NCBI RefSeq assembly: GCF_900452865.1
Contig: NZ_UGOZ01000001.1
Coordinates: 558,001-622,000 of the forward strand
Origin: Legionella taurinensis
GTDB taxonomy: Bacteria > Pseudomonadota > Gammaproteobacteria > Legionellales > Legionellaceae
Length of the DNA: 64,000 bases
Direction of reading: 5' to 3'
Part shown: piece after piece, positions 1 to 64,000 of the stretch
Layout of the letters: each line of letters opens with the position of its first letter
How positions within the stretch are numbered: position 1 is the first letter of the stretch
The notes under the pieces: model-generated
The model's input: the letters and a program-made list of their open reading frames with translations, nothing else
Databases searched by the model: none
Told to the model about the DNA's origin: nothing
Program-made: the position numbers and the translations under genes

Positions 1-341
1 GCTTTACCACTTTTTTGAAACAACGTCCTTTAGCGCTTCATTCTCCAGTAGCTTTTCTGCAAGAAGTTTTTTCAGCTTCTGGTTCTCTGATTCCAGCTCG
101 CGTAAGCGCTTCGCTTCGTTGACCTCTAAGCCCGCATACTTGCTACGCCAATTATAGAAGCAACCGCTTGTTATCCCCATACTACGACAGATATCACCAA
201 CCTTAGCGCCAGCCTCATGCTCTTTGATTGCTTTGATTATCTGCTCTTCGCTGTAACGTCTTTTCATTTTGAGTTCTCCATTGTCACAATTTTAATGGAT
301 TTCTCATCTTTGTCATGGGCTTATTTTTGGGGGATAGGTCA
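1..341 (-). mobile_element. IS3-family insertion sequence, partial (left copy)
   Basis: This is the orfA end of an IS that continues past the left window edge. Its outer end reads GGGGATAGGTCA at 330-341, the reverse of the TGACCTATCCCC end of the full copy at 34099. The encoded OrfA is identical over all 87 residues to that of the second copy, so the two copies are recent. They are in opposite orientation. The flanking target duplication cannot be tested because the other end is outside the window. Confidence 0.92.
4..267 (-). CDS. IS3-family transposase OrfA
   Basis: An 87-residue protein with an N-terminal helix-turn-helix (about residues 8-45, with a CRSMGITSGCFYNWRSKY core) followed by a leucine-zipper-like coiled coil (about 52-82). 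This is the usual DNA-binding OrfA of IS3 elements, which acts with OrfB, normally as an OrfAB frameshift fusion. The partner OrfB lies beyond the left edge. The product is identical to the OrfA encoded on the plus strand at 34173. Confidence 0.95.
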   Translation of the reverse strand: MKRRYSEEQIIKAIKEHEAGAKVGDICRSMGITSGCFYNWRSKYAGLEVNEAKRLRELESENQKLKKLLAEKLLENEALKDVVSKKW

Positions 342-434
342 ATCCCTGAAACCATAGCAATGAGCGCTTTGGTTTTGGCGGGCATCTTTAAAAAATCACC
401 TCTTGGCGCAAGTGTTGAGATAACGCCATCTTAA
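342..434 (+). pseudogene. C-terminal tail of an unknown gene truncated by the IS
   Basis: Directly after the IS end an open frame reads IPETIAMSALVLAGIF then KKSPLGASVEITPS and stops with TAA at 432-434. It has amphipathic coding character and no start codon of its own, so it is probably the 3' remnant of a gene whose 5' part lies on the other side of the IS. The family was not recognised. Confidence 0.4.
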
Positions 435-624
435 ATTAAGATTCTTACACTTTTAAAATTTATAAATTTAGGGATAATAATACAAACTGTTATGCCGAAC
501 TAATACTGGGCAATTGGTGGATATCATTATTCTGGGAGTCATGTAATATAGGAAAATAATCTTTTTTTTGGGGGGGACTTTGTCTTATTTTAAGGCCCTG
601 TAAGTTCACAATCCAGCAAGATCT

Positions 625-1476
625 TTATGAGTTTACTGTGACACCGAATGGAACGAAAAGGGTTTTCCCATTGATTTGTACTTGAACAAACATTTTAATA
701 AATCCAACTTTGTTGGGCTCTATATGAAATAGCAATTCAGGTCCTCCTCGTTCAGTATTATTTGTAGGTTCCTTGCCCATTGGATGGACATGAGTTACTG
801 TTTTAAAGTCCTCATTAAAACCAACGATGTGAGCATAAGCACCCATAATGGGTTCTAAGGTATGAACTGGGTTTTCCTTTGCATCAGTGACATCAATTTT
901 GCCCATGACTGCTTGACCGACGTGCAATGGTGTTTTATCAAAAGACAATTTGAATTGGTAGCCATCAACAATACTTTCAAATAATGGTTGTCGATGAATA
1001 GGATTTCCCAATCTCTTTTTGGTCTTTGGGGAAGGTAAATCAGCAACTACATATTCTTGGGTTTTTGTATTAGTTGGTATAAGATCAGCCCATGCTCGAT
1101 AGGAGGCGCTCTTAAGAGTAGGCTGCCATTCAAATTGATAGATACCTGGATTAGTTGTTTCGACTGGATGGACATGACTATAGTCATGGAGGCTATCATC
1201 GATAATTAACAAATGAATCTTTTGTGTATGTGCTTCAATAAGATCGTTTAAGGTGATTGGTTTATTGCGGTTCGTGTCAATTAATTTGATTAACACCAGT
1301 TTTTTGTCCTTTTTATCAATGATCTCTTGAATAGATAATTGCATGGTATTTTTTGATTTCAAAGAATGTGCCGCTTGATTTTTCATCATGCGTTGATTAG
1401 GCTTTTCTGAGAAAGCAGTAGAATAAAATAAATTAATGAATATCAAGCTAATTAGGGTGATGGCAAATTTCTTCAC
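625..1476 (-). CDS. Periplasmic His-motif protein with two YtkA-like repeats
   Basis: A 283-residue protein with a Sec signal peptide (about 1-23, ending AFSEK). Two homologous beta-rich halves follow, each with an HVHP motif: SHVHPVE in the first and THVHPMGKE in the second. Both resemble cupredoxin-like YtkA-type domains found next to copper genes. The HVHP pairs suggest periplasmic metal binding, but no metal ligand set is proven. It stands alone, divergent from the P-ATPase/RND cluster. Function is inferred from motif and context only. Confidence 0.7.
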   Translation of the reverse strand: MKKFAITLISLIFINLFYSTAFSEKPNQRMMKNQAAHSLKSKNTMQLSIQEIIDKKDKKLVLIKLIDTNRNKPITLNDLIEAHTQKIHLLIIDDSLHDYSHVHPVETTNPGIYQFEWQPTLKSASYRAWADLIPTNTKTQEYVVADLPSPKTKKRLGNPIHRQPLFESIVDGYQFKLSFDKTPLHVGQAVMGKIDVTDAKENPVHTLEPIMGAYAHIVGFNEDFKTVTHVHPMGKEPTNNTERGGPELLFHIEPNKVGFIKMFVQVQINGKTLFVPFGVTVNS

Positions 1477-2084
1477 AATAATTTCGTCTCCAAGAAAACC
1501 AATTGGTTATAAAATAATTTCTTATGGTCATATTCTGTATGCTATTTATTTTAATCAGCACATAGAATGATATCATGATTGTCTTTTTAAGACAGGCATT
1601 AAATATAAGTATTAAATATAAGTAGAGGTATCCTAAACGTTTTTTTGTAACTTCATTTTGCGTTTAATTGTTCATTCGATTATTGGATATCTTTCAGAAA
1701 GCAATTTACCAAAAATGATGGTTAGGAGCGTCATCGACGTTATTGATTGGGATGACGAAAATGATGTGATACGTGTCAATTAATTAGTGTACTATTTCAA
1801 AAGATAACTCAAATTTTGAATCGGTTTAGGACACGAAAAAGTGAACTAAAATCAATTCAGCTATCATTCAATTAATTCAAAACAAAGGGAAAAATTTTCT
1901 TTCACACGCTAAATAATTGTTAAGAGTTTTTGTTAGGAACACATCAAAGCATTCTCATTAAGTTTAGCAAAGGTTATTCCTAGCTAATCGTCTGTCAAAG
2001 CATAGAACACTCTGTTTTGACTTATCCATGCTAAAGAGTCTATATTGTAATTATTTCTCTTTAAAATCAAGGATGGAAATCATT
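1477..2084. other. Intergenic region between divergent genes
   Basis: About 600 bp of AT-rich DNA with no convincing gene. It contains a short tandem repeat (ATTAAATATAAGT twice, about 1598-1624). It must hold the promoters for the His-motif gene (minus) and the lipoprotein/P-ATPase side (plus), but I could not place -35/-10 boxes with confidence. Confidence 0.5.
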
Positions 2085-2231
2085 ATGAAACAAAATTATT
2101 GGATGGTTTTGGTTTGTTGTTTCGTTCTTACTGCTTGCATGAGTAGTGGCACTACCAGTAAGTATACTAAAAGTCTGGAAGAGCATGTCGCTCAAGGTCA
2201 TGTTGGCCATGGTGGCGGCGGTGGTCGCTAA
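2085..2231 (+). CDS. Small Gly/His-rich lipoprotein
   Basis: A 48-residue lipoprotein: a short hydrophobic signal with lipobox LTAC (Cys near residue 18), then a polar stretch and the tail GHVGHGGGGGR. The start at 2085 is preferred over longer in-frame starts because AAGGA sits 11 bases upstream. The lipidated Cys would anchor it to a membrane, leaving the His/Gly tail free in the periplasm or at the surface. It belongs to a set of similar tiny proteins at 14461, 14720 (decayed) and 49746, all near metal genes. Metal binding is an inference from composition. Confidence 0.72.
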   Translation: MKQNYWMVLVCCFVLTACMSSGTTSKYTKSLEEHVAQGHVGHGGGGGR

Positions 2232-2371
2232 CACGAAAATGTTTTTTTTCAACTGTACAGGATAACATGAGCGCTCACTCTATTAAATAAGAACTATTTG
2301 GGCACTAAAAATTGAGATAAAATGATGCTTCCCAAATCATAATGGATAGGCGAACGCAAAGGATGGCGGTC

Positions 2372-5062
2372 ATGGTAGAACAGTGGCACGAAAAATCACC
2401 CGCAGATACGGCATTGTTGTTTAAAACCGACTTATCTATAGGACTATCCGAGAAAGAAGCGGAACAGCGATTAAAAGAAATAGGACCCAACCTGCTGAGT
2501 CAACAGAAAAAAACATCTTCTTTCGTCATTTTTTTGCAACAATTTGAAAGTGTGGTCACCTGGGTACTTTTAGGTGCTGTTGTGGTTTCTTTTTTGTTGG
2601 ATGAAAAAGCCGATGCCATTGCCATTTTGGCCATTGTGATTTTAAATGCCATCATTGGATTTGTTTTAGAATACCGCGCCGATCGTGCCATGCTTGCCCT
2701 GCAACAAATGGCGGCACCCAAAGCTACTGTATTGCGTGATGGTCATGCCAAAATAATTGCTGCGTCTGATGTCGTCCCTGGTGATATTATTCTTTTTGAA
2801 AGTGGTGATTTAATTGCAGCAGACGCTCGTCTTTTTGAATTGTCCGCACTTAAGATCAATGAGGCACCACTCACGGGAGAATCCCTACCGGTTGCTAAAA
2901 ATCTTGATCTTTGTGCTAAAGACACTCCTCTGGCTGATCGCAAAAATATGGTGTTTATGGGAACATCCATTGCCGATGGTACAGGCAGAGCGCTGGTTGT
3001 GGCGAGCGGCATGCAAACAGAAATGGGGCATATAGCTAAAATGCTGGGTGAAGCCTCTAGTGATGAAACGCCTTTACAGAAAAGGCTCAATCAAGTGGGT
3101 TCTCGCTTATTATGGCTTTGTTTTTTCATTGTGATTGCCATTTTTGGATTGGGTTTACTGCGTCAGATTCCCCTTTTTAAACTGTTCATGAGTTCTGTGA
3201 GTCTTGCCGTGGCTGCGATTCCTGAAGGCTTGCCTGCCGTAGTCACAGTGGCGTTAGCACTTGGTGTGCAGCGTATGGTGCGACGTGAGGTGCTTGTAAG
3301 ACGATTATCGGCGGTTGAAACGCTCGGCTGTTTACAAGTCATATGTACTGATAAAACAGGAACATTGACAGTAGGTGAAATGACCGCACGTAAGCTTATT
3401 ACAGCAGATAACGTGTACAGCATTCGTGGAGAAGGATATCACCTCACGGGAGGATTTTCACTTCAAGGTCAAGAAATTAATGTGTCTGAAGACAAGGTAT
3501 TGCAAACTACTTTGCAAGCCATGGTGGCTTGCAATAACGCGAGCTTTGAGAGCCAAAATGGACGGTTGGCCACAGTGGGAGACCCAACTGAAATAGCACT
3601 CTTAGTTGCGGCAGCCAAAGGGGGTATTCGGCAAGAAAAATGGCAATCCACTTATCCTCGCAGGAAGGAGTTACCCTTTAATTCCGAACGAAAACGGATG
3701 ACCGTGATAGGTCAACAAGACAGTGAATTTGTAGCTTATGTAAAAGGAGCGCCAGAAATCATTTTGGAACGATGCACCCACGTTTTGACCAAAGACGGTA
3801 TTAAAAAATTAACGCCGAATGATAGAGCACGTATGAAACAGTCGTGTGAATTCATGGCGAGTGAGGCGTTGCGTCTTTTGGCATTGGCTAATCGCCAATT
3901 AGACTCCGCAACGTTAGAAAAGGGAGAGGAAGACATTGAAAATAACCTCATTTTCTTAGGTCTCATTGGTCTACAAGACCCGCCTCATGCGAGTGTCAAA
4001 GAATCAGTCGGTCGTTGTAAAAAGGCAGGCATCAAACCGGTGATGATTACAGGAGACCATCCTGATACGGCAAAGGCCATTGCACAAGAACTCGGTATTT
4101 TGGAAGCAGGGGATCGATTACTCACTGGCAATGAACTGGATACTATGTCAGAGGATGAATTTAACCATTGCGTCAAAGAAATCGCGGTCTATGCCCGTGT
4201 GACCGCTCTGCATAAATTAAAAATCGTACGTGCCTGGAAAAAACAAAATAGGGTGGTCGCGATGACTGGTGATGGAGTGAATGATGCTCCTGCTTTAAAA
4301 GAAGCGTCTGTGGGGATTGCGATGGGAAAAACAGGGACTGCTGTCACCAAGGAAGCCTCTGACATCATTGTCATGGATAATAATTTTACCTCCATTGTCG
4401 CGGGCATTGAAGAAGGTCGTACCATTTATGACAACATTTCTAAAACGCTTGCTTATTTATTGGCCGGGAATATGGGTGAGTTGTTGGTCGTTTTCATTGC
4501 CCTGTTAATTGGATGGCCATTACCCCTGTTACCCATTCAACTGTTATGGATTAACTTAGTTACCGATGGACTACCGGCCATTGGCTTGGCAACAGATATG
4601 TCGGAACCCGGAATTCTTAAGCGTCCGCCAAGGGAGTCGCAAAAACCTTTTATGGATTTCTCTTTTTTTAAGCGCGTCTCTTTTATCGGCTGTATGACTG
4701 CATTGGTGACCCTGGGTATTTTTGCTTACGAGTACTTAGTCAATAATGATTTGACTCAAGCCCAAGATGCGGCTTTTTCTGTTTTAGTTACTGAAGAATT
4801 ACTGCGCGCCTTTAGCGCGCGCAGCCAGACCAAAACCATTTGGCAGCTTGGCTTTTTTTCCAATCTGCGTTTGTTCTTTATTGTCAGTATTAGTTTTTCG
4901 CTGCAGATAGTGATTCACCATATTCCTATTTTGCGTGAGCTTTTTGGTATTAGCACGGTATCGTTAATGGAATGCCTCCTCTGGGTGATTGTGGGGATGC
5001 TGCCCTTATTGGTCTTGGAAATTCAGAAAATGCTAAGGAAGGCACCCAATGAAGCGTTTTAG
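2372..5062 (+). CDS. Ca2+-type (P2A) cation-transporting P-ATPase
   Basis: About 896 residues in SERCA/PMR1-like order: cation_N domain, TGES actuator motif, M4 AAIPEGLP, phosphorylation site CTDKTGT (Asp near 327), hinge TGDGVNDAP. The M5 GNMGE and M6 NLVTDGLP motifs correspond to the Ca ligands of SERCA (N768/E771 and N796/T799/D800), and an M8 Glu (VTEELLRAF) is also present, so calcium or a similar divalent ion is the likely substrate. The start was chosen at 2372 because AAAGGA lies 8 bases upstream; an in-frame ATG at 2342 has no Shine-Dalgarno. It overlaps the following TolC-type gene by 14 bases and heads the cluster running to 14436. Confidence 0.9.
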   Translation: MVEQWHEKSPADTALLFKTDLSIGLSEKEAEQRLKEIGPNLLSQQKKTSSFVIFLQQFESVVTWVLLGAVVVSFLLDEKADAIAILAIVILNAIIGFVLEYRADRAMLALQQMAAPKATVLRDGHAKIIAASDVVPGDIILFESGDLIAADARLFELSALKINEAPLTGESLPVAKNLDLCAKDTPLADRKNMVFMGTSIADGTGRALVVASGMQTEMGHIAKMLGEASSDETPLQKRLNQVGSRLLWLCFFIVIAIFGLGLLRQIPLFKLFMSSVSLAVAAIPEGLPAVVTVALALGVQRMVRREVLVRRLSAVETLGCLQVICTDKTGTLTVGEMTARKLITADNVYSIRGEGYHLTGGFSLQGQEINVSEDKVLQTTLQAMVACNNASFESQNGRLATVGDPTEIALLVAAAKGGIRQEKWQSTYPRRKELPFNSERKRMTVIGQQDSEFVAYVKGAPEIILERCTHVLTKDGIKKLTPNDRARMKQSCEFMASEALRLLALANRQLDSATLEKGEEDIENNLIFLGLIGLQDPPHASVKESVGRCKKAGIKPVMITGDHPDTAKAIAQELGILEAGDRLLTGNELDTMSEDEFNHCVKEIAVYARVTALHKLKIVRAWKKQNRVVAMTGDGVNDAPALKEASVGIAMGKTGTAVTKEASDIIVMDNNFTSIVAGIEEGRTIYDNISKTLAYLLAGNMGELLVVFIALLIGWPLPLLPIQLLWINLVTDGLPAIGLATDMSEPGILKRPPRESQKPFMDFSFFKRVSFIGCMTALVTLGIFAYEYLVNNDLTQAQDAAFSVLVTEELLRAFSARSQTKTIWQLGFFSNLRLFFIVSISFSLQIVIHHIPILRELFGISTVSLMECLLWVIVGMLPLLVLEIQKMLRKAPNEAF

Positions 5063-6305
5063 TATTAAAAAAATCATTTGGACTATGTTCTTAAGTTCCT
5101 GTGTGAATGGGGCCTTGGCTTATGCCACGCCAACGCCTGGCTTATCGCAATTAATTGAGACAGCCAAGCACAACAATCCGCAGATTCGTGCCGCACGTGA
5201 CCGATTACTTGCTGCAATCCATGTGATTCCCCAATCCAAAGCATTGCCTGACCCTAAGCTTAATGCCGGATACATCAATATGTCGGAGAATCTCCCTATG
5301 GATGTAGATCCAAGACGCGAGCAAATGTTGGGTGGCCAACAAGAAATTCCTTTTCCTGGCAAACTCATTGTGCGAGGAAGGATAGCAACAATAGAGGCCA
5401 AACGCGCTAAAGCGGAGTACCAAGCGACTTGTTTCGCGGTCATTGCGGAACTAAAACGACTTTATTATGATCTTTATTTTGTCAATAAATCCATTGTGAT
5501 CGTGCAAAGAAACCAAGCGCTTCTTCATGAAATGGAAAAGAGTGCCGAGGTCAATTACAGTGTAGGAAAAACCCCGCAACAAGACATTTATCGTGCCCAA
5601 ACCGAGATTTCTCGCCTTTTAATGCGTTTAGTCATCTTAAAGCAACAACGAGAATCCCTGCAAGCCGACATCAATCGCCTTTTAAATCGTTCCTTAGAAA
5701 TAACAGTAAACACACCCACGACACTTTCTATAACACCAATGGGTCATAACTTAGAGTATTTTTATACTCTGCTGAAGAGCCGAGCGCCGCAATTAATCAT
5801 GCAGCAGCGCAGTGTCCAAAAAGGACGGCAAGCCATCCGCTTAAGTAAAATGGAGTATTTTCCGGATGTTGAAATCGAAGGAGGACGGCTTCATGATACG
5901 GGAATGCATACCAAAGGCTATCAAGTGTTGTTAAAAGCAACGGTTCCTCTTTATTTCATGCAAAAGCAAAATAATGCCGTACGTGAATCATTGGCCCGCT
6001 ACAATGCGGATATTGAAGATTTGCAGACAACTTATCGCACTCTGTCTTTTCAAGTGAAAAACGCTTATTTGTTGGCAGAGCGTTCTGCCAAGCTTATTCA
6101 TTTGATTCAACACACCATTATTCCGCAAGCCACCTTAACCTTTACTTCTTCCCAAGCCAATTATGGGGTAGGCAAAGTGGATTTTTTAACAATGCTGAAT
6201 AATTTATTAACGTTGCAAGAAAACGAATTGGAATGGCACAGTGAGCTTGCTGAGCATGAAAAAGCCATCACGCAAATCGAAGAAACCACAGGGACGTACC
6301 TATGA
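5049..6305 (+). CDS. helC: TolC-family outer-membrane efflux protein (CusC/HelC-like)
   Basis: A 418-residue outer-membrane factor with a signal peptide and two repeated long-helix segments typical of the OEP family (about 40-225 and 235-415). It would form the outer-membrane exit duct of the tripartite pump encoded with the next two genes. Its start overlaps the P-ATPase end and its stop overlaps the adaptor start in ATGA. The gene symbol is by analogy with the Legionella helCBA order and is not proven. Confidence 0.85.
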   Translation: MKRFSIKKIIWTMFLSSCVNGALAYATPTPGLSQLIETAKHNNPQIRAARDRLLAAIHVIPQSKALPDPKLNAGYINMSENLPMDVDPRREQMLGGQQEIPFPGKLIVRGRIATIEAKRAKAEYQATCFAVIAELKRLYYDLYFVNKSIVIVQRNQALLHEMEKSAEVNYSVGKTPQQDIYRAQTEISRLLMRLVILKQQRESLQADINRLLNRSLEITVNTPTTLSITPMGHNLEYFYTLLKSRAPQLIMQQRSVQKGRQAIRLSKMEYFPDVEIEGGRLHDTGMHTKGYQVLLKATVPLYFMQKQNNAVRESLARYNADIEDLQTTYRTLSFQVKNAYLLAERSAKLIHLIQHTIIPQATLTFTSSQANYGVGKVDFLTMLNNLLTLQENELEWHSELAEHEKAITQIEETTGTYL

Positions 6306-7435
6306 ATTGTAAGGCGATGATAAAGAGTGTACTCATTTTGAGCCTGCTGTCTTTAATACCACTAACCCATGCTCAAAACACCACGGACACTCATGGCAAG
6401 ATGGACATGAAACAGTCCACTCAAAAAAATGAGATAGTGATTGATCCCGTTCGCTTACAAGCCATTGGCATTACTTCAGAGCCGGTACGTCGTCAAAAGG
6501 TTGAAAAAATCATTCGCACCGTAGGGCGAGTTGAGGCTGATGAACGGCGTATTGCCCATATCCATGTGCGCTTTGACGGTTGGATTGAGAAATTATTCAT
6601 CAATTTCACAGGCGAAAAAGTCAAAGCAGGACAGGCCCTTTTTACCGTGTATAGTCCTGATTTGGTTTCTACTCAACAAGAATATTTACTCGCCTTCAAC
6701 GCACAAAAAATCTTAAGCCAAAATACGACATCCAGCGCTGCCAAAGGCGCCCAAGGGGCTTTTCAAGCAGCTCACCAAAGGTTGTTGCTGTGGGGGATTA
6801 CTGAAAAAGACATTGAACAGTTAAGGCGCACCAGCAAAATCACCCGGACCATGACGATTCATTCACCTATTCAAGGAACAGTTCTTAAAAAAATGGCATT
6901 AATAGGCATGCGCATTGAGCCGGGGGATGAATTGTACACCATTGCTGATTTATCACGCCTGTGGGTTTTAGGGGACATTTACGAATACGAGCTTCCTTAC
7001 ATTCGTCTTGGTCAAACGGCTGATTTGACTCTGACCTATTTGCCCAATGAATTATTTAAAGCCAAGCTTGATTTTATTTATCCCACCATCGAGATGAAAA
7101 CGCGCACAGCCAAAGTTCGCTTTGAAGTGGATAATCAAAAAGACCAATTAAAACCGGGTATGTATGTGAATCTGGAGCTCAAAATCCCATTGGGTGAACG
7201 ACTTGTCGTGCCTAAAAATGCTGTTTTACTCACGGGTGAACGAGCAGTCGTCTTTATTTATCATGGCAATGGAAAAATTGAATGGCGAGACGTCACGATA
7301 GGGGTACGGGCAGGTGATTTGCTTGAGATAGTAAAAGGAGTCAAGGAAGGAGATAAAATTATCACATCGGCTAATTTCCTTATTGATTCGGAGAGCCAGT
7401 TGAAAGCGGCCATGGGAGGCATGCAACATCAATAG
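6302..7435 (+). CDS. helB: RND periplasmic adaptor, CusB/HelB-like
   Basis: A 377-residue membrane-fusion protein: signal peptide, a Met-containing linker (HGKMDMKQ, near residues 34-41) reminiscent of the CusB metal-binding N-terminus, barrel-sandwich/lipoyl halves around the helical hairpin, a beta-barrel (VLGDIYEYELPYIRLGQ) and a membrane-proximal domain. It would link inner-membrane pump and outer-membrane duct and hand over Cu(I). It overlaps helC by 4 bases. An 80-base gap before the pump gene contains a small hairpin (AAAGGC/GCCTTT at 7481-7499). Confidence 0.87.
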   Translation: MNCKAMIKSVLILSLLSLIPLTHAQNTTDTHGKMDMKQSTQKNEIVIDPVRLQAIGITSEPVRRQKVEKIIRTVGRVEADERRIAHIHVRFDGWIEKLFINFTGEKVKAGQALFTVYSPDLVSTQQEYLLAFNAQKILSQNTTSSAAKGAQGAFQAAHQRLLLWGITEKDIEQLRRTSKITRTMTIHSPIQGTVLKKMALIGMRIEPGDELYTIADLSRLWVLGDIYEYELPYIRLGQTADLTLTYLPNELFKAKLDFIYPTIEMKTRTAKVRFEVDNQKDQLKPGMYVNLELKIPLGERLVVPKNAVLLTGERAVVFIYHGNGKIEWRDVTIGVRAGDLLEIVKGVKEGDKIITSANFLIDSESQLKAAMGGMQHQ

Positions 7436-7515
7436 ACATTTCTAAACTCTACTGGGGTAGGAAAGAAATTCTAATAATAAAAAGGCATGATTGGCCTTTG
7501 GAATAAAGGGATGGT

Positions 7516-10500
7516 ATGGTTGAGCGGATTATTGAATTTTGTGCACGCAATCGCTTCATGGTGTTGCTTTTTGTGCTTGGGTTTTCTTTTATGGGCTATG
7601 TGGCCTTGAAGAATACCCGCATGGATGCCCTGCCTGACATTTCAGACACGCAGGTGATTGTGTACAGCACCTGGATGGGGCGCTCGCCCGATCTCATGGA
7701 AGACCAAGTCACTTATCCTATTGTAACCGCACTTTTGTCGGCACCAAAGGTTGTTGCTGTGCGGGGATTTTCTGATTTTGGCTTTTCTTATGTGTACATT
7801 ATTTTTGAGGACGGTACGGATATTTATTGGGCGCGTTCACGCGTTTTGGAGTACATGAGCCAATTGGCTGGGAAATTGCCCGAAGGGGTGACGCCTCAAT
7901 TAGGACCTGATGCGACCCCGGTGGGGTGGATTTATCAATACGCCTTGGTGGATGAAAACGGCAAGCATAATCTGGCTGAGCTTCGCACGTTTCAGGATTG
8001 GTATTTACGCTACTGGTTAAGAGCAGTTCCAGGGGTGTCGGAAGTAGCCAGCGTGGGTGGATTTGTCAGGCAATATCAAGTCAACTTAGATCCAGTCAAA
8101 ATCCTTGCTTATAATCTATCGGTTCCTGAGATCATCGAAAAAATTCGCATGAGCAATAACGATACCGGTGGGCGAGTACTTGAATTCTCAGGGGTAGAGT
8201 ACATGATCCGCGGTCGAGGGTACATTAAATCGACTGAGGACATTGAAAAAATTGCAATAGGCACTAATGCCAATGGGACACCGATTCTATTACGGGATGT
8301 GGCGAGTGTTCAGCTGGGCTCTGATATGCGCCGGGGTGTGGTGGATTTAAACGGTCAGGGAGAGGCAGTCGGAGGCATTGTCATCATGCGCTTTGGTGAA
8401 GACGTGTTGCAAGTGATTGGCCGCATTAAGGAGAAGCTAAAAGAATTAGCCACCGCCATCCCGGAAGGGATAAAAATGGTTACTGTGTATGACAGAAGTA
8501 ACTTAATTCAAGAGGCGATTTCCACCGCCAATTGGAATTTGATTGAAGAGCTTGCCGTGGTGGGGCTGCTCATCATCGTGTTTTTAGGCCATTTTCGTTC
8601 GGCGTTGATTCCCATTATTACGTTACCACTGGCGATTTTGATATCCTTTATTCCCATCTATTTTTTACATATTGGTCTTAACATCATGTCCATTGGTGGG
8701 ATTATTGTCGCTGTTGGGGATATGGTCGATGCGGCCATCATCATGGTGGATAATGCTCATAAGCGCTTAGCGGATTGGGAAGCGAAAGGAAGTCCGGGCG
8801 ATCGCACCCAAGTGCTGATTGATTCGGCCAAAGAGGTAGGACCTGCTATTTTTTCCTCGCTTTTAGTGATTGCTATTTCTTTCATGCCGGTTTTTACTTT
8901 GGAAGCCCAAGAAGGACGGCTGTTTTCGCCCTTAGCTTATACTAAAAACTTGGCTATTTTCATGAGCGCTTTGCTCGCAATTACCTTGATTCCTGTACTT
9001 TTGCCTCTTTTGGTGCGTGGACGAATTATCCCTGAGCAAAAACATCCGATTACCCGGTTTATGCAAGCAATGTACGCACCGGTGTTAAAGTTTGCCTTAA
9101 AATATCGGAAGCTTGTGATGGGAATTGCAGTGGTGATTGCCTTAAGTATTATTCCTCTTTACAAGCTGATTGGCTCTGAGTTTATGCCTCCTCTTTATGA
9201 AGGAACAATTTTGTATATGCCGGTGACGTTACCTGGGATTTCCGTCACTCAAGCCACGACCTTGCTTCAAGAAATGGATAAAAAATTAAAAGCCTTTCCC
9301 GAAGTAGCGCATGTGTTTGGAAAGACAGGAAGAGCAGAAACCTCAACCGATCCTTCCCCATTTAACATGATGGAAGTCATTGTGGAATTAAAGTCTAAAG
9401 AATTTTGGCGACAAGGAATGACTTATGACCGTTTGGTGGCTGAGATGGATAAAGCGTTGCAATTTCCAGGCGTAAGCAACGCTTGGACCATGCCCATTAA
9501 GGCACGCAATGACATGCTCACCACAGGAATTCGAACCGCGGTCGGGATTAAAATTTTTGGTCCGGACATTAAAAAGATAGAAGCCATTGGAAAAGAAATT
9601 GAAATGGTGGCCAAAGAAGTGAAGGGGACAAGTACGGTCTATGCTGAACGGGTTGCTGGTGGGTATTTCCTTGATTTTCAAATCAATCGTGACCAATTGG
9701 CGCGTTATGGTTTAACGATTATGGATGTCAATCGCATTATTGAGTCGGCTGTGGGTGGGGAAAACATTACCACCACGATTGAAGGGCGTGAGCGCTATCC
9801 CGTGAACGTGCGTTATTTACGCGAATTACGCGACGATCCGGATAAACTCAATCGCATTTTAGTCAAAACACCGAGTGGTGCTGAAGTCCCTGTGGCGCAA
9901 TTGGTGACTTTGACTTTTCGTTCAGGCCCTGCCATGGTTCGCGATGAGAATGCCATGTTAGCAGGTTATGTCTTTATTGATATTAGTGGGCGAGACATTG
10001 GTGGTTACGTGGAAGAATTAAAGCAAGCAGTCAAAGCCAAGGTGAAATTGCCTGCGGGCTACACGTTGGCGTGGTCAGGTCAATACGAGTTTATGCAGCG
10101 GGTATACGAGCGGCTTAAAATTTTCGTGCCGCTTACTTTAGCGATTATTTTTGTTTTATTTTACTTTACCTTCCGCACCATCACTGAGACTTTAATGGTG
10201 ATGTTAGGGGTTCCCTTTGCTTTATTTGGCGGCTTTTTATTGCTTTATGTATTGGGATACAACATGAGCATTGCGGTTTGGGTAGGGATGATTGCGCTCG
10301 CAGGCGTTGCGGCTGAAACGAGTGCGGTGATGCTTGCTTACCTGGACTCCGATTACAAGGAACAAAAAGAAAAGGGATTACTCAACACTTTGCCGGATTT
10401 GATTCAAATGGTGCGAGAGTGTGCGGTGTCTCGTATTCGCCCCATGGTCATGGCGGGTCTTGCCAACATCATTGGACTACTCCCTGTGATGTGGGCCACA

Positions 10501-10659
10501 GGCATTGGGGCTGATGTCATGAAACGTCTTGCAGCCCCCATGGTGGGTGGCGTTTTTTCAGCGCTGGTGCTGACCTTGATTGTGATTCCCGTGGTGTATG
10601 TGATGTGGCGGGGCCAAGTCGATTTGAAAAAACAAGGAAGTCTAACGGAGGCAAAATGA
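7516..10659 (+). CDS. helA: CusA/HelA-type copper/silver RND efflux pump
   Basis: A 1047-residue heavy-metal RND transporter with twelve membrane segments. The TM4 motif VGDMVDAAIIMVDNAHKR (about 400-417) matches the CusA subgroup. The three periplasmic methionines that carry Cu(I)/Ag(I) in E. coli CusA (M573, M623, M672) align with M568, M618 and M667 here, a constant offset of five, which strongly supports monovalent copper/silver export. It uses the proton gradient and works with the adjacent adaptor and duct. Its stop overlaps the next ATG as ATGA. Confidence 0.93.
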   Translation: MVERIIEFCARNRFMVLLFVLGFSFMGYVALKNTRMDALPDISDTQVIVYSTWMGRSPDLMEDQVTYPIVTALLSAPKVVAVRGFSDFGFSYVYIIFEDGTDIYWARSRVLEYMSQLAGKLPEGVTPQLGPDATPVGWIYQYALVDENGKHNLAELRTFQDWYLRYWLRAVPGVSEVASVGGFVRQYQVNLDPVKILAYNLSVPEIIEKIRMSNNDTGGRVLEFSGVEYMIRGRGYIKSTEDIEKIAIGTNANGTPILLRDVASVQLGSDMRRGVVDLNGQGEAVGGIVIMRFGEDVLQVIGRIKEKLKELATAIPEGIKMVTVYDRSNLIQEAISTANWNLIEELAVVGLLIIVFLGHFRSALIPIITLPLAILISFIPIYFLHIGLNIMSIGGIIVAVGDMVDAAIIMVDNAHKRLADWEAKGSPGDRTQVLIDSAKEVGPAIFSSLLVIAISFMPVFTLEAQEGRLFSPLAYTKNLAIFMSALLAITLIPVLLPLLVRGRIIPEQKHPITRFMQAMYAPVLKFALKYRKLVMGIAVVIALSIIPLYKLIGSEFMPPLYEGTILYMPVTLPGISVTQATTLLQEMDKKLKAFPEVAHVFGKTGRAETSTDPSPFNMMEVIVELKSKEFWRQGMTYDRLVAEMDKALQFPGVSNAWTMPIKARNDMLTTGIRTAVGIKIFGPDIKKIEAIGKEIEMVAKEVKGTSTVYAERVAGGYFLDFQINRDQLARYGLTIMDVNRIIESAVGGENITTTIEGRERYPVNVRYLRELRDDPDKLNRILVKTPSGAEVPVAQLVTLTFRSGPAMVRDENAMLAGYVFIDISGRDIGGYVEELKQAVKAKVKLPAGYTLAWSGQYEFMQRVYERLKIFVPLTLAIIFVLFYFTFRTITETLMVMLGVPFALFGGFLLLYVLGYNMSIAVWVGMIALAGVAAETSAVMLAYLDSDYKEQKEKGLLNTLPDLIQMVRECAVSRIRPMVMAGLANIIGLLPVMWATGIGADVMKRLAAPMVGGVFSALVLTLIVIPVVYVMWRGQVDLKKQGSLTEAK

Positions 10660-12017
10660 AATTAACCTTTTTAGGGGCAACCCAGACGGTGACTGGTTCA
10701 AAATATCTTTTGAGGGTGAATTCTAAAAAAATCCTTATTGATTGTGGTCTTTTTCAAGGTTATAAAGAATTGCGCTTACGCAATTGGGCTCCCTTGCCTA
10801 TCAACCCACGTGATATCGATGCAGTCATTCTCACCCATGCACACATTGACCATACGGGTTATCTTCCTTTATTAGTGAAACATGGGTTTCGAGGCAAAAT
10901 TTATGCAACGCCCGGCACTAAAGCGTTGTGCTCCATTTTATTACCAGATAGTGGTCATCTGCAGGAAGAAGAAGCCCGATTGGCCAATCAATATGGGTTT
11001 TCCAAGCATCAACCGGCGTTGCCTCTTTATACTGAAAAAGAGGCAAGAGAGACCTTAAACTATTTTGAAACGATGGATTTTGATACACCACACCAATTGT
11101 TCAGTGAATTAAGTTTTGAATTTCATCGTGCCGGCCACATCGTCGGTGCTGCGATGGTAAAAATAAAAACAAAGGAAGGCTCGATTTTATTTACGGGAGA
11201 CTTAGGCCGTCCCCACGATCCCGTCATGAAAGCCCCCACCCTCATTCAAGAAGTCGATTATCTGGTGATGGAATCCACTTACGGAGACCGCTTGCATGGG
11301 GTCATGGATCCCATGCCCCAAATTAGCCAAGTGATTAATGAAACCATCAAACGAGGCGGGTCGGTCGTGATCCCTGCGTTTGCGGTGGGTCGCGCGCAAA
11401 GTCTTCTTTATTTTATTTATGAGTTGAAACGAACAGGGGAAATTCCCAAAGACGTTCCGGTGTTCTTAGACAGCCCTATGGCGATTGATGCCACTCATTT
11501 GTTGTGTACCTATAAAGACGATCATCATTTAAATGAGGAACAATGTCGAGGGTTATGTCAGGCGGCCACGTATGTTCATACGCCCGAGGAATCCAAGGCG
11601 ATTGATCGCCAGAAAACGCCGCAAATCATTATCTCTGCCAGTGGCATGGCCCAAGGGGGTCGCATTTTGCATCATTTGAAAGCGTTTGCCCCAGATTCTA
11701 AAAGCACGTTGTTGTTTACTGGTTTTCAAGCAGGTGGTACGCGTGGGGCGAGGATTGTGAGTGGTGAGAAGGAAGTTAAAATTCATGGTGAGTTTGTTCC
11801 TGTACGAGCCAAAGTCGTGGTCATGAGCAGTACGTCAGCCCATGCCGATTATCAAGAACTGTTAGGCTGGCTGAAACACTTTATTCGACCGCCTAAAAAA
11901 GTGTTCATCACTCATGGTGAGCACCACGCAGCTCTTTCATTAAAAGAAAAGATTGAGAAACAATTCGGTTTTTCATGCACCATTCCTTCTTATCTGCAAA
12001 CGGAGGATTTGTCGTGA
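10656..12017 (+). CDS. Beta-CASP metallo-beta-lactamase-fold hydrolase (RNA-processing type)
   Basis: A 453-residue protein with MBL motif HAHIDHTGY (near residues 60-68), motif GDLGRP, a beta-CASP insertion, RMM-like SGMAQGGRILHHL and a terminal THGEHHAA. This order matches Ysh1/CPSF73-like bacterial exonucleases that cut RNA with two zinc ions. The start is taken at 10656: ACGGAGG lies 5 bases upstream and the ATG overlaps the pump stop; the longer frame starting at 10605 has no such signal. Its neighbours (AMP phosphorylase, PRPP synthetase) fit RNA turnover feeding nucleotide salvage, which is inference. Confidence 0.85.
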   Translation: MKLTFLGATQTVTGSKYLLRVNSKKILIDCGLFQGYKELRLRNWAPLPINPRDIDAVILTHAHIDHTGYLPLLVKHGFRGKIYATPGTKALCSILLPDSGHLQEEEARLANQYGFSKHQPALPLYTEKEARETLNYFETMDFDTPHQLFSELSFEFHRAGHIVGAAMVKIKTKEGSILFTGDLGRPHDPVMKAPTLIQEVDYLVMESTYGDRLHGVMDPMPQISQVINETIKRGGSVVIPAFAVGRAQSLLYFIYELKRTGEIPKDVPVFLDSPMAIDATHLLCTYKDDHHLNEEQCRGLCQAATYVHTPEESKAIDRQKTPQIIISASGMAQGGRILHHLKAFAPDSKSTLLFTGFQAGGTRGARIVSGEKEVKIHGEFVPVRAKVVVMSSTSAHADYQELLGWLKHFIRPPKKVFITHGEHHAALSLKEKIEKQFGFSCTIPSYLQTEDLS

Positions 12018-13528
12018 GTCATGATACTGGTCATGTGCTTCGTTTAAAGTATTTAGGGATTAAAACCTATCATGAAGCCATTATTTACATGCGAGAGGAT
12101 TGTCATGTCTGTCATTCGGAAGGGTTTGAAGTGCAGACGCGTATTCAAGTGACCTTAGGCAATCGCTCTATTATGGCCACCCTCAATGTCGTGACTTCCG
12201 AGCTTTTAAAGCCCGGTGAAGCCAGTTTGTCCCATTACGCTTGGGATTCTTTACAGGCCAAAGAAGGCGATGAAATTCAACTCTCGCATCCTAAACCGCT
12301 GGAATCATTAAGCTTTGTGCATGCCAAGATTTATGGTAATGAACTGTCTTTTGAACAACTCAAGGAGATTGTGGCGGATGTGTTAAGCGGTCGACTGTCT
12401 GATGTGCAAATTTCAGCGTTTTTAGCGGCAAGTAGCGCCGGACGTCTCACGAGTACTGAAATCATGAAACTGACCAAAGCCATGATAGACAGTGGCGAGC
12501 GTTTATCCTGGTCTTCGCCTCTGGTGATGGATAAGCATTGTGTAGGAGGACTTCCAGGAAATCGTACGACCCTGATTGTGGTGCCTATTGTTGCGGCTTT
12601 TGGGTTGATGATTCCTAAAACATCCTCCCGCGCCATTACCTCTCCTGCAGGAACTGCCGATACGATGGAAACTTTAGCTCCAGTTCACTTAAGGCCAAAG
12701 GCCATGCGTCACGTGGTAGAAAAAGAAAACGGCTGCATCGTGTGGGGCGGTGCTGTGAGTTTAAGCCCAGCCGATGACGTGCTCATTCGTGTGGAACGAG
12801 CCATAGATTTGGATAGCGAAGGACAATTAGTCGCGTCGATTCTTTCTAAAAAAATTGCAACGGGAGCCACGCACGCCGTCATTGACATCCCGGTAGGACC
12901 AACGGCCAAAGTCAGGGATAAGTCTATGGCGTTACTTCTGAAACAATCGCTTGAGGAGGTAGGGCAACAGTTAGGGCTTGTGGTTCGTACTTTATTGACT
13001 GATGGGTCGCAACCGGTGGGAAACGGCATTGGTCCGTCGTTAGAAGCGCGTGATGTTCTTGCCGTATTGCAAGGATTGCCTGATGCCCCAACGGATTTAT
13101 GCGAAAGAGCGTTGAGGGTAGCGGGTGCTCTTCTTGAATTGTCATCCAAAGTGCCAGAAGGCTTAGGCCAATCTGTAGCGCAACAAGTATTGGACAGTGG
13201 GCAAGCGTTTAAGAAATTTCAGGCCATTTGCGAAGCCCAAGGAGGAATGAAGGAGTTGAAAGCAGCACGGTTTACTCATCCTATTGTGGCTCAAAAAGCA
13301 GGCCAGGTATTGCTTATTGACAATCGAAAACTTGCCCAAATAGCCAAGCTTGCTGGCGCTCCCAAGTCTCAAGCGGCAGGGGTGGATTTGCATGTTCATG
13401 TGGGTACATCGGTTGAACAAGGCGAGCCTTTGTTTACGATTCATTCGGAGTCTTTAGGGGAGCTAAACTATGTCCGTGATTTTTTGCGCGACAAGCAAGA
13501 TATCCTTGTTTTGGGAGAGAATAATTGA
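12014..13528 (+). CDS. AMP phosphorylase / thymidine phosphorylase-like enzyme (long DeoA form)
   Basis: A 504-residue protein with an extra N-terminal domain (about 1-85) before the glycosyltransferase fold. The motif KHCVGGLPGNRTT followed by SSRAITSPAGTADTME matches the AMP-phosphorylase-type branch rather than classical DeoA. The expected reaction is phosphorolysis of AMP (or another NMP) to base plus ribose 1,5-bisphosphate. The start is GTG at 12014, with GGAGG 7 bases upstream, overlapping the previous stop; the ATG at 11975 lies inside the upstream gene and has no ribosome site. It overlaps the PRPP synthetase gene by 4 bases, so the two are translationally coupled. Confidence 0.85.
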   Translation: MSHDTGHVLRLKYLGIKTYHEAIIYMREDCHVCHSEGFEVQTRIQVTLGNRSIMATLNVVTSELLKPGEASLSHYAWDSLQAKEGDEIQLSHPKPLESLSFVHAKIYGNELSFEQLKEIVADVLSGRLSDVQISAFLAASSAGRLTSTEIMKLTKAMIDSGERLSWSSPLVMDKHCVGGLPGNRTTLIVVPIVAAFGLMIPKTSSRAITSPAGTADTMETLAPVHLRPKAMRHVVEKENGCIVWGGAVSLSPADDVLIRVERAIDLDSEGQLVASILSKKIATGATHAVIDIPVGPTAKVRDKSMALLLKQSLEEVGQQLGLVVRTLLTDGSQPVGNGIGPSLEARDVLAVLQGLPDAPTDLCERALRVAGALLELSSKVPEGLGQSVAQQVLDSGQAFKKFQAICEAQGGMKELKAARFTHPIVAQKAGQVLLIDNRKLAQIAKLAGAPKSQAAGVDLHVHVGTSVEQGEPLFTIHSESLGELNYVRDFLRDKQDILVLGENN

Positions 13529-14436
13529 AACCACTATTATTTTCATTATTTGACTCTTCAGAAATCAGTAGGCGATTACAAGAGACACTGCACGTGGACG
13601 TGGGTGAGGTTAGCCTGCATCGTTTTCCAGATAAGGAAAGCTATGTCAAAATCAATTCGGAAATTAAAAATCGCAATCTGTTGGTAGTGGATAATTTAAA
13701 CCATCCTGATGAAAAAATACTGCCTTTGCTGTTTTTTGCCAAAACAGCCAGAGAATTAGGCGCTAAAAAAATCGGCTTGATTGCTCCTTACCTCTCCTAT
13801 TTACGCCAAGACAAGCGCTTTCATCAAGGCGAAGCGATTACCTCACGTTATTTTGCTGAACTGTTATCGAATTCTTTCGATTGGCTCATGACGGTCGATC
13901 CTCATTTGCATCGCTACCATTCTCTAGATGAAATCTACTCTATTCCTACCTTTGCTCTGCATACCATACGCCCTATCGCCACCTGGATTAAAACTCATGT
14001 TCCAAAACCCATGATTATTGGCCCTGATGTGGAAAGTGAGCAGTGGGTTGCTGAGATTGCCGAAAAAGGTTCTTTTCCTTATGTGATTTTGGAAAAGATT
14101 CGTCATGGTGATAAAGAAGTAACTATTTCAGTCCCGACCATTTCTGAGCTTAAATCGTCTACCCCCGTATTAGTCGATGACATCATCTCTACCGCCAGAA
14201 CCATGATAGAGACGGTCATGCATTTAAAAAGTGCCGGGGCTAAGTCTGTCCTTTGTATTGGTGTGCATGCGCTGTTTGCAGAAGAGGCTTATTCTCTGTT
14301 ATCAGGAATGGAAGGGGTGCAAGTCATCACGTGTAATACCATTCATCATGTCACCAATGCGATTGATGTGAGTGATTTGTTTGTAGACGTTTTAGTCAAA
14401 AACAAACTGGCCACTTTAAAAAGTAAGCGTCAATGA
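13525..14436 (+). CDS. prs: Ribose-phosphate pyrophosphokinase (PRPP synthetase)
   Basis: 303 residues, slightly shorter than housekeeping Prs (about 315). Visible are the FPDKES motif, the ATP-binding region LRQDKRF, DPHLHRYHS and the PRPP loop VLVDDIISTARTM. It makes PRPP from ribose 5-phosphate and ATP. The start is TTG at 13525 with GGGAGAG just upstream, overlapping the AMP-phosphorylase stop. This is probably an accessory copy, because a chromosome would normally also carry a housekeeping prs elsewhere. Last gene of the overlapping cluster. Confidence 0.9.
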   Translation: MKPLLFSLFDSSEISRRLQETLHVDVGEVSLHRFPDKESYVKINSEIKNRNLLVVDNLNHPDEKILPLLFFAKTARELGAKKIGLIAPYLSYLRQDKRFHQGEAITSRYFAELLSNSFDWLMTVDPHLHRYHSLDEIYSIPTFALHTIRPIATWIKTHVPKPMIIGPDVESEQWVAEIAEKGSFPYVILEKIRHGDKEVTISVPTISELKSSTPVLVDDIISTARTMIETVMHLKSAGAKSVLCIGVHALFAEEAYSLLSGMEGVQVITCNTIHHVTNAIDVSDLFVDVLVKNKLATLKSKRQ

Positions 14437-14460
14437 GTTGATTATTAACAAGGAGTATTC

Positions 14461-14628
14461 ATGTCCAAAGCCATTGGAATGTTTGTCGTGTGGGTAGGGT
14501 TAATCGGAGGAACGTTCTTTTTAAGTTCCTGCCATAGTGGAGTCAAACAGAGTTCGCAAGAAGTGGATGGGGGTTATGGAGGACACAGTGCGGGTGGGCA
14601 TGGTGGCCATGGCGGTGGGGGGCATTGA
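14461..14628 (+). CDS. Small Gly/His-rich lipoprotein
   Basis: 55 residues: hydrophobic signal with lipobox LSSC (Cys 24), then a C-terminus of Gly and His ending GGHGGHGGGGH. AAGGAG lies 5 bases before the ATG, so translation is well supported. It sits 24 bases after prs and may be co-transcribed with it. Homologous in layout to the proteins at 2085 and 49746. The His-Gly tail could bind Cu, Ni or Zn; this is inferred from composition. Confidence 0.75.
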   Translation: MSKAIGMFVVWVGLIGGTFFLSSCHSGVKQSSQEVDGGYGGHSAGGHGGHGGGGH

Positions 14629-14719
14629 GTGAGTTGACTTAAGCAGGATTTTTGAAACGAACTATACAGAAATTTTGGAAGGCCGTTGGAACGGCTATTT
14701 ATTATATAAAGGGTATACC

Positions 14720-14885
14720 ATGTCAATTGTTAAAACCATGAACTTGGTTGTTTTCATTGGGCTGGTTGGCGTCTTATTTTTTTTGAACTCTTTGCCATGG
14801 TACAGGGAAGCAAGACTCATAAGAGACTCATGAAGGTTATTGGCGACATAATGTGGGTGGGCCTATAGACCCTGTTGGGCATTAA
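14720..14885 (+). pseudogene. Decayed copy of the Gly/His-rich lipoprotein
   Basis: An open frame MSIVKTMNLVVFIGLVG then VLFFLNSLPW ends at TGA 14831-14833. Shifting one base within AACTCTTTGCCATGG gives LNSCHGTGKQDS, which aligns with LSSCHSGVKQSS of the gene just upstream. A third frame then reads GYWRHNVGGPIDPVGH and stops at 14885, matching a Gly/His tail. Two frameshifts and a short duplication (GACTCATAAGA) therefore separate the signal peptide from the tail. It is a tandem paralogue in decay. Confidence 0.6.
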
Positions 14886-14907
14886 ACAATTCGACTAGGA
14901 TGACTAA

Positions 14908-17121
14908 ATGAAACACGACTATCATCAAGGACATACCAACTCTAGTAAAGGGGATGCTTGTCATCACGAACATAAGGCACCCAAGCCTCAGCAAGCTTCT
15001 TCCAAAATGGAGGGATCAATCGTTTATACCTGTCCCATGCATCCAGAAATTCGCCAATCGGCCCCTGGTCATTGCCCTTTGTGTGGCATGGCTTTAGAGC
15101 CGAAAACGGTGATGGTTTCGGAGGTTGCAAGCCCTGAGTATCTCGATATGAGACGTCGATTTTGGATTGCGTTGATTTTGACTGTGCCTGTCGTGATATT
15201 GGAGATGGGTGGGCATGGTTTGAAGCATTTTATTTCCGGCAATGTTTCCAGTTGGATTCAATTGCTGCTTGCCACACCAGTGGTGCTATGGGGAGGTTGG
15301 CCTTTTTTCAAGCGTGGTTGGCAATCTCTAAAAACACGTCAATTAAATATGTTTACCTTGATTGCTATGGGCATTGGTGTGGCGTGGATTTACAGTGTAG
15401 TGGCTGTCTTTTGGCCCGATGTATTTCCCAATGCCTTTCGAAATCAAGAAGGGGTGGTCGCTGTTTATTTTGAAGCGGCAGCAGTGATTACGACTTTAGT
15501 CTTATTAGGGCAAGTGCTGGAACTCAAAGCACGAGAGCAAACAGGTAGTGCCATCCGTGCTTTGTTGAAATTGGCTCCTGAAAGTGCTCATCTTATTAAA
15601 GAGGATGGCAGTGAAGAAGAAGTATCACTCGACAAGATCCATGTCGGGGACAAATTGCGTGTTCGTCCTGGTGACAAAATACCAGTGGATGGTGAAGTAT
15701 TGGAAGGGCGAAGTTTTGTCGATGAGTCTATGGTAACAGGCGAACCCATTCCGGTGACTAAAGAAGCGGGGGCCAAAGTCATTGGGGCTACTATAAACCA
15801 GACGGGTAGTTTTGTGATGAGCGCGTTGCATGTGGGCAGTGATACCATGTTGGCTCGTATTGTCCAAATGGTGAGTGAAGCCCAAAGAAGCCGTGCTCCT
15901 ATCCAGCGATTGGCGGATACTGTTTCAGGATGGTTTGTTCCTGCAGTGATTTTGGTTGCGGTATTGTCTTTTGTTCTATGGGCCCTTCTCGGTCCACAAC
16001 CGTCATTGAGTTATGGTTTAATTGCCGCTGTATCCGTACTTATTATTGCTTGTCCTTGTGCTCTTGGTTTGGCAACACCCATGTCGATTATGGTAGGAGT
16101 TGGAAAAGGAGCTCAAAATGGAGTTTTAATTAAAAATGCCGAAAGCTTGGAGCGTATGGAAAAGGTCAATACGTTAGTGGTTGATAAAACAGGCACCCTA
16201 ACGGAGGGACGTCCTAAACTGACCCGTATTGTGACTGACGATGAGTTTGATGAAGCGGTTATTTTAGGGTTTGCGGCTACTCTTGAGCACCAAAGTGAGC
16301 ATCCTCTTGCCAATGCCATCGTAACGGCTGCGAAAGAAAAACAGTTGTCCTTTGGCTCAGTAGAAGATTTTGAAGCACCTACCGGAAAGGGAGTAATAGG
16401 GAAGGTGAATGGCCATCGCATCGCCATTGGTAACATGAGATTAATGCAGGAGCACGGAAGTGACAATGCTTCTCTTCTTGAAAAAGCGGATGAATTTCGC
16501 AGCAAAGGCGCATCCGTCATGTTCATGGCAGTGGATGGTAAAACGGTAGCTCTTTTGGTGGTAGAAGATCCCATTAAATCGACTACTCCAGAAACCATTT
16601 ACGAGTTGCAGCAAAGTGGTATCGAAATCGTTATACTCACTGGAGATAGCAAAAAAACAGCAGAAGCGGTGGCAGGTACCCTCGGTATTAAAAACGTAGT
16701 TGCTGAAATCATGCCTGAAGATAAAAGCCGCATCGTGAGTGAATTAAAAGACAAAGGTCTTATTGTTGCCATGGCAGGAGATGGAGTGAATGATGCCCCA
16801 GCGTTGGCAAAAGCGGATATTGGTATTGCCATGGGGACAGGGACTGATGTGGCAATCGAAAGTGCTGGTGTTACCTTGTTGCATGGGGATTTGCGTGGTA
16901 TCGTCAAAGCTCGACGTTTGTCAAAACATACCATGAGCAATATTCGCCAAAATCTTTTCTTCGCATTTATTTATAATGTGCTGGGTGTGCCCTTGGCTGC
17001 TGGGGTTTTGTACCCCCTAACCGGTTTGCTCTTAAGTCCTATTATTGCTGCAGCCGCGATGGCACTGTCTTCGGTGTCAGTGATTATCAATGCGTTGAGA
17101 CTAAAGAGGGTGACACTATGA
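14908..17121 (+). CDS. copA: Cu(I)-exporting P1B-type ATPase
   Basis: 737 residues. The N-terminus is His-rich (HHEH) and carries a heavy-metal-binding YTCPMHPEI...HCPLCGM domain (about 40-65) instead of a classical GMxCxxC domain. Then follow TGEP, the intramembrane CPC motif ([13 protein letters not shown]), phosphorylation motif [15 protein letters not shown] and [12 protein letters not shown] in M7 and MALSSVSV in M8 fit the Cu(I) P1B-1 group. It would pump Cu(I) from cytoplasm to periplasm, where the multicopper oxidase and RND pump can act. Confidence 0.92.
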
Positions 17122-17210
17122 AAAAAGTATGGCCAGCTGGGCTAAAGATGTGTTTCGTCTTTATTGCATTCGCTAAACAAAAATCATCACAGTCACTTCA
17201 ATGAAGAAAA

Positions 17211-17354
17211 ATCAAGTCTGCCGTCATCAAAGAAGCGGATTTGGCTTGTTACGCGGCGAAGGAAAGAAAAATCAATGGTTCTTGTGTCTATAGTCCAATG
17301 CTTGCGACAACAAACCATCCCATCGACACGAGTATCCATCCAATCGCTGAATAG
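17211..17354 (+). pseudogene. GGDEF-domain C-terminal remnant
   Basis: A frame without start reads VIKEADLACYAAKERKINGS and then CVYSPMLATTNHP to TAG at 17352. ADLACYAAKE is the conserved tail motif of diguanylate cyclase (GGDEF) domains; compare ADIALYNAKECGRN in the intact gene at 58226. The rest of the domain is missing. A separate small frame at 17118-17204 ([19 protein letters not shown]) looks like a signal peptide followed by junk. The stretch 17122-17490 holds no intact gene. Confidence 0.5.
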
Positions 17355-17490
17355 AAAAAGAGAACGCATAAAACAGTCATCTTACTGCAGTAGTGTGTAC
17401 GACATAATCTATTATTTTACAGCCCATTGTTTAATGGCATTGGGTGGGAGATACTAGAAAAATAAAATAATAAAAAGAAGGTATTAATTC

Positions 17491-17865
17491 ATGGCTCATT
17501 ATCTGATGAAACGCACTCTCCTATTGATAATTCCCGCACTTCTTGTGGGGTGTTCCTATAATGCCAAGTTAACCCCTGAAGGAGAAAAAGTAACCATCCT
17601 CCAGTCAGATCAGATCTCAAAAGGCTGTACTTTTTTAGGAGAAGTCAGAGCCTACGATCGCAATGGCATGAGCCAATCCTATCAATCACACGAGCATTTG
17701 ATTAAGGATGAACGGAATATCCTAAGAAATGAAGCGGCGCTATTAGGTGCCAATACGGTTTTGGTGAGTCAACATCAACAAACTTATGAGGGTAATCCCA
17801 AAAATGATTTCGTGGCAGACCATTGGATGGTAGGCCGAGCCTATCGATGTAAGATAAAACAATAG
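17491..17865 (+). CDS. DUF4156-type lipoprotein
   Basis: 124 residues with lipobox LVGC (Cys near 21) and a globular part containing GCTFLGEV and ERNILRNEAALLGANTVLVS, the pattern of DUF4156/RcsF-like small envelope lipoproteins. Cys in KGCTF and near the C-terminus (YRCK) may form a disulphide. GAAGG lies 8 bases before the chosen ATG. It precedes the second RND operon by 23 bases and may be transcribed with it. Exact role unknown. Confidence 0.72.
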   Translation: MAHYLMKRTLLLIIPALLVGCSYNAKLTPEGEKVTILQSDQISKGCTFLGEVRAYDRNGMSQSYQSHEHLIKDERNILRNEAALLGANTVLVSQHQQTYEGNPKNDFVADHWMVGRAYRCKIKQ

Positions 17866-17888
17866 ATAGACTTCTTGAGCTATCGTTT

Positions 17889-19202
17889 ATGGAATATCAT
17901 CGTATCTGGCGGTTTTCTTATTGGGTAGTCCTTCTGTTGCTGTACGCCTCTTGGGCAACAGCGGGGAAGGCATTGACTCTTCAGGAAATAACTCAAATGG
18001 CTTTAGTGAACAACAAGGATTTAAAAGCCGCTCGTTATAATGTGGCTATTGCCAAGGCCCGTTTGCTACAAGCAGGCCTTTGGCCCAATCCAAGTCTCAA
18101 CCTCTCCAATAACGACGATCGCTTGTTTAATGATGAAGGGGAATATTCACGCAGTGCTGGTTTTAATCAAGCATTTCCTATTTCTGGGCGTATTGCAAAG
18201 CAAAAGACAGTGGCTCGCTTAGATGTGTTGAAAGCCATGGCAGAAATCAGGGAAGCCGAGCGTCAATTAAGTGGCAAAGTGGCCAATGCCTTTTATACGG
18301 CAATAATTACAGAGCGTCGCATGCAACAGGTGAATTACTTATTACGGATAAACCACGAACTCGTCGATGTTATCCATAATCGTTATCATGCGGCTGAAAT
18401 TTCAAAGCTGGATGAGAATGCAGCACGCATTGAGTACCTGCGTATTGGGCAAGAAAAGCACCTTTTGCATAGTCTTCGTATTAGCCAATATGCGACACTG
18501 AACCAATTGATGGGGCGAGAAGCCAATTCCCCCTTATCTCTGAAGATGGATTTTATCGCCGAAAGAAAACTCCTTAAATTACCACTCTTAAAAGCACTAG
18601 CGCTTAAAAATCGTCCAGACCGTCAAGGCATTGTGTTATCGATTGAGCGTGCCAATGCCGATCGTCGTTTGGCCAAAGCCGAGCGTTTTGCTGATTGGAC
18701 GGTAGGGCTTGGGGTACAGCAAGATAAAATTGTGGTGGAAGAAGGGCCTCCACAACCTGCCGATCGGACTTTAGGGGTAACACTGTCTGTGCCTCTTCCT
18801 CTTTCAAATCGTAATCAGGGGCGAATTTTAGAAGCAAGTCACACAGGGACTCAGGCAATAATGGCCTTGCGTGCTTTGGATTTAAGTATTGCGACAGAAG
18901 TAGCCAGTAACTATGAACAATTAAAAGCCCTACAAATGAGTCTTAAGGAAACGCAACAGGTTTCTCTGAAATTAGCAGTTGAGAATGTCAAACTGGCTCG
19001 TGACTCTTATGAGAACGGACAAATTTCTTTTTTGAATGTGCTGCAAGTGCAAAAGCAACAAAATGAGTTGCAGACTACTTATCTCAATACTCTAGAAAAG
19101 TATTTACAAGTGTATGTGGCCTTATGTACGGCTATTGGTCCTGGCAAGACCCAGGGGTTTTGTCCGTATTTGGTGTATCAAAGGAATGGGGATAGCAAAT
19201 GA
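17889..19202 (+). CDS. TolC-family outer-membrane efflux protein (second system)
   Basis: 437 residues: signal peptide ending about residue 26 and two OEP repeats with long helices (about 35-230 and 240-425). It is a CzcC/CusC-like duct for the adaptor and pump encoded directly downstream. The stop overlaps the adaptor start by 4 bases (ATGA). It differs clearly from the first system's HelC-like protein. Confidence 0.85.
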   Translation: MEYHRIWRFSYWVVLLLLYASWATAGKALTLQEITQMALVNNKDLKAARYNVAIAKARLLQAGLWPNPSLNLSNNDDRLFNDEGEYSRSAGFNQAFPISGRIAKQKTVARLDVLKAMAEIREAERQLSGKVANAFYTAIITERRMQQVNYLLRINHELVDVIHNRYHAAEISKLDENAARIEYLRIGQEKHLLHSLRISQYATLNQLMGREANSPLSLKMDFIAERKLLKLPLLKALALKNRPDRQGIVLSIERANADRRLAKAERFADWTVGLGVQQDKIVVEEGPPQPADRTLGVTLSVPLPLSNRNQGRILEASHTGTQAIMALRALDLSIATEVASNYEQLKALQMSLKETQQVSLKLAVENVKLARDSYENGQISFLNVLQVQKQQNELQTTYLNTLEKYLQVYVALCTAIGPGKTQGFCPYLVYQRNGDSK

Positions 19203-20167
19203 GATGGCAACAGCGCATGAGAAGGATGGCCTTGATTAGTCTTTTTCTTAGTCTACTCGTTCCTATACAAGGGTGCTTTGCTCATGGGGAGGAAATCGAG
19301 GTGAGTGAGGGAGGAGCCAAAGGCCCAGTTCATTTAACACCGGCACAAACCAAGATGCTTGGCATTAAGGTGGTGGAAGCAACTAATCGTTCTATGGCGC
19401 AAATGCTGGGTTTGAATGGTCAAGTACAATTGTTACCTGATGCGCAAGCCGATGTCAGCATTCGGATTAGTGGGAGTGTGACAGCGATTGATGTGAATTT
19501 AGGAGACAGCATCAAGGCAGGACAACGCTTAGCCACAGTGCAATCAAGATTAGTGGGTAATCCTCCACCAAGTGTTGCGGTTATGGCTCCGATTGCGGGC
19601 ATCATTGATGCCAGGAACATTAACTTAGGTCAAGCCGTTGAACCGAACACGGTTCTTTTTCACATCAGCAATCGCGATAAATTATTAGTCGTAGCCCAAG
19701 TGTATGAAGAAGATTTGGGTAAGATTAAGGTAGGGCAAGAAGTGACTATTCATGCCTTAAGTTATCCTAAACGAACTTTTCCAGGCCAAGTGACTTTGAT
19801 TGAACCCAATCTTGATCCCTTAACCCGCACCGTGAATGTGCGCATCACCTTGGATAATGAAGACAGGCTCCTTAAGCCCGGGATGTTTGTTCGTGCCAAT
19901 GTGATTTTAGCTCGTAATGAGGCAGCACTTGCTGTGCCTAATGCGGCTCTTTTACAGGCGGATGGCGAGCAATTCGTTTTTGTGCAAAATAAGGATATTT
20001 ATGATCGCGTCATAGTTCAAATAGGTGCTGTGGATGATGAGTACTCAGAAATTAAAGACGGGTTAGTTCCTGGCGACCTCGTTGTGATGCAAGGGCAGCG
20101 TGAGCTTTATACTTTGTGGTTGAGTGGAGGTAGTAAACCGCCATCAGGCCAAGAGGAGCCTCACTAA
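19199..20167 (+). CDS. RND periplasmic adaptor (second system)
   Basis: 322 residues with a signal peptide (cleavage near CFAHGEE), a lipoyl/barrel-sandwich domain (VTAIDVNLGDSIKAGQ and VMAPIAGIIDARNINLGQ), a beta-barrel (VYEEDLGKIKVGQEV) and a C-terminal membrane-proximal domain. The helical hairpin is short. It would bridge the adjacent pump and outer-membrane protein. It ends one base before the pump ATG. Confidence 0.86.
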   Translation: MRWQQRMRRMALISLFLSLLVPIQGCFAHGEEIEVSEGGAKGPVHLTPAQTKMLGIKVVEATNRSMAQMLGLNGQVQLLPDAQADVSIRISGSVTAIDVNLGDSIKAGQRLATVQSRLVGNPPPSVAVMAPIAGIIDARNINLGQAVEPNTVLFHISNRDKLLVVAQVYEEDLGKIKVGQEVTIHALSYPKRTFPGQVTLIEPNLDPLTRTVNVRITLDNEDRLLKPGMFVRANVILARNEAALAVPNAALLQADGEQFVFVQNKDIYDRVIVQIGAVDDEYSEIKDGLVPGDLVVMQGQRELYTLWLSGGSKPPSGQEEPH

Positions 20168-23100
20168 ATGTTTACACACTTAATTGCCTGGTCTTTGCAT
20201 AATCGTCCCTTGATTTTGGCCTTAACGATTATTCTTTGTTTGCTGGGTGGTTATACCTTAAAACAAATGCCAGTGGATGTGTTTCCAGAATTTGCCCCAC
20301 CGCAAGTGGTGGTACAAACCCAAGCACCTGGCATGGCAACCCAAGATGTGGAAACCTTAATTACCTATCCTTTGGAAAGTGCGATTAATGGCACGCCAGG
20401 GGTGGTCAGTGTGCGCTCTAAAACCTCGGTGGGGTTGTCCACCATCACGGTGGTGTTTGACGACCAAACCGACATCTACCGTGATCGCCAGTTGGTTAAT
20501 GAACGCATTCAACAAGCAGTGAATCGCCTCCCTCCTGGCGTTGACTCACCCATCATGTTACCGGTTACATCGGCCGTGGGGTGGCTGGTTAAATACGCGT
20601 TAGTGAGTGATACCGCAAGTCCTGAAACCTTGCGTACCATTTCCGATTGGACAATTCGTCCCCGTATCTTAGCTCTAGGTGGGGTAGCTTCTGTGGTCTC
20701 CTTAGGTGGTGAGGTCAAGCAATACCAGGTCCGTCTTATTCCTGAGCGCATGTTGGCTTACCGAATCACGGTCGAAGAGGTGCGACAAGCGCTGACTTCT
20801 GCGAATCAAAACGTACCCGGTGCTTTTGTCCATCAGGCAGGAACCGAATTCGTAGTGAGTACCGTTGGGAGGATTAAGACGCTTGAGGACATCAAAAAAA
20901 CATCAATTGTGGTTCGTAATGGGGTGCCGATTACCATTAATAATGTGGCACACGTTGCTTTTGGTGGTGAGATTAAGCGTGGGGATGGAGCTTATAATAC
21001 CCAAAAAGCGGTGATTGGGACAATTTCTAAAGCGTATGGGGCTGATACGGTTACGACCACAGCGAAAGTCGAAAAAGCACTGGCTGAAATTAAAAAGTCC
21101 TTACCTCACGGTGTGACTTTAATGACTAATGTGTTTCGTCAAGCCAGTTTTATTGAATCCGCCATTCACAATTTAACTCGCGCCCTGCTTGAAGGGGCTG
21201 TGATTGTTATTGCGGTTCTTTTTGTTTTTTTGATGAATTGGCGCGCTTCATTTATTACGTTCCTTTCTATGCCAGTTTCGTTCGTAGTTGGTATTTTAGT
21301 TCTTCATTACTTTGGCATTGGGATTAATTCCATGACCTTAGGCGGTATGGCGATTGCTATTGGTGAGGTGGTTGATGACGGCATCATTACGGTGGAAAAC
21401 GTCGTGCATCGCTTACGGATTAATCGTCAGGAAGCCCATCCTTTACCCACCATGCAAGTAGTTTTTGATGCGGTGCTTGAAATTCGAAGTTCGGTGGTTT
21501 ATGCCACGATTATCATTAGTTTGGTGTTCTTACCCATTTTCTTTTTGTCAGGCATTGCTGAGCATATTTTTAGTCCCTTAGCTATTGCCTACATTGCCTC
21601 GGTATTAGGCTCTTTAGTGGTGTCCATCACCATGGTTCCTGCTTTGTGCTACCTGTTACTGGTACATCGCCAAGAAAAACAACAAGACGATGAAGTGAGC
21701 TTGCATGCTTTATCGAATAAGGAACGGCATTATGCGGTGGAAAAGGAAGGTGGCCATGAAGCGGAGTCCGAAACTCGCTTTGTCTTGTGGCTTAAAAAGC
21801 ATTTTTTAACGGCACTCCAATGGTCTATTGCACACTGCAAAACGGTTCTTGCCTTAGCTTTATCGGCTTTTGTCTTTGCCCTGGCGTTACTTCCTTTTTT
21901 TGGCACTTCTTTTTTGCCGGAGTTTCATGAAGGCAACTTTATTGTCGTGATGAGTACGTTGCCGGGAACCTCGTTGGATGAATCCATGCGTTTAGGCCAA
22001 CAGGTGCAAAAAGCATTACTTCGCTATCCGCAAGTGATTTCCATTGCGCAGCGAGCCGGGCGCAGTGAATTGGATGAAGATGCCTTACCTCCCAACATCA
22101 GTGAATTTGATGTGCTTCTTAATTTTGATAAAGACGCTTCCATGCCACCTGATGAATTGCTGCGTCGCATCCGAGCCGATTTAGCGAATATTCCAGGAAC
22201 AGTCTTTAATGTGGGGCAATTCATTGCTCATCGCATGGATGAAGTGCTTTCAGGCGTTCGAGCTCAAGTGGCCGTTAAGATTTTTGGGGATAATCTATCC
22301 ACACTCAATGAGCTTGGGCAGTCGATGGAGACTTTGTTGCAATCAGTACCAGGGGTGGTGGATGTGAATAAGGAACAACAGATTAAAGTACCCCAATTGG
22401 TGATTCAGCTCGATCGCGAAAAAGCAGCGCGTTATGGGGTTAATGTGGGGCAGATTTCAGAAGACGTGCAAGTGCTTCTGAATGGCGTGAGTGTTTCCAG
22501 TGTTTTAGAGGGACAACGCACGTTTGATTTGTATCTTAGAATGGATAAACCAGGCCGTGATAGCGTCAAGGACATTCAAAACATGTTGATTGATGCTCAT
22601 GGGGTGGGGGAAGACAGCAATGCGCAAATCCCCTTGCGGGCTGTGGCTGAGATTGCATTGGAACCGCAACCTTTTGCAATTAATCGCGAGAACGTGCAAC
22701 GGTTGTTGGTGATTTCTTTTAATGTGCAGGGACGTGATTTAGGCAGCGTGATTGCCGAAGTGCAACAAGAAGTACAAGAAAAAATCAAACTGCCCACGGG
22801 TTATTTTATTCAATACGGCGGCCAATTTGAAAGCCAGCAGCAAGCCTCCAGAGTGATTTTGGTTTTTGGTGGCTTGGTGATTTTTGTGATGTTGATTTTG
22901 CTGCATAAAGCGTTTGGGACGTTTCGAGAGGCTTTATTAGTGATGTTTAATTTGCCCTTGGCACTCATTGGTGGGGTTATTTCATTGTTTATAGCCAGTG
23001 GTGAGATGAGTGTAGCGGCCATGATTGGGTTTATTACTTTGTTTGGAATCGCTGCGAGAAATGGCATTATTTTGGTGAGCCACTACAATCAATTACGATT

Positions 23101-23380
23101 GCAGGGAAAAACTCGGGAACAAGTGGTTATTGATGGCACCCTGGACCGTTTGGTGCCGGTATTAATGACGGCTGCAACAGCGGCACTTGGCTTAATTCCT
23201 TTGTTGTGGGGTTCACCTGCGGGTAAAGAATTGGAACGTCCTTTAGCTCAGGTGCTTTTGGGAGGGTTATTGACGTCAACGGTTTTAAATATGTTTGTGG
23301 TGCCTACCGTGTATCATGCCATTGAAGTGTGGCGAGAAAAACGGAGTTTGAATAAAACAAAACAAGGAGAAACAAAATGA
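20168..23380 (+). CDS. Heavy-metal RND efflux pump, non-CusA subgroup
   Basis: 1070 residues, CzcA/CusA superfamily. The TM4 motif reads AIGEVVDDGIITVENVVHRL (about 391-410), a VDD-type motif unlike the VDAA motif of CusA. The three Cu(I)-relay methionines of CusA are not at the equivalent places (VVMSTLPG, NISEFDVLL and DEVLSGVR instead), so copper export is not supported. A hydrophilic loop near residues 500-535 is longer than in HelA. Substrate unknown; divalent metal is one possibility. It overlaps the next gene by 4 bases. Confidence 0.88.
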   Translation: MFTHLIAWSLHNRPLILALTIILCLLGGYTLKQMPVDVFPEFAPPQVVVQTQAPGMATQDVETLITYPLESAINGTPGVVSVRSKTSVGLSTITVVFDDQTDIYRDRQLVNERIQQAVNRLPPGVDSPIMLPVTSAVGWLVKYALVSDTASPETLRTISDWTIRPRILALGGVASVVSLGGEVKQYQVRLIPERMLAYRITVEEVRQALTSANQNVPGAFVHQAGTEFVVSTVGRIKTLEDIKKTSIVVRNGVPITINNVAHVAFGGEIKRGDGAYNTQKAVIGTISKAYGADTVTTTAKVEKALAEIKKSLPHGVTLMTNVFRQASFIESAIHNLTRALLEGAVIVIAVLFVFLMNWRASFITFLSMPVSFVVGILVLHYFGIGINSMTLGGMAIAIGEVVDDGIITVENVVHRLRINRQEAHPLPTMQVVFDAVLEIRSSVVYATIIISLVFLPIFFLSGIAEHIFSPLAIAYIASVLGSLVVSITMVPALCYLLLVHRQEKQQDDEVSLHALSNKERHYAVEKEGGHEAESETRFVLWLKKHFLTALQWSIAHCKTVLALALSAFVFALALLPFFGTSFLPEFHEGNFIVVMSTLPGTSLDESMRLGQQVQKALLRYPQVISIAQRAGRSELDEDALPPNISEFDVLLNFDKDASMPPDELLRRIRADLANIPGTVFNVGQFIAHRMDEVLSGVRAQVAVKIFGDNLSTLNELGQSMETLLQSVPGVVDVNKEQQIKVPQLVIQLDREKAARYGVNVGQISEDVQVLLNGVSVSSVLEGQRTFDLYLRMDKPGRDSVKDIQNMLIDAHGVGEDSNAQIPLRAVAEIALEPQPFAINRENVQRLLVISFNVQGRDLGSVIAEVQQEVQEKIKLPTGYFIQYGGQFESQQQASRVILVFGGLVIFVMLILLHKAFGTFREALLVMFNLPLALIGGVISLFIASGEMSVAAMIGFITLFGIAARNGIILVSHYNQLRLQGKTREQVVIDGTLDRLVPVLMTAATAALGLIPLLWGSPAGKELERPLAQVLLGGLLTSTVLNMFVVPTVYHAIEVWREKRSLNKTKQGETK

Positions 23381-23832
23381 AATATATGGCTGCTTTGAAA
23401 CAAAAAAGGTATTTTTGGTTGGGGCTTATCGCCAGTGTTTTACTGGTCTGTGGGTATTCTCAAGCATTTGCTGATTCTACTGAAGAACCAGCGCAATCTA
23501 TTCCTAAAACCATTCCAGCCATTTGGGAGGCAATAGATAAGCATGGTGCTTCCATTAATCAGGCCTTGAGTGACAACCATTTGACTTCAATACATGAGCA
23601 TGCTTTTGCCATTCGTGATTTAGCCAACGCATTACCAGCTTTAAGCAAGGATTTATCAGAGGAGCAGAAAAAAACACTGCAACAAAATCTAAGCTATGTT
23701 GGTCAATTGGCGACTCGTCTTGATAAAACAGGCGATGCCAATGATAAAGAAGGGACCGAAGCCAATTGGCAAAAATTGCAAAAAGTGTTAGCACAGCTGC
23801 GTGCGCTGTATACTCCCAATGCCCCTAATTAA
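23377..23832 (+). CDS. Periplasmic helical protein of the second RND operon
   Basis: 151 residues: a signal peptide (about 1-32, ending AFADS) and an all-helical mature part with one conserved-looking His-rich stretch (HEHAFAIRDLANAL). Its pattern resembles small four-helix periplasmic proteins. It is translationally coupled to the RND pump (ATGA overlap), suggesting an accessory metal-binding or sensing role, which is inference. No family confidently recognised. Confidence 0.65.
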   Translation: MKYMAALKQKRYFWLGLIASVLLVCGYSQAFADSTEEPAQSIPKTIPAIWEAIDKHGASINQALSDNHLTSIHEHAFAIRDLANALPALSKDLSEEQKKTLQQNLSYVGQLATRLDKTGDANDKEGTEANWQKLQKVLAQLRALYTPNAPN

Positions 23833-24032
23833 TCAAGGAATGGGTCATGAGGGTACTCTGTGGTTCGCGGTTTTTCAGGGATTACTTTTGTCTTACATAG
23901 CCAGGCCACAGGGTAAATGTCTTATTGGATGCACTCGATCATGCAAGCCATGATTCCTTCTGTCACAGTTCATTAGTGAGTGCACTGAGAATTACGACTA
24001 CGAATTCCAATTCGAGATACTGCCTGTTCCCC

Positions 24033-24641
24033 TTAGACTAGATTATTGGTGGTCAGCTGCGTTTTGCGTGCTTCACCTAAGATTTGAAAAGCTTCTTTAA
24101 TGACGTATAAGGAAATAATAAACCCAACAATTAGATCTGGATATCGTGATTTTGTGAGTGCGATTAATCCACCCGATAGAATAACCCCTATATTGGCAAT
24201 TACGTCTGCACGAGTAAAAATCCATGTGGCGCGTAAATGAATTTCTCCATTACGAAATGAGCGAAGTAAATACAAAACCACACTGTTTACTACCAGAGAA
24301 ATACAAGCAATACTTATTATTACCGTGCTGATAGGAGAGCTGCCTAGTAACGCTCTGCGTCCTACATCAATCAGTACTCCAACACCTAAAATTAATAGTA
24401 AACTTCTACTCAACCCAGCCGTTGTGGTTTTGAAGCGCATACCACGACCAACTGCTAGAAGACTTAACATGTAAGCTGATGCATCGGCAAGCATATCGAG
24501 TGAATCAGCAATGAGTCCAGTAGATTGAGCAATTATCCCAGCGGTCAAGCCTACAAAAAACATAGTAAGATTTAATGCCAAGGCAATGATTAGTACTTTT
24601 TGATCTGCAAATTTAGTAGCTTGCTGACATTCACAATTCAT
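24033..24641 (-). CDS. Short CDF-like cation transporter
   Basis: 202 residues with about six membrane helices. The cation diffusion facilitator pattern is visible: ADSLDMLADA in the second helix and TRADVIANIGVILSGG in the fifth, corresponding to the two Asp-bearing metal-site helices, although the usual HxxxD of helix 5 is RADVIAN here. There is almost no C-terminal cytoplasmic domain, so it is shorter than typical CDFs (about 300). Such short CDFs act as metal/proton antiporters. Substrate unresolved. Confidence 0.75.
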   Translation of the reverse strand: MNCECQQATKFADQKVLIIALALNLTMFFVGLTAGIIAQSTGLIADSLDMLADASAYMLSLLAVGRGMRFKTTTAGLSRSLLLILGVGVLIDVGRRALLGSSPISTVIISIACISLVVNSVVLYLLRSFRNGEIHLRATWIFTRADVIANIGVILSGGLIALTKSRYPDLIVGFIISLYVIKEAFQILGEARKTQLTTNNLV

Positions 24642-24930
24642 AAATTTTCACCATTCATAAACAGACTTGCTTCATTTTGCATTCTCTAGTCTCACGATGA
24701 TCTTTTATTCAGACAGGGAGAATTACTCTCAGCTGCGCACCCCAATGAGCAATAACAAATCAACAGCTAGCCCTTGAACTTGATTTATCGGTGATAGAAT
24801 TTAGTTATTTAGATTAAAAATAAAAAAATAACAAGAACCATTTTTGGTTATTCTTTTCTGTTGGCTTATTTTCATGAATAAAATTGGATTTTGTCCAATG
24901 TTGAGATTGCACAGGTAAAATGTTTATGAG

Positions 24931-25242
24931 TTATTTGGGTTTTAAATCCAAGGTAATGACCTCATCCGCTTTCCCACTTTTAGGAATGATAGTCACTGTG
25001 CCTTTTGTAAAAGAGCCCACTTGGTAGCTTTCTTCTTCTAGGGTCACTGGATTGCCTTTTTGATCCCGTGCTGTAGATAAATCCGCAACAGCCGCTAACT
25101 CTTCAAGAGTAATCGAGGAGCCGCGATACATGTGTTTTGTTTGGTCTGTAGTGTCTGTAGCTTGAGTGGTTTCATGACCCATGGTGACAAAGGATATAGC
25201 GAGCATGGTTAATAAATACAATAGTAAATTTATCTTTTTCAT
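24931..25242 (-). CDS. Small secreted protein of unknown function
   Basis: 103 residues with a signal peptide (about 1-26) and a mature region containing a short helix (ITLEELAAVADLSTA) and a beta-rich tail. The start at 25242 (ATGAAAAAG) is preferred because GAAGAG lies just upstream; the longer frame would begin with TTG. No family recognised. It lies between the CDF gene and the divergent DUF3141 gene. Confidence 0.55.
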   Translation of the reverse strand: MKKINLLLYLLTMLAISFVTMGHETTQATDTTDQTKHMYRGSSITLEELAAVADLSTARDQKGNPVTLEEESYQVGSFTKGTVTIIPKSGKADEVITLDLKPK

Positions 25243-25479
25243 TAGACTCTTCTTTATCAAATGAGGTATTACAATAATAGATTATCTACAGTGCAACAAC
25301 AAACGGTTAAGGCCTGATTTTTTTATTATTTCATCCTCTTAATCCCCTCATTGAAAAAGAATTGTCTCCTATTTATCTTTATAAATAGCAGGAATCCAAT
25401 TGCGTGAAAACTTTTGTAAAAATCTTATCCCTGGTCCAAAATAGATAAAGAGATTGATGATTCAGGATGGTGGTGACGC

Positions 25480-27159
25480 ATGGACAAGCAAAGCATCGAC
25501 TCGCCTTATCAAATTGGGCATGATTTTTTTTCTTATCAACTGGATTATTGGCAGCGTTCTGTTTTGTTTTTTGATACCTTGCGTGAACGGGCTAATAACA
25601 TGATGGAGCACGAACAAGAAGGATTACCCCCACTGCTTAATTTTAAATACGAATTAGTCCTGGATGGGAAATCATTGGAGCCTAAAACGAATTATGCCTT
25701 AGTTAAAATTCTTGAGGTCGGCGATGTTTGTTTTGAAGCGTGTTTTGATCCGAATGCTCATCCAGTCATTATCATTGATCCCAGATCAGGCCATGGACCA
25801 GGGATTGGGGGTTTCAAACGGGATTCTGAAGTGGGCATTGCACTTCATAGTGGCCATCCTGTGTATTTTGTTATTTTTTATCCTAACCCTGTTCCTCATC
25901 AAACACTGGCTGATGTTTTAGCAACATTGCGCCATTTTGTTAAAAAAGTTCAAACTTGGCATGAAGGCAAATTGCCTATTCTTTATGGTAATTGTCAAGC
26001 AGGTTGGATGCTTGCCTTATTGGCTTCTGATTGCGTGGGTTCGGTTGGCTTGACGGTCATGAATGGTTCACCCGTTTCTTATTGGTCCAACATCGAAGAA
26101 GAAGCCAATCCCATGCAGTTATTAGGGGGACTCTTGGGTGGTGCCTGGAGTGCCCGTTTTCTATCGGATTTAAAAGAAGGGATATTGGATGGGGCGTGGT
26201 TGGTCTCTAATTTTGAGTTACTCAATCCCACCACGGCCATTTGGGATAAGTATTATAATTTATTTGATGAAATCGATGGGGTACGTGAGCGATTTTTAGA
26301 ATTTGAACGCTGGTGGAATGGTTTTTACCAATTTAGCCAGGAAGAGATAATGGCCACAGTGAATACTCTTTTTATTGGCAATCAACTCGAGCGCGGTGAA
26401 ATGCGGATTCATAAAGGATGTGTTTACGATTTGAAACGCATTCAAAGTCCCATTGTTCTCTTTGCTTCCCAGGGTGATCAAATTACCCCACCCAGGCAGG
26501 CTTTGCATTGGATAAGAACGATTTATCCTACGACACAAGCATTGAAGGAAGCCAAACAGCGAGTGGTTTATCTCCTTCATCCTTCCGTTGGGCATTTAGG
26601 AATTTTTGTCTCAGCCAAAGTCGTGCGCTTGCACCATCGTGCCATTTTAGAGCATGGTGCGGCCATTGAACAATTGCCACCAGGGCTTTATGAAATGATG
26701 ATTATTAACCCAACGGGCAATCCCGATTGCAGTAAAGAACAATATCAGGTGCGTTTTGAAGAGCGTGAGCTCACAGAACTTTGCACAAGTAGCTCCACAG
26801 AGCCTTTTGAAAAAGTCCGTCAAACATCCGAAGCCAATGATTCGATTTACCAAAAAATAACACAGCCCTTGGTGCAAAGCTTAAGTAATCCTTTCTTATC
26901 CTGGTGGCTTGAGAAAACTCATCCCATGCGCCTGAGTCGCTATATTTTTTCTGAAAAAGTGAATCCGCTGATGAAAGCAATCGAACTATTAGACCCACCC
27001 ATTCAAGCCAATCGCCGAATGGTAACAGAGAGTAATTTCTTTAAAAAAACAGAGCATGCGTGGGCACAGATGATGAGGGATTCGTTGGAAACTGTTCGAA
27101 TCATGCGTAATGACGTCATGACGAATTGGTTTGACGCGCTCTATAAGGATCCCGATTAA
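25480..27159 (+). CDS. DUF3141 alpha/beta-hydrolase-like protein
   Basis: 559 residues. DPRSGHGPGIGGFKRDSEVG and the nucleophile-elbow-like YGNCQAG (Cys 172) are hallmarks of DUF3141, a family distantly related to PHA synthases, which also use a Cys in GxCxG. A later SQGDQITPPRQAL and GHLGIFV supply the likely Asp and His. It is probably a cytoplasmic acyl or polyester enzyme, consistent with phaC and phaB later in the window. The exact reaction is not known to me. Confidence 0.75.
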   Translation: MDKQSIDSPYQIGHDFFSYQLDYWQRSVLFFDTLRERANNMMEHEQEGLPPLLNFKYELVLDGKSLEPKTNYALVKILEVGDVCFEACFDPNAHPVIIIDPRSGHGPGIGGFKRDSEVGIALHSGHPVYFVIFYPNPVPHQTLADVLATLRHFVKKVQTWHEGKLPILYGNCQAGWMLALLASDCVGSVGLTVMNGSPVSYWSNIEEEANPMQLLGGLLGGAWSARFLSDLKEGILDGAWLVSNFELLNPTTAIWDKYYNLFDEIDGVRERFLEFERWWNGFYQFSQEEIMATVNTLFIGNQLERGEMRIHKGCVYDLKRIQSPIVLFASQGDQITPPRQALHWIRTIYPTTQALKEAKQRVVYLLHPSVGHLGIFVSAKVVRLHHRAILEHGAAIEQLPPGLYEMMIINPTGNPDCSKEQYQVRFEERELTELCTSSSTEPFEKVRQTSEANDSIYQKITQPLVQSLSNPFLSWWLEKTHPMRLSRYIFSEKVNPLMKAIELLDPPIQANRRMVTESNFFKKTEHAWAQMMRDSLETVRIMRNDVMTNWFDALYKDPD

Positions 27160-27170
27160 TATTGAGGGTG

Positions 27171-27326
27171 TTAATTCATGGAGCGTATGGCATAAAACTC
27201 CTCATCAAGGTCCATCTCATTCTCTAAGTCCTTGGTTTTGTGACACTCTTTCTCATCAAAAAGAGGGATAGTTTCTCTTGCCTGTTCTTCGTATTCCTTC
27301 TCTGCAAAGCAATCCTTAGCGTTCAT
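27171..27326 (-). CDS. Small acidic protein
   Basis: 51 residues, strongly acidic (EKEYEEQARETIPLFDEKE and NEMDLDEEFYAIRSMN), with no signal or membrane segment. The start at 27326 is supported by AAAGGAA 5 bases upstream. It is convergent with the DUF3141 gene, whose end is 12 bases away. Unknown function; the good ribosome site is the main reason to call it a gene. Confidence 0.5.
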   Translation of the reverse strand: MNAKDCFAEKEYEEQARETIPLFDEKECHKTKDLENEMDLDEEFYAIRSMN

Positions 27327-27559
27327 AACAATTCCTTTAAAATTATTTTTTTTGTCTCTGCCAACGACTAGAAACAACCCATTTTATTGTTGCTATTTCC
27401 ATAGCCGACATTTAGCATAACGGATATACTATATCAATTGACAAAAGTAAGGGATAAAAGAGCCATCCATAGCATGCCCATAGAATGGCTGTTTTTTATA
27501 GGAAATCAAGGATTAGGGGGATGTTGGTTCCCCAAACTGGAATAAGGAATACATCAACC

Positions 27560-28048
27560 ATGATAGAAATTATCCCCAATTGGCACCCCATTTTTGTTCA
27601 TTTTACCGTGGCTTTATTCACTGTTTCCGTGATTCTTTATACCGTTATCTATTTGGCCTCTTATAGTCGATGGAACACGAGCTTGTTTGTTGTTGAATTG
27701 GACATAGTGGCTCGTTGGTGTTTATGGCTGGCCGCATTGAGCACAATTACCACTGTGTCCGCTGGGTTGTATGCCTTTTATACGGTGAAACACGGTGCTT
27801 TGGCGCATGCTGCAAAAGTGATTCACCGCAACTGGGCCCTCGCTACCGCAAGTGCCATGTTACTTATGGCTTTCTGGACGGTTTGGCGTTATATTAAAAC
27901 TCAAAAACCGACTCTGACCTTCTTAATGACGTTATTCATTATCCAAGTGCTGTTACTCACGACGGCTTGGCATGGAGGGGAATTAGTCTATCGTTATGGG
28001 TATGGTGTTCTGCCTGTCAAAGCAGAAAAAGCGGTATCGCCGCATTAA
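27560..28048 (+). CDS. DUF2231 membrane protein
   Basis: 162 residues with four membrane helices. IPNWHPIFVHFTVALF at the N-terminus and TTAWHGGELVYRYGYGV at the end are typical of DUF2231, a family with conserved His that may bind haem or metal and often accompanies redox or copper genes. The start at 27560 follows AAGGAA by 11 bases; the longer frame from 27485 adds residues atypical of the family. It lies 26 bases before the multicopper oxidase gene, so the two are probably an operon. Confidence 0.75.
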   Translation: MIEIIPNWHPIFVHFTVALFTVSVILYTVIYLASYSRWNTSLFVVELDIVARWCLWLAALSTITTVSAGLYAFYTVKHGALAHAAKVIHRNWALATASAMLLMAFWTVWRYIKTQKPTLTFLMTLFIIQVLLLTTAWHGGELVYRYGYGVLPVKAEKAVSPH

Positions 28049-28074
28049 TACGATTTTTATAGAGGGATGGAGAC

Positions 28075-31000
28075 ATGTTACAAAAGGACTTGCGTTATTC
28101 AATAAGATATTGTTTTTTTCTTTTTTCCTTTTTATTGTTCAGTTCTTCTGCTTTGTTTGCCCAGCATGAACAGCACAATGTTTCAACACAACCGTTAACT
28201 TCTCCCAAGACAACAAAGCTTCAGCCTAAACCTACACAATACAAAACGGAACAACCTACCGCTAAAAAGCAATCTGTTAAAACGGTGACGCCTCTAACCA
28301 TGACAGGCGGAGCAAAGCATACGGTGAATTTGGTGGTTGCTTACAAAATGGTGAATTTTGCAGGCAAACTCAGACGCGCCATTGCCGTCAATGGGCAAAT
28401 TCCAGCGCCGACTTTGCATTTTAAAGAAGGGGATGAGGTTACCATCAATGTGTATAACCATTTGGATGAGGGAACATCCATTCATTGGCATGGTCTTTTA
28501 GTCCCTTGGCAAATGGATGGGGTAGACGAGGTGAGTCAAAAACCAATTCCTCCGGGAGGCGTATTCCATTATCGCTTTAAGCTGTATCAAAGAGGAACCT
28601 ATTGGTACCACGCTCATGCCAAGGTTCAAGAACAAGAAGGTTTGTATGGTACGTTTATTATTGATCCACCCAATCCTCCAAACTATCACTACACCAAAGA
28701 TTATGTGGTGGTGTTATCCGATTGGAGCAACAGCCCTGCTGAACAAGTGCTTGCAAATTTAAAAAAAGACGGCGATTATTACAGTCCTCGATTTCCCCTC
28801 CAACCCTCACTCATGAAGTTTCTTCATGATTATCGTAAAGCCTCTCCACAAGAGCGTAAAAAGTTAATTGCCGATTATAAAATGATGCAACAAATGCGCA
28901 TGAGTATCTATGATTTAAGTGACGTGGCTTATGATGCGTATTTATTAAATGGTTACCCTAAATCTCATCCTTGGACTGCTCCTGTGAAGGCAGGGGATAC
29001 CGTCCGGCTACGCTTCATTGGCGCGGGAGCAAGCACCATCTATCGTGTCAAAATTCCTGACGCCAAAGTGAACATGGTGCACATTCAGGGAAATGATGTG
29101 ACCCCTTATCCCATTGAGGATTTTTGGATTGCACCGGGTGAAACCTATGATATCTTGGTGAACATTCAAAAAAACAAGCCTTACATTATTTATGCCGAGT
29201 CGATTGACACGCTGGGCAAAGCTTATGGTGCCTTAGTGACTTCCCCGAATCAAGTCGTCAACTATCAGCAAGTGACTCCTTTTCCTGAGCCACTTCCTGT
29301 CACAAGAGAGATGATGGCCAACATGATGCAGTCTATGAATGGCGGGGCGATGGATGGAAACCAACTGCATGGCATGATGAACAAAAATAAATCATCAATG
29401 GCGATAAACCCATCAATGACCATGCCTTCGCATTCTAAGACCATGAGTTCACAAAGTCCTAAGCACTCCATGTCCTCCATGACTCCCCAAAAGAAAAAGG
29501 ACAATGTATCAAATCATTCAGCTCACACCTCATCCTCAATAAAATCTGACTCCTCTTCGACCTCAATGAACAAGAGCATGGCTATGCCGGGTATGAATCA
29601 TAGCGCAATGAGCCAGAGTAAGACGTCTAACTCTGCTCAAATGAAATCTGACTCCTCTTCGACCTCAATGAACAAGAGCATGGCTATGCCGGGTATGAAT
29701 CATAGCGCAATGAGCCAGAGTAAGACGTCTAACTCTGCTCAAATGAAATCTGACTCCTCTTCGACCTCAATGAACAAGAGCATGGCTATGTCGGACATGA
29801 GTCATAGTGCAATGAGCCAGAGTAAGATGTCTAACTCTGCTCAAATGAAATCTGACTCCTCTTCGACCTCAATGAATAAGAGCATGGCTATGTCGGACAT
29901 GAATCATAGTGCAATGAGCCAGAGTAAGACGTCTAACTCTGCTCAAATGAAATCTGACTCCTCTTCGACCTCAATGAATAAGAGCATGGCTATGTCGGAC
30001 ATGAATCATAGCGCAATGAACCAGAGTAAGACGTCTAACTCTGCTCATGACAACGACATATCTACGAATAGGAACATGAAGCCTGATATGCCTATGGAAC
30101 AGGGCATGTCAATGAATGATTCCATGAATATGCAGATGCCTATTGAGCCGACCATCATCGGTGATAAGATAGAGCCGCCAGGTTCATCAAAAGCCACCAC
30201 CCTGGGAACCAAATATCAAGAGTTAAAAGCCGCAGTAAAAACCAACAATCCTAATAAACCAGTCGATGGCATTATTAAAATGGAATTGTTTGGTTATATG
30301 GATCGTTATATTTGGTTTATTAATGGCCTACCGGAATACAAGGCCAAGCCGATTCTGATTGAGCCAGGAAAGCGTTATCGGATTATTTTTACTAACAATT
30401 CGATGATGCGTCACCCCATGCATATTCATGGTCATTGGTTTATTTTACGCAATGGTCATGGGTCTTACGATCCGTTATTGCATACCATTGAGGTGGCTCC
30501 TGGGGCTACTGCCGTTGCCGATTTTGATACTGAGGCCAGCGGTCAGTGGTTTTTCCATTGCCACCATCTTCTGCACATGACGGCGGGCATGGCGCGCGTA
30601 TTTCAATACACCACCATCATTGAGATTGCCAACGGCACTCGAAAGCCAGAGAATTACGCTGTTCAGCAAGCCTACATCAATCGACCGATTGTAAGAGAAG
30701 ACGAAGTTATGCCACTGGATGCGTCACTCATCAAACACCCCGCAGGGCATCATAAAGGCTTCTATCGCTCAAGTTATCTCGAACTGGGTGAAGATCCCTT
30801 TCATAATGCTCAGGAAATGTCTTTCAGAGGCCTCTATGGCCCAGATTATAATAAGCTCCAGCTGTATACTGAGGATGCGGAAATTTATAAAGGATCCGTT
30901 GAAAATGCGGACATCGATGTGTTCTATTGGCATTTGATTAGTCAATTTTGGGCTATTAAAGGTGGAGTCAATTATTTTTATCGCCCGGGAGGACCTTATT

Positions 31001-31374
31001 GGCAACCTGGTATTGGTATTGAAGGGGTGATGCCTTATTACATTGACACCAACATTAGAACGTATTACCGGGACGGCAGTGTGAAATTTGATATTCAGTT
31101 AGCGCGGGCTACTCAGCTGACCAATAACTTCTTCTTCCTAACAGGACTTCGCAGCATTCTGGCCACTCATACCGTGGTCAAGAATGAGATTGGCAATGGC
31201 TTAAACCAAATGCGTTATATCCTTAGACCTTATTATCGTATTAAGCCAGGGCTTAATATTTTTACAGAGTACGAACATGATGAAGAGTATGGTGCTCTTA
31301 AGCGGATTCTTCGAAGTCAAGGAGAGGCTACCACTCAAAATACACTAACTTTTGGGGTCGCTGTTCTTTTTTAA
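28075..31374 (+). CDS. Multicopper oxidase (CopA-like) fused to a CopB-like outer-membrane barrel
   Basis: 1099 residues. A Sec-type signal peptide (no twin-arginine motif) precedes cupredoxin domains with HWHG (137-140), YHAHA (His 179/181), HPMHIHGHW (780-788) and HCHHLLHMTAGM (828-839), the full ligand set of type 1, 2 and 3 copper sites. Between domains, residues about 410-710 form a Met/Ser/His-rich insert with five 34-residue repeats. From about 900 to the end the sequence matches CopB, with alternating beta strands ending in aromatic-rich TFGVAVLF. It would oxidise Cu(I) in the periplasm, with the barrel placing it at the outer membrane. CopA and CopB are usually separate proteins. Confidence 0.88.
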   Translation: MLQKDLRYSIRYCFFLFSFLLFSSSALFAQHEQHNVSTQPLTSPKTTKLQPKPTQYKTEQPTAKKQSVKTVTPLTMTGGAKHTVNLVVAYKMVNFAGKLRRAIAVNGQIPAPTLHFKEGDEVTINVYNHLDEGTSIHWHGLLVPWQMDGVDEVSQKPIPPGGVFHYRFKLYQRGTYWYHAHAKVQEQEGLYGTFIIDPPNPPNYHYTKDYVVVLSDWSNSPAEQVLANLKKDGDYYSPRFPLQPSLMKFLHDYRKASPQERKKLIADYKMMQQMRMSIYDLSDVAYDAYLLNGYPKSHPWTAPVKAGDTVRLRFIGAGASTIYRVKIPDAKVNMVHIQGNDVTPYPIEDFWIAPGETYDILVNIQKNKPYIIYAESIDTLGKAYGALVTSPNQVVNYQQVTPFPEPLPVTREMMANMMQSMNGGAMDGNQLHGMMNKNKSSMAINPSMTMPSHSKTMSSQSPKHSMSSMTPQKKKDNVSNHSAHTSSSIKSDSSSTSMNKSMAMPGMNHSAMSQSKTSNSAQMKSDSSSTSMNKSMAMPGMNHSAMSQSKTSNSAQMKSDSSSTSMNKSMAMSDMSHSAMSQSKMSNSAQMKSDSSSTSMNKSMAMSDMNHSAMSQSKTSNSAQMKSDSSSTSMNKSMAMSDMNHSAMNQSKTSNSAHDNDISTNRNMKPDMPMEQGMSMNDSMNMQMPIEPTIIGDKIEPPGSSKATTLGTKYQELKAAVKTNNPNKPVDGIIKMELFGYMDRYIWFINGLPEYKAKPILIEPGKRYRIIFTNNSMMRHPMHIHGHWFILRNGHGSYDPLLHTIEVAPGATAVADFDTEASGQWFFHCHHLLHMTAGMARVFQYTTIIEIANGTRKPENYAVQQAYINRPIVREDEVMPLDASLIKHPAGHHKGFYRSSYLELGEDPFHNAQEMSFRGLYGPDYNKLQLYTEDAEIYKGSVENADIDVFYWHLISQFWAIKGGVNYFYRPGGPYWQPGIGIEGVMPYYIDTNIRTYYRDGSVKFDIQLARATQLTNNFFFLTGLRSILATHTVVKNEIGNGLNQMRYILRPYYRIKPGLNIFTEYEHDEEYGALKRILRSQGEATTQNTLTFGVAVLF
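29539..30048 (+). repeat. Five tandem 102-bp repeats encoding Met-rich units
   Basis: Five in-frame units of exactly 102 bp (34 codons) start at 29539, 29641, 29743, 29845 and 29947. Units 1 and 2 are nearly identical (MAMPGMNHSAM version); units 3-5 carry the MAMSDM version. Each unit supplies five or six Met and one His, a Cu(I)-binding composition as in CopA/CusF/PcoA-type proteins. The high identity implies recent expansion and possible length variation between strains. Confidence 0.97.
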
Positions 31375-31563
31375 ACAGTCATGTTAGTTACTTATACTCA
31401 GATACCGGAGTTATAGTGCAATAAATAAAAGCACCTGTTTAAGCCCACGTTCTTGCTCACTGGTTTGAAATTATTTTGAGTTCAGAGTAGGCCAAATAAC
31501 AAAGAGTTAGTACTCGTGGTTTTTTCAGAAGAAACCTCGTGAATGCACTAATTGGAGGAATGT

Positions 31564-32850
31564 ATGTACTTGGATGCTCTTTCACGGCTTGATAAGGCCG
31601 CTTCATTTTGTCGTATTGACCTAGAAGCTTTGGAGAAACTGAAACACCCTAAATCCTGTCTGGAAGTATCTCTCCCGGTTCGGATGGATAATGGTGAATT
31701 AAAAATTTTTCCAGCGTATCGAGTCCATCATAATGACAGCCGTGGCCCTATGAAAGGCGGCATACGTTTTCATCCGAAATTGGATTTAGACGAGATGAAA
31801 ACGCTTGCATTATGGATGACAATAAAATGCGCTGTCGTTGACATCCCCTTTGGTGGCGCAAAAGGCGGGGTAATTGTTGATCCAAAACAGTTATCCCGCA
31901 TGGAATTGGAGCGGTTAAGCCGAAGCTACATTGAGTTAATCGCGGATTTTATTGGGCCAGACAAAGACATTCCAGCCCCTGATATGTATACCAATGAGAT
32001 GATCATGGGCTGGATGATGGATGAGTATGCCACCATTGTTCGGAAAAATAGTCCAGCGGTAATCACAGGCAAGCCTATTCCTTTGGGAGGGAGCTTTGGG
32101 CGTGAGGGTGCGACCGGTCTAGGTGCCTACTATTGCATTAAAATTCTTGAACAAAAGAAAAAATGGAAGTCTTCTGAGTTACGAGTTGCTGTTCAAGGAT
32201 TTGGTAATGCGGGACAAAGTATCGCTAAGCTGCTTTACGACAATGGCTATAAAATTGTTGCGATAAGTGATTCGAAAGGAGGCATTTATAATCCCAAAGG
32301 CATCGATATACCGCGCATGATTGAAATAAAAAGCAACTCTAAAGAAGTGCAGTCTATCTATTGCAAAAAATCTATTTGTGACCTTGCGAAGGAAGCCACA
32401 ATCACGAATGAAGAATTATTGGAACTCGAGGTCGACTTACTTATCCCAGCTGCTGCACAAAATCAAATTACCCAAGAAAATGCAGCTAGAATTAAGGCTC
32501 CTATAATCATTGAAATTGCAAATGGTCCAATAACCTTAGAGGCCGATGCACTATTGCAGAAAAAGGGACTATTAATTGTACCCGATATATTAGCCAATAC
32601 CGGTGGGGTAATCGTAAGCTATTTTGAGTGGGTGCAAAATAAATCAGGTTATTATTGGAGTATGGAAAAAGTTCAAGAAGAATTACAGACGATTATATCC
32701 CGTGAATTCAAGAATATTTGGCAGCTGATGGAACAACATCAAACAGACATGCGGCAAGCAGCTTACATTCATGCCTTAAGTCGATACGACAAAGCAGTTA
32801 CGGCCCAAGGAACTCGCGGATATTTTTCAAATTTAAGGCTAAGCCTATAA
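31564..32850 (+). CDS. gdhA: Glu/Leu/Phe/Val-type amino-acid dehydrogenase (glutamate dehydrogenase-like)
   Basis: 428 residues. Visible are the substrate-binding PMKGGIRFHP, the catalytic-Lys region FGGAKGGV, PAPDMYTNEMIMGWMMDEY, and the Rossmann motif VQGFGNAGQSIA of the NAD(P) domain. It would interconvert glutamate and 2-oxoglutarate plus ammonia in the cytoplasm. The start was set at ATG 31564, with GGAGG 5 bases upstream; a TTG at 31552 overlaps that site and is unlikely. Stands alone downstream of the oxidase gene. Confidence 0.88.
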   Translation: MYLDALSRLDKAASFCRIDLEALEKLKHPKSCLEVSLPVRMDNGELKIFPAYRVHHNDSRGPMKGGIRFHPKLDLDEMKTLALWMTIKCAVVDIPFGGAKGGVIVDPKQLSRMELERLSRSYIELIADFIGPDKDIPAPDMYTNEMIMGWMMDEYATIVRKNSPAVITGKPIPLGGSFGREGATGLGAYYCIKILEQKKKWKSSELRVAVQGFGNAGQSIAKLLYDNGYKIVAISDSKGGIYNPKGIDIPRMIEIKSNSKEVQSIYCKKSICDLAKEATITNEELLELEVDLLIPAAAQNQITQENAARIKAPIIIEIANGPITLEADALLQKKGLLIVPDILANTGGVIVSYFEWVQNKSGYYWSMEKVQEELQTIISREFKNIWQLMEQHQTDMRQAAYIHALSRYDKAVTAQGTRGYFSNLRLSL

Positions 32851-33099
32851 GGAGAATTATCCTGCTTGAGTCTCATGTTGCTTCTCACTGGGACTCATTA
32901 TCCCATTTTTAGTAGCTAAAGGCGGATAGCATATATAAATGATGTGATTACTATACCAGTGATGAGGCACATTATCACTTCTCAATGAGCGGGCTTGTTG
33001 ATTGGGATATTAGGCTTACTCTTCTCAAAGAATAGAAGGTCCTTTCTCACGTCTTAACTTATGTCTACATTGCGTCTACATGAGATTTTATCGAATTTG

Positions 33100-33134
33100 G
33101 GCCACCATGTAAGCCTTTGATTAACATGGTGGCC
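33100..33134. repeat. 11-bp inverted repeat at the tRNA-Phe fragment
   Basis: GGCCACCATGT (33100-33110) pairs perfectly with ACATGGTGGCC (33124-33134) around a 13-base spacer. The right arm includes the tRNA acceptor end, so the left arm is an inverted copy of GGCCACCA. Two direct GTCTACAT copies lie just left (about 33064 and 33075) and could be integrase arm sites. The stretch 32851-33126 has no gene. Confidence 0.6.
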
Positions 33135-33172
33135 AGAGGCGGAATCGAACCACCGACACGAGGATTTTCAAT
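33127..33172 (-). other. 3' half of tRNA-Phe: likely attachment site
   Basis: On the minus strand this reads from GATTGAAAATCCTCG (3' side of the anticodon arm, anticodon GAA) through the variable loop, T-arm GGTGGTTCGATTCCGCC and acceptor strand to TCTGGCCACCA, including CCA. The 5' half (D-arm, acceptor 5' strand) is absent at higher coordinates, so this is not a functional tRNA. A 3' tRNA fragment is the standard footprint of tyrosine-integrase islands. By geometry the integrated element would lie at higher coordinates and the old chromosome at lower ones. No integrase gene is in the window. Confidence 0.8.
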
Positions 33173-33531
33173 CACCTAGTCAATAATTAACTTTTTGATA
33201 TTATTATCAATTTTATCGCAGGAAACCACTACAATTGTCCTACGATGTATAACAGTGTCGTACTCAAATACGCAAATTTTCCACATGAGTTTTGACAATA
33301 GAGAACGGTGCGAATAAAATTCCATTGGATAATTAATCGCTAAAGCTATTGTTACTCAGGCTCTTGAAAAGGCCTATCGGCACCTATTAAGGGAATAATT
33401 CGATATAAAACCTCTTCCATTACTAAAGGTTCGGCTTCAACAATAAACTTTATTTTACGATCCTTCGAGGATAAGGTTTGATTAAACTGGCAGTGACTAC
33501 TGAGGGTTTTGGAACTTGGGGGTAGATCAAA

Positions 33532-33611
33532 TGTAGGTTGGCGCTGAGCCTGCGAAGCCCAACAATGGAGCGCGAGGACCTCCATAGTGTTGGGCTGCAC
33601 TCGAACCTACA
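33532..33611. repeat. 80-bp imperfect palindromic repeat (REP/MITE-like)
   Basis: It begins TGTAGGTTGGCG and ends TCGAACCTACA; the inner arms AGCCCAACAATGGAG and CTCCATAGTGTTGGGCT also pair. It lies just downstream of the interrupted gene's stop. Any open frame through it is an artefact of the palindrome. The rest of 33173-33654 holds no recognisable gene. Confidence 0.75.
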
Positions 33612-34172
33612 ATGTATCCAAACCCAGGCTACATAATGAAATCTAATCTTCATTCTAATGAGGGCTGCTACACTTGTCACTTGTCTCCATACCTTCACCA
33701 ATTGTTTTACCATGTAAGACAATTTCTTTAGGGGTAGGAGCAAATAGGGTGAGTTGCTGCACACTCGCCGTCATCGTCTTAGCGGATGTGTTACATTTTT
33801 CCTGTTCTAGTGATTTTTTCAATTCATTGTTTTCTAGCTGCAACTGAGCGACCGTCTGTTTGAGTTGCTCATTCTCAGATTTTAATTGATTCATCGATAA
33901 ATTTATTATTTCCCATACGTCTCCTTTTTCATGTGCACTGAAATAATTACTGAATGAATTCGGATCAGATAAATTGATTGTATTGCCCAACAACAACCTC
34001 AACGGATGGGGAATATTGTACTTTACTGCATAATAAAGTATCGATTGTTTTATTTCACGAGATTGATTCTGATCTACAGGTTCAATTCTTAATAGAAATG
34101 ACCTATCCCCCAAAAATAAGCCCATGACAAAGATGAGAAATCCATTAAAATTGTGACAATGGAGAACTCAAA

Positions 34173-34436
34173 ATGAAAAGACGTTACAGCGAAGAGCAGA
34201 TAATCAAAGCAATCAAAGAGCATGAGGCTGGCGCTAAGGTTGGTGATATCTGTCGTAGTATGGGGATAACAAGCGGTTGCTTCTATAATTGGCGTAGCAA
34301 GTATGCGGGCTTAGAGGTCAACGAAGCGAAGCGCTTACGCGAGCTGGAATCAGAGAACCAGAAGCTGAAAAAACTTCTTGCAGAAAAGCTACTGGAGAAT
34401 GAAGCGCTAAAGGACGTTGTTTCAAAAAAGTGGTAA
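34173..34436 (+). CDS. IS3-family transposase OrfA
   Basis: 87 residues with an N-terminal helix-turn-helix and C-terminal leucine-zipper coiled coil, identical to the partial left copy. It overlaps OrfB by 7 bases in the +0/-1 arrangement. Alone it usually acts as a repressor; fused to OrfB it makes the active transposase. Confidence 0.95.
   Translation: MKRRYSEEQIIKAIKEHEAGAKVGDICRSMGITSGCFYNWRSKYAGLEVNEAKRLRELESENQKLKKLLAEKLLENEALKDVVSKKW
34424..34430 (+). promoter_or_regulatory. Programmed -1 frameshift site (A AAA AAG)
   Basis: The heptamer A AAA AAG is in the correct phase relative to orfA (TCA AAA AAG TGG TAA). Slipping back one base enters the orfB frame at GTG 34430, so translation can yield an OrfAB fusion. 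This is the classical IS3-family control of transposase production. Confidence 0.85.
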
Positions 34437-35248
34437 AGCCCACCAGTAAGAAACGTGTTGCAAAGCATTTGGTAACTCACTTTAAGCTCAGTGAGCGAGT
34501 TGCCTGCAAACTGGTTGGGCTAAGTCGCACGGCGTACCGCTACCTAAAGAAAAAACGCTCGGATGATGGGTTGAAAGCACGTATGAAAGAGTTGGCCGTT
34601 CAATATCCTCGTTATGGCTATTTGTTGCTGCATAGCTTGTTACGAAGAGAAGGTTTAGTTCAGAACAAGAAGCGCACCTATCGGATTTACCTTGAGGAAG
34701 GTCTGCAGATTCGTACTAAAACACGAAAAAAACTCCAACGTCCTCGCTTGATTATGGATGTGCCAACTCAGAAGAACAAGCGTTGGTCGATGGACTTTGT
34801 CTCGGACCAATTGGCGAGTGGTCGTCGTTTTCGTGTATTGAACGTCATTGACAATTTTAACCGCGAACTGTTGGGGCAACTTGTTGCACTCTCTATTTCT
34901 GGACAACAAGTTACACGCTTTTTAGAACAACTTGGTGAAGAGCGCGGTTACCCTGAACAGATTGTCTGTGACAATGGCACCGAATTTACCTCTAAGGCTA
35001 TGTTTTTCTGGTCTAAATCAACCAATGTACGGTTGAACTTTATCCAGCCTGGCAAACCAACACAAAACGGTTTCGTTGAAAGCCTTAATGGGAAATTCCG
35101 TAACGAATGCCTCAACCAAAATTGGTTTAGAACATTGGAAGAGGCGCGTTTTGAAATTGGTAAATGGCGGCATCATTACAACCATGTGAGGCCACATAGT
35201 GCATTAAATTATTTTCCACCAGTGGACTTTGCTCAACAGGTGGCTTAA
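34430..35248 (+). CDS. IS3-family transposase OrfB (DDE integrase core)
   Basis: 272 residues with an HTH_21-like N-terminus (RYGYLLLHSLLRREG) and an rve catalytic core: first Asp in WSMDFVSD, second in VCDNGTEF, Glu in FVESLNGKFRNECL. The end HHYNHVRPHSALNYFPP is typical of the family. It is probably made as an OrfAB fusion through the slippery site; an independent GTG start at 34430 is also possible. Appears intact. Confidence 0.96.
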   Translation: MVKPTSKKRVAKHLVTHFKLSERVACKLVGLSRTAYRYLKKKRSDDGLKARMKELAVQYPRYGYLLLHSLLRREGLVQNKKRTYRIYLEEGLQIRTKTRKKLQRPRLIMDVPTQKNKRWSMDFVSDQLASGRRFRVLNVIDNFNRELLGQLVALSISGQQVTRFLEQLGEERGYPEQIVCDNGTEFTSKAMFFWSKSTNVRLNFIQPGKPTQNGFVESLNGKFRNECLNQNWFRTLEEARFEIGKWRHHYNHVRPHSALNYFPPVDFAQQVA

Positions 35249-35950
35249 TGTTGGTTTTCTCATCGAGAAACTGGTACTAATTGAGGGGATAGGTCAGAAA
35301 GTCAACAATTTTTTGGCCATACCCTAACGAATCATAATAATCAATGAGAGGTTGAACGTTACCCACTTCTTGCATTTTTTTTAAAAAAGTATTCTCTAAT
35401 TCAATTAGGTTTATGGTGAAACAAGGTAATATATTTTGTACTAATGATACAGCTTCCGTTACCTTTCTATCGACAAGTAATTGAACGCAGATGTGTTGGA
35501 GATATTGATTGAGTTCATCATAAATATCCTTCATATCAAGACCGCTAAATCCAATTTTCTCTGTGCTTAAAAGGCCAAGAAAATTTTCTGTTTTCTCATC
35601 AATGAATGATAAAGAGCCGCTATCGACATTTGTGAATAATGCAATTTGCGAGGGTATTTTTTTGGCAAGCTTTGTTGCTGTATTTTCATTTCGTGTTGAA
35701 ATAACAATTTTAAACTGATTATGTTGTGCGTGAGAAATCCAAACAAATGAAATAGCTTCATCTTTGTTCTCATTGTAATAAGTAATACCCATAGACGGGA
35801 AATGCAATTCCCCTTTTTTTTCTTTAACCCATTTACTCATAATATTTTAACCTCATTAAATTGACATATCATAATACCGCTATCGTAAAAGCAAAGATCG
35901 TAGTCTCACTTAATTAGCTCAAGGGTTGGCCATAAGTGATAAAAGCAAGG

Positions 35951-35993
35951 TTGGGTCGGTTGACCTGAGGATACCTCAGGTCAACCGACCCAA
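35951..35993. repeat. Perfect 20-bp hairpin with 3-base loop
   Basis: TTGGGTCGGTTGACCTGAGG, loop ATA, then its exact reverse complement (35974-35993). There is no T-run on the plus side; on the minus side the flank is only weakly T-rich (TTGCTTTT). It lies in the gene-free stretch 35841-36305, upstream of the interrupted gene. It could be a strong terminator, a protein-binding palindrome or an end of a mobile element. Nothing else is recognised in that stretch. Confidence 0.9.
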
Positions 35994-36305
35994 CTATTCG
36001 CTTCCCTGTTTCTTAAATGTGCGAATTATATACAACAATCGGTTTTAATTACAATAATTTGACTAATCGAAGAGCTTAGGGCTTTTGAAATTTTGAAATT
36101 ACAGAGCTCGTGTTATGGGACTCTAGGGATGATTAAAGCTGTTTTCGTAAATGGGAAAGACCTACTAATCGTGCTACTAGAATCTAAGACGCTTTACCAC
36201 GGCGGCTGATTTATCTGACGGGTTCTATTTGGCGCAAAAAATCTTCTTAACAAAATGTTAATACTCTTAGTAACGCATCAAGATTTGGGAATGAATTCCC
36301 CACTC

Positions 36306-36626
36306 TTAATGTCCGCCACCTTGTCCGCCATGCCCACCTTGCCAGCCGTGTCCACCTTGTCCACCATGATGCCAGTTTTGTTGGTGCCAATTTTGATGCC
36401 ACTTGTAGTGATATTGAATCCAATGCCATTGATGTCCATTCCAATGCCACTGGCCCTGTCCACCATGAGGTTTCCAATGAGGTGGATGAGGTATATTGGA
36501 AGCCAATATCATAGAACCTAATGGCGAATCATTTTTGACGGAGGTATCAAAGGCAGCAGCTACAGCAGTTGAACCTATCAAAGTGGCTACAGCAACAAAC
36601 AGCTTCAACGTCTTTAAAGTCCACAT
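36306..36626 (-). CDS. Secreted Trp/His/Gly/Gln-rich protein
   Basis: 106 residues: a signal peptide (about 1-25, ending VAAAF), a short linker, then a low-complexity tail of alternating W, H, Q and G (PHGGQGQWHWNGHQWHW) ending in GGHGG units. AAGGAG sits 7 bases before the ATG. The His/Trp content suggests binding of metal ions or polymers in the periplasm or outside. It is the largest member of the window's Gly/His-rich envelope proteins. Apparent plus-strand frames across it are by-products of the repeat. Confidence 0.7.
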   Translation of the reverse strand: MWTLKTLKLFVAVATLIGSTAVAAAFDTSVKNDSPLGSMILASNIPHPPHWKPHGGQGQWHWNGHQWHWIQYHYKWHQNWHQQNWHHGGQGGHGWQGGHGGQGGGH

Positions 36627-36819
36627 AGTGCCGCTCCTTGTAAAGGATGTGATTGCGTTATTCCAAACGACTATAAAACCAGTACTTATCTTTTTAAGTA
36701 TAGATAAGACACGATATTAGTTCAAATTTTAAACAGTATGAGAGGCATACTGTACTGGCGCACTCTTTTATAAGGATGGACTATACTAATAAAAATTAAT
36801 GAGCAAAGGAGTGCACATC

Positions 36820-37116
36820 GTGTCGCCTGAACCTAAGCATCACCCCAAGCCACCAAAGCCACAAAAAGAGACGCGCTTTTGGAGTTCTCCTTCTGGCATG
36901 GTTGCCATCATTATTATTGGGATTATTGGCTATTTCTTGATTGTAGAGCATGGTGCTCACATTGCGAGTTTTCTTGGGGCTTCGCCTTTTTTGCTGTTAG
37001 TCTTACTCTGTCCACTCATGCATCTGTTTATGCATGGAGGACATGGTGGGCATAGAGAGGATCATCACCATAAATCGGATAACGAAGACAACAATTCTTC
37101 TGAGAATAAGGATTAA
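36820..37116 (+). CDS. DUF2933 small membrane protein
   Basis: About 98 residues: a Pro/His/Lys N-terminus, two close membrane helices (VAIIIIGIIGYFLIVEHGAH and FLLLVLLCPLMHLFM) and a His/Asp-rich tail (HGGHGGHREDHHH). The pattern of VEHxAH and CPLMHLFMHGGHG is typical of DUF2933, often found near copper genes. GTG 36820 is chosen because AAAGGAG lies 8 bases upstream; an ATG at 36799 in the same frame has no ribosome site. First gene of a three-gene operon. Confidence 0.78.
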   Translation: MSPEPKHHPKPPKPQKETRFWSSPSGMVAIIIIGIIGYFLIVEHGAHIASFLGASPFLLLVLLCPLMHLFMHGGHGGHREDHHHKSDNEDNNSSENKD

Positions 37117-37122
37117 TCGAAA

Positions 37123-37788
37123 ATGGAACATACTTCTTATGCCTATGGTTTCTGGCTGTTGGTCATTGTCAATTCGGCGATTTTTATTTTATTTGCTTAC
37201 AGTTTTACCACCACGTTTAAGGCAAAGAGAGATTGGCGCGCTTTTGGGGCTTTTTCTGCTTTCGTGGTTGCCTATTTTACTGAAATGTATGGTTTTCCTT
37301 TAACCATTTATTTACTGTCTGGATGGCTTTCTAAATATTATCCTGGAGTCGATTTATATGGTCATGATAGCGGTCATTTACTCCATACCCTCCTTGGCTT
37401 GAAAGGAGATCCCCATTTTGATGTCTTTCATATCTTAAGTTTTGTCTTTATTATTGGTGGTCTTTGGGTGATTGCCTCGGCCTGGGGTACTCTTTATCGC
37501 GCTCAAAAGAACCATCAACTGGCCACAACAGGACTTTACGCCAAAATGCGTCATCCTCAGTATGATGGTTTTATCTTAGTCATGGTTGGTTTTTTATTAC
37601 AATGGCCGACTTTGATAACCTTGGTGATGTTTCCTATATTAGTTTATATGTATGTTCGTCTTGCACGTAGAGAAGAAAAAGATGCGTTGGCGGAATTTGG
37701 TGAGGAATATAAACGCTATGCTGCGGTTACTCCTGGGTTTATACCTCGTTTTAGCAAACAACAAGAGAGCAAAGGAGGTACGCCATGA
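37123..37788 (+). CDS. Isoprenylcysteine methyltransferase-like membrane protein (ICMT/NnrU type)
   Basis: 221 residues with five or six membrane helices. The C-terminal part contains LATTGLYAKMRHPQYDGFILVMVGF and RLARREEKDALAEFGEEYKRYAAVTPGFIPRF, the SAM-binding signature of the ICMT/PEMT superfamily. The bacterial substrate is unknown. It follows the DUF2933 gene by 6 bases and overlaps the next gene (ATGA). Confidence 0.8.
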   Translation: MEHTSYAYGFWLLVIVNSAIFILFAYSFTTTFKAKRDWRAFGAFSAFVVAYFTEMYGFPLTIYLLSGWLSKYYPGVDLYGHDSGHLLHTLLGLKGDPHFDVFHILSFVFIIGGLWVIASAWGTLYRAQKNHQLATTGLYAKMRHPQYDGFILVMVGFLLQWPTLITLVMFPILVYMYVRLARREEKDALAEFGEEYKRYAAVTPGFIPRFSKQQESKGGTP

Positions 37789-38279
37789 TGTTTATGTTTC
37801 ATAGTGCCGAGATGCTCGGCCTTATCGCAATTGCGCTTGGAATCATGTTGGTCGTCTGGGCATTACGTAATGAAGGGAAAAGTATTGGATTAACCAAAGT
37901 ATTTGGATGGCTGATTGTCATTAGCGGGATTTTAGGGGAATTATGCAGTACTTATTACGCTATTAAATACTGGTATGCAGGTTATTTCCAGATGCCAACG
38001 ATGTCAGGTGAGGCATTCCTATTCCATATAGCTCAGATGTTGTCTCTCATCGCAATAGCACTGGGTATTGTTTTGATAGCATGGGCTTCACGTAACGAAG
38101 GACGTGGCATGTCGCTGGCAAAAGTCTTTGGTTGGTTGGTCGTGATCTTTGCGATTTTGGGCATGATCTGTAGTGGTTATTATGCCACTGTGTATTGGTA
38201 TAAAGGATATATTCAAACACCTGCTGGTATGTCTATGTTGATGTCACATCAAATGCCAATACAGAAACAGTCACCCTAG
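37785..38279 (+). CDS. Membrane protein with internal duplication
   Basis: 164 residues built of two homologous halves (about 4-73 and 80-149), each with two membrane helices: FHSAEMLGLIAIALGIMLVVW versus FHIAQMLSLIAIALGIVLIAW, then KVFGWLIVISGILG versus KVFGWLVVIFAILG, then YWYAGYFQ versus YWYKGYIQ. AAAGGAGG precedes the ATG. The tail has a few Met. Family not recognised. It is coupled to the methyltransferase-like gene. Confidence 0.7.
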   Translation: MMFMFHSAEMLGLIAIALGIMLVVWALRNEGKSIGLTKVFGWLIVISGILGELCSTYYAIKYWYAGYFQMPTMSGEAFLFHIAQMLSLIAIALGIVLIAWASRNEGRGMSLAKVFGWLVVIFAILGMICSGYYATVYWYKGYIQTPAGMSMLMSHQMPIQKQSP

Positions 38280-38343
38280 TCTTGGTAAGTGCCATAACAA
38301 ATTGTTACGGTACTTTATAATTTTCCATTGTCTAAACCTTTCC

Positions 38344-39165
38344 TCAATGATGCTTATAAAATCCAACGCCCTTAATATCAGTCCAGGAAGTGGTTTGATG
38401 GCAAAGGAAACATTGATCTACACGGGCTTCATGCTCATGAGCCACTTTTTTTGAAATCATATTAAAATGTTCCATATAGTGACTGGGTGGTGCTTGATGG
38501 CATTGAGCACAATCCATGGAGCGCGGGGATGGGTGTCTGAATTCAGGGATGCTCCAATGAGCCGTTTCATGACAAGCAGAACAATCGTCACCAAATAACT
38601 TAAAGTGCGTGTCCTTGTTTTGATGACAAGAGGCACAGCGTAAAGTCTGTTCTTGAGGTGATAAATGGGGGTTGACCAGTAGTGTTGGCCTATTGGATTC
38701 ATTCTGTTCTAAAAAGAGTGTAACCTGATTAATAATCAACTGTTCTTCCTCATCATTTGCATTTGAAAAAGAATGGAGTTGCTGCAATCCTAACGAAACC
38801 AAAGCATTATGATCCATCTGAGTCAGGCGTGCGTTTTTACCCTGATGTTCTGTATGACACTCGACACAACGGCCTATGTTGGCATGAAATGAAGTCGGCT
38901 GGCGTTTTAATAGAGACTCATTGTTGGCATGGCAGACGATACAATTCACCGCTTCAACCCCTTTGACTGGAGTATGGCACGCATTGCAGTTGTGACTTAA
39001 GAAAGCGTGGGCCTTGGAAAGTTCTCCAGGGCTTGCCATTCTTTGCCACTCGGCCAAGTGAGTCAAACTGCTTACCTCCTCTCCATGATAAGACCGGTAA
39101 TAGGCGACAAAAGACAGTGCCGCGATTAGGGTCAGGGCAAGTAGTGTAGCCCAGCTCAGCTTCAT
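38344..39165 (-). CDS. Heptaheme c-type cytochrome
   Basis: 273 residues with an N-terminal membrane anchor/signal (LSWATLLALTLIAALSF) and seven CxxCH haem motifs: CNACH, CIVCH, CVECH, CASCH, CSACH, CAQCH and CFLCH, with extra His residues that could be distal ligands. It lies in the periplasm, tethered to the inner membrane. The start at 39165 overlaps the cytochrome b stop by 4 bases; the longer frame runs back into that gene. It is the last step of the electron-transfer operon and would pass electrons to an unknown periplasmic acceptor. Confidence 0.88.
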   Translation of the reverse strand: MKLSWATLLALTLIAALSFVAYYRSYHGEEVSSLTHLAEWQRMASPGELSKAHAFLSHNCNACHTPVKGVEAVNCIVCHANNESLLKRQPTSFHANIGRCVECHTEHQGKNARLTQMDHNALVSLGLQQLHSFSNANDEEEQLIINQVTLFLEQNESNRPTLLVNPHLSPQEQTLRCASCHQNKDTHFKLFGDDCSACHETAHWSIPEFRHPSPRSMDCAQCHQAPPSHYMEHFNMISKKVAHEHEARVDQCFLCHQTTSWTDIKGVGFYKHH

Positions 39166-39923
39166 CGAAACCACCTTAATCCAAAATAAATTCCAGACCA
39201 CACGTGCAGACCCAGCAGAACATACAATATCAGTGCTGTAATAATGTGACACGTTAACCATTTTTGAAACAGGCGTTTGAAGTGCTCATGAAAACGGATG
39301 GCGTACTCCAGCTCAGAGATGGCATCCGCTAAGCACAAAGCACGGACCTCTGCTGATTTGATTAAATGACCATTAAGTACACTGTCTTCCAGCAACCAGG
39401 AAAGAAAGCGAGCTTTCATAAGATAAAATTTCCCGATGTTTTGATTGGAGTGTGCACTCGATTGTAATTCTTGAGCCACGACTTGGTATTGCTTTTGTAA
39501 TCCCATCAGGATTGTCTTTTTTTCATCGATTTCATGAGTCATAAAGCCCATGAGATAACGGCCAATAAAACCACTAAGCGTGACAATGAGTGTCATTGCA
39601 GTAAGGGCTATACCCAGCGCGCTATTGAATTTATGCCCTGTATGAATCAAGACTAAAATAGAGCCGATGATGCCTGTGTAAATATGCCATGACAATAGGG
39701 TATTCATGGACACATACTGCGTTACCCAATTTTTCAAAAATGAAATGCGCTTAACAAAGAGATAGAGGAGCGGAATCAGCATCAATATCGAGCCACTCAC
39801 GCCAAACACACCACCCCAAAAACTCCCGGCAAAACGAGGGGATGTATGGACGGCAAAGCCTAGCCACGTGACAAGCATTAACAATATTAAGCCCAAAACC
39901 ATCATACGTCCTTGCGTATTCAT
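39162..39923 (-). CDS. Membrane cytochrome b-like protein
   Basis: 253 residues with about six membrane helices and a cytoplasmic helical insert (about 130-205). Histidines in facing helices (SWHIYTGIIGSILVLIHTGH and CHIITALILYVLLGLHVWSG) are placed to bind two b-type haems across the membrane, as in ferric reductase or DsbD/NarI-like proteins. It is encoded between the flavo-Fe/S protein and the heptaheme cytochrome with 1-4 base overlaps, so it probably carries electrons across the membrane between them. Confidence 0.78.
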   Translation of the reverse strand: MNTQGRMMVLGLILLMLVTWLGFAVHTSPRFAGSFWGGVFGVSGSILMLIPLLYLFVKRISFLKNWVTQYVSMNTLLSWHIYTGIIGSILVLIHTGHKFNSALGIALTAMTLIVTLSGFIGRYLMGFMTHEIDEKKTILMGLQKQYQVVAQELQSSAHSNQNIGKFYLMKARFLSWLLEDSVLNGHLIKSAEVRALCLADAISELEYAIRFHEHFKRLFQKWLTCHIITALILYVLLGLHVWSGIYFGLRWFR

Positions 39924-41797
39924 TAAGCATCCACCTCAATATTTTGAGTCGCCTTGGCCTGACAGGCTAAAATAAGCCCCTGTTGCTTGTCTTCCTTTGA
40001 AAGAGCATCATCACAAGCCATGGTCACCTCTCCTGACAACAAGGTCACTTTACATAACCCGCATTGACCGGTTCGACACGCATTATCAATAGTAACACCA
40101 TTGGCTTCAGCGATTTCAAGAAGCGTACGGTCTGGCAAAATCGGAACTGTTTTTTCAGATTTCCTAAATGAAACCATCGCACGGGTATCTGCTTTGATGA
40201 AATCTTCTTGTACAATTTCTGGTTTCTTTTCTGGTCCAAACGCTTCCGTTAAAATCAAATCAGCGGGTACGTTAAGCTCTTTTAAGATACCAAGGATGGC
40301 TTTCATCATCGCAGGAGGACCACAAACATGGATGCGATGAGAGGCAATATCAGGGACAAGATGGCTGATGATGTTCTTGGTAAATAAGCCTTGTAACCCC
40401 ATCCAAACGGCTCCCTCTGAACGCAGCATCGACGCATACACATGGAGATTTAAGTATCTTTCTTGAAGTTGCTCTAATTCTTCGCGAAAGATAAACTCAT
40501 CTGTAGTGCGGCAACAGTAAAGCAAATAAATGTCATTGTGCCATCCAATATCGGTGAGGTAGCGGATGATACCCATCATCGGAGTAATACCAACCCCTCC
40601 ACAAATCAGTACAATGCTTTGTGCTTCTTCACCAGTAAAAGTAAATTTACCATTAGGTCCCATTACCTCCAGTAAATCCCCTTCCTTAATTTCGTCATGC
40701 AAATAACGAGAAAACAAGCCTTGTTCTTCTCGCTTGACGGTAATGGCACAATAATGCAATTGGGTTGGGGTGGATGCCATGGTGTAACTGCGCCTGACCG
40801 TTTTACCATCAATCACCGCAGTAAGCGTAATGAACTGACCAGGATAATAGGTAAATGGCAACGCCACCTCATGTAGTGACGCCAAATGATACGTTTTTAT
40901 TCCTGGTGCTTCTTGAAAGATACGACAAACACGAAGTTTTCCTTCCCATTTCTCTTCCGGTTCGGTGAGCGATCGCATGACTGGAAATTGTGGAACTGGA
41001 CATTTATGAACGGGGCAGGTAGGAGGAGCAGTTGGGGTGGTTTCTGATGGTGCCTCAGAAACTTTAGAGGACTTCATGGGCTCTACTGAAGGAGTTGGCA
41101 CAGGTGTTTTTGAAGATTGAGGGGATACCTCCGAAGACGAAATCGAAGGTTGATTTACTAAATGGTCAAGCAAAGCAGCAGCTCTTCTCATTTTGAAAAA
41201 ATACATCCAAATCATGACCAAAAAAAACAGACCAAATAGGCCAATAATCGTTAAATGAAAAAAAGGACCACCTAAGATGTTCTCAGCTTGAGGGACGCTT
41301 GGAAGAAGATTCATTTCGCGTTTAAACCACTGCAAGGCGATGTAGCGAGTATTTTTTCCTTCCGTCAGTGCACGAAGTGTGGCCAGGGCACTCTCGTATT
41401 GCGCAATTCCTTCCCGTAATTTTTCCAAGGCCTTCTGCATTTTAGCGTAATCGTTATTGTTGGATGCGGACAAAAGCTCGCTAAGCCCACCTTTCATGAG
41501 CGCAATGCCTGATGTGATGCGCTGATGTGCCTTTTGTTGAATTTCAAGGCGTTTTTCGGGGGATAATGTGGGTAAATTCATTAAAGAGGGGTAAAGTTCC
41601 TTAGAGGGAGTCCCTATGTTTTTCATCATGCCGCTCATTCCCTCGCCTTCTTTCTCCTTTCCTCCAGGATGATGTGCGGCATGCTCGTCTGTTGTGGGTT
41701 GAGCAAAGGAAACAGAAGCCACTGCCAACAGGAACGCAACGGATAATGTTTGAAACCCTCGAAGTCGGGTAAACTTTTTAATGTATTGAAACAGCAT
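39923..41797 (-). CDS. NAD(P)H-type FAD/[2Fe-2S] reductase with periplasmic N-terminal domain
   Basis: 624 residues. Signal peptide or anchor, a periplasmic helical domain (about 30-165, start of it Met/His-rich), one membrane helix (LTIIGLFGLFFLVMIWMYFF), a Pro/Ser-rich linker with a CPVHKCPVPQFP motif, a ferredoxin-reductase module (RRSYTMAST for FAD, VLICGGVGITPMM for NAD) and a C-terminal plant-type [2Fe-2S] domain with CRTGQCGLC and a distal Cys in LACQA. The start at 41797 has GGAGG 6 bases upstream; a longer frame lacks one. It would feed NAD(P)H electrons into the cytochrome b and heptaheme protein. Confidence 0.88.
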   Translation of the reverse strand: MLFQYIKKFTRLRGFQTLSVAFLLAVASVSFAQPTTDEHAAHHPGGKEKEGEGMSGMMKNIGTPSKELYPSLMNLPTLSPEKRLEIQQKAHQRITSGIALMKGGLSELLSASNNNDYAKMQKALEKLREGIAQYESALATLRALTEGKNTRYIALQWFKREMNLLPSVPQAENILGGPFFHLTIIGLFGLFFLVMIWMYFFKMRRAAALLDHLVNQPSISSSEVSPQSSKTPVPTPSVEPMKSSKVSEAPSETTPTAPPTCPVHKCPVPQFPVMRSLTEPEEKWEGKLRVCRIFQEAPGIKTYHLASLHEVALPFTYYPGQFITLTAVIDGKTVRRSYTMASTPTQLHYCAITVKREEQGLFSRYLHDEIKEGDLLEVMGPNGKFTFTGEEAQSIVLICGGVGITPMMGIIRYLTDIGWHNDIYLLYCCRTTDEFIFREELEQLQERYLNLHVYASMLRSEGAVWMGLQGLFTKNIISHLVPDIASHRIHVCGPPAMMKAILGILKELNVPADLILTEAFGPEKKPEIVQEDFIKADTRAMVSFRKSEKTVPILPDRTLLEIAEANGVTIDNACRTGQCGLCKVTLLSGEVTMACDDALSKEDKQQGLILACQAKATQNIEVDA

Positions 41798-42225
41798 CCT
41801 TTCCCTCCAAAAGCTCACTTAAAAGGTCGATTCATGAAATGGCTTAAGTGGAGCAGTCCGCACAAGTATTTTTCTTATTCACTAAAAGACCCTTCTGTAT
41901 TTTAAGCTGAGATTATTTGTTTTCCTGTCTTCTATTAGTTTATCCCATATTCTGTAACAAATTTCCAATAACTCAAAAGGGTATGACTATGAATTCTGGA
42001 GTAATTCATTCCATTGATTAGAAACTCAGTCCAATCAGTACGTTATTTGCTCTTTTTTGAGGTTTTGTCTATTCTATAATAGACGCTTTTTTAAGAGATG
42101 TCCTCTGCGAATCTTAAAGAATGAAGAGAAGACACACGCTTTGATAACCCTATTGAGTTCAATCGGTTAAGTGCCAATTCAGCCACAGCAGAGAACATGA
42201 TGACGCCAGGATGGAGGAATTGCCA
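41798..42225. other. Intergenic region between divergent genes, with orphan hairpin
   Basis: No gene seen. At 42067-42092 the plus strand has GTCTATT-CTAT-AATAGAC followed by GC and six T, which looks like an intrinsic terminator, although no plus-strand gene lies upstream. It could end a small untranslated RNA or be chance in AT-rich DNA. Confidence 0.35.
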
Positions 42226-42600
42226 ATGGGAAGGCAATGGATAGTTTTCATAGGGTGCGTGGTCTTAAGTTTATTGACGACTGTTTCGTTAGCACAATAT
42301 CGAAATGTCGTGTTTTCGGTGGAGTACTCAAAAGCCTCTCCTATAAAAAATACTCCTCTTAAAAAAGCCACATTAATAATCAAAATCTATTATTATGGCT
42401 ATCCAAGAGGGCATTCCTCAGTGCTCACTGATGAAAAGCAACATTTCATCATGGGTTATGATGATCAATATCAAATTGCTCTTGAACTCATTGCGATTTC
42501 GGGACAAGAACAATATAAAGCCTTATGCCGTGGAGAATCGAAACCAGGGCAGTCGAAATTAATAGTCGTTTGTATGCCGTATAAGAAAAAGAACTCATAA
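42226..42600 (+). CDS. Small secreted protein of unknown function
   Basis: 124 residues with a signal peptide (about 1-24, ending SLAQY) and a beta-rich mature part with two Cys (ALCRGE and VVCMPY) that may pair. The start at 42226 is supported by GGAGG 8 bases upstream; an earlier in-frame ATG overlaps that site. In general layout (signal, beta-rich domain, Cys pair near the C-terminus) it resembles the protein at 63105-63536. Function unknown. Confidence 0.6.
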   Translation: MGRQWIVFIGCVVLSLLTTVSLAQYRNVVFSVEYSKASPIKNTPLKKATLIIKIYYYGYPRGHSSVLTDEKQHFIMGYDDQYQIALELIAISGQEQYKALCRGESKPGQSKLIVVCMPYKKKNS

Positions 42601-42630
42601 AGAGGTGGTGTGACTGTTTGCCTCGTATTT

Positions 42631-43500
42631 CTAAGTGAGCTCATGACCAATAATCACTTCCGCACTTTGCAAAATATTCTGAATTTCTTCAGTAATTTCT
42701 TCTTGGCGCAGTAAATTGAGACGATTGTTTAATGCATTTTTTTTATTTTCTAAGCGATCTAATGCCTGGTTTAAATGAAACATTCTTTGATGATTCTCCG
42801 CAAAAAACGATTGGTAAAAAATCGAATAACACATGGCCAGTAAATAATGCTCCACCAAGTCAGCGAAAAACTGGTCTTTGGATAAATTCAAAACGGGTGG
42901 CACAGAAAAATGATGCGCAGGTCTTGTATCAAATTCTTTAAAGGGCTGCCAGGTTTTTACTTGAATTTGATTTTGCTCTTCCTCATTGCAAAGAATATTC
43001 CATTGCCAAGAATGCCATGTCTTATTTCTTTGTAATAAGGCTTTTTCTAATGCTTCTAACACGTTTGCAATCACGCCTGGGATTTCTTCAATGGCATTGG
43101 GTCCATCTATTGTTGCTAAGACACGAGAATCATTAGCCATTTTTAATGCCAGTTTATGCCCCACAAGAACGAGCGCTGGTTCCAATTCAGAATGTTGCTC
43201 TTTGCGAGCTTCTAACTGATGAAGCACATTATCATTAAAAGGACCACAAAAGCCTCGTTCTGAGCCAATAACAATAGAAACCAACAGCTGATGCCCTTGT
43301 TGATTCATGGGGGGCATGGGATAGAAACTTAAAAAATCACTGCTCACCTCACGAATGGTTTTAATGACTTGGTCCTGCATGGCAAGAAATTGGGTGATTT
43401 TGCCTATTTCAATTAAAGAAAGATTTTTCATGGCCGTCATGATGTTGCCAATTTCTTCTAGGGTATGAACATGTTCTTTTAGTTTCGTTCGCTTAGTCAT
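42631..43500 (-). CDS. atpG: N-ATPase gamma subunit
   Basis: 289 residues, gamma family: N-terminal helix (KEHVHTLEEIGNIMTAMKNLSLIEI), central GSERGFCGPFND Rossmann-like motif and a long C-terminal helix (NKKNALNNRLNLLRQEEITEEIQNIL). It forms the rotating shaft inside the alpha3-beta3 head. Last gene of the minus-strand atp operon, 57 bases after atpA. More diverged than housekeeping F1 gamma. Confidence 0.85.
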   Translation of the reverse strand: MTKRTKLKEHVHTLEEIGNIMTAMKNLSLIEIGKITQFLAMQDQVIKTIREVSSDFLSFYPMPPMNQQGHQLLVSIVIGSERGFCGPFNDNVLHQLEARKEQHSELEPALVLVGHKLALKMANDSRVLATIDGPNAIEEIPGVIANVLEALEKALLQRNKTWHSWQWNILCNEEEQNQIQVKTWQPFKEFDTRPAHHFSVPPVLNLSKDQFFADLVEHYLLAMCYSIFYQSFFAENHQRMFHLNQALDRLENKKNALNNRLNLLRQEEITEEIQNILQSAEVIIGHELT

Positions 43501-43557
43501 AATCCCATCCCAGTGGTCAATGATACTGATTATTTTGGAATGGATAAGAAGTCCGTT

Positions 43558-45030
43558 CTATGCCATTAGCCACTCTTTGACAGCCTTTTTCCATTGTTCT
43601 CGCGGGCTTCCCAATGAGAAATTGCTCTGTTTTATTTCTTCCTCTATTTTGTTGAGGATTTTGGGGATGTCTTCTAAATTCAATTCGTCAAAGAAACCCT
43701 CGTTGTAGGCAATAAGCCATGCGAGTTGAAATTCAATAGGTAGTGGTGAACATCGCTCTTGTTTCAGAATTTCTCTTAAAATTCGCCCTTTTTGAATTTG
43801 CTTTTGCATTTTGGCATCCAGTTTCGCCCCAAAGCGAGTGAACATTTCCAAATCAAGAAATTGCATGTAATCGAGTTTCATTCGACCGGCTTCTTTTTTA
43901 ATTTGCGGATGCTGAGCTTTACCACCGATGCGTGAGACTGATTTGGTGATATCAATGGCTGGAAGAAATCCAGAAGAGAATAATGATTCATCAAAAAAGA
44001 TTTGCCCATCGGTGATTGAGATGAGATTCGTAGGAATATAAGTGGCCATTTCACCTTCTTTGGTTTCGATAATAGGAAGCGCTGTCATACTGCCGCCGCC
44101 CATTTCAGGGGAAAGGCAGGTTGAGCGCTCTAATAAACGGGAATGCAGATAAAAAATGTCCGCAGGAAACGCTTCACGTCCAGGAGGTCTACGCAGTAGA
44201 AGAGACAGTTCACGATAACTATTGGCATGAGCACTCAAATCATCATAGACCACCAGCGTATCGAAACCTTTTTTCATCCAGTGTTCGGCAATGGCACACC
44301 CTGCAAAAGGAGCCAGATAAAGTAATCCTGGTAAAGCCGTCGCTTGGGCCACCACAACAGTCGTATAGTCCAAGGCGTTGTTTTTTTTTAATAATTGAAT
44401 CGTAGTGCTCACTGTGGAACGCTTTTGGCCAATCAACACATAGACACAATACACTTTTTTATCATTTTGATTCATCACCATGTCAATGGCCAGAGCGCTT
44501 TTACCAAGCCCATTATCCCCGATAAGTAACTCCCTTTGTCCTTTTCCAATGGGGATTAAATTATCAATAATCTTATTGCCTGTGTACAATGGCTGATTCA
44601 CAAAGTCGCGGTGAAGAATAGGTGGTGACAACCTATCGAGCAACCCTTGTTCCTCATAGGGAGGAATCTCACCGCCATCTAATGGATTGCCTAGAGGATC
44701 AATCACTCGTCCAAGCAATTTATCGCCTACAGGAATACTCAATGCTCGCTTCAGAGGAAAAATAGAGGTGCCTGCTTTTAATTTTTTGGTTTGTACCAAC
44801 ATAACAGCGCCAACCAGGTCTTCCGTGAGATGGAACACCATAGCGATACAGCACTCATCCTCTGAAATAAGAATTTCATCAATGGTGGCAGAAGGCAAGC
44901 CCTTAATCCAGATAATGCCATCTCCGACAGAAACCACCTGTCCCTGTTCGGATGCCTTGATTTGAAATTGATAGCTCTCAAGACGTTGTCGTTGCTTCTC
45001 AAGAAAAGAAGAGGTGTTAGGCCAGTTCAT
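43558..45030 (-). CDS. atpA: N-ATPase alpha subunit
   Basis: 490 residues. P-loop GDNGLGKS, where housekeeping alpha subunits usually have [50 protein letters not shown]; and the Arg-finger region [10 protein letters not shown] are all present. It forms the non-catalytic nucleotide sites of the head. It overlaps the atpF end by 14 bases. Shorter and more diverged than typical F1 alpha, as known for N-type ATPases. Confidence 0.9.
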
Positions 45031-45760
45031 TTTTTGTCTCTGTAAAGAATTTTAATTCATCACGAAGATTGGCTTGCAAGCACATGGGACCCATTTGAAG
45101 GGTTACTCCTGCGAGAAGCTTTGGATTTTCTGTAAAGCACACTGTGAGTTTCTTTGGCACCAATTGTTCAATGACGTGTAACAGATTCTGCTTTTGGTGT
45201 TCTTTGATGGGGTAGGCCGTTTGTATCGAAACGGTTTCTTCCTCAGGTACAGTATTTAGCCATTGCCATTGTTCCACTGGGAAATGATGGAGCTCCTCGA
45301 TGGTTTTTTCAATGATTTTCTCTTCAAGATGTGCATCCGCAAAAGGGATTAACAATTTTTCAGCAAATTTCCCAGCCAAAAGGAACGCTTCCTTGGCATT
45401 GTTTTCAATGAGGGCTGAGGCTCGTTGCATTTCATGGGAAAAAATCTGCTCTTTTTCTTGACGCAATTGTTTTTCAAAATGGAGCCTTTCTTCCGATTTC
45501 CATTGTTCTATCGCCTCGTGCCACTCGTTTTGTAGGGTCGCTTTCTCTTGTTGCCAATCGGTAAGACGATTTTCATAGGTTGTTTGCAATTGTTTTGCTT
45601 CCTTGTGAAGTGCTTCAGCATTTTCTAATTGTTCTTGCACTCTTTTTTTTCGTTCTAATAGGGTTTTTTGTATGGGCGCATAAAGAAAGCGTTTTAAAAT
45701 CCAAATAAGAATAAGAAAATTAATGAGTTCTAATGAAAAAGTGGTCCAAGAGAGTTCCAT
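45017..45760 (-). CDS. atpF: N-ATPase b subunit with delta-like C-terminus
   Basis: 247 residues, much longer than ordinary b (about 160). One N-terminal membrane helix ([18 protein letters not shown]), a long charged coiled coil (about 30-150), then a globular end whose [22 protein letters not shown] resembles the last segment of the F1 delta subunit. No separate delta gene exists in this operon, so this protein probably serves as both stator stalk and delta, the usual state in N-ATPases. Confidence 0.85.
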
Positions 45761-45765
45761 TGGCT

Positions 45766-46041
45766 TTATCCCTGTTGCGTTACCAAATAAGACAATAATG
45801 GATTTCTAAAGAGAATAATCAAAACAATCACCAAACAATAAATGGCTAACGATTCGATCATGGCCAAACCAATAAATAAGGTTCTGGTGATGGATTTTTC
45901 GGCTTCAGGTTGCCTTGCCAACGCATCCAGAGCGTGACTAATCGCACGCCCCATGGCCAGGGCTGGCCCTATGGTACCTATGGCAATGGCTATTGCTGCA
46001 ATAACGGTTGACGCCAAACTAAACCAACTCATGTCATTCAT
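45766..46041 (-). CDS. atpE: N-ATPase c subunit (rotor ring)
   Basis: 91 residues, two helices linked by ARQPEA. The ion-binding helix reads GLAMIESLAIY: Glu 63, Ser 64 and Tyr 68 match the Na-binding signature ES..IY of Na-type c rings. The first-helix ligand (Gln in Ilyobacter tartaricus, Glu in many N-ATPases) is Met 30 here (PALAMGRA), so Na coordination would be incomplete. Ion specificity (Na or H) therefore stays open. Start overlaps the atpB end by 4 bases... in the order atpB-atpE on the minus strand. Confidence 0.88.
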   Translation of the reverse strand: MNDMSWFSLASTVIAAIAIAIGTIGPALAMGRAISHALDALARQPEAEKSITRTLFIGLAMIESLAIYCLVIVLIILFRNPLLSYLVTQQG

Positions 46042-46730
46042 AACGATTCTCCTTGGCTTTTAAGCTCATGGGCTTGAATACCCCCAGCAATGTAAATTAA
46101 AGCCAGCATACCAAAAATATAAGCTTGGATGATGGCTTCAATAATATGTAAAATGAGTATTGGAATAGGAGCTAAAAATCCGGCAATCATGAGGACAATG
46201 AGGGCAGTTAACTGCAAGCTCATGATATTACCAAACAAGCGGACGGCCAATGCTAACGTTCGAGATATTTCGCTGATTAAATGAAAAGGCAACAAAAAAG
46301 GAGTTGGCTTAATATAATGCTTCAAATAGTTTCGCCATCCTTCTATACGAATTCCAAACCAGTGTACCGATAAAAAAGTCATCATCGCAATTGATGCCGT
46401 CACCGATAAATCAGCCGTTGGTGAATAAAATCCCGGAATCACACCGATTAAATTGGAAACCAGGATAAAAATCCACAAGGTGGCTACAAATGGAAATATC
46501 AGCTCAACGTGGTCAGGCAATACTTCGTTCATCGCATCCTGCATGGTGCTCAAAATGCCCTCCCAAATGACTTGGTACGTGCTTGGTTGTAATAGCGTGC
46601 TTTTGCGAGTGGAGCTCCATGCTAAAAGAAATAAAGCCATCATAATGAACCACGTGGTCAAGACGCTTTGTGTGATGTGCAGCCACCCGATTGAAAAGGC
46701 AAAATACGCTAAAAATCCTTCTTCTCCCAC
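46038..46730 (-). CDS. atpB: N-ATPase a subunit
   Basis: 230 residues with about six membrane helices. The essential stator Arg is seen in SRTLALAVRLFGNIMS, and EAIIQAYIFGMLALIYIAGGIQ ends the protein. It forms the ion half-channels beside the c ring. The start is GTG at 46730, supported by AAGGA 6 bases upstream. It follows atpQ by 2 bases, leaving no room for atpR. Confidence 0.88.
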   Translation of the reverse strand: MGEEGFLAYFAFSIGWLHITQSVLTTWFIMMALFLLAWSSTRKSTLLQPSTYQVIWEGILSTMQDAMNEVLPDHVELIFPFVATLWIFILVSNLIGVIPGFYSPTADLSVTASIAMMTFLSVHWFGIRIEGWRNYLKHYIKPTPFLLPFHLISEISRTLALAVRLFGNIMSLQLTALIVLMIAGFLAPIPILILHIIEAIIQAYIFGMLALIYIAGGIQAHELKSQGESL

Positions 46731-46732
46731 GG

Positions 46733-47011
46733 TTAATCCTTAATTAAAAGATACACGTTAATGGCGCCAATAATCACCCCGACGATGATTAAATTGATGG
46801 TCCAACTAATGGAATACCCTTTTATTTTTTCATCGAGCCAAACCCCGAGATAGGCTCCTGCGATGATGGGTAAAACAAAAACAAAGCCTAAAGTACCAAG
46901 GTAAACCGTTTGGGCTAATAAAGTCGATTTCTCCTTTTTGGCTTTATTCATTTTGCGGACATTCCGTTTCACTTGTTGTTCCAGTTCCTTTTTCGAATTT
47001 TTAAATTCCAT
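46733..47011 (-). CDS. atpQ: AtpQ/AtpI-like accessory membrane protein
   Basis: 92 residues: a very basic N-terminus (KKELEQQVKRNVRKMNKAKKEK) and two membrane helices with GAYLGVWLD between them, the AtpI/AtpZ pattern. In N-ATPase operons this is AtpQ, thought to aid c-ring assembly together with AtpR. It overlaps atpC by 11 bases. AtpR, normally next, is missing. Confidence 0.75.
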   Translation of the reverse strand: MEFKNSKKELEQQVKRNVRKMNKAKKEKSTLLAQTVYLGTLGFVFVLPIIAGAYLGVWLDEKIKGYSISWTINLIIVGVIIGAINVYLLIKD

Positions 47012-47411
47012 AGGTGTTCTGCCGTTTTAATTCCCAAAACCGCTTTAACATTTCTTCATCCAAACGATGTACGCTTTCTTTAGTACGTAATAGGTTGTCT
47101 TCTTCCCAATGTAACTCTTCCTCTATGGCCCTTTGTATGGCTTGGTACTCTTTATGGCGTACATAATGTCTTGTTGCGATATGCAATTGATTTTCAATGA
47201 AATAAACCACAGCTCCTGGTAAGGCCAGATATTCCGTCTCATCATTTTCATAACGAAACCAGGCCAAGCCGAATTTTAAGCACGTCATCATTCGGCCATG
47301 ATGAGCTAAAATCCCGAATTGCCCAGAGTGGTCTTCGCCAACAAAACTCACCACTTTATCCATTGTTTCATAGTGTGTGGCACTCTTAAGATGGATGGTA
47401 AAAAGCTCCAT
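47001..47411 (-). CDS. atpC: N-ATPase epsilon subunit
   Basis: 136 residues: beta-sandwich with FGILAHHGRMMTCLKFG and the loop ALPGAVVYFIENQLHIATRHYV, then a two-helix C-terminal part (about 90-136). It couples gamma rotation to the c ring and may regulate ATP hydrolysis. It lies 8 bases after atpD. Confidence 0.82.
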   Translation of the reverse strand: MELFTIHLKSATHYETMDKVVSFVGEDHSGQFGILAHHGRMMTCLKFGLAWFRYENDETEYLALPGAVVYFIENQLHIATRHYVRHKEYQAIQRAIEEELHWEEDNLLRTKESVHRLDEEMLKRFWELKRQNTYGI

Positions 47412-47419
47412 GTCCGTCG

Positions 47420-49199
<1,780 letters not shown>

Positions 49200-49640
49200 T
49201 TATTGGTTTTTCATCATGGGGCATCCCATCATTTTACTGTCCATCATCATCTGCATCATTTGCATCATCATTTGCATCATTTTCATACGCTGTTCCATCG
49301 TTTCGGGTTGTTTTGCTGTGTCATCGTGCATATTTTTCATCATCTTCATGCCTTTTTGCATCGTGTGCATGCCTTCCTCCATCATGGGCATTTGTGTTTG
49401 CATCAAGGATGTCTTTTCTTCTGTTGTTTTCGCATTCATAAGCTTATCATGCATCTGTTGCATTTGTTTTAGTGCTTCTTGCATTTGTTTCATTTCTTCT
49501 TGGAGCTGGGTTGACTGCTGATTAGTGCTTTGCATTCCCATGTTATTCATTTGAGAACCAGAAGACATTTCTTCTGCAAAGAGTGGCGTGGCCACCAAAC
49601 TGCAAGCGGTCAATAAAATGAATACATTCCGTTTTAACAT
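49200..49640 (-). CDS. Secreted methionine-rich protein
   Basis: 146 residues: a signal peptide (about 1-22, ending LFAEE), then a helical Met/Gln/Lys-rich chain with repeated MQQM, MMEEGMHTMQKGMKMM and KMMQMMMQMMQMMMDSKMMGCPMM; roughly a quarter of residues are Met, with one Cys near the end. AAGGAG sits 8 bases before the ATG. Clustered thioether groups suit Cu(I) or Ag(I) binding in the periplasm, consistent with the window's copper genes; function is inferred. Plus-strand frames here are mirror artefacts. Confidence 0.75.
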   Translation of the reverse strand: MLKRNVFILLTACSLVATPLFAEEMSSGSQMNNMGMQSTNQQSTQLQEEMKQMQEALKQMQQMHDKLMNAKTTEEKTSLMQTQMPMMEEGMHTMQKGMKMMKNMHDDTAKQPETMEQRMKMMQMMMQMMQMMMDSKMMGCPMMKNQ

Positions 49641-49745
49641 AATGAAATCTCCTTATTATTTTTTCAATGAATTGTTTGGACTGAACATCCTATCATAGCA
49701 CTACATGAGCTGGGTATGAAAAGCAAAAGGCATACCTGCTTAATA

Positions 49746-49895
49746 TTAATGCCAACCTTTTCCTCCCGTGTTGTGTCCTTCATAAGTATGAGAAACACCG
49801 TGTGAATTATTGGTCGTTGTTGATGGGGCACAAGAGGCCAACAGAAGTATCGCGCTTAACACAATAACTGCTTTGAAAAGTCTCTGCTTTGGCAT
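49746..49895 (-). CDS. Small Gly/His-containing lipoprotein
   Basis: 49 residues: signal with lipobox LASC (Cys 22), then a polar His/Gly tail (SHTYEGHNTGGKGWH). The start at 49895 has AAGGAG 7 bases upstream; a longer frame to 50015 lacks one. Same design as the lipoproteins at 2085 and 14461, with fewer Gly. Confidence 0.68.
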   Translation of the reverse strand: MPKQRLFKAVIVLSAILLLASCAPSTTTNNSHGVSHTYEGHNTGGKGWH

Positions 49896-50265
49896 GTCAA
49901 TGCTCCTTGCAATGAAATAAAGTGATGGCTGAATCAATATAAAAACAACCCACCTCATTTTATAAATCATTTTTATAATATAGCACTGTTTGTTAAATAA
50001 GGACTTAGTGCTCAATTAGAATTAGTTAATCTATTTCAATCGAGAATGGATTGGATAACAGGGGGCAAACTGAAACAATTTACACGCTAAAAACGTGTTC
50101 ATATTAATGGTCATGATGGTAAATATGAGCTTGGAAATTATACCATTGTTTATGATTAATCTTTCAATTTCAGGCATTATGGTTTGGCTAAAAGTATTTT
50201 AAATGCCACAATCAAATAGACCATATTCTTAATATCCAATAATAAACTTAAAAAGGGAAATAAGT
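49896..50265. other. Intergenic region
   Basis: No intact gene. A short frame RVHINGHDGKYELGNYTIVYD ends at TAA about 50158 and may be the tail of a lost gene; it has no start or ribosome site. The region holds the promoters of the two divergent lipoproteins. Confidence 0.3.
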
Positions 50266-50481
50266 ATGAAACATTTTGCTGTAGTAAAAAAATTAATAGG
50301 GCTGTTTTTTATTTGTTTATCCTTTTTATTGTTTTCCTGCAGTTCCTCCATTTCTAAGGAGGACTCAAAAAGTGACATGCCAGTTAAGAAGCGATTTGGT
50401 GGCTATCATCCCATCATCCCCACAGACATGGGCATTAACACCATTAGCAATGACCCAACGAACGCTAATTATTATAGATAA
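50266..50481 (+). CDS. Small lipoprotein
   Basis: 71 residues with a signal and lipobox LFSC (Cys near 25), followed by a Ser-rich linker and a polar tail containing RFGGYHPIIPTDMGINTI. It lacks the Gly/His repeats of its neighbours. A purine-rich AAAGGGAAA precedes the ATG. Family not recognised. Confidence 0.58.
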   Translation: MKHFAVVKKLIGLFFICLSFLLFSCSSSISKEDSKSDMPVKKRFGGYHPIIPTDMGINTISNDPTNANYYR

Positions 50482-50693
50482 TTAATGCATGATATCTTAC
50501 TATTTAGTCCACAAAGACAAGTACATTTGTTATGGCTTTATTAATCTTCCTTTAACGGCATCAAGAACTTTTCCACTTCTTTATCAAGCATTATGACGTA
50601 ACTCATTATTCGTCTATGACGATCTTATCCGAAAGACAACTATTAAAAGCTAAAGAGAGGATATTTGGTGATCCTTCTTGATTAAATCCTAGT

Positions 50694-50899
50694 AGCGTGT
50701 TTTGTGACAACTTAGTTCCTTTTACGATGAAATAGTTGCCATTATTAAAGTTTAAAATTATTTAATCATACAGATTGCCTATTTTTTAATATGACAATAA
50801 AAACCTCTAGGTATTTAAATGGTAATGGGATTGACTAATTAGTAAAATACTAGATTTTATGGGAATATTTTGATCTAAAATGTTGTCACAAAACACGCT
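50694..50899. repeat. 206-bp MITE-like element with 18-bp inverted ends
   Basis: AGCGTGTTTTGTGACAAC (50694-50711) and its exact reverse complement (50882-50899) bound an AT-rich, non-coding 206 bp. No target duplication could be defined. It occupies the middle of the gene-free stretch 50482-51029, where nothing else is recognised. Confidence 0.7.
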
Positions 50900-51029
50900 G
50901 GACGTACACACTAGGCCTTCATGGCATCCAGTACCTCACTATAAAATGCAATTGTGTATTGATGAGTTAAGTAGAAGTTTCTATTCTAAAAACGCAGGAC
51001 TTTGATATGAAAAATGTTAACCCCATATA

Positions 51030-51619
51030 ATTGATTTGCCAGTACCAATTGAGACTCCAAGGCTTATATTGCGACCTCCTAAAGCAGGGATGGAGCAATG
51101 TTAAATTCCGCAGTTCTAGAGAGTTTCGATTTACTAAATAAGTTTATGTTATGGGCAAATGAAAAACCATCTTTGAATGATTCTGAAGAAATTGTAAGGA
51201 GAGAGGCTACAAATTGGTTGTTTAAGAAGAAAGAAGACCCTGAATTAATGTTATTAATTTTAGACAAAAAAACTAATGATTTTATTGGAGCAACTGGTTT
51301 TCATAATATAGATTGGGATGTTCCTTGTGTAGAAACTGGGTATTGGGTTCGTAAAAAATATATGGGCCAGGGATTAATAACAGAAGCAACAAATGTCATC
51401 ACCCAATATGCTTTTAAAGTGTTAAATGTAAAATGGATAACTATTACCTGTGATATTGATAATGAGCAGAGTAAGAAAATTCCAGAGCGTTTAGGGTATC
51501 AACTTGAATCGATTATGAAATCAAATCGTGTAAAACCTGTTACCGGCGAAGTTACTGATACTTTAGTTTATGTAAGGTTTGACTTAAGTGATTTGCCTGC
51601 ATTAGATGCCATATGGTGA
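51030..51619 (+). pseudogene. GNAT N-acetyltransferase, frameshifted near the N-terminus
   Basis: The frame from about 51036 reads LPVPIETPRLILRPPKAG, the usual RimL-type GNAT start, then stops at TAA 51102. One base added to GCAGGGATGG (51084-51093) joins it in frame to the 173-codon frame beginning at 51098 (MLNSAVLESFDLLNKF). The downstream part has the acetyl-CoA loop region VRKKYMGQGLITEAT and NEQSKKIPERLGYQLE. It is probably inactive, though an N-terminally shortened protein could be made from 51098. Confidence 0.75.
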
Positions 51620-51690
51620 GCTAAAAATTTACAGCATATTTAATTAAGTTTTCTTCTCAATAAATTGCGTACACCCTAGTGATTGATGGG

Positions 51691-51719
51691 ACGGTCTCAT
51701 AAAACGACCGTTTATTTTT
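51691..51719 (+). terminator. Intrinsic terminator after the GNAT gene
   Basis: ACGGTC (51691-51696) and GACCGT (51706-51711) form a 6-bp stem with a 9-base loop, followed by TTATTTTT. It separates the acetyltransferase frame from the toxin-antitoxin operon. Confidence 0.55.
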
Positions 51720-51749
51720 CGCTTTTAATTGATATAAGATATAGGATAT

Positions 51750-51766
51750 ACTATATTGTATATAGT
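51750..51766. promoter_or_regulatory. Putative operator of the toxin-antitoxin operon
   Basis: ACTATAT-TGT-ATATAGT is a perfect 7-bp inverted repeat directly before the antitoxin ribosome site. The surrounding TATAAGATATAGGATATACT could contain the -10 box. Antitoxins of this type bind such palindromes to repress their own operon. Confidence 0.5.
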
Positions 51767-51777
51767 TGGAGGATATT

Positions 51778-52011
51778 ATGAGTAAAGTTCTTATTTCAAT
51801 GCCTGATAAAATTGCTTCTCGAATGCGAGCTTCTATACCACAAAAGCAACGCAGTAAAGTTATTGTTCAATTAATAGAAAGGGAAATTGAAAAGCGGGAA
51901 AAAGCACTTTATGAGTGTGCCGCCGCTGTTGAGCAAGATACCGAGTTGAATCAAGAGATGAAAGAGTGGGATGTAACTATCCAAGATGGATTATCTGATG
52001 AATCGTGGTGA
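51778..52011 (+). CDS. MazE-type antitoxin (ribbon-helix-helix)
   Basis: 77 residues. The N-terminal KVLISMPDKIASRMRASIPQKQRSKVIVQLIERE has the beta-strand/two-helix layout of RHH DNA-binding antitoxins; the acidic C-terminus (EQDTELNQEMKEWDV) would wrap the toxin. GGAGG lies 5 bases before ATG 51778. Its end overlaps the toxin gene by 14 bases. Apparently intact. Confidence 0.82.
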   Translation: MSKVLISMPDKIASRMRASIPQKQRSKVIVQLIEREIEKREKALYECAAAVEQDTELNQEMKEWDVTIQDGLSDESW

Positions 52012-52318
52012 TATTTATTGGATAGATCTTAATCCGACTACTGGGTCAGAAATCAATAAACAACGTCCATGCGTGCTAGTAGGTGCAACGCCAATAAATC
52101 AGGCGCGTCATACTGTAGTTGTTGTGCCTCTTTCCACCTCAGCAAAAGCTAGGCCTCCAATAACTATATTAGTTTCTTGTCTTAATAAACAGGTAACTGC
52201 TGTTTGTGATCAAATTCGAACCGTTGATAAAAGTAGATTAAAGGGTTTTGTAGGTGCACTTTCTGATAAAGATTTAAATTCTCTTGATGATGGCTTGCGA
52301 CAAGTATTAAGTTTATAG
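51998..52318 (+). CDS. MazF/PemK-type mRNA endoribonuclease toxin
   Basis: 106 residues beginning MNRGDIYWIDLNPTTGSE, the PemK/MazF fold, with KQRPCVLVG, VVVPLSTS and VCDQIRTVDKSRL, where the conserved Arg and nearby Thr/Ser form the active site. It would cleave mRNA when the unstable antitoxin is lost. The start at 51998 fits the family; an ATG at 51986 is 4 codons upstream in the same frame. Confidence 0.88.
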   Translation: MNRGDIYWIDLNPTTGSEINKQRPCVLVGATPINQARHTVVVVPLSTSAKARPPITILVSCLNKQVTAVCDQIRTVDKSRLKGFVGALSDKDLNSLDDGLRQVLSL

Positions 52319-52615
52319 ATATTGCATATATATTTGTGTTAATAAAAATTTGGGTTAAATTACAGAAACGGGGGTATGCCGTAGCAAGCTGTGGAAGAGA
52401 TGGTGGTAGTGTGTCTTGTGGCCATTGAACCACAAAACATTCATTGTGTTGCATTACATTGGGGTCTTATTCCTTCTTGGGCAAATAATAGAAAAAAAAT
52501 AGGAAGCCTGATTAATGCCCGTGCAGAAACTGTTTTTGAACTACCTGCTTTTCGTTCTGCGATGAAATCAAAACGGTGCTTGATGTTGATGAGTGGTTTT
52601 TTGAATGGCATAAAG

Positions 52616-55218
52616 GGGTTCCTGCCTAGAACCCCATTACTTGGGACATAAAAACATTCAGAATACGGTACGATATACAGAAATGGCTGCAACTCGTTTC
52701 AAAGGCTTCTGGAATGACTAAAAATTGTCCGTAAATTCCTGAGGTTCAGCCAGACCCCATACTCCTGTACGGAGGTTTGTTCTATAATTAATCTATCTTT
52801 AGATCAATTTCAATAATATGCCCAAACCATCCGTATCTACGCTACAAAAAATAGCTGAGCCTGCTCATATCCCAGGCGTAAGTTATTCTTATGTTGAACC
52901 CAAAGAAGGAAGTGAACATGAATTTGTAAGCACTTCACTTGCTATTGGCAAAAAGGCCACCGATGCTGGCATGAATGGAGTAGATAATGATACCCAATTT
53001 CCAGCCTCTTCACTGAGTAAAATTGTATTTACTTATTTGGTGTTACAGCTGGTCAAAGATAATCAAATCGATTTGGATGAGCCATTACTTTCTATTCTGC
53101 AACAAGAAGGTCAGGAATATGAAAGATTCAAGGTAAATGGTGAATATCCTGAAAAAGCCACACAATTAACAGCGCGACAGGTATTGTCACACACCACAGG
53201 CTTGCCAAATTTTGGAGCAGGGTCTGATTTATCTTCTCCACTATCGTTTGCTGATGATTCAGAACTGGGCAAGGGATATTCCTATTCAGGTGAAGCTATT
53301 CTTTACTTACAAAAAGTCATCGAGACCAAAATGGGTAAAAATTTAGAGACTCTGGCTAAAGAATATGTTTTTGATCCTCTAAAAATGGATCGCTCTACGT
53401 TTCTGCCACAACCAGATAGCGACACCAATATTGTATCAGTTCATACTGAGCTAGGAAAACCAACATCAATCTACGAGAGTATCCCTAACCTTAGGTATGG
53501 TCTTGAATTGATGTCATCATTGTCAACTCTCAGCCAATCTGAAAACGGTAAAATTTATTTATCTGAAAATCCCCGTGAGTACTATGTAAAAGGAATGAGT
53601 GAACCAGCGTCCATTCCTCCAGAGATTGATTTAACAAACTTGGCAACTAAACTTAATAATCTTTCATTCAAAAGCGATATCTTGGCGATGACATCAAAAG
53701 CAGGTCATACCCCTCATCTTAATGCCGCCGGTACACTACTTACAAGTGCCGATGATTTTTCAAAATTCATGACCGCCTGGTTAAAGAATATGGACGATCC
53801 CACCTTCCAACAAGCATTTGAATTTGAAACGAGTTTAGCGCTTTCAGGTTTGACACCAGAAGAACTCCATCGTCTAAGAAACGATGATAACACCCAAAAA
53901 TACCTCAAGAGTGCAACAGATAAGAATTATAAGCGTGTTCCTTTCAACCAAACAGAGTTTGATGACTTAAAACGTGCAATAGACGAATCTACACAAGCAG
54001 AAATCAAGGATTTAAGTGCGAAACTTGTGTTTGAGCCAACAAGGACTTACAGCATCACGAAAACATGTGGGTTAGGTTGGCATTTATATAAAAATGCAGA
54101 TAAGGTAATCGCATATCAATATGGTGAAAACCTCAATACGCGATCTTTTATTGCAATCAATGTTACAGATAAAAAAGGGGCAGCATTTTTTACAAATTCT
54201 GAACATGGGATGAGTATTGCAACCCAAATATTGAGTTCTCCTGATTTAGCGCCTATTGGTGACATACAAGAGCTATTTAAACACATGCCTCATTATACTC
54301 AAAGTGATGAGCCTGGATGGAAAGAAACGATTGAGGGGATGCTCGCCGAAGATCAAGGCGATGTTGAAAGTGTTGAAAGGGCTAGAAGTTGCTTTGCAGA
54401 AGCGATTGTGTCATCGCCTAATGACAAATCCAAACAACTGCGTTTGGAATGGTTTAATTTAGCACATCAATCCACGCATGAAGAGAAAGAATTCACCCCA
54501 TCATTGGAAACATTTGAGGGAGTATATAAGAACCCCTTCAGCGAAAAGCGAGAAATATACAGCAAAGATGGCGCTTTAATATGCAAAGAATTTGACCGTG
54601 AAATAAAACTTGTACGAATCTCAGATACTGACTTTTTACCTGAAAAGAATCAAGATTTCAAAATAAGCATTAAGGGAGATCAAGTGACCATTCATTTTAT
54701 CCATAGCGATCCGAAATTCTTATTTGAACAGTCTTTACCAGAATCTCGTGAACACTCTTCATTTTTTGCTGCTATTTCAAAATTGTCAGGCCATCAGCCT
54801 GCTCATGAAGTGCAGGCACAAAATACTGATGGGGTTGATGTGCCTGTGCATGAAACACAAAAAGGGACTAAGTTAGAATCCGCTCAGGATTTAACTCAAC
54901 GATTTCGAAAAGCTTTAGACAATGTTAGACATGAGGAGGTAGAACCTTCGGCTGCTGAAGAAGCGGTAGAAAAAAATAGTTCGCCATCTCCTTTTTCAAA
55001 CTTAATAGTATGATTAGTACACTAAACTATTTATTATCCCATCCACAAGATTTTGATCCATTAATATCAAATGGATTTGGAACAATGGATCTATAATCAT
55101 GTCCCTGCGTTTCTAATGACGACTGAGTTAAGACACTTTTATCTTGCAACTGAGGGGTTTCCCTTGGAATCATGGCTAAAAACTGCCCGGAAATTTCTGG
55201 GGTTCCGGCCTAGAACCC
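52616..55218. mobile_element. 2.6-kb insertion carrying a serine hydrolase gene
   Basis: The boundaries are GGGTTC at 52616 and GAACCC ending at 55218, flanked by a 7-bp direct repeat CATAAAG (52609-52615 and 55219-55225) inside the SRAP gene. A related sequence lies inside the left part (52717-52763, GACTAAAAATTGTCCG...) and again at the right end (55174-55220, GGCTAAAAACTGCCCG...), so the left 148 bp looks like a small element of its own. No transposase is present, so it would be non-autonomous. Confidence 0.55.
52818..55013 (+). CDS. Large serine hydrolase (class C beta-lactamase/PBP-like fold)
   Basis: 731 residues without signal peptide. SxxK motif S65-L-S-K68 in PASSLSKIVF, Tyr motif YSYSGEA (about 154-160), HTTGLPNF, and late CGLGWHLY...YQYGENLNTRSF which may supply the third motif. 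After about residue 480 a beta domain (FEGVYKNPFSEKREIY) and a disordered acidic tail follow (HEEVEPSAAEEAVEKN). A cytoplasmic hydrolase with a Glu-rich C-terminus is compatible with a Dot/Icm secretion signal, but that is inference. No clear ribosome site before the ATG. Inserted within the SRAP gene. Confidence 0.78.
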   Translation: MPKPSVSTLQKIAEPAHIPGVSYSYVEPKEGSEHEFVSTSLAIGKKATDAGMNGVDNDTQFPASSLSKIVFTYLVLQLVKDNQIDLDEPLLSILQQEGQEYERFKVNGEYPEKATQLTARQVLSHTTGLPNFGAGSDLSSPLSFADDSELGKGYSYSGEAILYLQKVIETKMGKNLETLAKEYVFDPLKMDRSTFLPQPDSDTNIVSVHTELGKPTSIYESIPNLRYGLELMSSLSTLSQSENGKIYLSENPREYYVKGMSEPASIPPEIDLTNLATKLNNLSFKSDILAMTSKAGHTPHLNAAGTLLTSADDFSKFMTAWLKNMDDPTFQQAFEFETSLALSGLTPEELHRLRNDDNTQKYLKSATDKNYKRVPFNQTEFDDLKRAIDESTQAEIKDLSAKLVFEPTRTYSITKTCGLGWHLYKNADKVIAYQYGENLNTRSFIAINVTDKKGAAFFTNSEHGMSIATQILSSPDLAPIGDIQELFKHMPHYTQSDEPGWKETIEGMLAEDQGDVESVERARSCFAEAIVSSPNDKSKQLRLEWFNLAHQSTHEEKEFTPSLETFEGVYKNPFSEKREIYSKDGALICKEFDREIKLVRISDTDFLPEKNQDFKISIKGDQVTIHFIHSDPKFLFEQSLPESREHSSFFAAISKLSGHQPAHEVQAQNTDGVDVPVHETQKGTKLESAQDLTQRFRKALDNVRHEEVEPSAAEEAVEKNSSPSPFSNLIV

Positions 55219-55777
55219 CATAAAGAAGAGTATGGGGAAACAGCCTTATTATGTTCAAAAAAACAATAATGAGCTTTTAGCCGTAGCTGCACTTTAGGAT
55301 ACTTAAGGGTGGTGATGAAGTTATCCATTCCTGCTGTTTAATAACGACTGATGCGAATCATTTCATGAAACCCGTGCATCATCGGATGCCTGTGATTTTA
55401 ATGAAGAAAAGCAAGCGCTCTGGTTTGATAACACGCAATGTAATAAAGGCCAATTATTGGAATTAATGAAGCCCTACACTGGGACTGATTTAACGGGTTA
55501 TCCAGTCAATCCTCTAAGGCCTGGTGTGTACGTCGGGCCATTCTCAATGGATTAGTATTCAACGATAGGATTAAGCGTGCCTCTTAATTTTCGTGGGAGC
55601 CACTTACTGAGCTTTAGCGATTTTTCAAAACCGGCTATGAGATAATTTAAAGCACTAAGTGACACCTCTATCACGCTAATGTTTACTTAACGATAAATAA
55701 CAATAAATGTACTACTGCATTATATTTTGTTTATAATGAATATTAATTACTCTAAATTACCTTACCAGGAAGCAGCC

Positions 55778-56968
55778 ATGAACGAGTCCACAAATAAAGA
55801 AACAACACCAAATGAAAAGGTTATATGGTTACATGCACAGGCTGTTGCACTCATCGACAAAGGAGAGCTTGTATTGCCACCTGATCTGAAGAAGGCTTTT
55901 TTGGAGTTTAACGAGCTATCGAGTACTAAGCAGCTTGAGCTGATAAACCAGCTCTCAATGCTTAAGGGCCTGCCCACAATAGTGCTTGATTTAATCAAGC
56001 TCAAACAACCTCGCTATTTCGATACATTACCTAACGACATCTTCAAAGAAACTGGCACTTATATAGAAAATGAGCAAGAAATGAAGGCTCTGGCACTTAC
56101 AGACGAGAGAGCCTATTCCCTATTCCAACCGAACAGAATATTCGCTACATTCCTCCAACACGTGGTGTATGGAAAGCAGGATAAAGCAGAGCAAGTATTT
56201 ACAGTAGTGAACTCGGAGGAAAAAAAACAAGATGTGTTACTTCGCACGGGTACAGTCACCGATTATTCGGGTAGAGCATTCGAAGCTATTTCTGCTTACG
56301 AATACGCCTATTGGGCAAAGGATACTCACATGTGTCGGATGCTGGAACAACATATGGACGCCGATACCAAAGCGGACATGCTCAAACGCTGCAAGGCAAT
56401 AGAAAAGAATGGATTAACGTATACGCAGAATGGAGTTGAGGTTAAGGGTTCAAAGCATTTTGACTTTACACCACTCAAAAAGGCACTAAGAAATTATATC
56501 GATGGTTATGATAATTGGTACAGCACGAACAATTGGGCGGCTCTGGATGCGGCTTGGATGCAAGTGGGTATAGCGCAGCGCGATGTTCCAGTCCATGTGG
56601 CTAATGAATATTGTCGGAAAGACCGCTCTTTTAAACCAACACCTACGTTTAATGAAGATAATTTGCCGCGGGAGCTCACATTCTATAATCTTCAAACGCA
56701 TAAAAATGAGCTGTGGTTTCCATTAGTTATTTCTGATTCTTCTGGCCTCGGAGTTGATTTTGCATTAATTCGATACGATGCGAATACTGGACTGGGTGCG
56801 GGCGGGCCAGGAGGGGCACTGGGGCCGGCAAATGCCAAGCTTAAAGCCTTGACTGAGTGGGAGGCTATAGACAGCCTTGATAAAGTAAGAACCGCCGATC
56901 TCACACTGTCACGTGAATACCTGGGGTCGACGGAGCCATGGCTTGATAATGCTTATAATGTTTTCTAA
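55778..56968 (+). CDS. Large hypothetical protein, Legionella-type
   Basis: 396 residues, soluble, no signal or membrane segment. The N-terminal half is helical (LVLPPDLKKAFLEFNEL); a middle part repeats short helix pairs around RTGTVTDYSGRAFEAISAYEYAYWAKDTHMCRMLEQHM, the look of ankyrin-like or other helical-repeat proteins; the C-terminal part is mixed with a Gly-rich loop (TGLGAGGPGGALG). AGGAAG lies 5 bases before the chosen ATG; a longer frame starts at 55727. Family not named with confidence; similar layouts occur among Legionella secreted proteins. Confidence 0.62.
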   Translation: MNESTNKETTPNEKVIWLHAQAVALIDKGELVLPPDLKKAFLEFNELSSTKQLELINQLSMLKGLPTIVLDLIKLKQPRYFDTLPNDIFKETGTYIENEQEMKALALTDERAYSLFQPNRIFATFLQHVVYGKQDKAEQVFTVVNSEEKKQDVLLRTGTVTDYSGRAFEAISAYEYAYWAKDTHMCRMLEQHMDADTKADMLKRCKAIEKNGLTYTQNGVEVKGSKHFDFTPLKKALRNYIDGYDNWYSTNNWAALDAAWMQVGIAQRDVPVHVANEYCRKDRSFKPTPTFNEDNLPRELTFYNLQTHKNELWFPLVISDSSGLGVDFALIRYDANTGLGAGGPGGALGPANAKLKALTEWEAIDSLDKVRTADLTLSREYLGSTEPWLDNAYNVF

Positions 56969-57050
56969 TAGGCCTAGTATGAATTGTTTATGTTTCATTC
57001 GGTCATGGGAAGTAATTTATAAAAAATTTAGTATTAGATTAGCCCCTTAC

Positions 57051-57317
57051 TCATGATTTGGCTGAGTTTTTAGTTATTTTCTTCTCCAAGTTCACATAAG
57101 TTGAGGGCGGAAATAACTCATTGGGTGTGACATCCAAACCTTTAAGAATTTTTAGAAGATTTATAATGGTCATATTGGCTTCGCCACGTTCCACAGTTCC
57201 GTAGTATCCTCGATTCATTTCAATGAAATTGGCAAAACCCTCTTGAGAAAAACCTTTTTCTTTTCTGATTTTGCGAATTTGCTTGCCTAGTAAAATTAAG
57301 TCGGTTTGTTTTTTCAT
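57051..57317 (-). CDS. XRE-family (Cro/CI) transcriptional regulator
   Basis: 88 residues: a helix-turn-helix at about 10-65 (LGKQIRKIRKEKGFSQEGFANFI...YYGTVERGEANMTIINLLKILKGLDVTPNELF) with a short basic tail. It probably binds near its own promoter, where AGCATATGTGCTATGCT lies just upstream. Likely a repressor; target unknown. Confidence 0.85.
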   Translation of the reverse strand: MKKQTDLILLGKQIRKIRKEKGFSQEGFANFIEMNRGYYGTVERGEANMTIINLLKILKGLDVTPNELFPPSTYVNLEKKITKNSAKS

Positions 57318-57690
57318 TCAAAAAGCATATGTGCTATGCTTCATATATGGCCACACGGTATGTCTATCATTTTTTGGGCGGCGGTTAAGAAATGGTAAAA
57401 ATAGAATCCTATTTTGTTGATTTTTAACTTTAAATAATCTCTATTTGGACTATATTGATACGATGAGAAGAAGAACATAATACCTGATTCAATGAAGAGT
57501 TACTGAGAATTAAGTAACATGGAGTTCTTTAGTTTAATTGATCGAACTCACGAGAAATTCATGTTTATAAATGAAATACTATTTTTTGCTTTAATCACTC
57601 AGGTTAACATAAACAAATTATAGTATTGAGAAATGATATGCTACTTAATTAAAAGGGATTTAAAAATCTGTTTTATGTTGGAGACCATAG
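57318..57690. other. Intergenic region upstream of the H-NOX gene
   Basis: AT-rich, no gene seen. It includes GCATATGTGCTATGCTTCATATATGG next to the XRE gene, a possible operator, and should carry the H-NOX promoter. No terminator recognised. Confidence 0.4.
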
Positions 57691-58233
57691 ATGAAGGGCA
57701 TCGTTTTTACCTCATTAAATGACATGATTATAGAAAAATTTGGGATAGAACTATGGGATGAATTAGTCACCTCACTGGAACTTCCTAGTGGCGGTAGTTA
57801 TACAGCAGGTGGTACTTACTCTGATACAGAGCTTCAGCAATTAATTCAGGCCATAGCGAAGAGGACAAATCAGCGAGCTTCAGTTCTTTTAGAATCCTTT
57901 GGTGAATACATGTTTCCTATCTTATCAAGTAAGTACTCAATTTTTTTAAAAAAGGACATGACATTAAAAGAATTTTTAAAAAGTATTGATGGAACAATTC
58001 ATGTGGAAGTAGAAAAGCTATACCCGGATGAAAAATTACCTACCATTAGCTATGAAGAGCCTGCTGCAAACCAACTGATTATGTTGTATCGATCGCATAG
58101 AAGACTCTGTCATTTTGCAATGGGTCTCATCCAGGGAGCAGCTCAACATTTTAAAAAGAACATTACCATTAATCAGACTCACTGCATGTTAAAAAAAGAT
58201 GATCATTGTCGTTTGGAGATTACCTTTGAGTGA
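57691..58233 (+). CDS. hnox: H-NOX (haem-nitric oxide/oxygen-binding) sensor
   Basis: 180 residues, the full size of the family. The proximal haem ligand is His 104 (GTIHVEVEKLYP) and the haem-propionate motif YxSxR is Tyr 133, Ser 135, Arg 137 (LYRSHRR). It should bind haem and sense NO or O2. It overlaps the GGDEF-EAL gene by 8 bases. In L. pneumophila an H-NOX protein is reported to inhibit a neighbouring diguanylate cyclase and control biofilm; the same pairing is seen here. Confidence 0.92.
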   Translation: MKGIVFTSLNDMIIEKFGIELWDELVTSLELPSGGSYTAGGTYSDTELQQLIQAIAKRTNQRASVLLESFGEYMFPILSSKYSIFLKKDMTLKEFLKSIDGTIHVEVEKLYPDEKLPTISYEEPAANQLIMLYRSHRRLCHFAMGLIQGAAQHFKKNITINQTHCMLKKDDHCRLEITFE

Positions 58234-59719
58234 TGGTAAAAAAGCATTATTTGAGCGCTCTTATTATCGCGAAAGAAAAGCTCGCGAGGAAGCTGAATTA
58301 TTGTTGGAAAATAAGACAAGGGAACTTTATTTACTCAACCAGGATTTGGAAAAAAAGAATTCCGAACTGGTAAAAACGCTAAAAGACCTAGAGAGAGTAC
58401 AAAAAAAATTATCAAAATTAGCTCATTTTGATGTATTAAGCCGATTACCCAATCGATTGCAGTTTGAACTGGATTTAAAACGCGAGATTGCCAGGTCAAA
58501 AAGATATAGCCGTCATCTGGCTCTGTTAAGCATCGATTTGGATTTTTTTAAAAATGTGAATGATCGCTTCGGTCATGATGTCGGTGATGGTCTATTGCGT
58601 GAAGTAGCGAAGCGTCTCTGCTCTAGTATTCGTGAAGAAGATTGTGTGGCTCGATTGGGAGGAGATGAGTTTGCTGTTATTTTGACCGAAATTAATAATC
58701 CACAACAGGCAAAATTAGTTGCCAATAATATGATTCAAAAGATGGGTAAGCCATTCCTTATTAAAGGCCATACCGTGATGATTGGAATCAGTATAGGAAT
58801 TGCTTGCTTTCCTGATGCTGGTGATGAGGCAATAACCCTCCGTAAGAATGCCGATATTGCTTTATACAACGCCAAAGAATGTGGCCGCAATAATTGTCAA
58901 CTCTTCACACCGTCCCTTAGAAAACAATATTCAAAACGCTTGGGAATAGGAACTGAGTTGCATCTTGCCTTAGAGCGACAAGAATTTTTTCTCGTTTATC
59001 AGCCCCGGGTTGATTTAAAAACGAATTCTATGGTTGGGATGGAGGTCTTATTACGTTGGCAACATCCAAAGCGGGGTGTTGTTTTTCCTGATGAGTTCAT
59101 CTCTGTTGCAGAGCATTTTAACTTGATTATTCCAATTGGTGAATGGGTCTTACAAACAGCGTGCAGGCAGTATGTGGATTGGAAAAAGAGATACGCTCCT
59201 TTCAATTGTACCTTGGCGATTAATATTTCGCTTCATCAATTTCAACACAAAGCGTTTATTTCCTCTGTTAAGCACATTTTACAGGAATATCAAATGCCAT
59301 CTGATTGGTTAGAGCTTGAAATTACGGAAGCAACGGTGGTCAATTTTTTGGGAAAAATTGAAGAGACATTAAGTGCGCTTCGCAATATGGGGATAAAACT
59401 TGCTTTTGATAATTTTGGCTCAGGGTATTCTTTTTTATCGCACTTAAAAAATTCACCCGTCCAATCCATCAAACTGAAGCAAGCTTTAATTGAAGATGCG
59501 CATCTCAGAGAGAATGATAACTTAATTATCAAATCGACGATTGCTTTGTCGAAAGAGTTAGGATTGAATGTCGTTGTGGGTGGTGTCGAAACAGAAGAGC
59601 AACTCAATTTTTTACGGTCAAGTCACTGTTTGGAAGTGCAAGGCTATTACAGCAGTAAACCGTTAACAGTGGGACAAATGACACAATTTATCGAGGGAAG
59701 GAATTGCAAAGGACTGTAG
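58226..59719 (+). CDS. GGDEF-EAL protein: active-looking cyclase, degenerate phosphodiesterase
   Basis: 497 residues: a coiled coil (about 10-65), a GGDEF domain with intact GGDEF (145-149) and an upstream RxxD inhibitory site (REED), and an EAL domain. The EAL domain has EVL (Glu 273) and LELEITE, but the DDFG motif is DNFG (Asp 395-Asn 396) and the later KID is IKLK, so c-di-GMP hydrolysis is probably lost. The start is TTG at 58226 with GGAG 7 bases upstream, inside the H-NOX end; an ATG at 58199 has no ribosome site. It would make c-di-GMP under H-NOX control. Confidence 0.9.
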   Translation: MSDGKKALFERSYYRERKAREEAELLLENKTRELYLLNQDLEKKNSELVKTLKDLERVQKKLSKLAHFDVLSRLPNRLQFELDLKREIARSKRYSRHLALLSIDLDFFKNVNDRFGHDVGDGLLREVAKRLCSSIREEDCVARLGGDEFAVILTEINNPQQAKLVANNMIQKMGKPFLIKGHTVMIGISIGIACFPDAGDEAITLRKNADIALYNAKECGRNNCQLFTPSLRKQYSKRLGIGTELHLALERQEFFLVYQPRVDLKTNSMVGMEVLLRWQHPKRGVVFPDEFISVAEHFNLIIPIGEWVLQTACRQYVDWKKRYAPFNCTLAINISLHQFQHKAFISSVKHILQEYQMPSDWLELEITEATVVNFLGKIEETLSALRNMGIKLAFDNFGSGYSFLSHLKNSPVQSIKLKQALIEDAHLRENDNLIIKSTIALSKELGLNVVVGGVETEEQLNFLRSSHCLEVQGYYSSKPLTVGQMTQFIEGRNCKGL

Positions 59720-59919
59720 TTTCGTGTCGTTTCATTCCTATCGAAAAGCAACACCAATTGGGTTACAAAAATAGTGAGTGATTGAGTCCAAAATAGATCA
59801 AGTGAGTTAATAAGTCTCGCTTTACTGTGATTGCAGTCAACCGTTGGTCTTATACTGCACGGAATTGATGGGTTAATCTTGTGCTATGCTGTATTATATC
59901 TTATTGATTATAGGGCGTA

Positions 59920-61731
59920 ATGCTAGGGATGTTGGCCATGAAGGGACTTGAAAAACAATGCTGTCCTAAGGAAAGGAGCCTCACTCAGAGCCAAGACTTG
60001 CAAGAAGAGGTGGATTTTTCTTGTTGTGTTCCGACTGACGCGAACACTTCTGATAGCCTTTTTCCGTTTTTTACTCGATTGGTGCAAGCCAACTTGGCTA
60101 AATGGACAGCAGGAATAAGTCCTGCTGCCATTGGCTCTTCCTATTCCACCTGGTTTTGGCAATTAGCCCAATCCCCCGGGGTCTTATGGGAACTTGCTTT
60201 TTATCCGGTTTTTCATGCCAAGGATTGCATTAATAATATCGTTTGTGTTGAGCGGGCAGCGGATGGTAACGACGTGCGTTTTAAAAAAGACAGTTGGCAG
60301 CCCATGCCTTGGCGTTTATTCGCCGAAGGGTTTTTGCAAATGGAAGATTGGTGGCGACGTGCCACAACGGACGTGCCAGGATTGCCCAACCCGGTGGAAC
60401 GTACTGTTTCGTTTTGGGCACGCCAATGTCTTGATGCCCTGTCACCTTCCAATTTTGTTTGGTCTAATCCTGATTTATTCCATGAAGCCATGCGCACTGG
60501 GGGATTTAATCTTATCCAAGGCAGTCAAATCGCATTCGAGGATTGGTTAGAAAAGTTAACGGGCACACCGCCTAAAGGCTCTGAACATTTTATCCCAGGC
60601 CAACACGTGGCCATTACCCCAGGACGAGTGGTGTTCCAAAATCATTTGATGGAATTGATTCAATACGAAGCCCAAACCAAGACGGTATATAAAGAGCCAA
60701 TACTCATCCTACCTGCCTGGATTATGAAATATTATATTTTGGATTTATCACCGCATAACTCCTTAGTGAAATGGCTTGTAAGGCAGGGACACACTGTATT
60801 TATCATCTCTTGGCGCAATCCTGATAAAGAAGACTGTGATTTGGGAATGGACGATTATTATCGGCAAGGCGCAATGGCAGCCATTGATGCGGTATCAACG
60901 CTTTTGCCAGAAACAAAAATCAATCTGATGGGTTATTGTTTAGGTGGCACCTTAGCCATGATTACGGCGGCTGCCATGGGAAGAGACAAGGACGAACGTT
61001 TGAACAGCCTCACGCTCTTAGCGGCCCAAGGGGATTTTACCGAGGCGGGGGAATTAATGCTTTTTGTGACTGAAAGTCAAGTGGATTTTCTTAAAAGTAT
61101 GATGAGGGAACAGGGATATCTGGATACTAAGCAAATGGCGGGTTCTTTTCAGATGTTACGCGCTTACGACTTAATATGGTCCAAAATGGTCCAAGATTAC
61201 ATGCATGGAATGCGGCGAGGGATGATTGATTTAACAGCTTGGAATGCGGATGCCACACGGATGCCTTATAAAATGCACAGTGAATACCTTGAAAAACTCT
61301 TCTTAAAGAATGATTTTGCCGAAGGGCGTTATACAGTGGAAGGAAAGCCGGTGGCTTGTGAGAACATCGAGTGGCCTGTTTTTGCAGTGAGCACTGAAAA
61401 AGACCATGTAGCCCCTTGGCAATCCGTCTATAAAATCCATTTGATGACAGAAGGAGATGTGACCTTTGTTTTGACTAATGGTGGACATAATGCGGGCATC
61501 ATCAGTGAGCCGGGTCACCCAGGACGCTCTTATCGTGTTCATGAGCAGAAACAAGGCGAGGCGTACTTAAATCCTGAGAGTTGGCTTGCAATGGCAAAGA
61601 AGCGAGAGGGCTCCTGGTGGCAAGAATGGCATGAGTGGTTAGTACGGCAGAACACTAAAAAACGCATTCCGCCACCTGTCATGAATCTGTCACTGCTGGC
61701 AGCACCAGGAACTTATGTGCTTCAGAAATAA
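59920..61731 (+). CDS. phaC: Class I poly(3-hydroxyalkanoate) synthase
   Basis: 603 residues with PhaC N-terminal domain and alpha/beta-hydrolase core. The catalytic triad is visible: Cys 340 in GYCLGG, Asp 495 in EKDHVAPW and His 523 in NGGHNAG. GWRNPD-like SWRNPDKED, WNADATRMP and the tail GSWWQEWHEWL are typical of class I. It polymerises 3-hydroxybutyryl-CoA into PHB granules. Downstream, after a FabI remnant, phaB is on the opposite strand. A slightly later ATG (59938) is an alternative start. Confidence 0.93.
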   Translation: MLGMLAMKGLEKQCCPKERSLTQSQDLQEEVDFSCCVPTDANTSDSLFPFFTRLVQANLAKWTAGISPAAIGSSYSTWFWQLAQSPGVLWELAFYPVFHAKDCINNIVCVERAADGNDVRFKKDSWQPMPWRLFAEGFLQMEDWWRRATTDVPGLPNPVERTVSFWARQCLDALSPSNFVWSNPDLFHEAMRTGGFNLIQGSQIAFEDWLEKLTGTPPKGSEHFIPGQHVAITPGRVVFQNHLMELIQYEAQTKTVYKEPILILPAWIMKYYILDLSPHNSLVKWLVRQGHTVFIISWRNPDKEDCDLGMDDYYRQGAMAAIDAVSTLLPETKINLMGYCLGGTLAMITAAAMGRDKDERLNSLTLLAAQGDFTEAGELMLFVTESQVDFLKSMMREQGYLDTKQMAGSFQMLRAYDLIWSKMVQDYMHGMRRGMIDLTAWNADATRMPYKMHSEYLEKLFLKNDFAEGRYTVEGKPVACENIEWPVFAVSTEKDHVAPWQSVYKIHLMTEGDVTFVLTNGGHNAGIISEPGHPGRSYRVHEQKQGEAYLNPESWLAMAKKREGSWWQEWHEWLVRQNTKKRIPPPVMNLSLLAAPGTYVLQK

Positions 61732-61734
61732 AAC

Positions 61735-61947
61735 TCTGTTTCATCTGGACCAATCAATACTCGTGCGGCATCGGGATTAACCGATTTTGATAAGTTGGTG
61801 GATAAGGCCATTATCGAAGCCCCTTTACATCAACTGGTTACCATTGAGGACATCGGTAAGGTGGTTTCTTTCTTAGTATCCGATAAAGCCGCATCCATTA
61901 CTAGGCAAATCCTCTAAGTGGATAGCGGCTATCTTATCAAGGCTTAA
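61735..61947 (+). pseudogene. FabI (enoyl-ACP reductase) C-terminal remnant
   Basis: A frame with no start reads SSGPINTRAASGLTDFDKLV, then EAPLHQLVTIEDIGKVVSFL, then SDKAASITRQIL, a TAA stop, and VDSGYLIKA before TAA 61945. This is the C-terminal third of FabI with the expected Tyr (in QILYVDGGY) turned into a stop. The active-site region is missing. Leftover of a lost fatty-acid gene between phaC and phaB. Confidence 0.75.
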
Positions 61948-61977
61948 AATAAAAACGCTAATGGACTTTTGAGTGAG

Positions 61978-62721
61978 TTACATGTATTGCCCACCATTAA
62001 CATCGAAATTAGCACCAGTAATAAAACCACTTTGCTCATCCGCAAGGAAAGCAACAACACGAGCAATTTCCTGAGGTTTACCTAATCGTCCTACAGGAAT
62101 TTGAGCAACAATCGCTTCTAAAATATCGTCCCTCAGAGAGGCGAGCATCTCGGTATTAATATAGCCAGGGGAGACGGTATTCACCGTGATTCCTTTCTTT
62201 GCGACTTCTTGTGCCAGACTTTTGGTAAAACCGTATAATGCGGCTTTTGTGGCGGCGTAATTGCACTGACCGAATTGACCTTTGCGTCCATTAACAGAAG
62301 AAATGGTGATGATACGTCCGTAACTATTATCCAACATGTTGGATAACACGGTTTTTGTCATATTAAAAACACTATTTAAATTGGCATTGATGACATCCTG
62401 CCATTGTTCTTGTGTCATCTTTTTCAAAGTGGCATCGTTTGTAACACCGGCATTGTTCACTAGAATATCGATTGTACCGTATTTTTCGATGACCAATTCA
62501 GTCACTTTCTCACAATCATTGAAGGAAGAAATATCGGCGTAGATAATGTCGATATCAAAGCCTTGCATGGCTTGTTTTTTCTGCCACTCTTTCGCTAAGT
62601 CATGATTGCCCTGTTTGAAATAACAGGCAATGACTTGATAATCTAACTTTTGCATTTCTTGGCATATGGCGGTACCAATACCGCCAGTGCCCCCTGTGAC
62701 TAAAGCAACTCGTTGATTCAC
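61978..62721 (-). CDS. phaB: Acetoacetyl-CoA reductase (SDR family)
   Basis: 247 residues, short-chain dehydrogenase. NADPH-binding VTGGTGGIG at the N-terminus, NNAGVTND, catalytic Ser in ISSVNG, Tyr/Lys in YAATKAALYGFTK and the end ANFDVNGGQYM match PhaB. It reduces acetoacetyl-CoA to (R)-3-hydroxybutyryl-CoA for phaC. The start is GTG at 62721, with AAGGAGG 6 bases upstream; an ATG at 62745 overlaps that ribosome site and is unlikely. Convergent with phaC. Confidence 0.9.
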   Translation of the reverse strand: MNQRVALVTGGTGGIGTAICQEMQKLDYQVIACYFKQGNHDLAKEWQKKQAMQGFDIDIIYADISSFNDCEKVTELVIEKYGTIDILVNNAGVTNDATLKKMTQEQWQDVINANLNSVFNMTKTVLSNMLDNSYGRIITISSVNGRKGQFGQCNYAATKAALYGFTKSLAQEVAKKGITVNTVSPGYINTEMLASLRDDILEAIVAQIPVGRLGKPQEIARVVAFLADEQSGFITGANFDVNGGQYM

Positions 62722-62806
62722 TTCTCTCCTCCTTGATGGTTTCATGCAGTAAAAATAAGTGTTATTGTCATCAGAACGGGTCTTGCCTAGGCCTAATGGT
62801 TGCCAT

Positions 62807-63016
62807 TTATTTGATAATTTCTACTTCCTCGGCCTCAAGTCCTTTCTGTCCTTTTCTCATTTTAAAAAGAACGGTTGCCCCATCGGGAAGTATTTTGAAG
62901 CCGTCACTTTGAATCGAACTAAAGTGGACAAAGTAGTCTTTGCCACTGCTTTCAATAAAACCGAATCCCTTGTCTTTATTAAACCATTTAACTTTACCAC
63001 GAATTTTATTGGTCAT
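62807..63016 (-). CDS. csp: Cold-shock protein, CspA family
   Basis: 69 residues with RNA-binding motifs KVKWFNKDKGFGFI (RNP1) and DYFVHFSSI (RNP2, with YFVHF where VFVHF is usual). An OB-fold RNA/DNA chaperone. AAGGAA lies about 11 bases before the ATG. Single gene, minus strand, upstream of phaB. Confidence 0.95.
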   Translation of the reverse strand: MTNKIRGKVKWFNKDKGFGFIESSGKDYFVHFSSIQSDGFKILPDGATVLFKMRKGQKGLEAEEVEIIK

Positions 63017-63104
63017 TTTTGTTTATTTCCTTATAACGGAATGTATAAGTGTCCTGCGATGTGGCTGTCTATGTCAATACTTGTTAACCAGAGCTATTAG
63101 TGGT

Positions 63105-63536
63105 TTAATGAGTTGAATCAGTAGTCACTTCGGTGTTTCCCTTTACTTTTTTCAATGAAACCACTTTATCACACTGAATCTCAATGATATTTATTTTAGC
63201 AGTAGATACCCCCCAACATCGTATTCTTTTTCCCTCTTTATCGATGAATAGTACGTGAATAACCAAATTGTTCCCATAAGTGTTGTCGATGGTGATGTCT
63301 TGAGCCTCATTCGTTTTGGTCAGGAGTCTTCCTAGTGAATTGCCACCACGGTGGAACTCTATTAATACTTCAGTATTGGATAAGGACACATTGTTTATTT
63401 TGGAATCCTTATGGTATTGGATGTGATAGGATTGCATGCCGGCATAGGCATTGAGCATCAGGCAGGAAAAAATTGCTGCAAAAATCATTTTAAGAAGGAT
63501 TACTTTTTTTATTTTAAATGACTTGATATCGTTCAT
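63105..63536 (-). CDS. Small secreted protein of unknown function
   Basis: 143 residues with a signal peptide (about 1-32, ending NAYAG) and a beta-rich mature domain with two Cys (IRCWGVS and IQCDKVVS). AGGAA lies 5 bases before the ATG at 63536. In layout it resembles the protein at 42226-42600. Function unknown. The 327 bases between its start and 63863 hold no gene apart from the palindrome noted separately. Confidence 0.6.
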   Translation of the reverse strand: MNDIKSFKIKKVILLKMIFAAIFSCLMLNAYAGMQSYHIQYHKDSKINNVSLSNTEVLIEFHRGGNSLGRLLTKTNEAQDITIDNTYGNNLVIHVLFIDKEGKRIRCWGVSTAKINIIEIQCDKVVSLKKVKGNTEVTTDSTH

Positions 63537-63815
63537 GTGATTCCTATCCTTATCTTTGCCCGTTTACTTTTACTATTTTGTCATAAAATTTTTACATGCC
63601 CAATCTTTCAATAGCATAATTCCTTTTTGTCATAATAGAGTTCAGCAAACAGAAAAACTTATTATGAGATTGGAGACTCATTTTAGTTTTTATTAACGCC
63701 TCTTAACAAGGATTAATTTGATATGCGCTTATGTCTTGTAGTAGTTCAAATTTGATCTAACAGTTGCCGGTTTTTCAGAAGTGTTTGTCAGGTCAATTTT
63801 GATCATTATTGCTAG

Positions 63816-63848
63816 CACCAGTCGGTGACAAAATGTCACCGACTGGTG
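63816..63848. repeat. Perfect 15-bp hairpin
   Basis: CACCAGTCGGTGACA, loop AAA, then the exact reverse complement. No T-run follows on either strand. It lies 15 bases beyond the stop of the partial minus-strand frame at the right edge, so it may terminate that gene, or be a mobile-element end. Confidence 0.8.
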
Positions 63849-63863
63849 GTTAGTGCAAACAAT

Positions 63864-64000
63864 TTATGCGCAGAGTTTTAATTGAAGTGGTTTGGGTTTT
63901 TTACCTTTAGCCTTTACAAACTCTCTGCTTTTTCTAAAGTTTGAATAAAAATTCTTTTGATCAGCTTTGGTCTTGGTTTGAGTTTGTTCGATAATATAGA
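63864..64000 (-). CDS. Partial hypothetical protein (C-terminus)
   Basis: The open minus-strand frame enters from the right edge and reads YIIEQTQTKTKADQKNFYSN, then a basic tail (KSREFVKAKGKKPKP) to LCA and TAA at 63864. Strongly basic, no motif recognised. The gene would start outside the window. Confidence 0.4.
   Translation of the reverse strand, partial: YIIEQTQTKTKADQKNFYSNFRKSREFVKAKGKKPKPLQLKLCA

What the first reader, a model, noticed from the sequence alone, without database searches (positions are those of the whole stretch)
38344..41797. A trans-membrane electron wire: NAD(P)H flavo-Fe/S protein, cytochrome b and heptaheme cytochrome c
Overlapping genes encode a cytoplasmic reductase tethered with its own periplasmic domain, a di-haem-like membrane cytochrome and a seven-haem periplasmic cytochrome. 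Electrons could move from NADH to the periplasm. The acceptor is unknown; metal ions, nitrogen or sulphur oxides, or an outer-membrane partner are possible. I do not recognise this combination as a described system.
Basis: partly seen in the sequence, partly recalled or inferred. Interest (0 to 1): 0.75.

Follow-up and report, generated by a model that had tools for sequence, protein, structure and literature searches.

The report
Electron wire in copper-resistance islands
Three overlapping bacterial genes encode what looks like a wire that carries electrons from the cell's fuel NAD(P)H through the inner membrane to a seven-haem protein outside it; the trio is found in very different bacteria, often beside copper-resistance genes, so it may supply electrons for handling toxic metal.

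Summary
In a Legionella genome, minus strand, A (39923-41797; periplasmic part, one TM helix, cytoplasmic FAD/NAD/2Fe-2S reductase), B (39162-39923; five-TM protein with two HX13H motifs) and C (38344-39165; membrane-anchored heptahaem cytochrome) overlap or touch. It is not chance: of 80 fetched relatives of B, A lies directly upstream in 79 and C close downstream in 77; C is found at all 80, with seven haem motifs in 79. By record titles they span at least seven phyla; 52 plasmid records also match B.

New is the setting. A carries a His/Met-rich periplasmic stretch, a Met-rich gene often precedes it, and copper-resistance families lie within about 10 kb in 55 of 80 loci against 3 of 20 background windows. 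I read it as a split ferric-reductase/NADPH-oxidase-like wire exporting NAD(P)H electrons to the periplasm for copper/silver handling. Haems, direction and acceptor are inferred.

Parts were seen before: He et al. 2017 noted five-TM HX13H proteins beside multihaem cytochromes; B and C are, by gene order, orf1 and cyt of the Alteromonas hydrogenase operon. Ten literature searches found no account of the trio. Verdict: real, a new variant of a known kind.

The parts
39923..41797 (-). Gene A: signal peptide, periplasmic His/Met-rich and helical part, one TM helix, cytoplasmic FAD/NAD(P)/2Fe-2S reductase (624 aa from ATG 41797; the ORF from GTG 41818 is 631 aa)
   Evidence: upstream of B in 79 of 80 loci
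41603..41701 (-). A, mature N-terminus with H..HH (EHAAHHP) and Met-rich stretch (GMSGMM)
   Evidence: sequence; H..HH and M..MM both in 64 of 76 A ORFs of at least 400 aa, against 0 of 300 other ORFs of that size in the same loci (singly 8 and 16 of 300)
41297..41617 (-). A, conserved periplasmic helical region (LYPSLM ... WFKREMNL)
   Evidence: alignment A6, 29 rows; no Pfam family above its cut-off
41189..41281 (-). A, single TM helix, followed by KMRR (positive inside)
   Evidence: hydropathy
40640..40897 (-). A, FAD_binding_6 domain
   Evidence: E 1.1e-14
40295..40609 (-). A, NAD_binding_1 domain (GGVGITP, CGPP)
   Evidence: E 2.5e-20
39947..40159 (-). A, 2Fe-2S ferredoxin domain (Fer2)
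   Evidence: E 4.3e-15
39162..39923 (-). Gene B: five-TM membrane protein with four haem-ligand-like His (H80, H94, H226, H240) and two further conserved His (H26, H97)
   Evidence: (all six invariant in 46 rows: window and 45 of the 80 loci)
39684..39686 (-). B His80, TM3, predicted cytoplasm-side haem ligand (pairs with His226)
   Evidence: side and pairing inferred
39642..39644 (-). B His94, TM3, predicted periplasm-side haem ligand (pairs with His240)
   Evidence: side and pairing inferred
39246..39248 (-). B His226, TM5
39204..39206 (-). B His240, TM5
38344..39165 (-). Gene C: membrane-anchored heptahaem c-type cytochrome (7 CXXCH); ATGA overlap with the stop of B
   Evidence: (Cytochrome_C7, Cytochrom_c3_2); 7 haem motifs in 79 of 80 loci
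42631..48817 (-). Neighbour: second ATP synthase operon, nearest to the 'alternate F1F0' (N-ATPase) type
   Evidence: alternate-type models match below their cut-offs; beta subunit in the fetched DNA of all 15 Legionella loci and none of the other 65
49200..49640 (-). Neighbour: Met-rich small secreted-looking protein
   Evidence: relatives counted (Metrich2)
36799..37788 (+). Neighbours: DUF2933 (36799-37116) and ICMT-like methyltransferase (37123-37788), a pair found in copA clusters
   Evidence: copA clusters with DUF2933 and isoprenylcysteine methyltransferase in PMC8478169 (passages)
28075..31374 (+). Neighbour: multicopper oxidase fused to CopB

Best explanation
A, B and C form one inner-membrane electron-export complex that serves periplasmic copper/silver handling. 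NAD(P)H reduces the FAD of A; its 2Fe-2S domain passes single electrons to the inner haem of B (H80/H226), then to the outer haem (H94/H240), then to the seven haems of membrane-anchored C, which delivers them in the periplasm. It works like a ferric reductase/NADPH oxidase cut into two subunits, with a heptahaem cytochrome placed where O2 or Fe(III) would bind. The His/Met-rich periplasmic part of A, and in many loci a Met-rich protein encoded upstream, would hold or sense the metal. Most likely task: keeping periplasmic copper as Cu(I) for Cu(I) exporters, or reducing Ag/Cu ions. Shown from sequence: genes, domains, topology, conserved ligands, synteny, setting. Inferred: haem content, direction, donor (NADH or NADPH) and acceptor. 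My split: electron export from NAD(P)H to the periplasm about 0.8; service to copper/silver handling about 0.55; Cu(II) itself as acceptor about 0.3.
For: A has FAD, NAD and 2Fe-2S domains. B keeps two HX13H motifs in 46 of 46 rows, the layout given for the FRD superfamily in PMC3591440 (passages); across B and six distant relatives these four are the only invariant His (22 rows). C has seven haem motifs in 79 of 80. A-B-C synteny in 77 of 80. His and Met motifs together in 64 of 76 A ORFs against 0 of 300 other ORFs. Eleven copper families: at least one in 55 of 80 loci (28 of 49 taxon labels) against 3 of 20 background windows; two or more in 47 of 80 against 0 of 20; Met-rich or Metal_resist-type genes in 58 of 80 against 0 of 20 (Fisher p 2e-5 for loci, 0.0015 for labels). 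Gene D, upstream of A on the same strand in 34 loci of 26 labels (within 1.7 kb in 30 of the 34), passes the Metal_resist cut-off in a Variovorax copy, falls below it in L038, and a LTXXQ protein is its counterpart in L019. Copper context is spread over the B tree; 8 of the 9 hydrogenase loci fall in one clade. The review PMC7558416 (passages) says eukaryotic cupric reductases are haem proteins of the Fre/STEAP/Dcytb types and calls CcoG the first specific bacterial one.
Against: 25 of 80 loci show none of the copper families tested in the fetched DNA; many are short contigs, but 9 hold 20 kb or more. Copper islands are mobile and collect passengers, so neighbourhood is weak evidence of function; the loci are related to each other and the background is 20 windows. 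The helical part of A matches no metal-binding family and not one neighbouring Metal_resist protein. In the Alteromonadales-type clade the trio sits with hydrogenase genes, and in Legionella with a second ATP synthase, which suggests an energy role. Reducing Cu(II) makes the more toxic Cu(I) unless export is coupled. B has no PF01794 match, only weak profile similarity to bacterial long-form FRE proteins (probability 7%, TM3 His in register) and none to MsrQ.
Confidence: 0.5

Rival explanations
1. Redox valve or low-oxygen electron sink: the trio disposes of excess NAD(P)H into the periplasm when respiration is poisoned or oxygen is low; copper is only the setting in which this happens.
For: In Legionella a second ATP synthase is near in all 15 loci; carbon-metabolism genes (GDH, Zwf, Gnd, AdhP, GAPDH, GlgP, DUF3141 and others) lie near in 25 of 80 loci (12 of 49 labels) against 0 of 20 windows, 12 of the 25 being Legionella, 11 with GDH. 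Plasmid neighbourhoods show GlgP, GAPDH, DUF3141.
Against: Outside Legionella only 13 of 65 loci have such a gene; I recognised no terminal reductase beside the trio in the maps read; the Met/His-rich parts stay unexplained.
Confidence: 0.2
2. Extracellular electron transfer: C hands electrons to an outer-membrane conduit and on to metals or humics outside the cell.
For: In L058, L067, L091 and L092 a porin-like protein (Porin_O_P by Pfam in L092) and a dihaem cytochrome c lie in the same run of genes; in L038 a Porin_O_P porin and a one-haem protein are convergent. Five distant relatives of B sit beside 21-24-haem cytochromes, resembling the PCC3 clusters of PMC5566968.
Against: The porin cluster is in 6 of 49 labels; none was recognised near the window's trio; He et al. 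judged porin-less multihaem/IMP sets less likely to serve EET (section 18).
Confidence: 0.13
3. Electron intake: the chain runs inward, from a periplasmic hydrogenase or another donor through C and B to NAD+.
For: NiFe hydrogenase large subunit near the trio in 9 of 80 loci, 7 labels; on an Alteromonas plasmid the order is A-B-C-407 aa protein-maturation genes-small-large subunit, and B and C correspond by order to orf1 and cyt of the published operon.
Against: Not found in the fetched DNA of the other 71 loci, the 15 of Legionella included. Orf1 and Cyt were not necessary for maximal HynSL activity in E. coli (PMC3102683 passage), although that does not test electron flow in vivo.
Confidence: 0.08
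4. B is a quinone-active cytochrome b, and the wire connects the quinone pool (not NAD(P)H directly) with C.
For: He et al. 2017 suggest this for the IMPs of PCC3/PCC4 (section 17); VIA-align ranks the cytochrome b of hydrogenase-1 and cytochrome b561 beside SpNOX.
Against: A dedicated NAD(P)H-type reductase is encoded beside B in 79 of 80 loci.
Confidence: 0.09

Closest known systems
IMP + multihaem cytochrome + 'another redox protein' clusters, and PCC3/PCC4 IMPs (He et al. 2017, PMC5566968; passages, and sections 17 and 18 whole)
   Same: Five-TM membrane protein with two HX13H motifs on TM3 and TM5, beside a periplasmic multihaem cytochrome and, in most cases, another redox protein; no porin in most of the unnamed set. 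Distant relatives of B found here (L109-L112, L116) resemble PCC3 by haem numbers and layout.
   Different: Here C has seven haems, the reductase is a FAD/NAD/2Fe-2S protein with a His/Met-rich periplasmic part, and the setting is often a copper island. Their supplementary table 6 could not be read, so whether it lists this trio is unknown.
Ferric reductase domain superfamily (FRE, NOX, bacterial long forms; PMC3591440, passages)
   Different: The reductase is a separate membrane-tethered subunit with a 2Fe-2S domain; a heptahaem cytochrome follows; no PF01794 match.
orf1/cyt of the Alteromonas macleodii hyn hydrogenase operon (PMC3102683, passages)
   Same: By gene order these are B and C.
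   Different: A is not among the genes named in the constructs; the passages I saw assign B and C no function; 71 of 80 loci here have no hydrogenase in the fetched DNA.
MsrPQ / Fre (recalled)
   Same: Recalled: a membrane b-haem protein takes electrons from a cytoplasmic flavin reductase to a periplasmic partner.
   Different: I recognised no MsrP beside the trio (not searched for); B keeps all four His where YedZ/MsrQ has Arg for the first (PMC3591440, passages); no profile similarity to MsrQ-type proteins.
CcoG cupric reductase (PMC7558416, passages)
   Same: Inner-membrane redox protein linked to Cu(I) supply.
   Different: CcoG uses two 4Fe-4S clusters and an unknown donor; no such domain above a cut-off in A, B or C.
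Geobacter CbcBA (PMC12307469, two passages; subunit details recalled)
   Same: Inner-membrane cytochrome passing electrons outward.
   Different: Recalled as quinol-fed; homology of B to its b subunit was not tested.

Membership tests
Ferric reductase domain (FRD/NOX/FRE) superfamily | Four haem-binding His, two on TM3 and two on TM5 (101/115 and 209/222 in NOX2) | tested here: met
   Two HX13H motifs in 46 of 46 rows; H80/H94/H226/H240 invariant; TM5 spacing is 14, not 13 as in NOX2
Ferric reductase domain (FRD/NOX/FRE) superfamily | Match to Pfam PF01794 | tested here: not met
   No PF01794 hit up to E 0.1 for the window's B
Ferric reductase domain (FRD/NOX/FRE) superfamily | Fold of the TM domain | tested here: inconclusive
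Ferric reductase domain (FRD/NOX/FRE) superfamily | FAD/NAD domains fused to the TM domain (long forms) | tested here: not met
   Separate gene A directly upstream in 79 of 80 loci
PCC3/PCC4 inner-membrane proteins (He et al. 2017) | Five TM helices | tested here: met
   AlphaFold2 model helices 3-25, 35-59, 73-95, 102-129 and 191-246 (last one longer than the membrane)
PCC3/PCC4 inner-membrane proteins (He et al. 2017) | SGXXG on TM4 and WX3HX13H on both TM3 and TM5 | tested here: not met
   Strict SGXXG in 27 of 46 rows, at least one WX3HX13H in 36 of 46; in the window SGXXG and the TM5 motif are present, TM3 lacks the W
PCC3/PCC4 inner-membrane proteins (He et al. 2017) | Porin and multihaem cytochromes of many haems in the cluster (PCC3) | tested here: not met
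   No such porin among the 30 window ORFs scanned; C has seven haems
Porin-less 'other MHC + IMP + redox protein' set (He et al. 2017, section 18) | Listed clusters of supplementary table 6 | not testable with these tools
NrfH-type quinol dehydrogenase cytochromes | Match to the NCBIfam NrfH model | tested here: not met
   16.4 bits against a cut-off of 134.2
Cytochrome c7/c3-like multihaem cytochromes | Pfam Cytochrome_C7 / Cytochrom_c3_2 / Paired_CXXCH_1 above the cut-off | tested here: met
   26.2, 25.9 and 24.5 bits, cut-offs 24.8, 25 and 20.6
CcoG-type cupric reductase | 4Fe-4S clusters | tested here: not met
   No such domain above a cut-off in A, B, C
Cupric reductase (function) | NAD(P)H-dependent Cu(II) reduction | not testable with these tools
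   Needs a biochemical assay

The most novel reading that the evidence does not exclude
A class of bacterial two-subunit NOX/FRE-type metalloreductases, wired to a heptahaem cytochrome and carrying its own periplasmic metal-binding arm, spreads on plasmids and islands through many phyla and is the NAD(P)H-driven cupric/silver reductase of copper-resistance islands. B would be the common core of a wider family in which the reductase and the cytochrome (7, 8, 21-24 haems) are exchanged to suit different acceptors.
Probability: 0.28. Interest if true: 0.8.

Novelty: new variant of a known kind. Interest (0 to 1): 0.58.

Why it matters
[quoted passage not shown] A conserved NAD(P)H-to-periplasm wire inside copper islands would be a bacterial counterpart and a further route by which cells move reducing power across the inner membrane. 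Because the trio is compact and present in non-pathogens, the question is directly testable. It would also give a function to proteins now called 'hypothetical', and tie them to the inner-membrane parts of proposed extracellular electron transfer clusters.

Tried and rejected
Copper passenger only: tested with 20 background windows of 20 kb from five genomes that carry a close B (8 from G000, 4 G400, 4 G208, 2 G249, 2 G350); 3 of 20 held a copper family. The windows are few and not from the genomes of the 80 loci, and the loci are related to each other, so the p-values are rough.

Fold of B: Foldseek gave nothing at E 0.001; VIA-align ranks SpNOX, the cytochrome b of hydrogenase-1, cytochrome b561 and Dcytb high, but talin scores as well. 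Sequence profile against the PDB gave chance-level rows, one of them a 'putative ferric reductase' at E 0.67. The model of C was poor (mean pLDDT 63.9) and was not searched. A profile of C against the PDB sequences gave a weak match to 2a3m, named a tetraheme-subunit family protein (E 3e-5).

Spy/CpxP-like fold for the helical part of A: not supported (one target sequence). Hydrogenase partner as the general function: rejected, 9 of 80 loci. Nitrogen/sulphur-oxide acceptor: not tested systematically. Promoter/terminator scan of 37700-42700: 13 and 3 sites, no more than the shuffles give within their spread. No tRNA in the window.

Literature: ten searches listed no paper whose listing shows A-B-C together or ties it to copper; of the listed papers I opened five in passages or sections, and PMC3591440 by its id; subscription papers and preprints are not in that library.

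The B tree (quick method, SH-aLRT only) used HMM envelopes; 13 rows were cut before TM5 and their branches are unsafe. For the same reason H226/H240 could be counted in 67 of 80 rows (H in all 67; H26, H80, H94, H97 in 80 of 80), while the full-length alignment A4 has them in 46 of 46. The 49 taxon labels are mine, read from record titles, several of them vague MAG names; MAG contigs may be misplaced. Of the 52 plasmid records with a B match I opened 8. Of 215 relatives of B only the best 80 were returned, from a scan with one peptide pattern. Of 8 regions around distant relatives two (L113, L114) gave no B-like ORF in my ORF set.


Full report
What is there. The window lies in a genome of 3.15 Mb that I take to be a Legionella: the nearest relatives of B are Legionella species at up to 92% identity. 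On its minus strand three genes overlap or touch. A (39923-41797) begins with what looks like a signal peptide (MLFQYIKKFTRLRG...SFAQ), continues with a periplasmic part that starts near EHAAHHP and holds a Met-rich stretch, crosses the membrane once and ends with FAD_binding_6, NAD_binding_1 and Fer2 domains. B (39162-39923) has no Pfam family above its cut-off. C (38344-39165, start shared as ATGA with the stop of B) has seven CXXCH motifs and one N-terminal hydrophobic stretch.

It is a conserved unit. I aligned B from the window and plasmid records and scanned the genome collection with one peptide pattern: 215 places encode a relative, the best 80 were fetched with up to 10 kb on each side. 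A lies within 400 nt upstream in 79 of 80, C within 600 nt downstream in 77, all three in 77; C matches at all 80, with seven haem motifs in 79. The exceptions are L036, where B is fused to DUF547, L040, which looks the same, and L043, with C about 1 kb away. B also matches 52 plasmid records (49 with at least 80% of the query; 26 predicted conjugative). In a sample of 398 genomes of the same phylum, 7 (own included) hold a close B (E below 1e-50) and 18 more only distant matches; among 11 genomes of the genus 4 have it. So the trio is accessory, patchy and probably mobile; B is identical between Alteromonas and Salinimonas loci, and, over an incomplete stretch, between Stutzerimonas and Pseudoxanthomonas loci.

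How it should work. In B six His are invariant in 46 rows (H26, H80, H94, H97, H226, H240). [quoted passage not shown] This is the layout given for the ferric reductase domain superfamily, where the inner haem is expected on the first His of each pair and the outer haem on the second (PMC3591440, passages). When six distant relatives are added (22 rows), these four are the only invariant His. Positive residues between TM2 and TM3 put that loop, and the long loop between TM4 and TM5, on the cytoplasmic side; H26 and H97 then lie on the periplasmic side. From anatomy I infer NAD(P)H to FAD to 2Fe-2S (A), inner and outer haem (B), seven haems (C), periplasm. No haem content, direction or donor has been measured.

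What is it for. The strongest new fact is the setting. Clustering of neighbouring ORFs and a targeted count show copper families (CopA ATPase, CusA, CusB, PcoA-type oxidase, CopB, CopC, CopD, DUF411, DUF2933, ICMT, four-helix protein) in 55 of 80 loci and 28 of 49 taxon labels, against 3 of 20 background windows; two or more families in 47 of 80 against 0 of 20. A Met-rich gene D lies upstream of A in 34 loci of 26 labels, within 1.7 kb in 30 of them; by Pfam it passes the Metal_resist cut-off in one Variovorax copy and falls below it in L038. D together with two other Met-rich types: 58 of 80 against 0 of 20. A itself carries H..HH and M..MM motifs in 64 of 76 ORFs of at least 400 aa, against 0 of 300 other ORFs of that size in the same loci (8 and 16 of 300 have one of them); H..HH alone is in 69 of 79 A ORFs, 8 of the 10 misses being ORFs without the N-terminal part. 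The copper setting is spread over the tree of B; 8 of 9 hydrogenase loci fall in one clade, the ninth is a MAG labelled Cyanobacteria. In the window itself Pfam finds DUF2933, ICMT, a multicopper oxidase fused to CopB, an RND transporter, a P-type ATPase, DUF3141 and a second ATP synthase.

Hence the best reading is electron export for copper/silver handling. Against it: 25 of 80 loci show no tested copper family in the fetched DNA (9 of these hold 20 kb or more), islands collect passengers, and two settings (hydrogenase; a second ATP synthase in all 15 Legionella loci) speak for energy metabolism. I therefore hold the wire at about 0.8, the metal service at about 0.55 and Cu(II) as the acceptor at about 0.3.

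What is known. He et al. 2017 (PMC5566968; passages, and sections 17 and 18 whole) described inner-membrane proteins with five TM helices and two HX13H motifs in PCC3 and PCC4 clusters, linked them to the ferric reductase domain, and mentioned mostly shorter ones beside unassigned multihaem cytochromes, in most cases with another redox protein and without a porin. Of eight regions around distant relatives of B, five have a B-like ORF beside a cytochrome of 21-24 haem motifs (L109-L112, L116; L116 also one of 43, L109 a second of 21), as in PCC3; one (L115) has a compact set of reductase, B-like protein and octahaem cytochrome; two gave no B-like ORF. B and C are, by gene order, orf1 and cyt of the Alteromonas hyn operon, reported as not necessary for maximal activity of the hydrogenase in E. 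coli (PMC3102683, passages; locus L016). Copper islands with copA, DUF2933 and ICMT are described for Alteromonas, one of them with hydrogenase genes (PMC8478169, passages). My ten searches showed no description of the trio or link to copper; whether supplementary table 6 of He et al. lists it could not be checked. B has the His signature of the ferric reductase superfamily but fails the Pfam test, and fold and profile tests are inconclusive, so I say 'works like', not 'is'.

Verdict. Real, conserved, widespread and not chance. A new variant of a known kind: a HX13H membrane protein with a multihaem cytochrome is known in outline; the dedicated NAD(P)H-type reductase with a His/Met-rich periplasmic arm, the fixed heptahaem partner and the copper setting are new as far as I could search.

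Noticed in passing
L058 4504-12786; L067 4599-12785; L091 4010-12787; L092 1518-8578; L038 7577-9251: In Alteromonadales-type loci a porin-like protein, a dihaem cytochrome c, a Met-rich protein, a small lipoprotein-like protein and D precede A-B-C in one run of genes; in a Planctomycetota MAG (L038) a porin and a one-haem protein are convergent to the trio. This could carry electrons across the outer membrane.
   Followed up: partly
L036 6167-7801; L040 2888-4450: B fused at its C-terminus to DUF547 in a Planctomycetota MAG (Pfam); a Hydrogenedentota MAG looks the same.
   Followed up: partly
L109, L110, L111, L112, L116: Distant relatives of B beside cytochromes with 21-24 haem motifs, and in four of the five loci a second multihaem ORF (8 to 43 motifs, two of them cut by contig ends), PCC3-like; L116 also has a 4Fe-4S/pyridine-nucleotide flavoprotein nearby, L110 a look-alike by eye.
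   Followed up: partly
L115 7102-9835 (minus): Compact set of FAD/NAD/2Fe-2S reductase, B-like protein and octahaem cytochrome.
   Followed up: no
window 42631-48817: Second ATP synthase operon, nearest to the 'alternate' F1F0 type, near the trio in all 15 Legionella loci and in none of the other 65.
   Followed up: partly
window 28075-31374: Multicopper oxidase and CopB fused in one 1099-aa protein.
   Followed up: no
L012 18685-25911: A ccm cytochrome c maturation cluster (ccmA to ccmI, ccdA) follows the trio on a Methylophaga plasmid, so the plasmid seems to bring its own haem attachment machinery.
   Followed up: no
L015 13932-14685: The B reading frame of the Legionella anisa plasmid copy looks interrupted; intact copies exist elsewhere.
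   Followed up: no
window 57691-59719: Haem-NO-binding (HNOB) protein next to a GGDEF-EAL protein.
   Followed up: no
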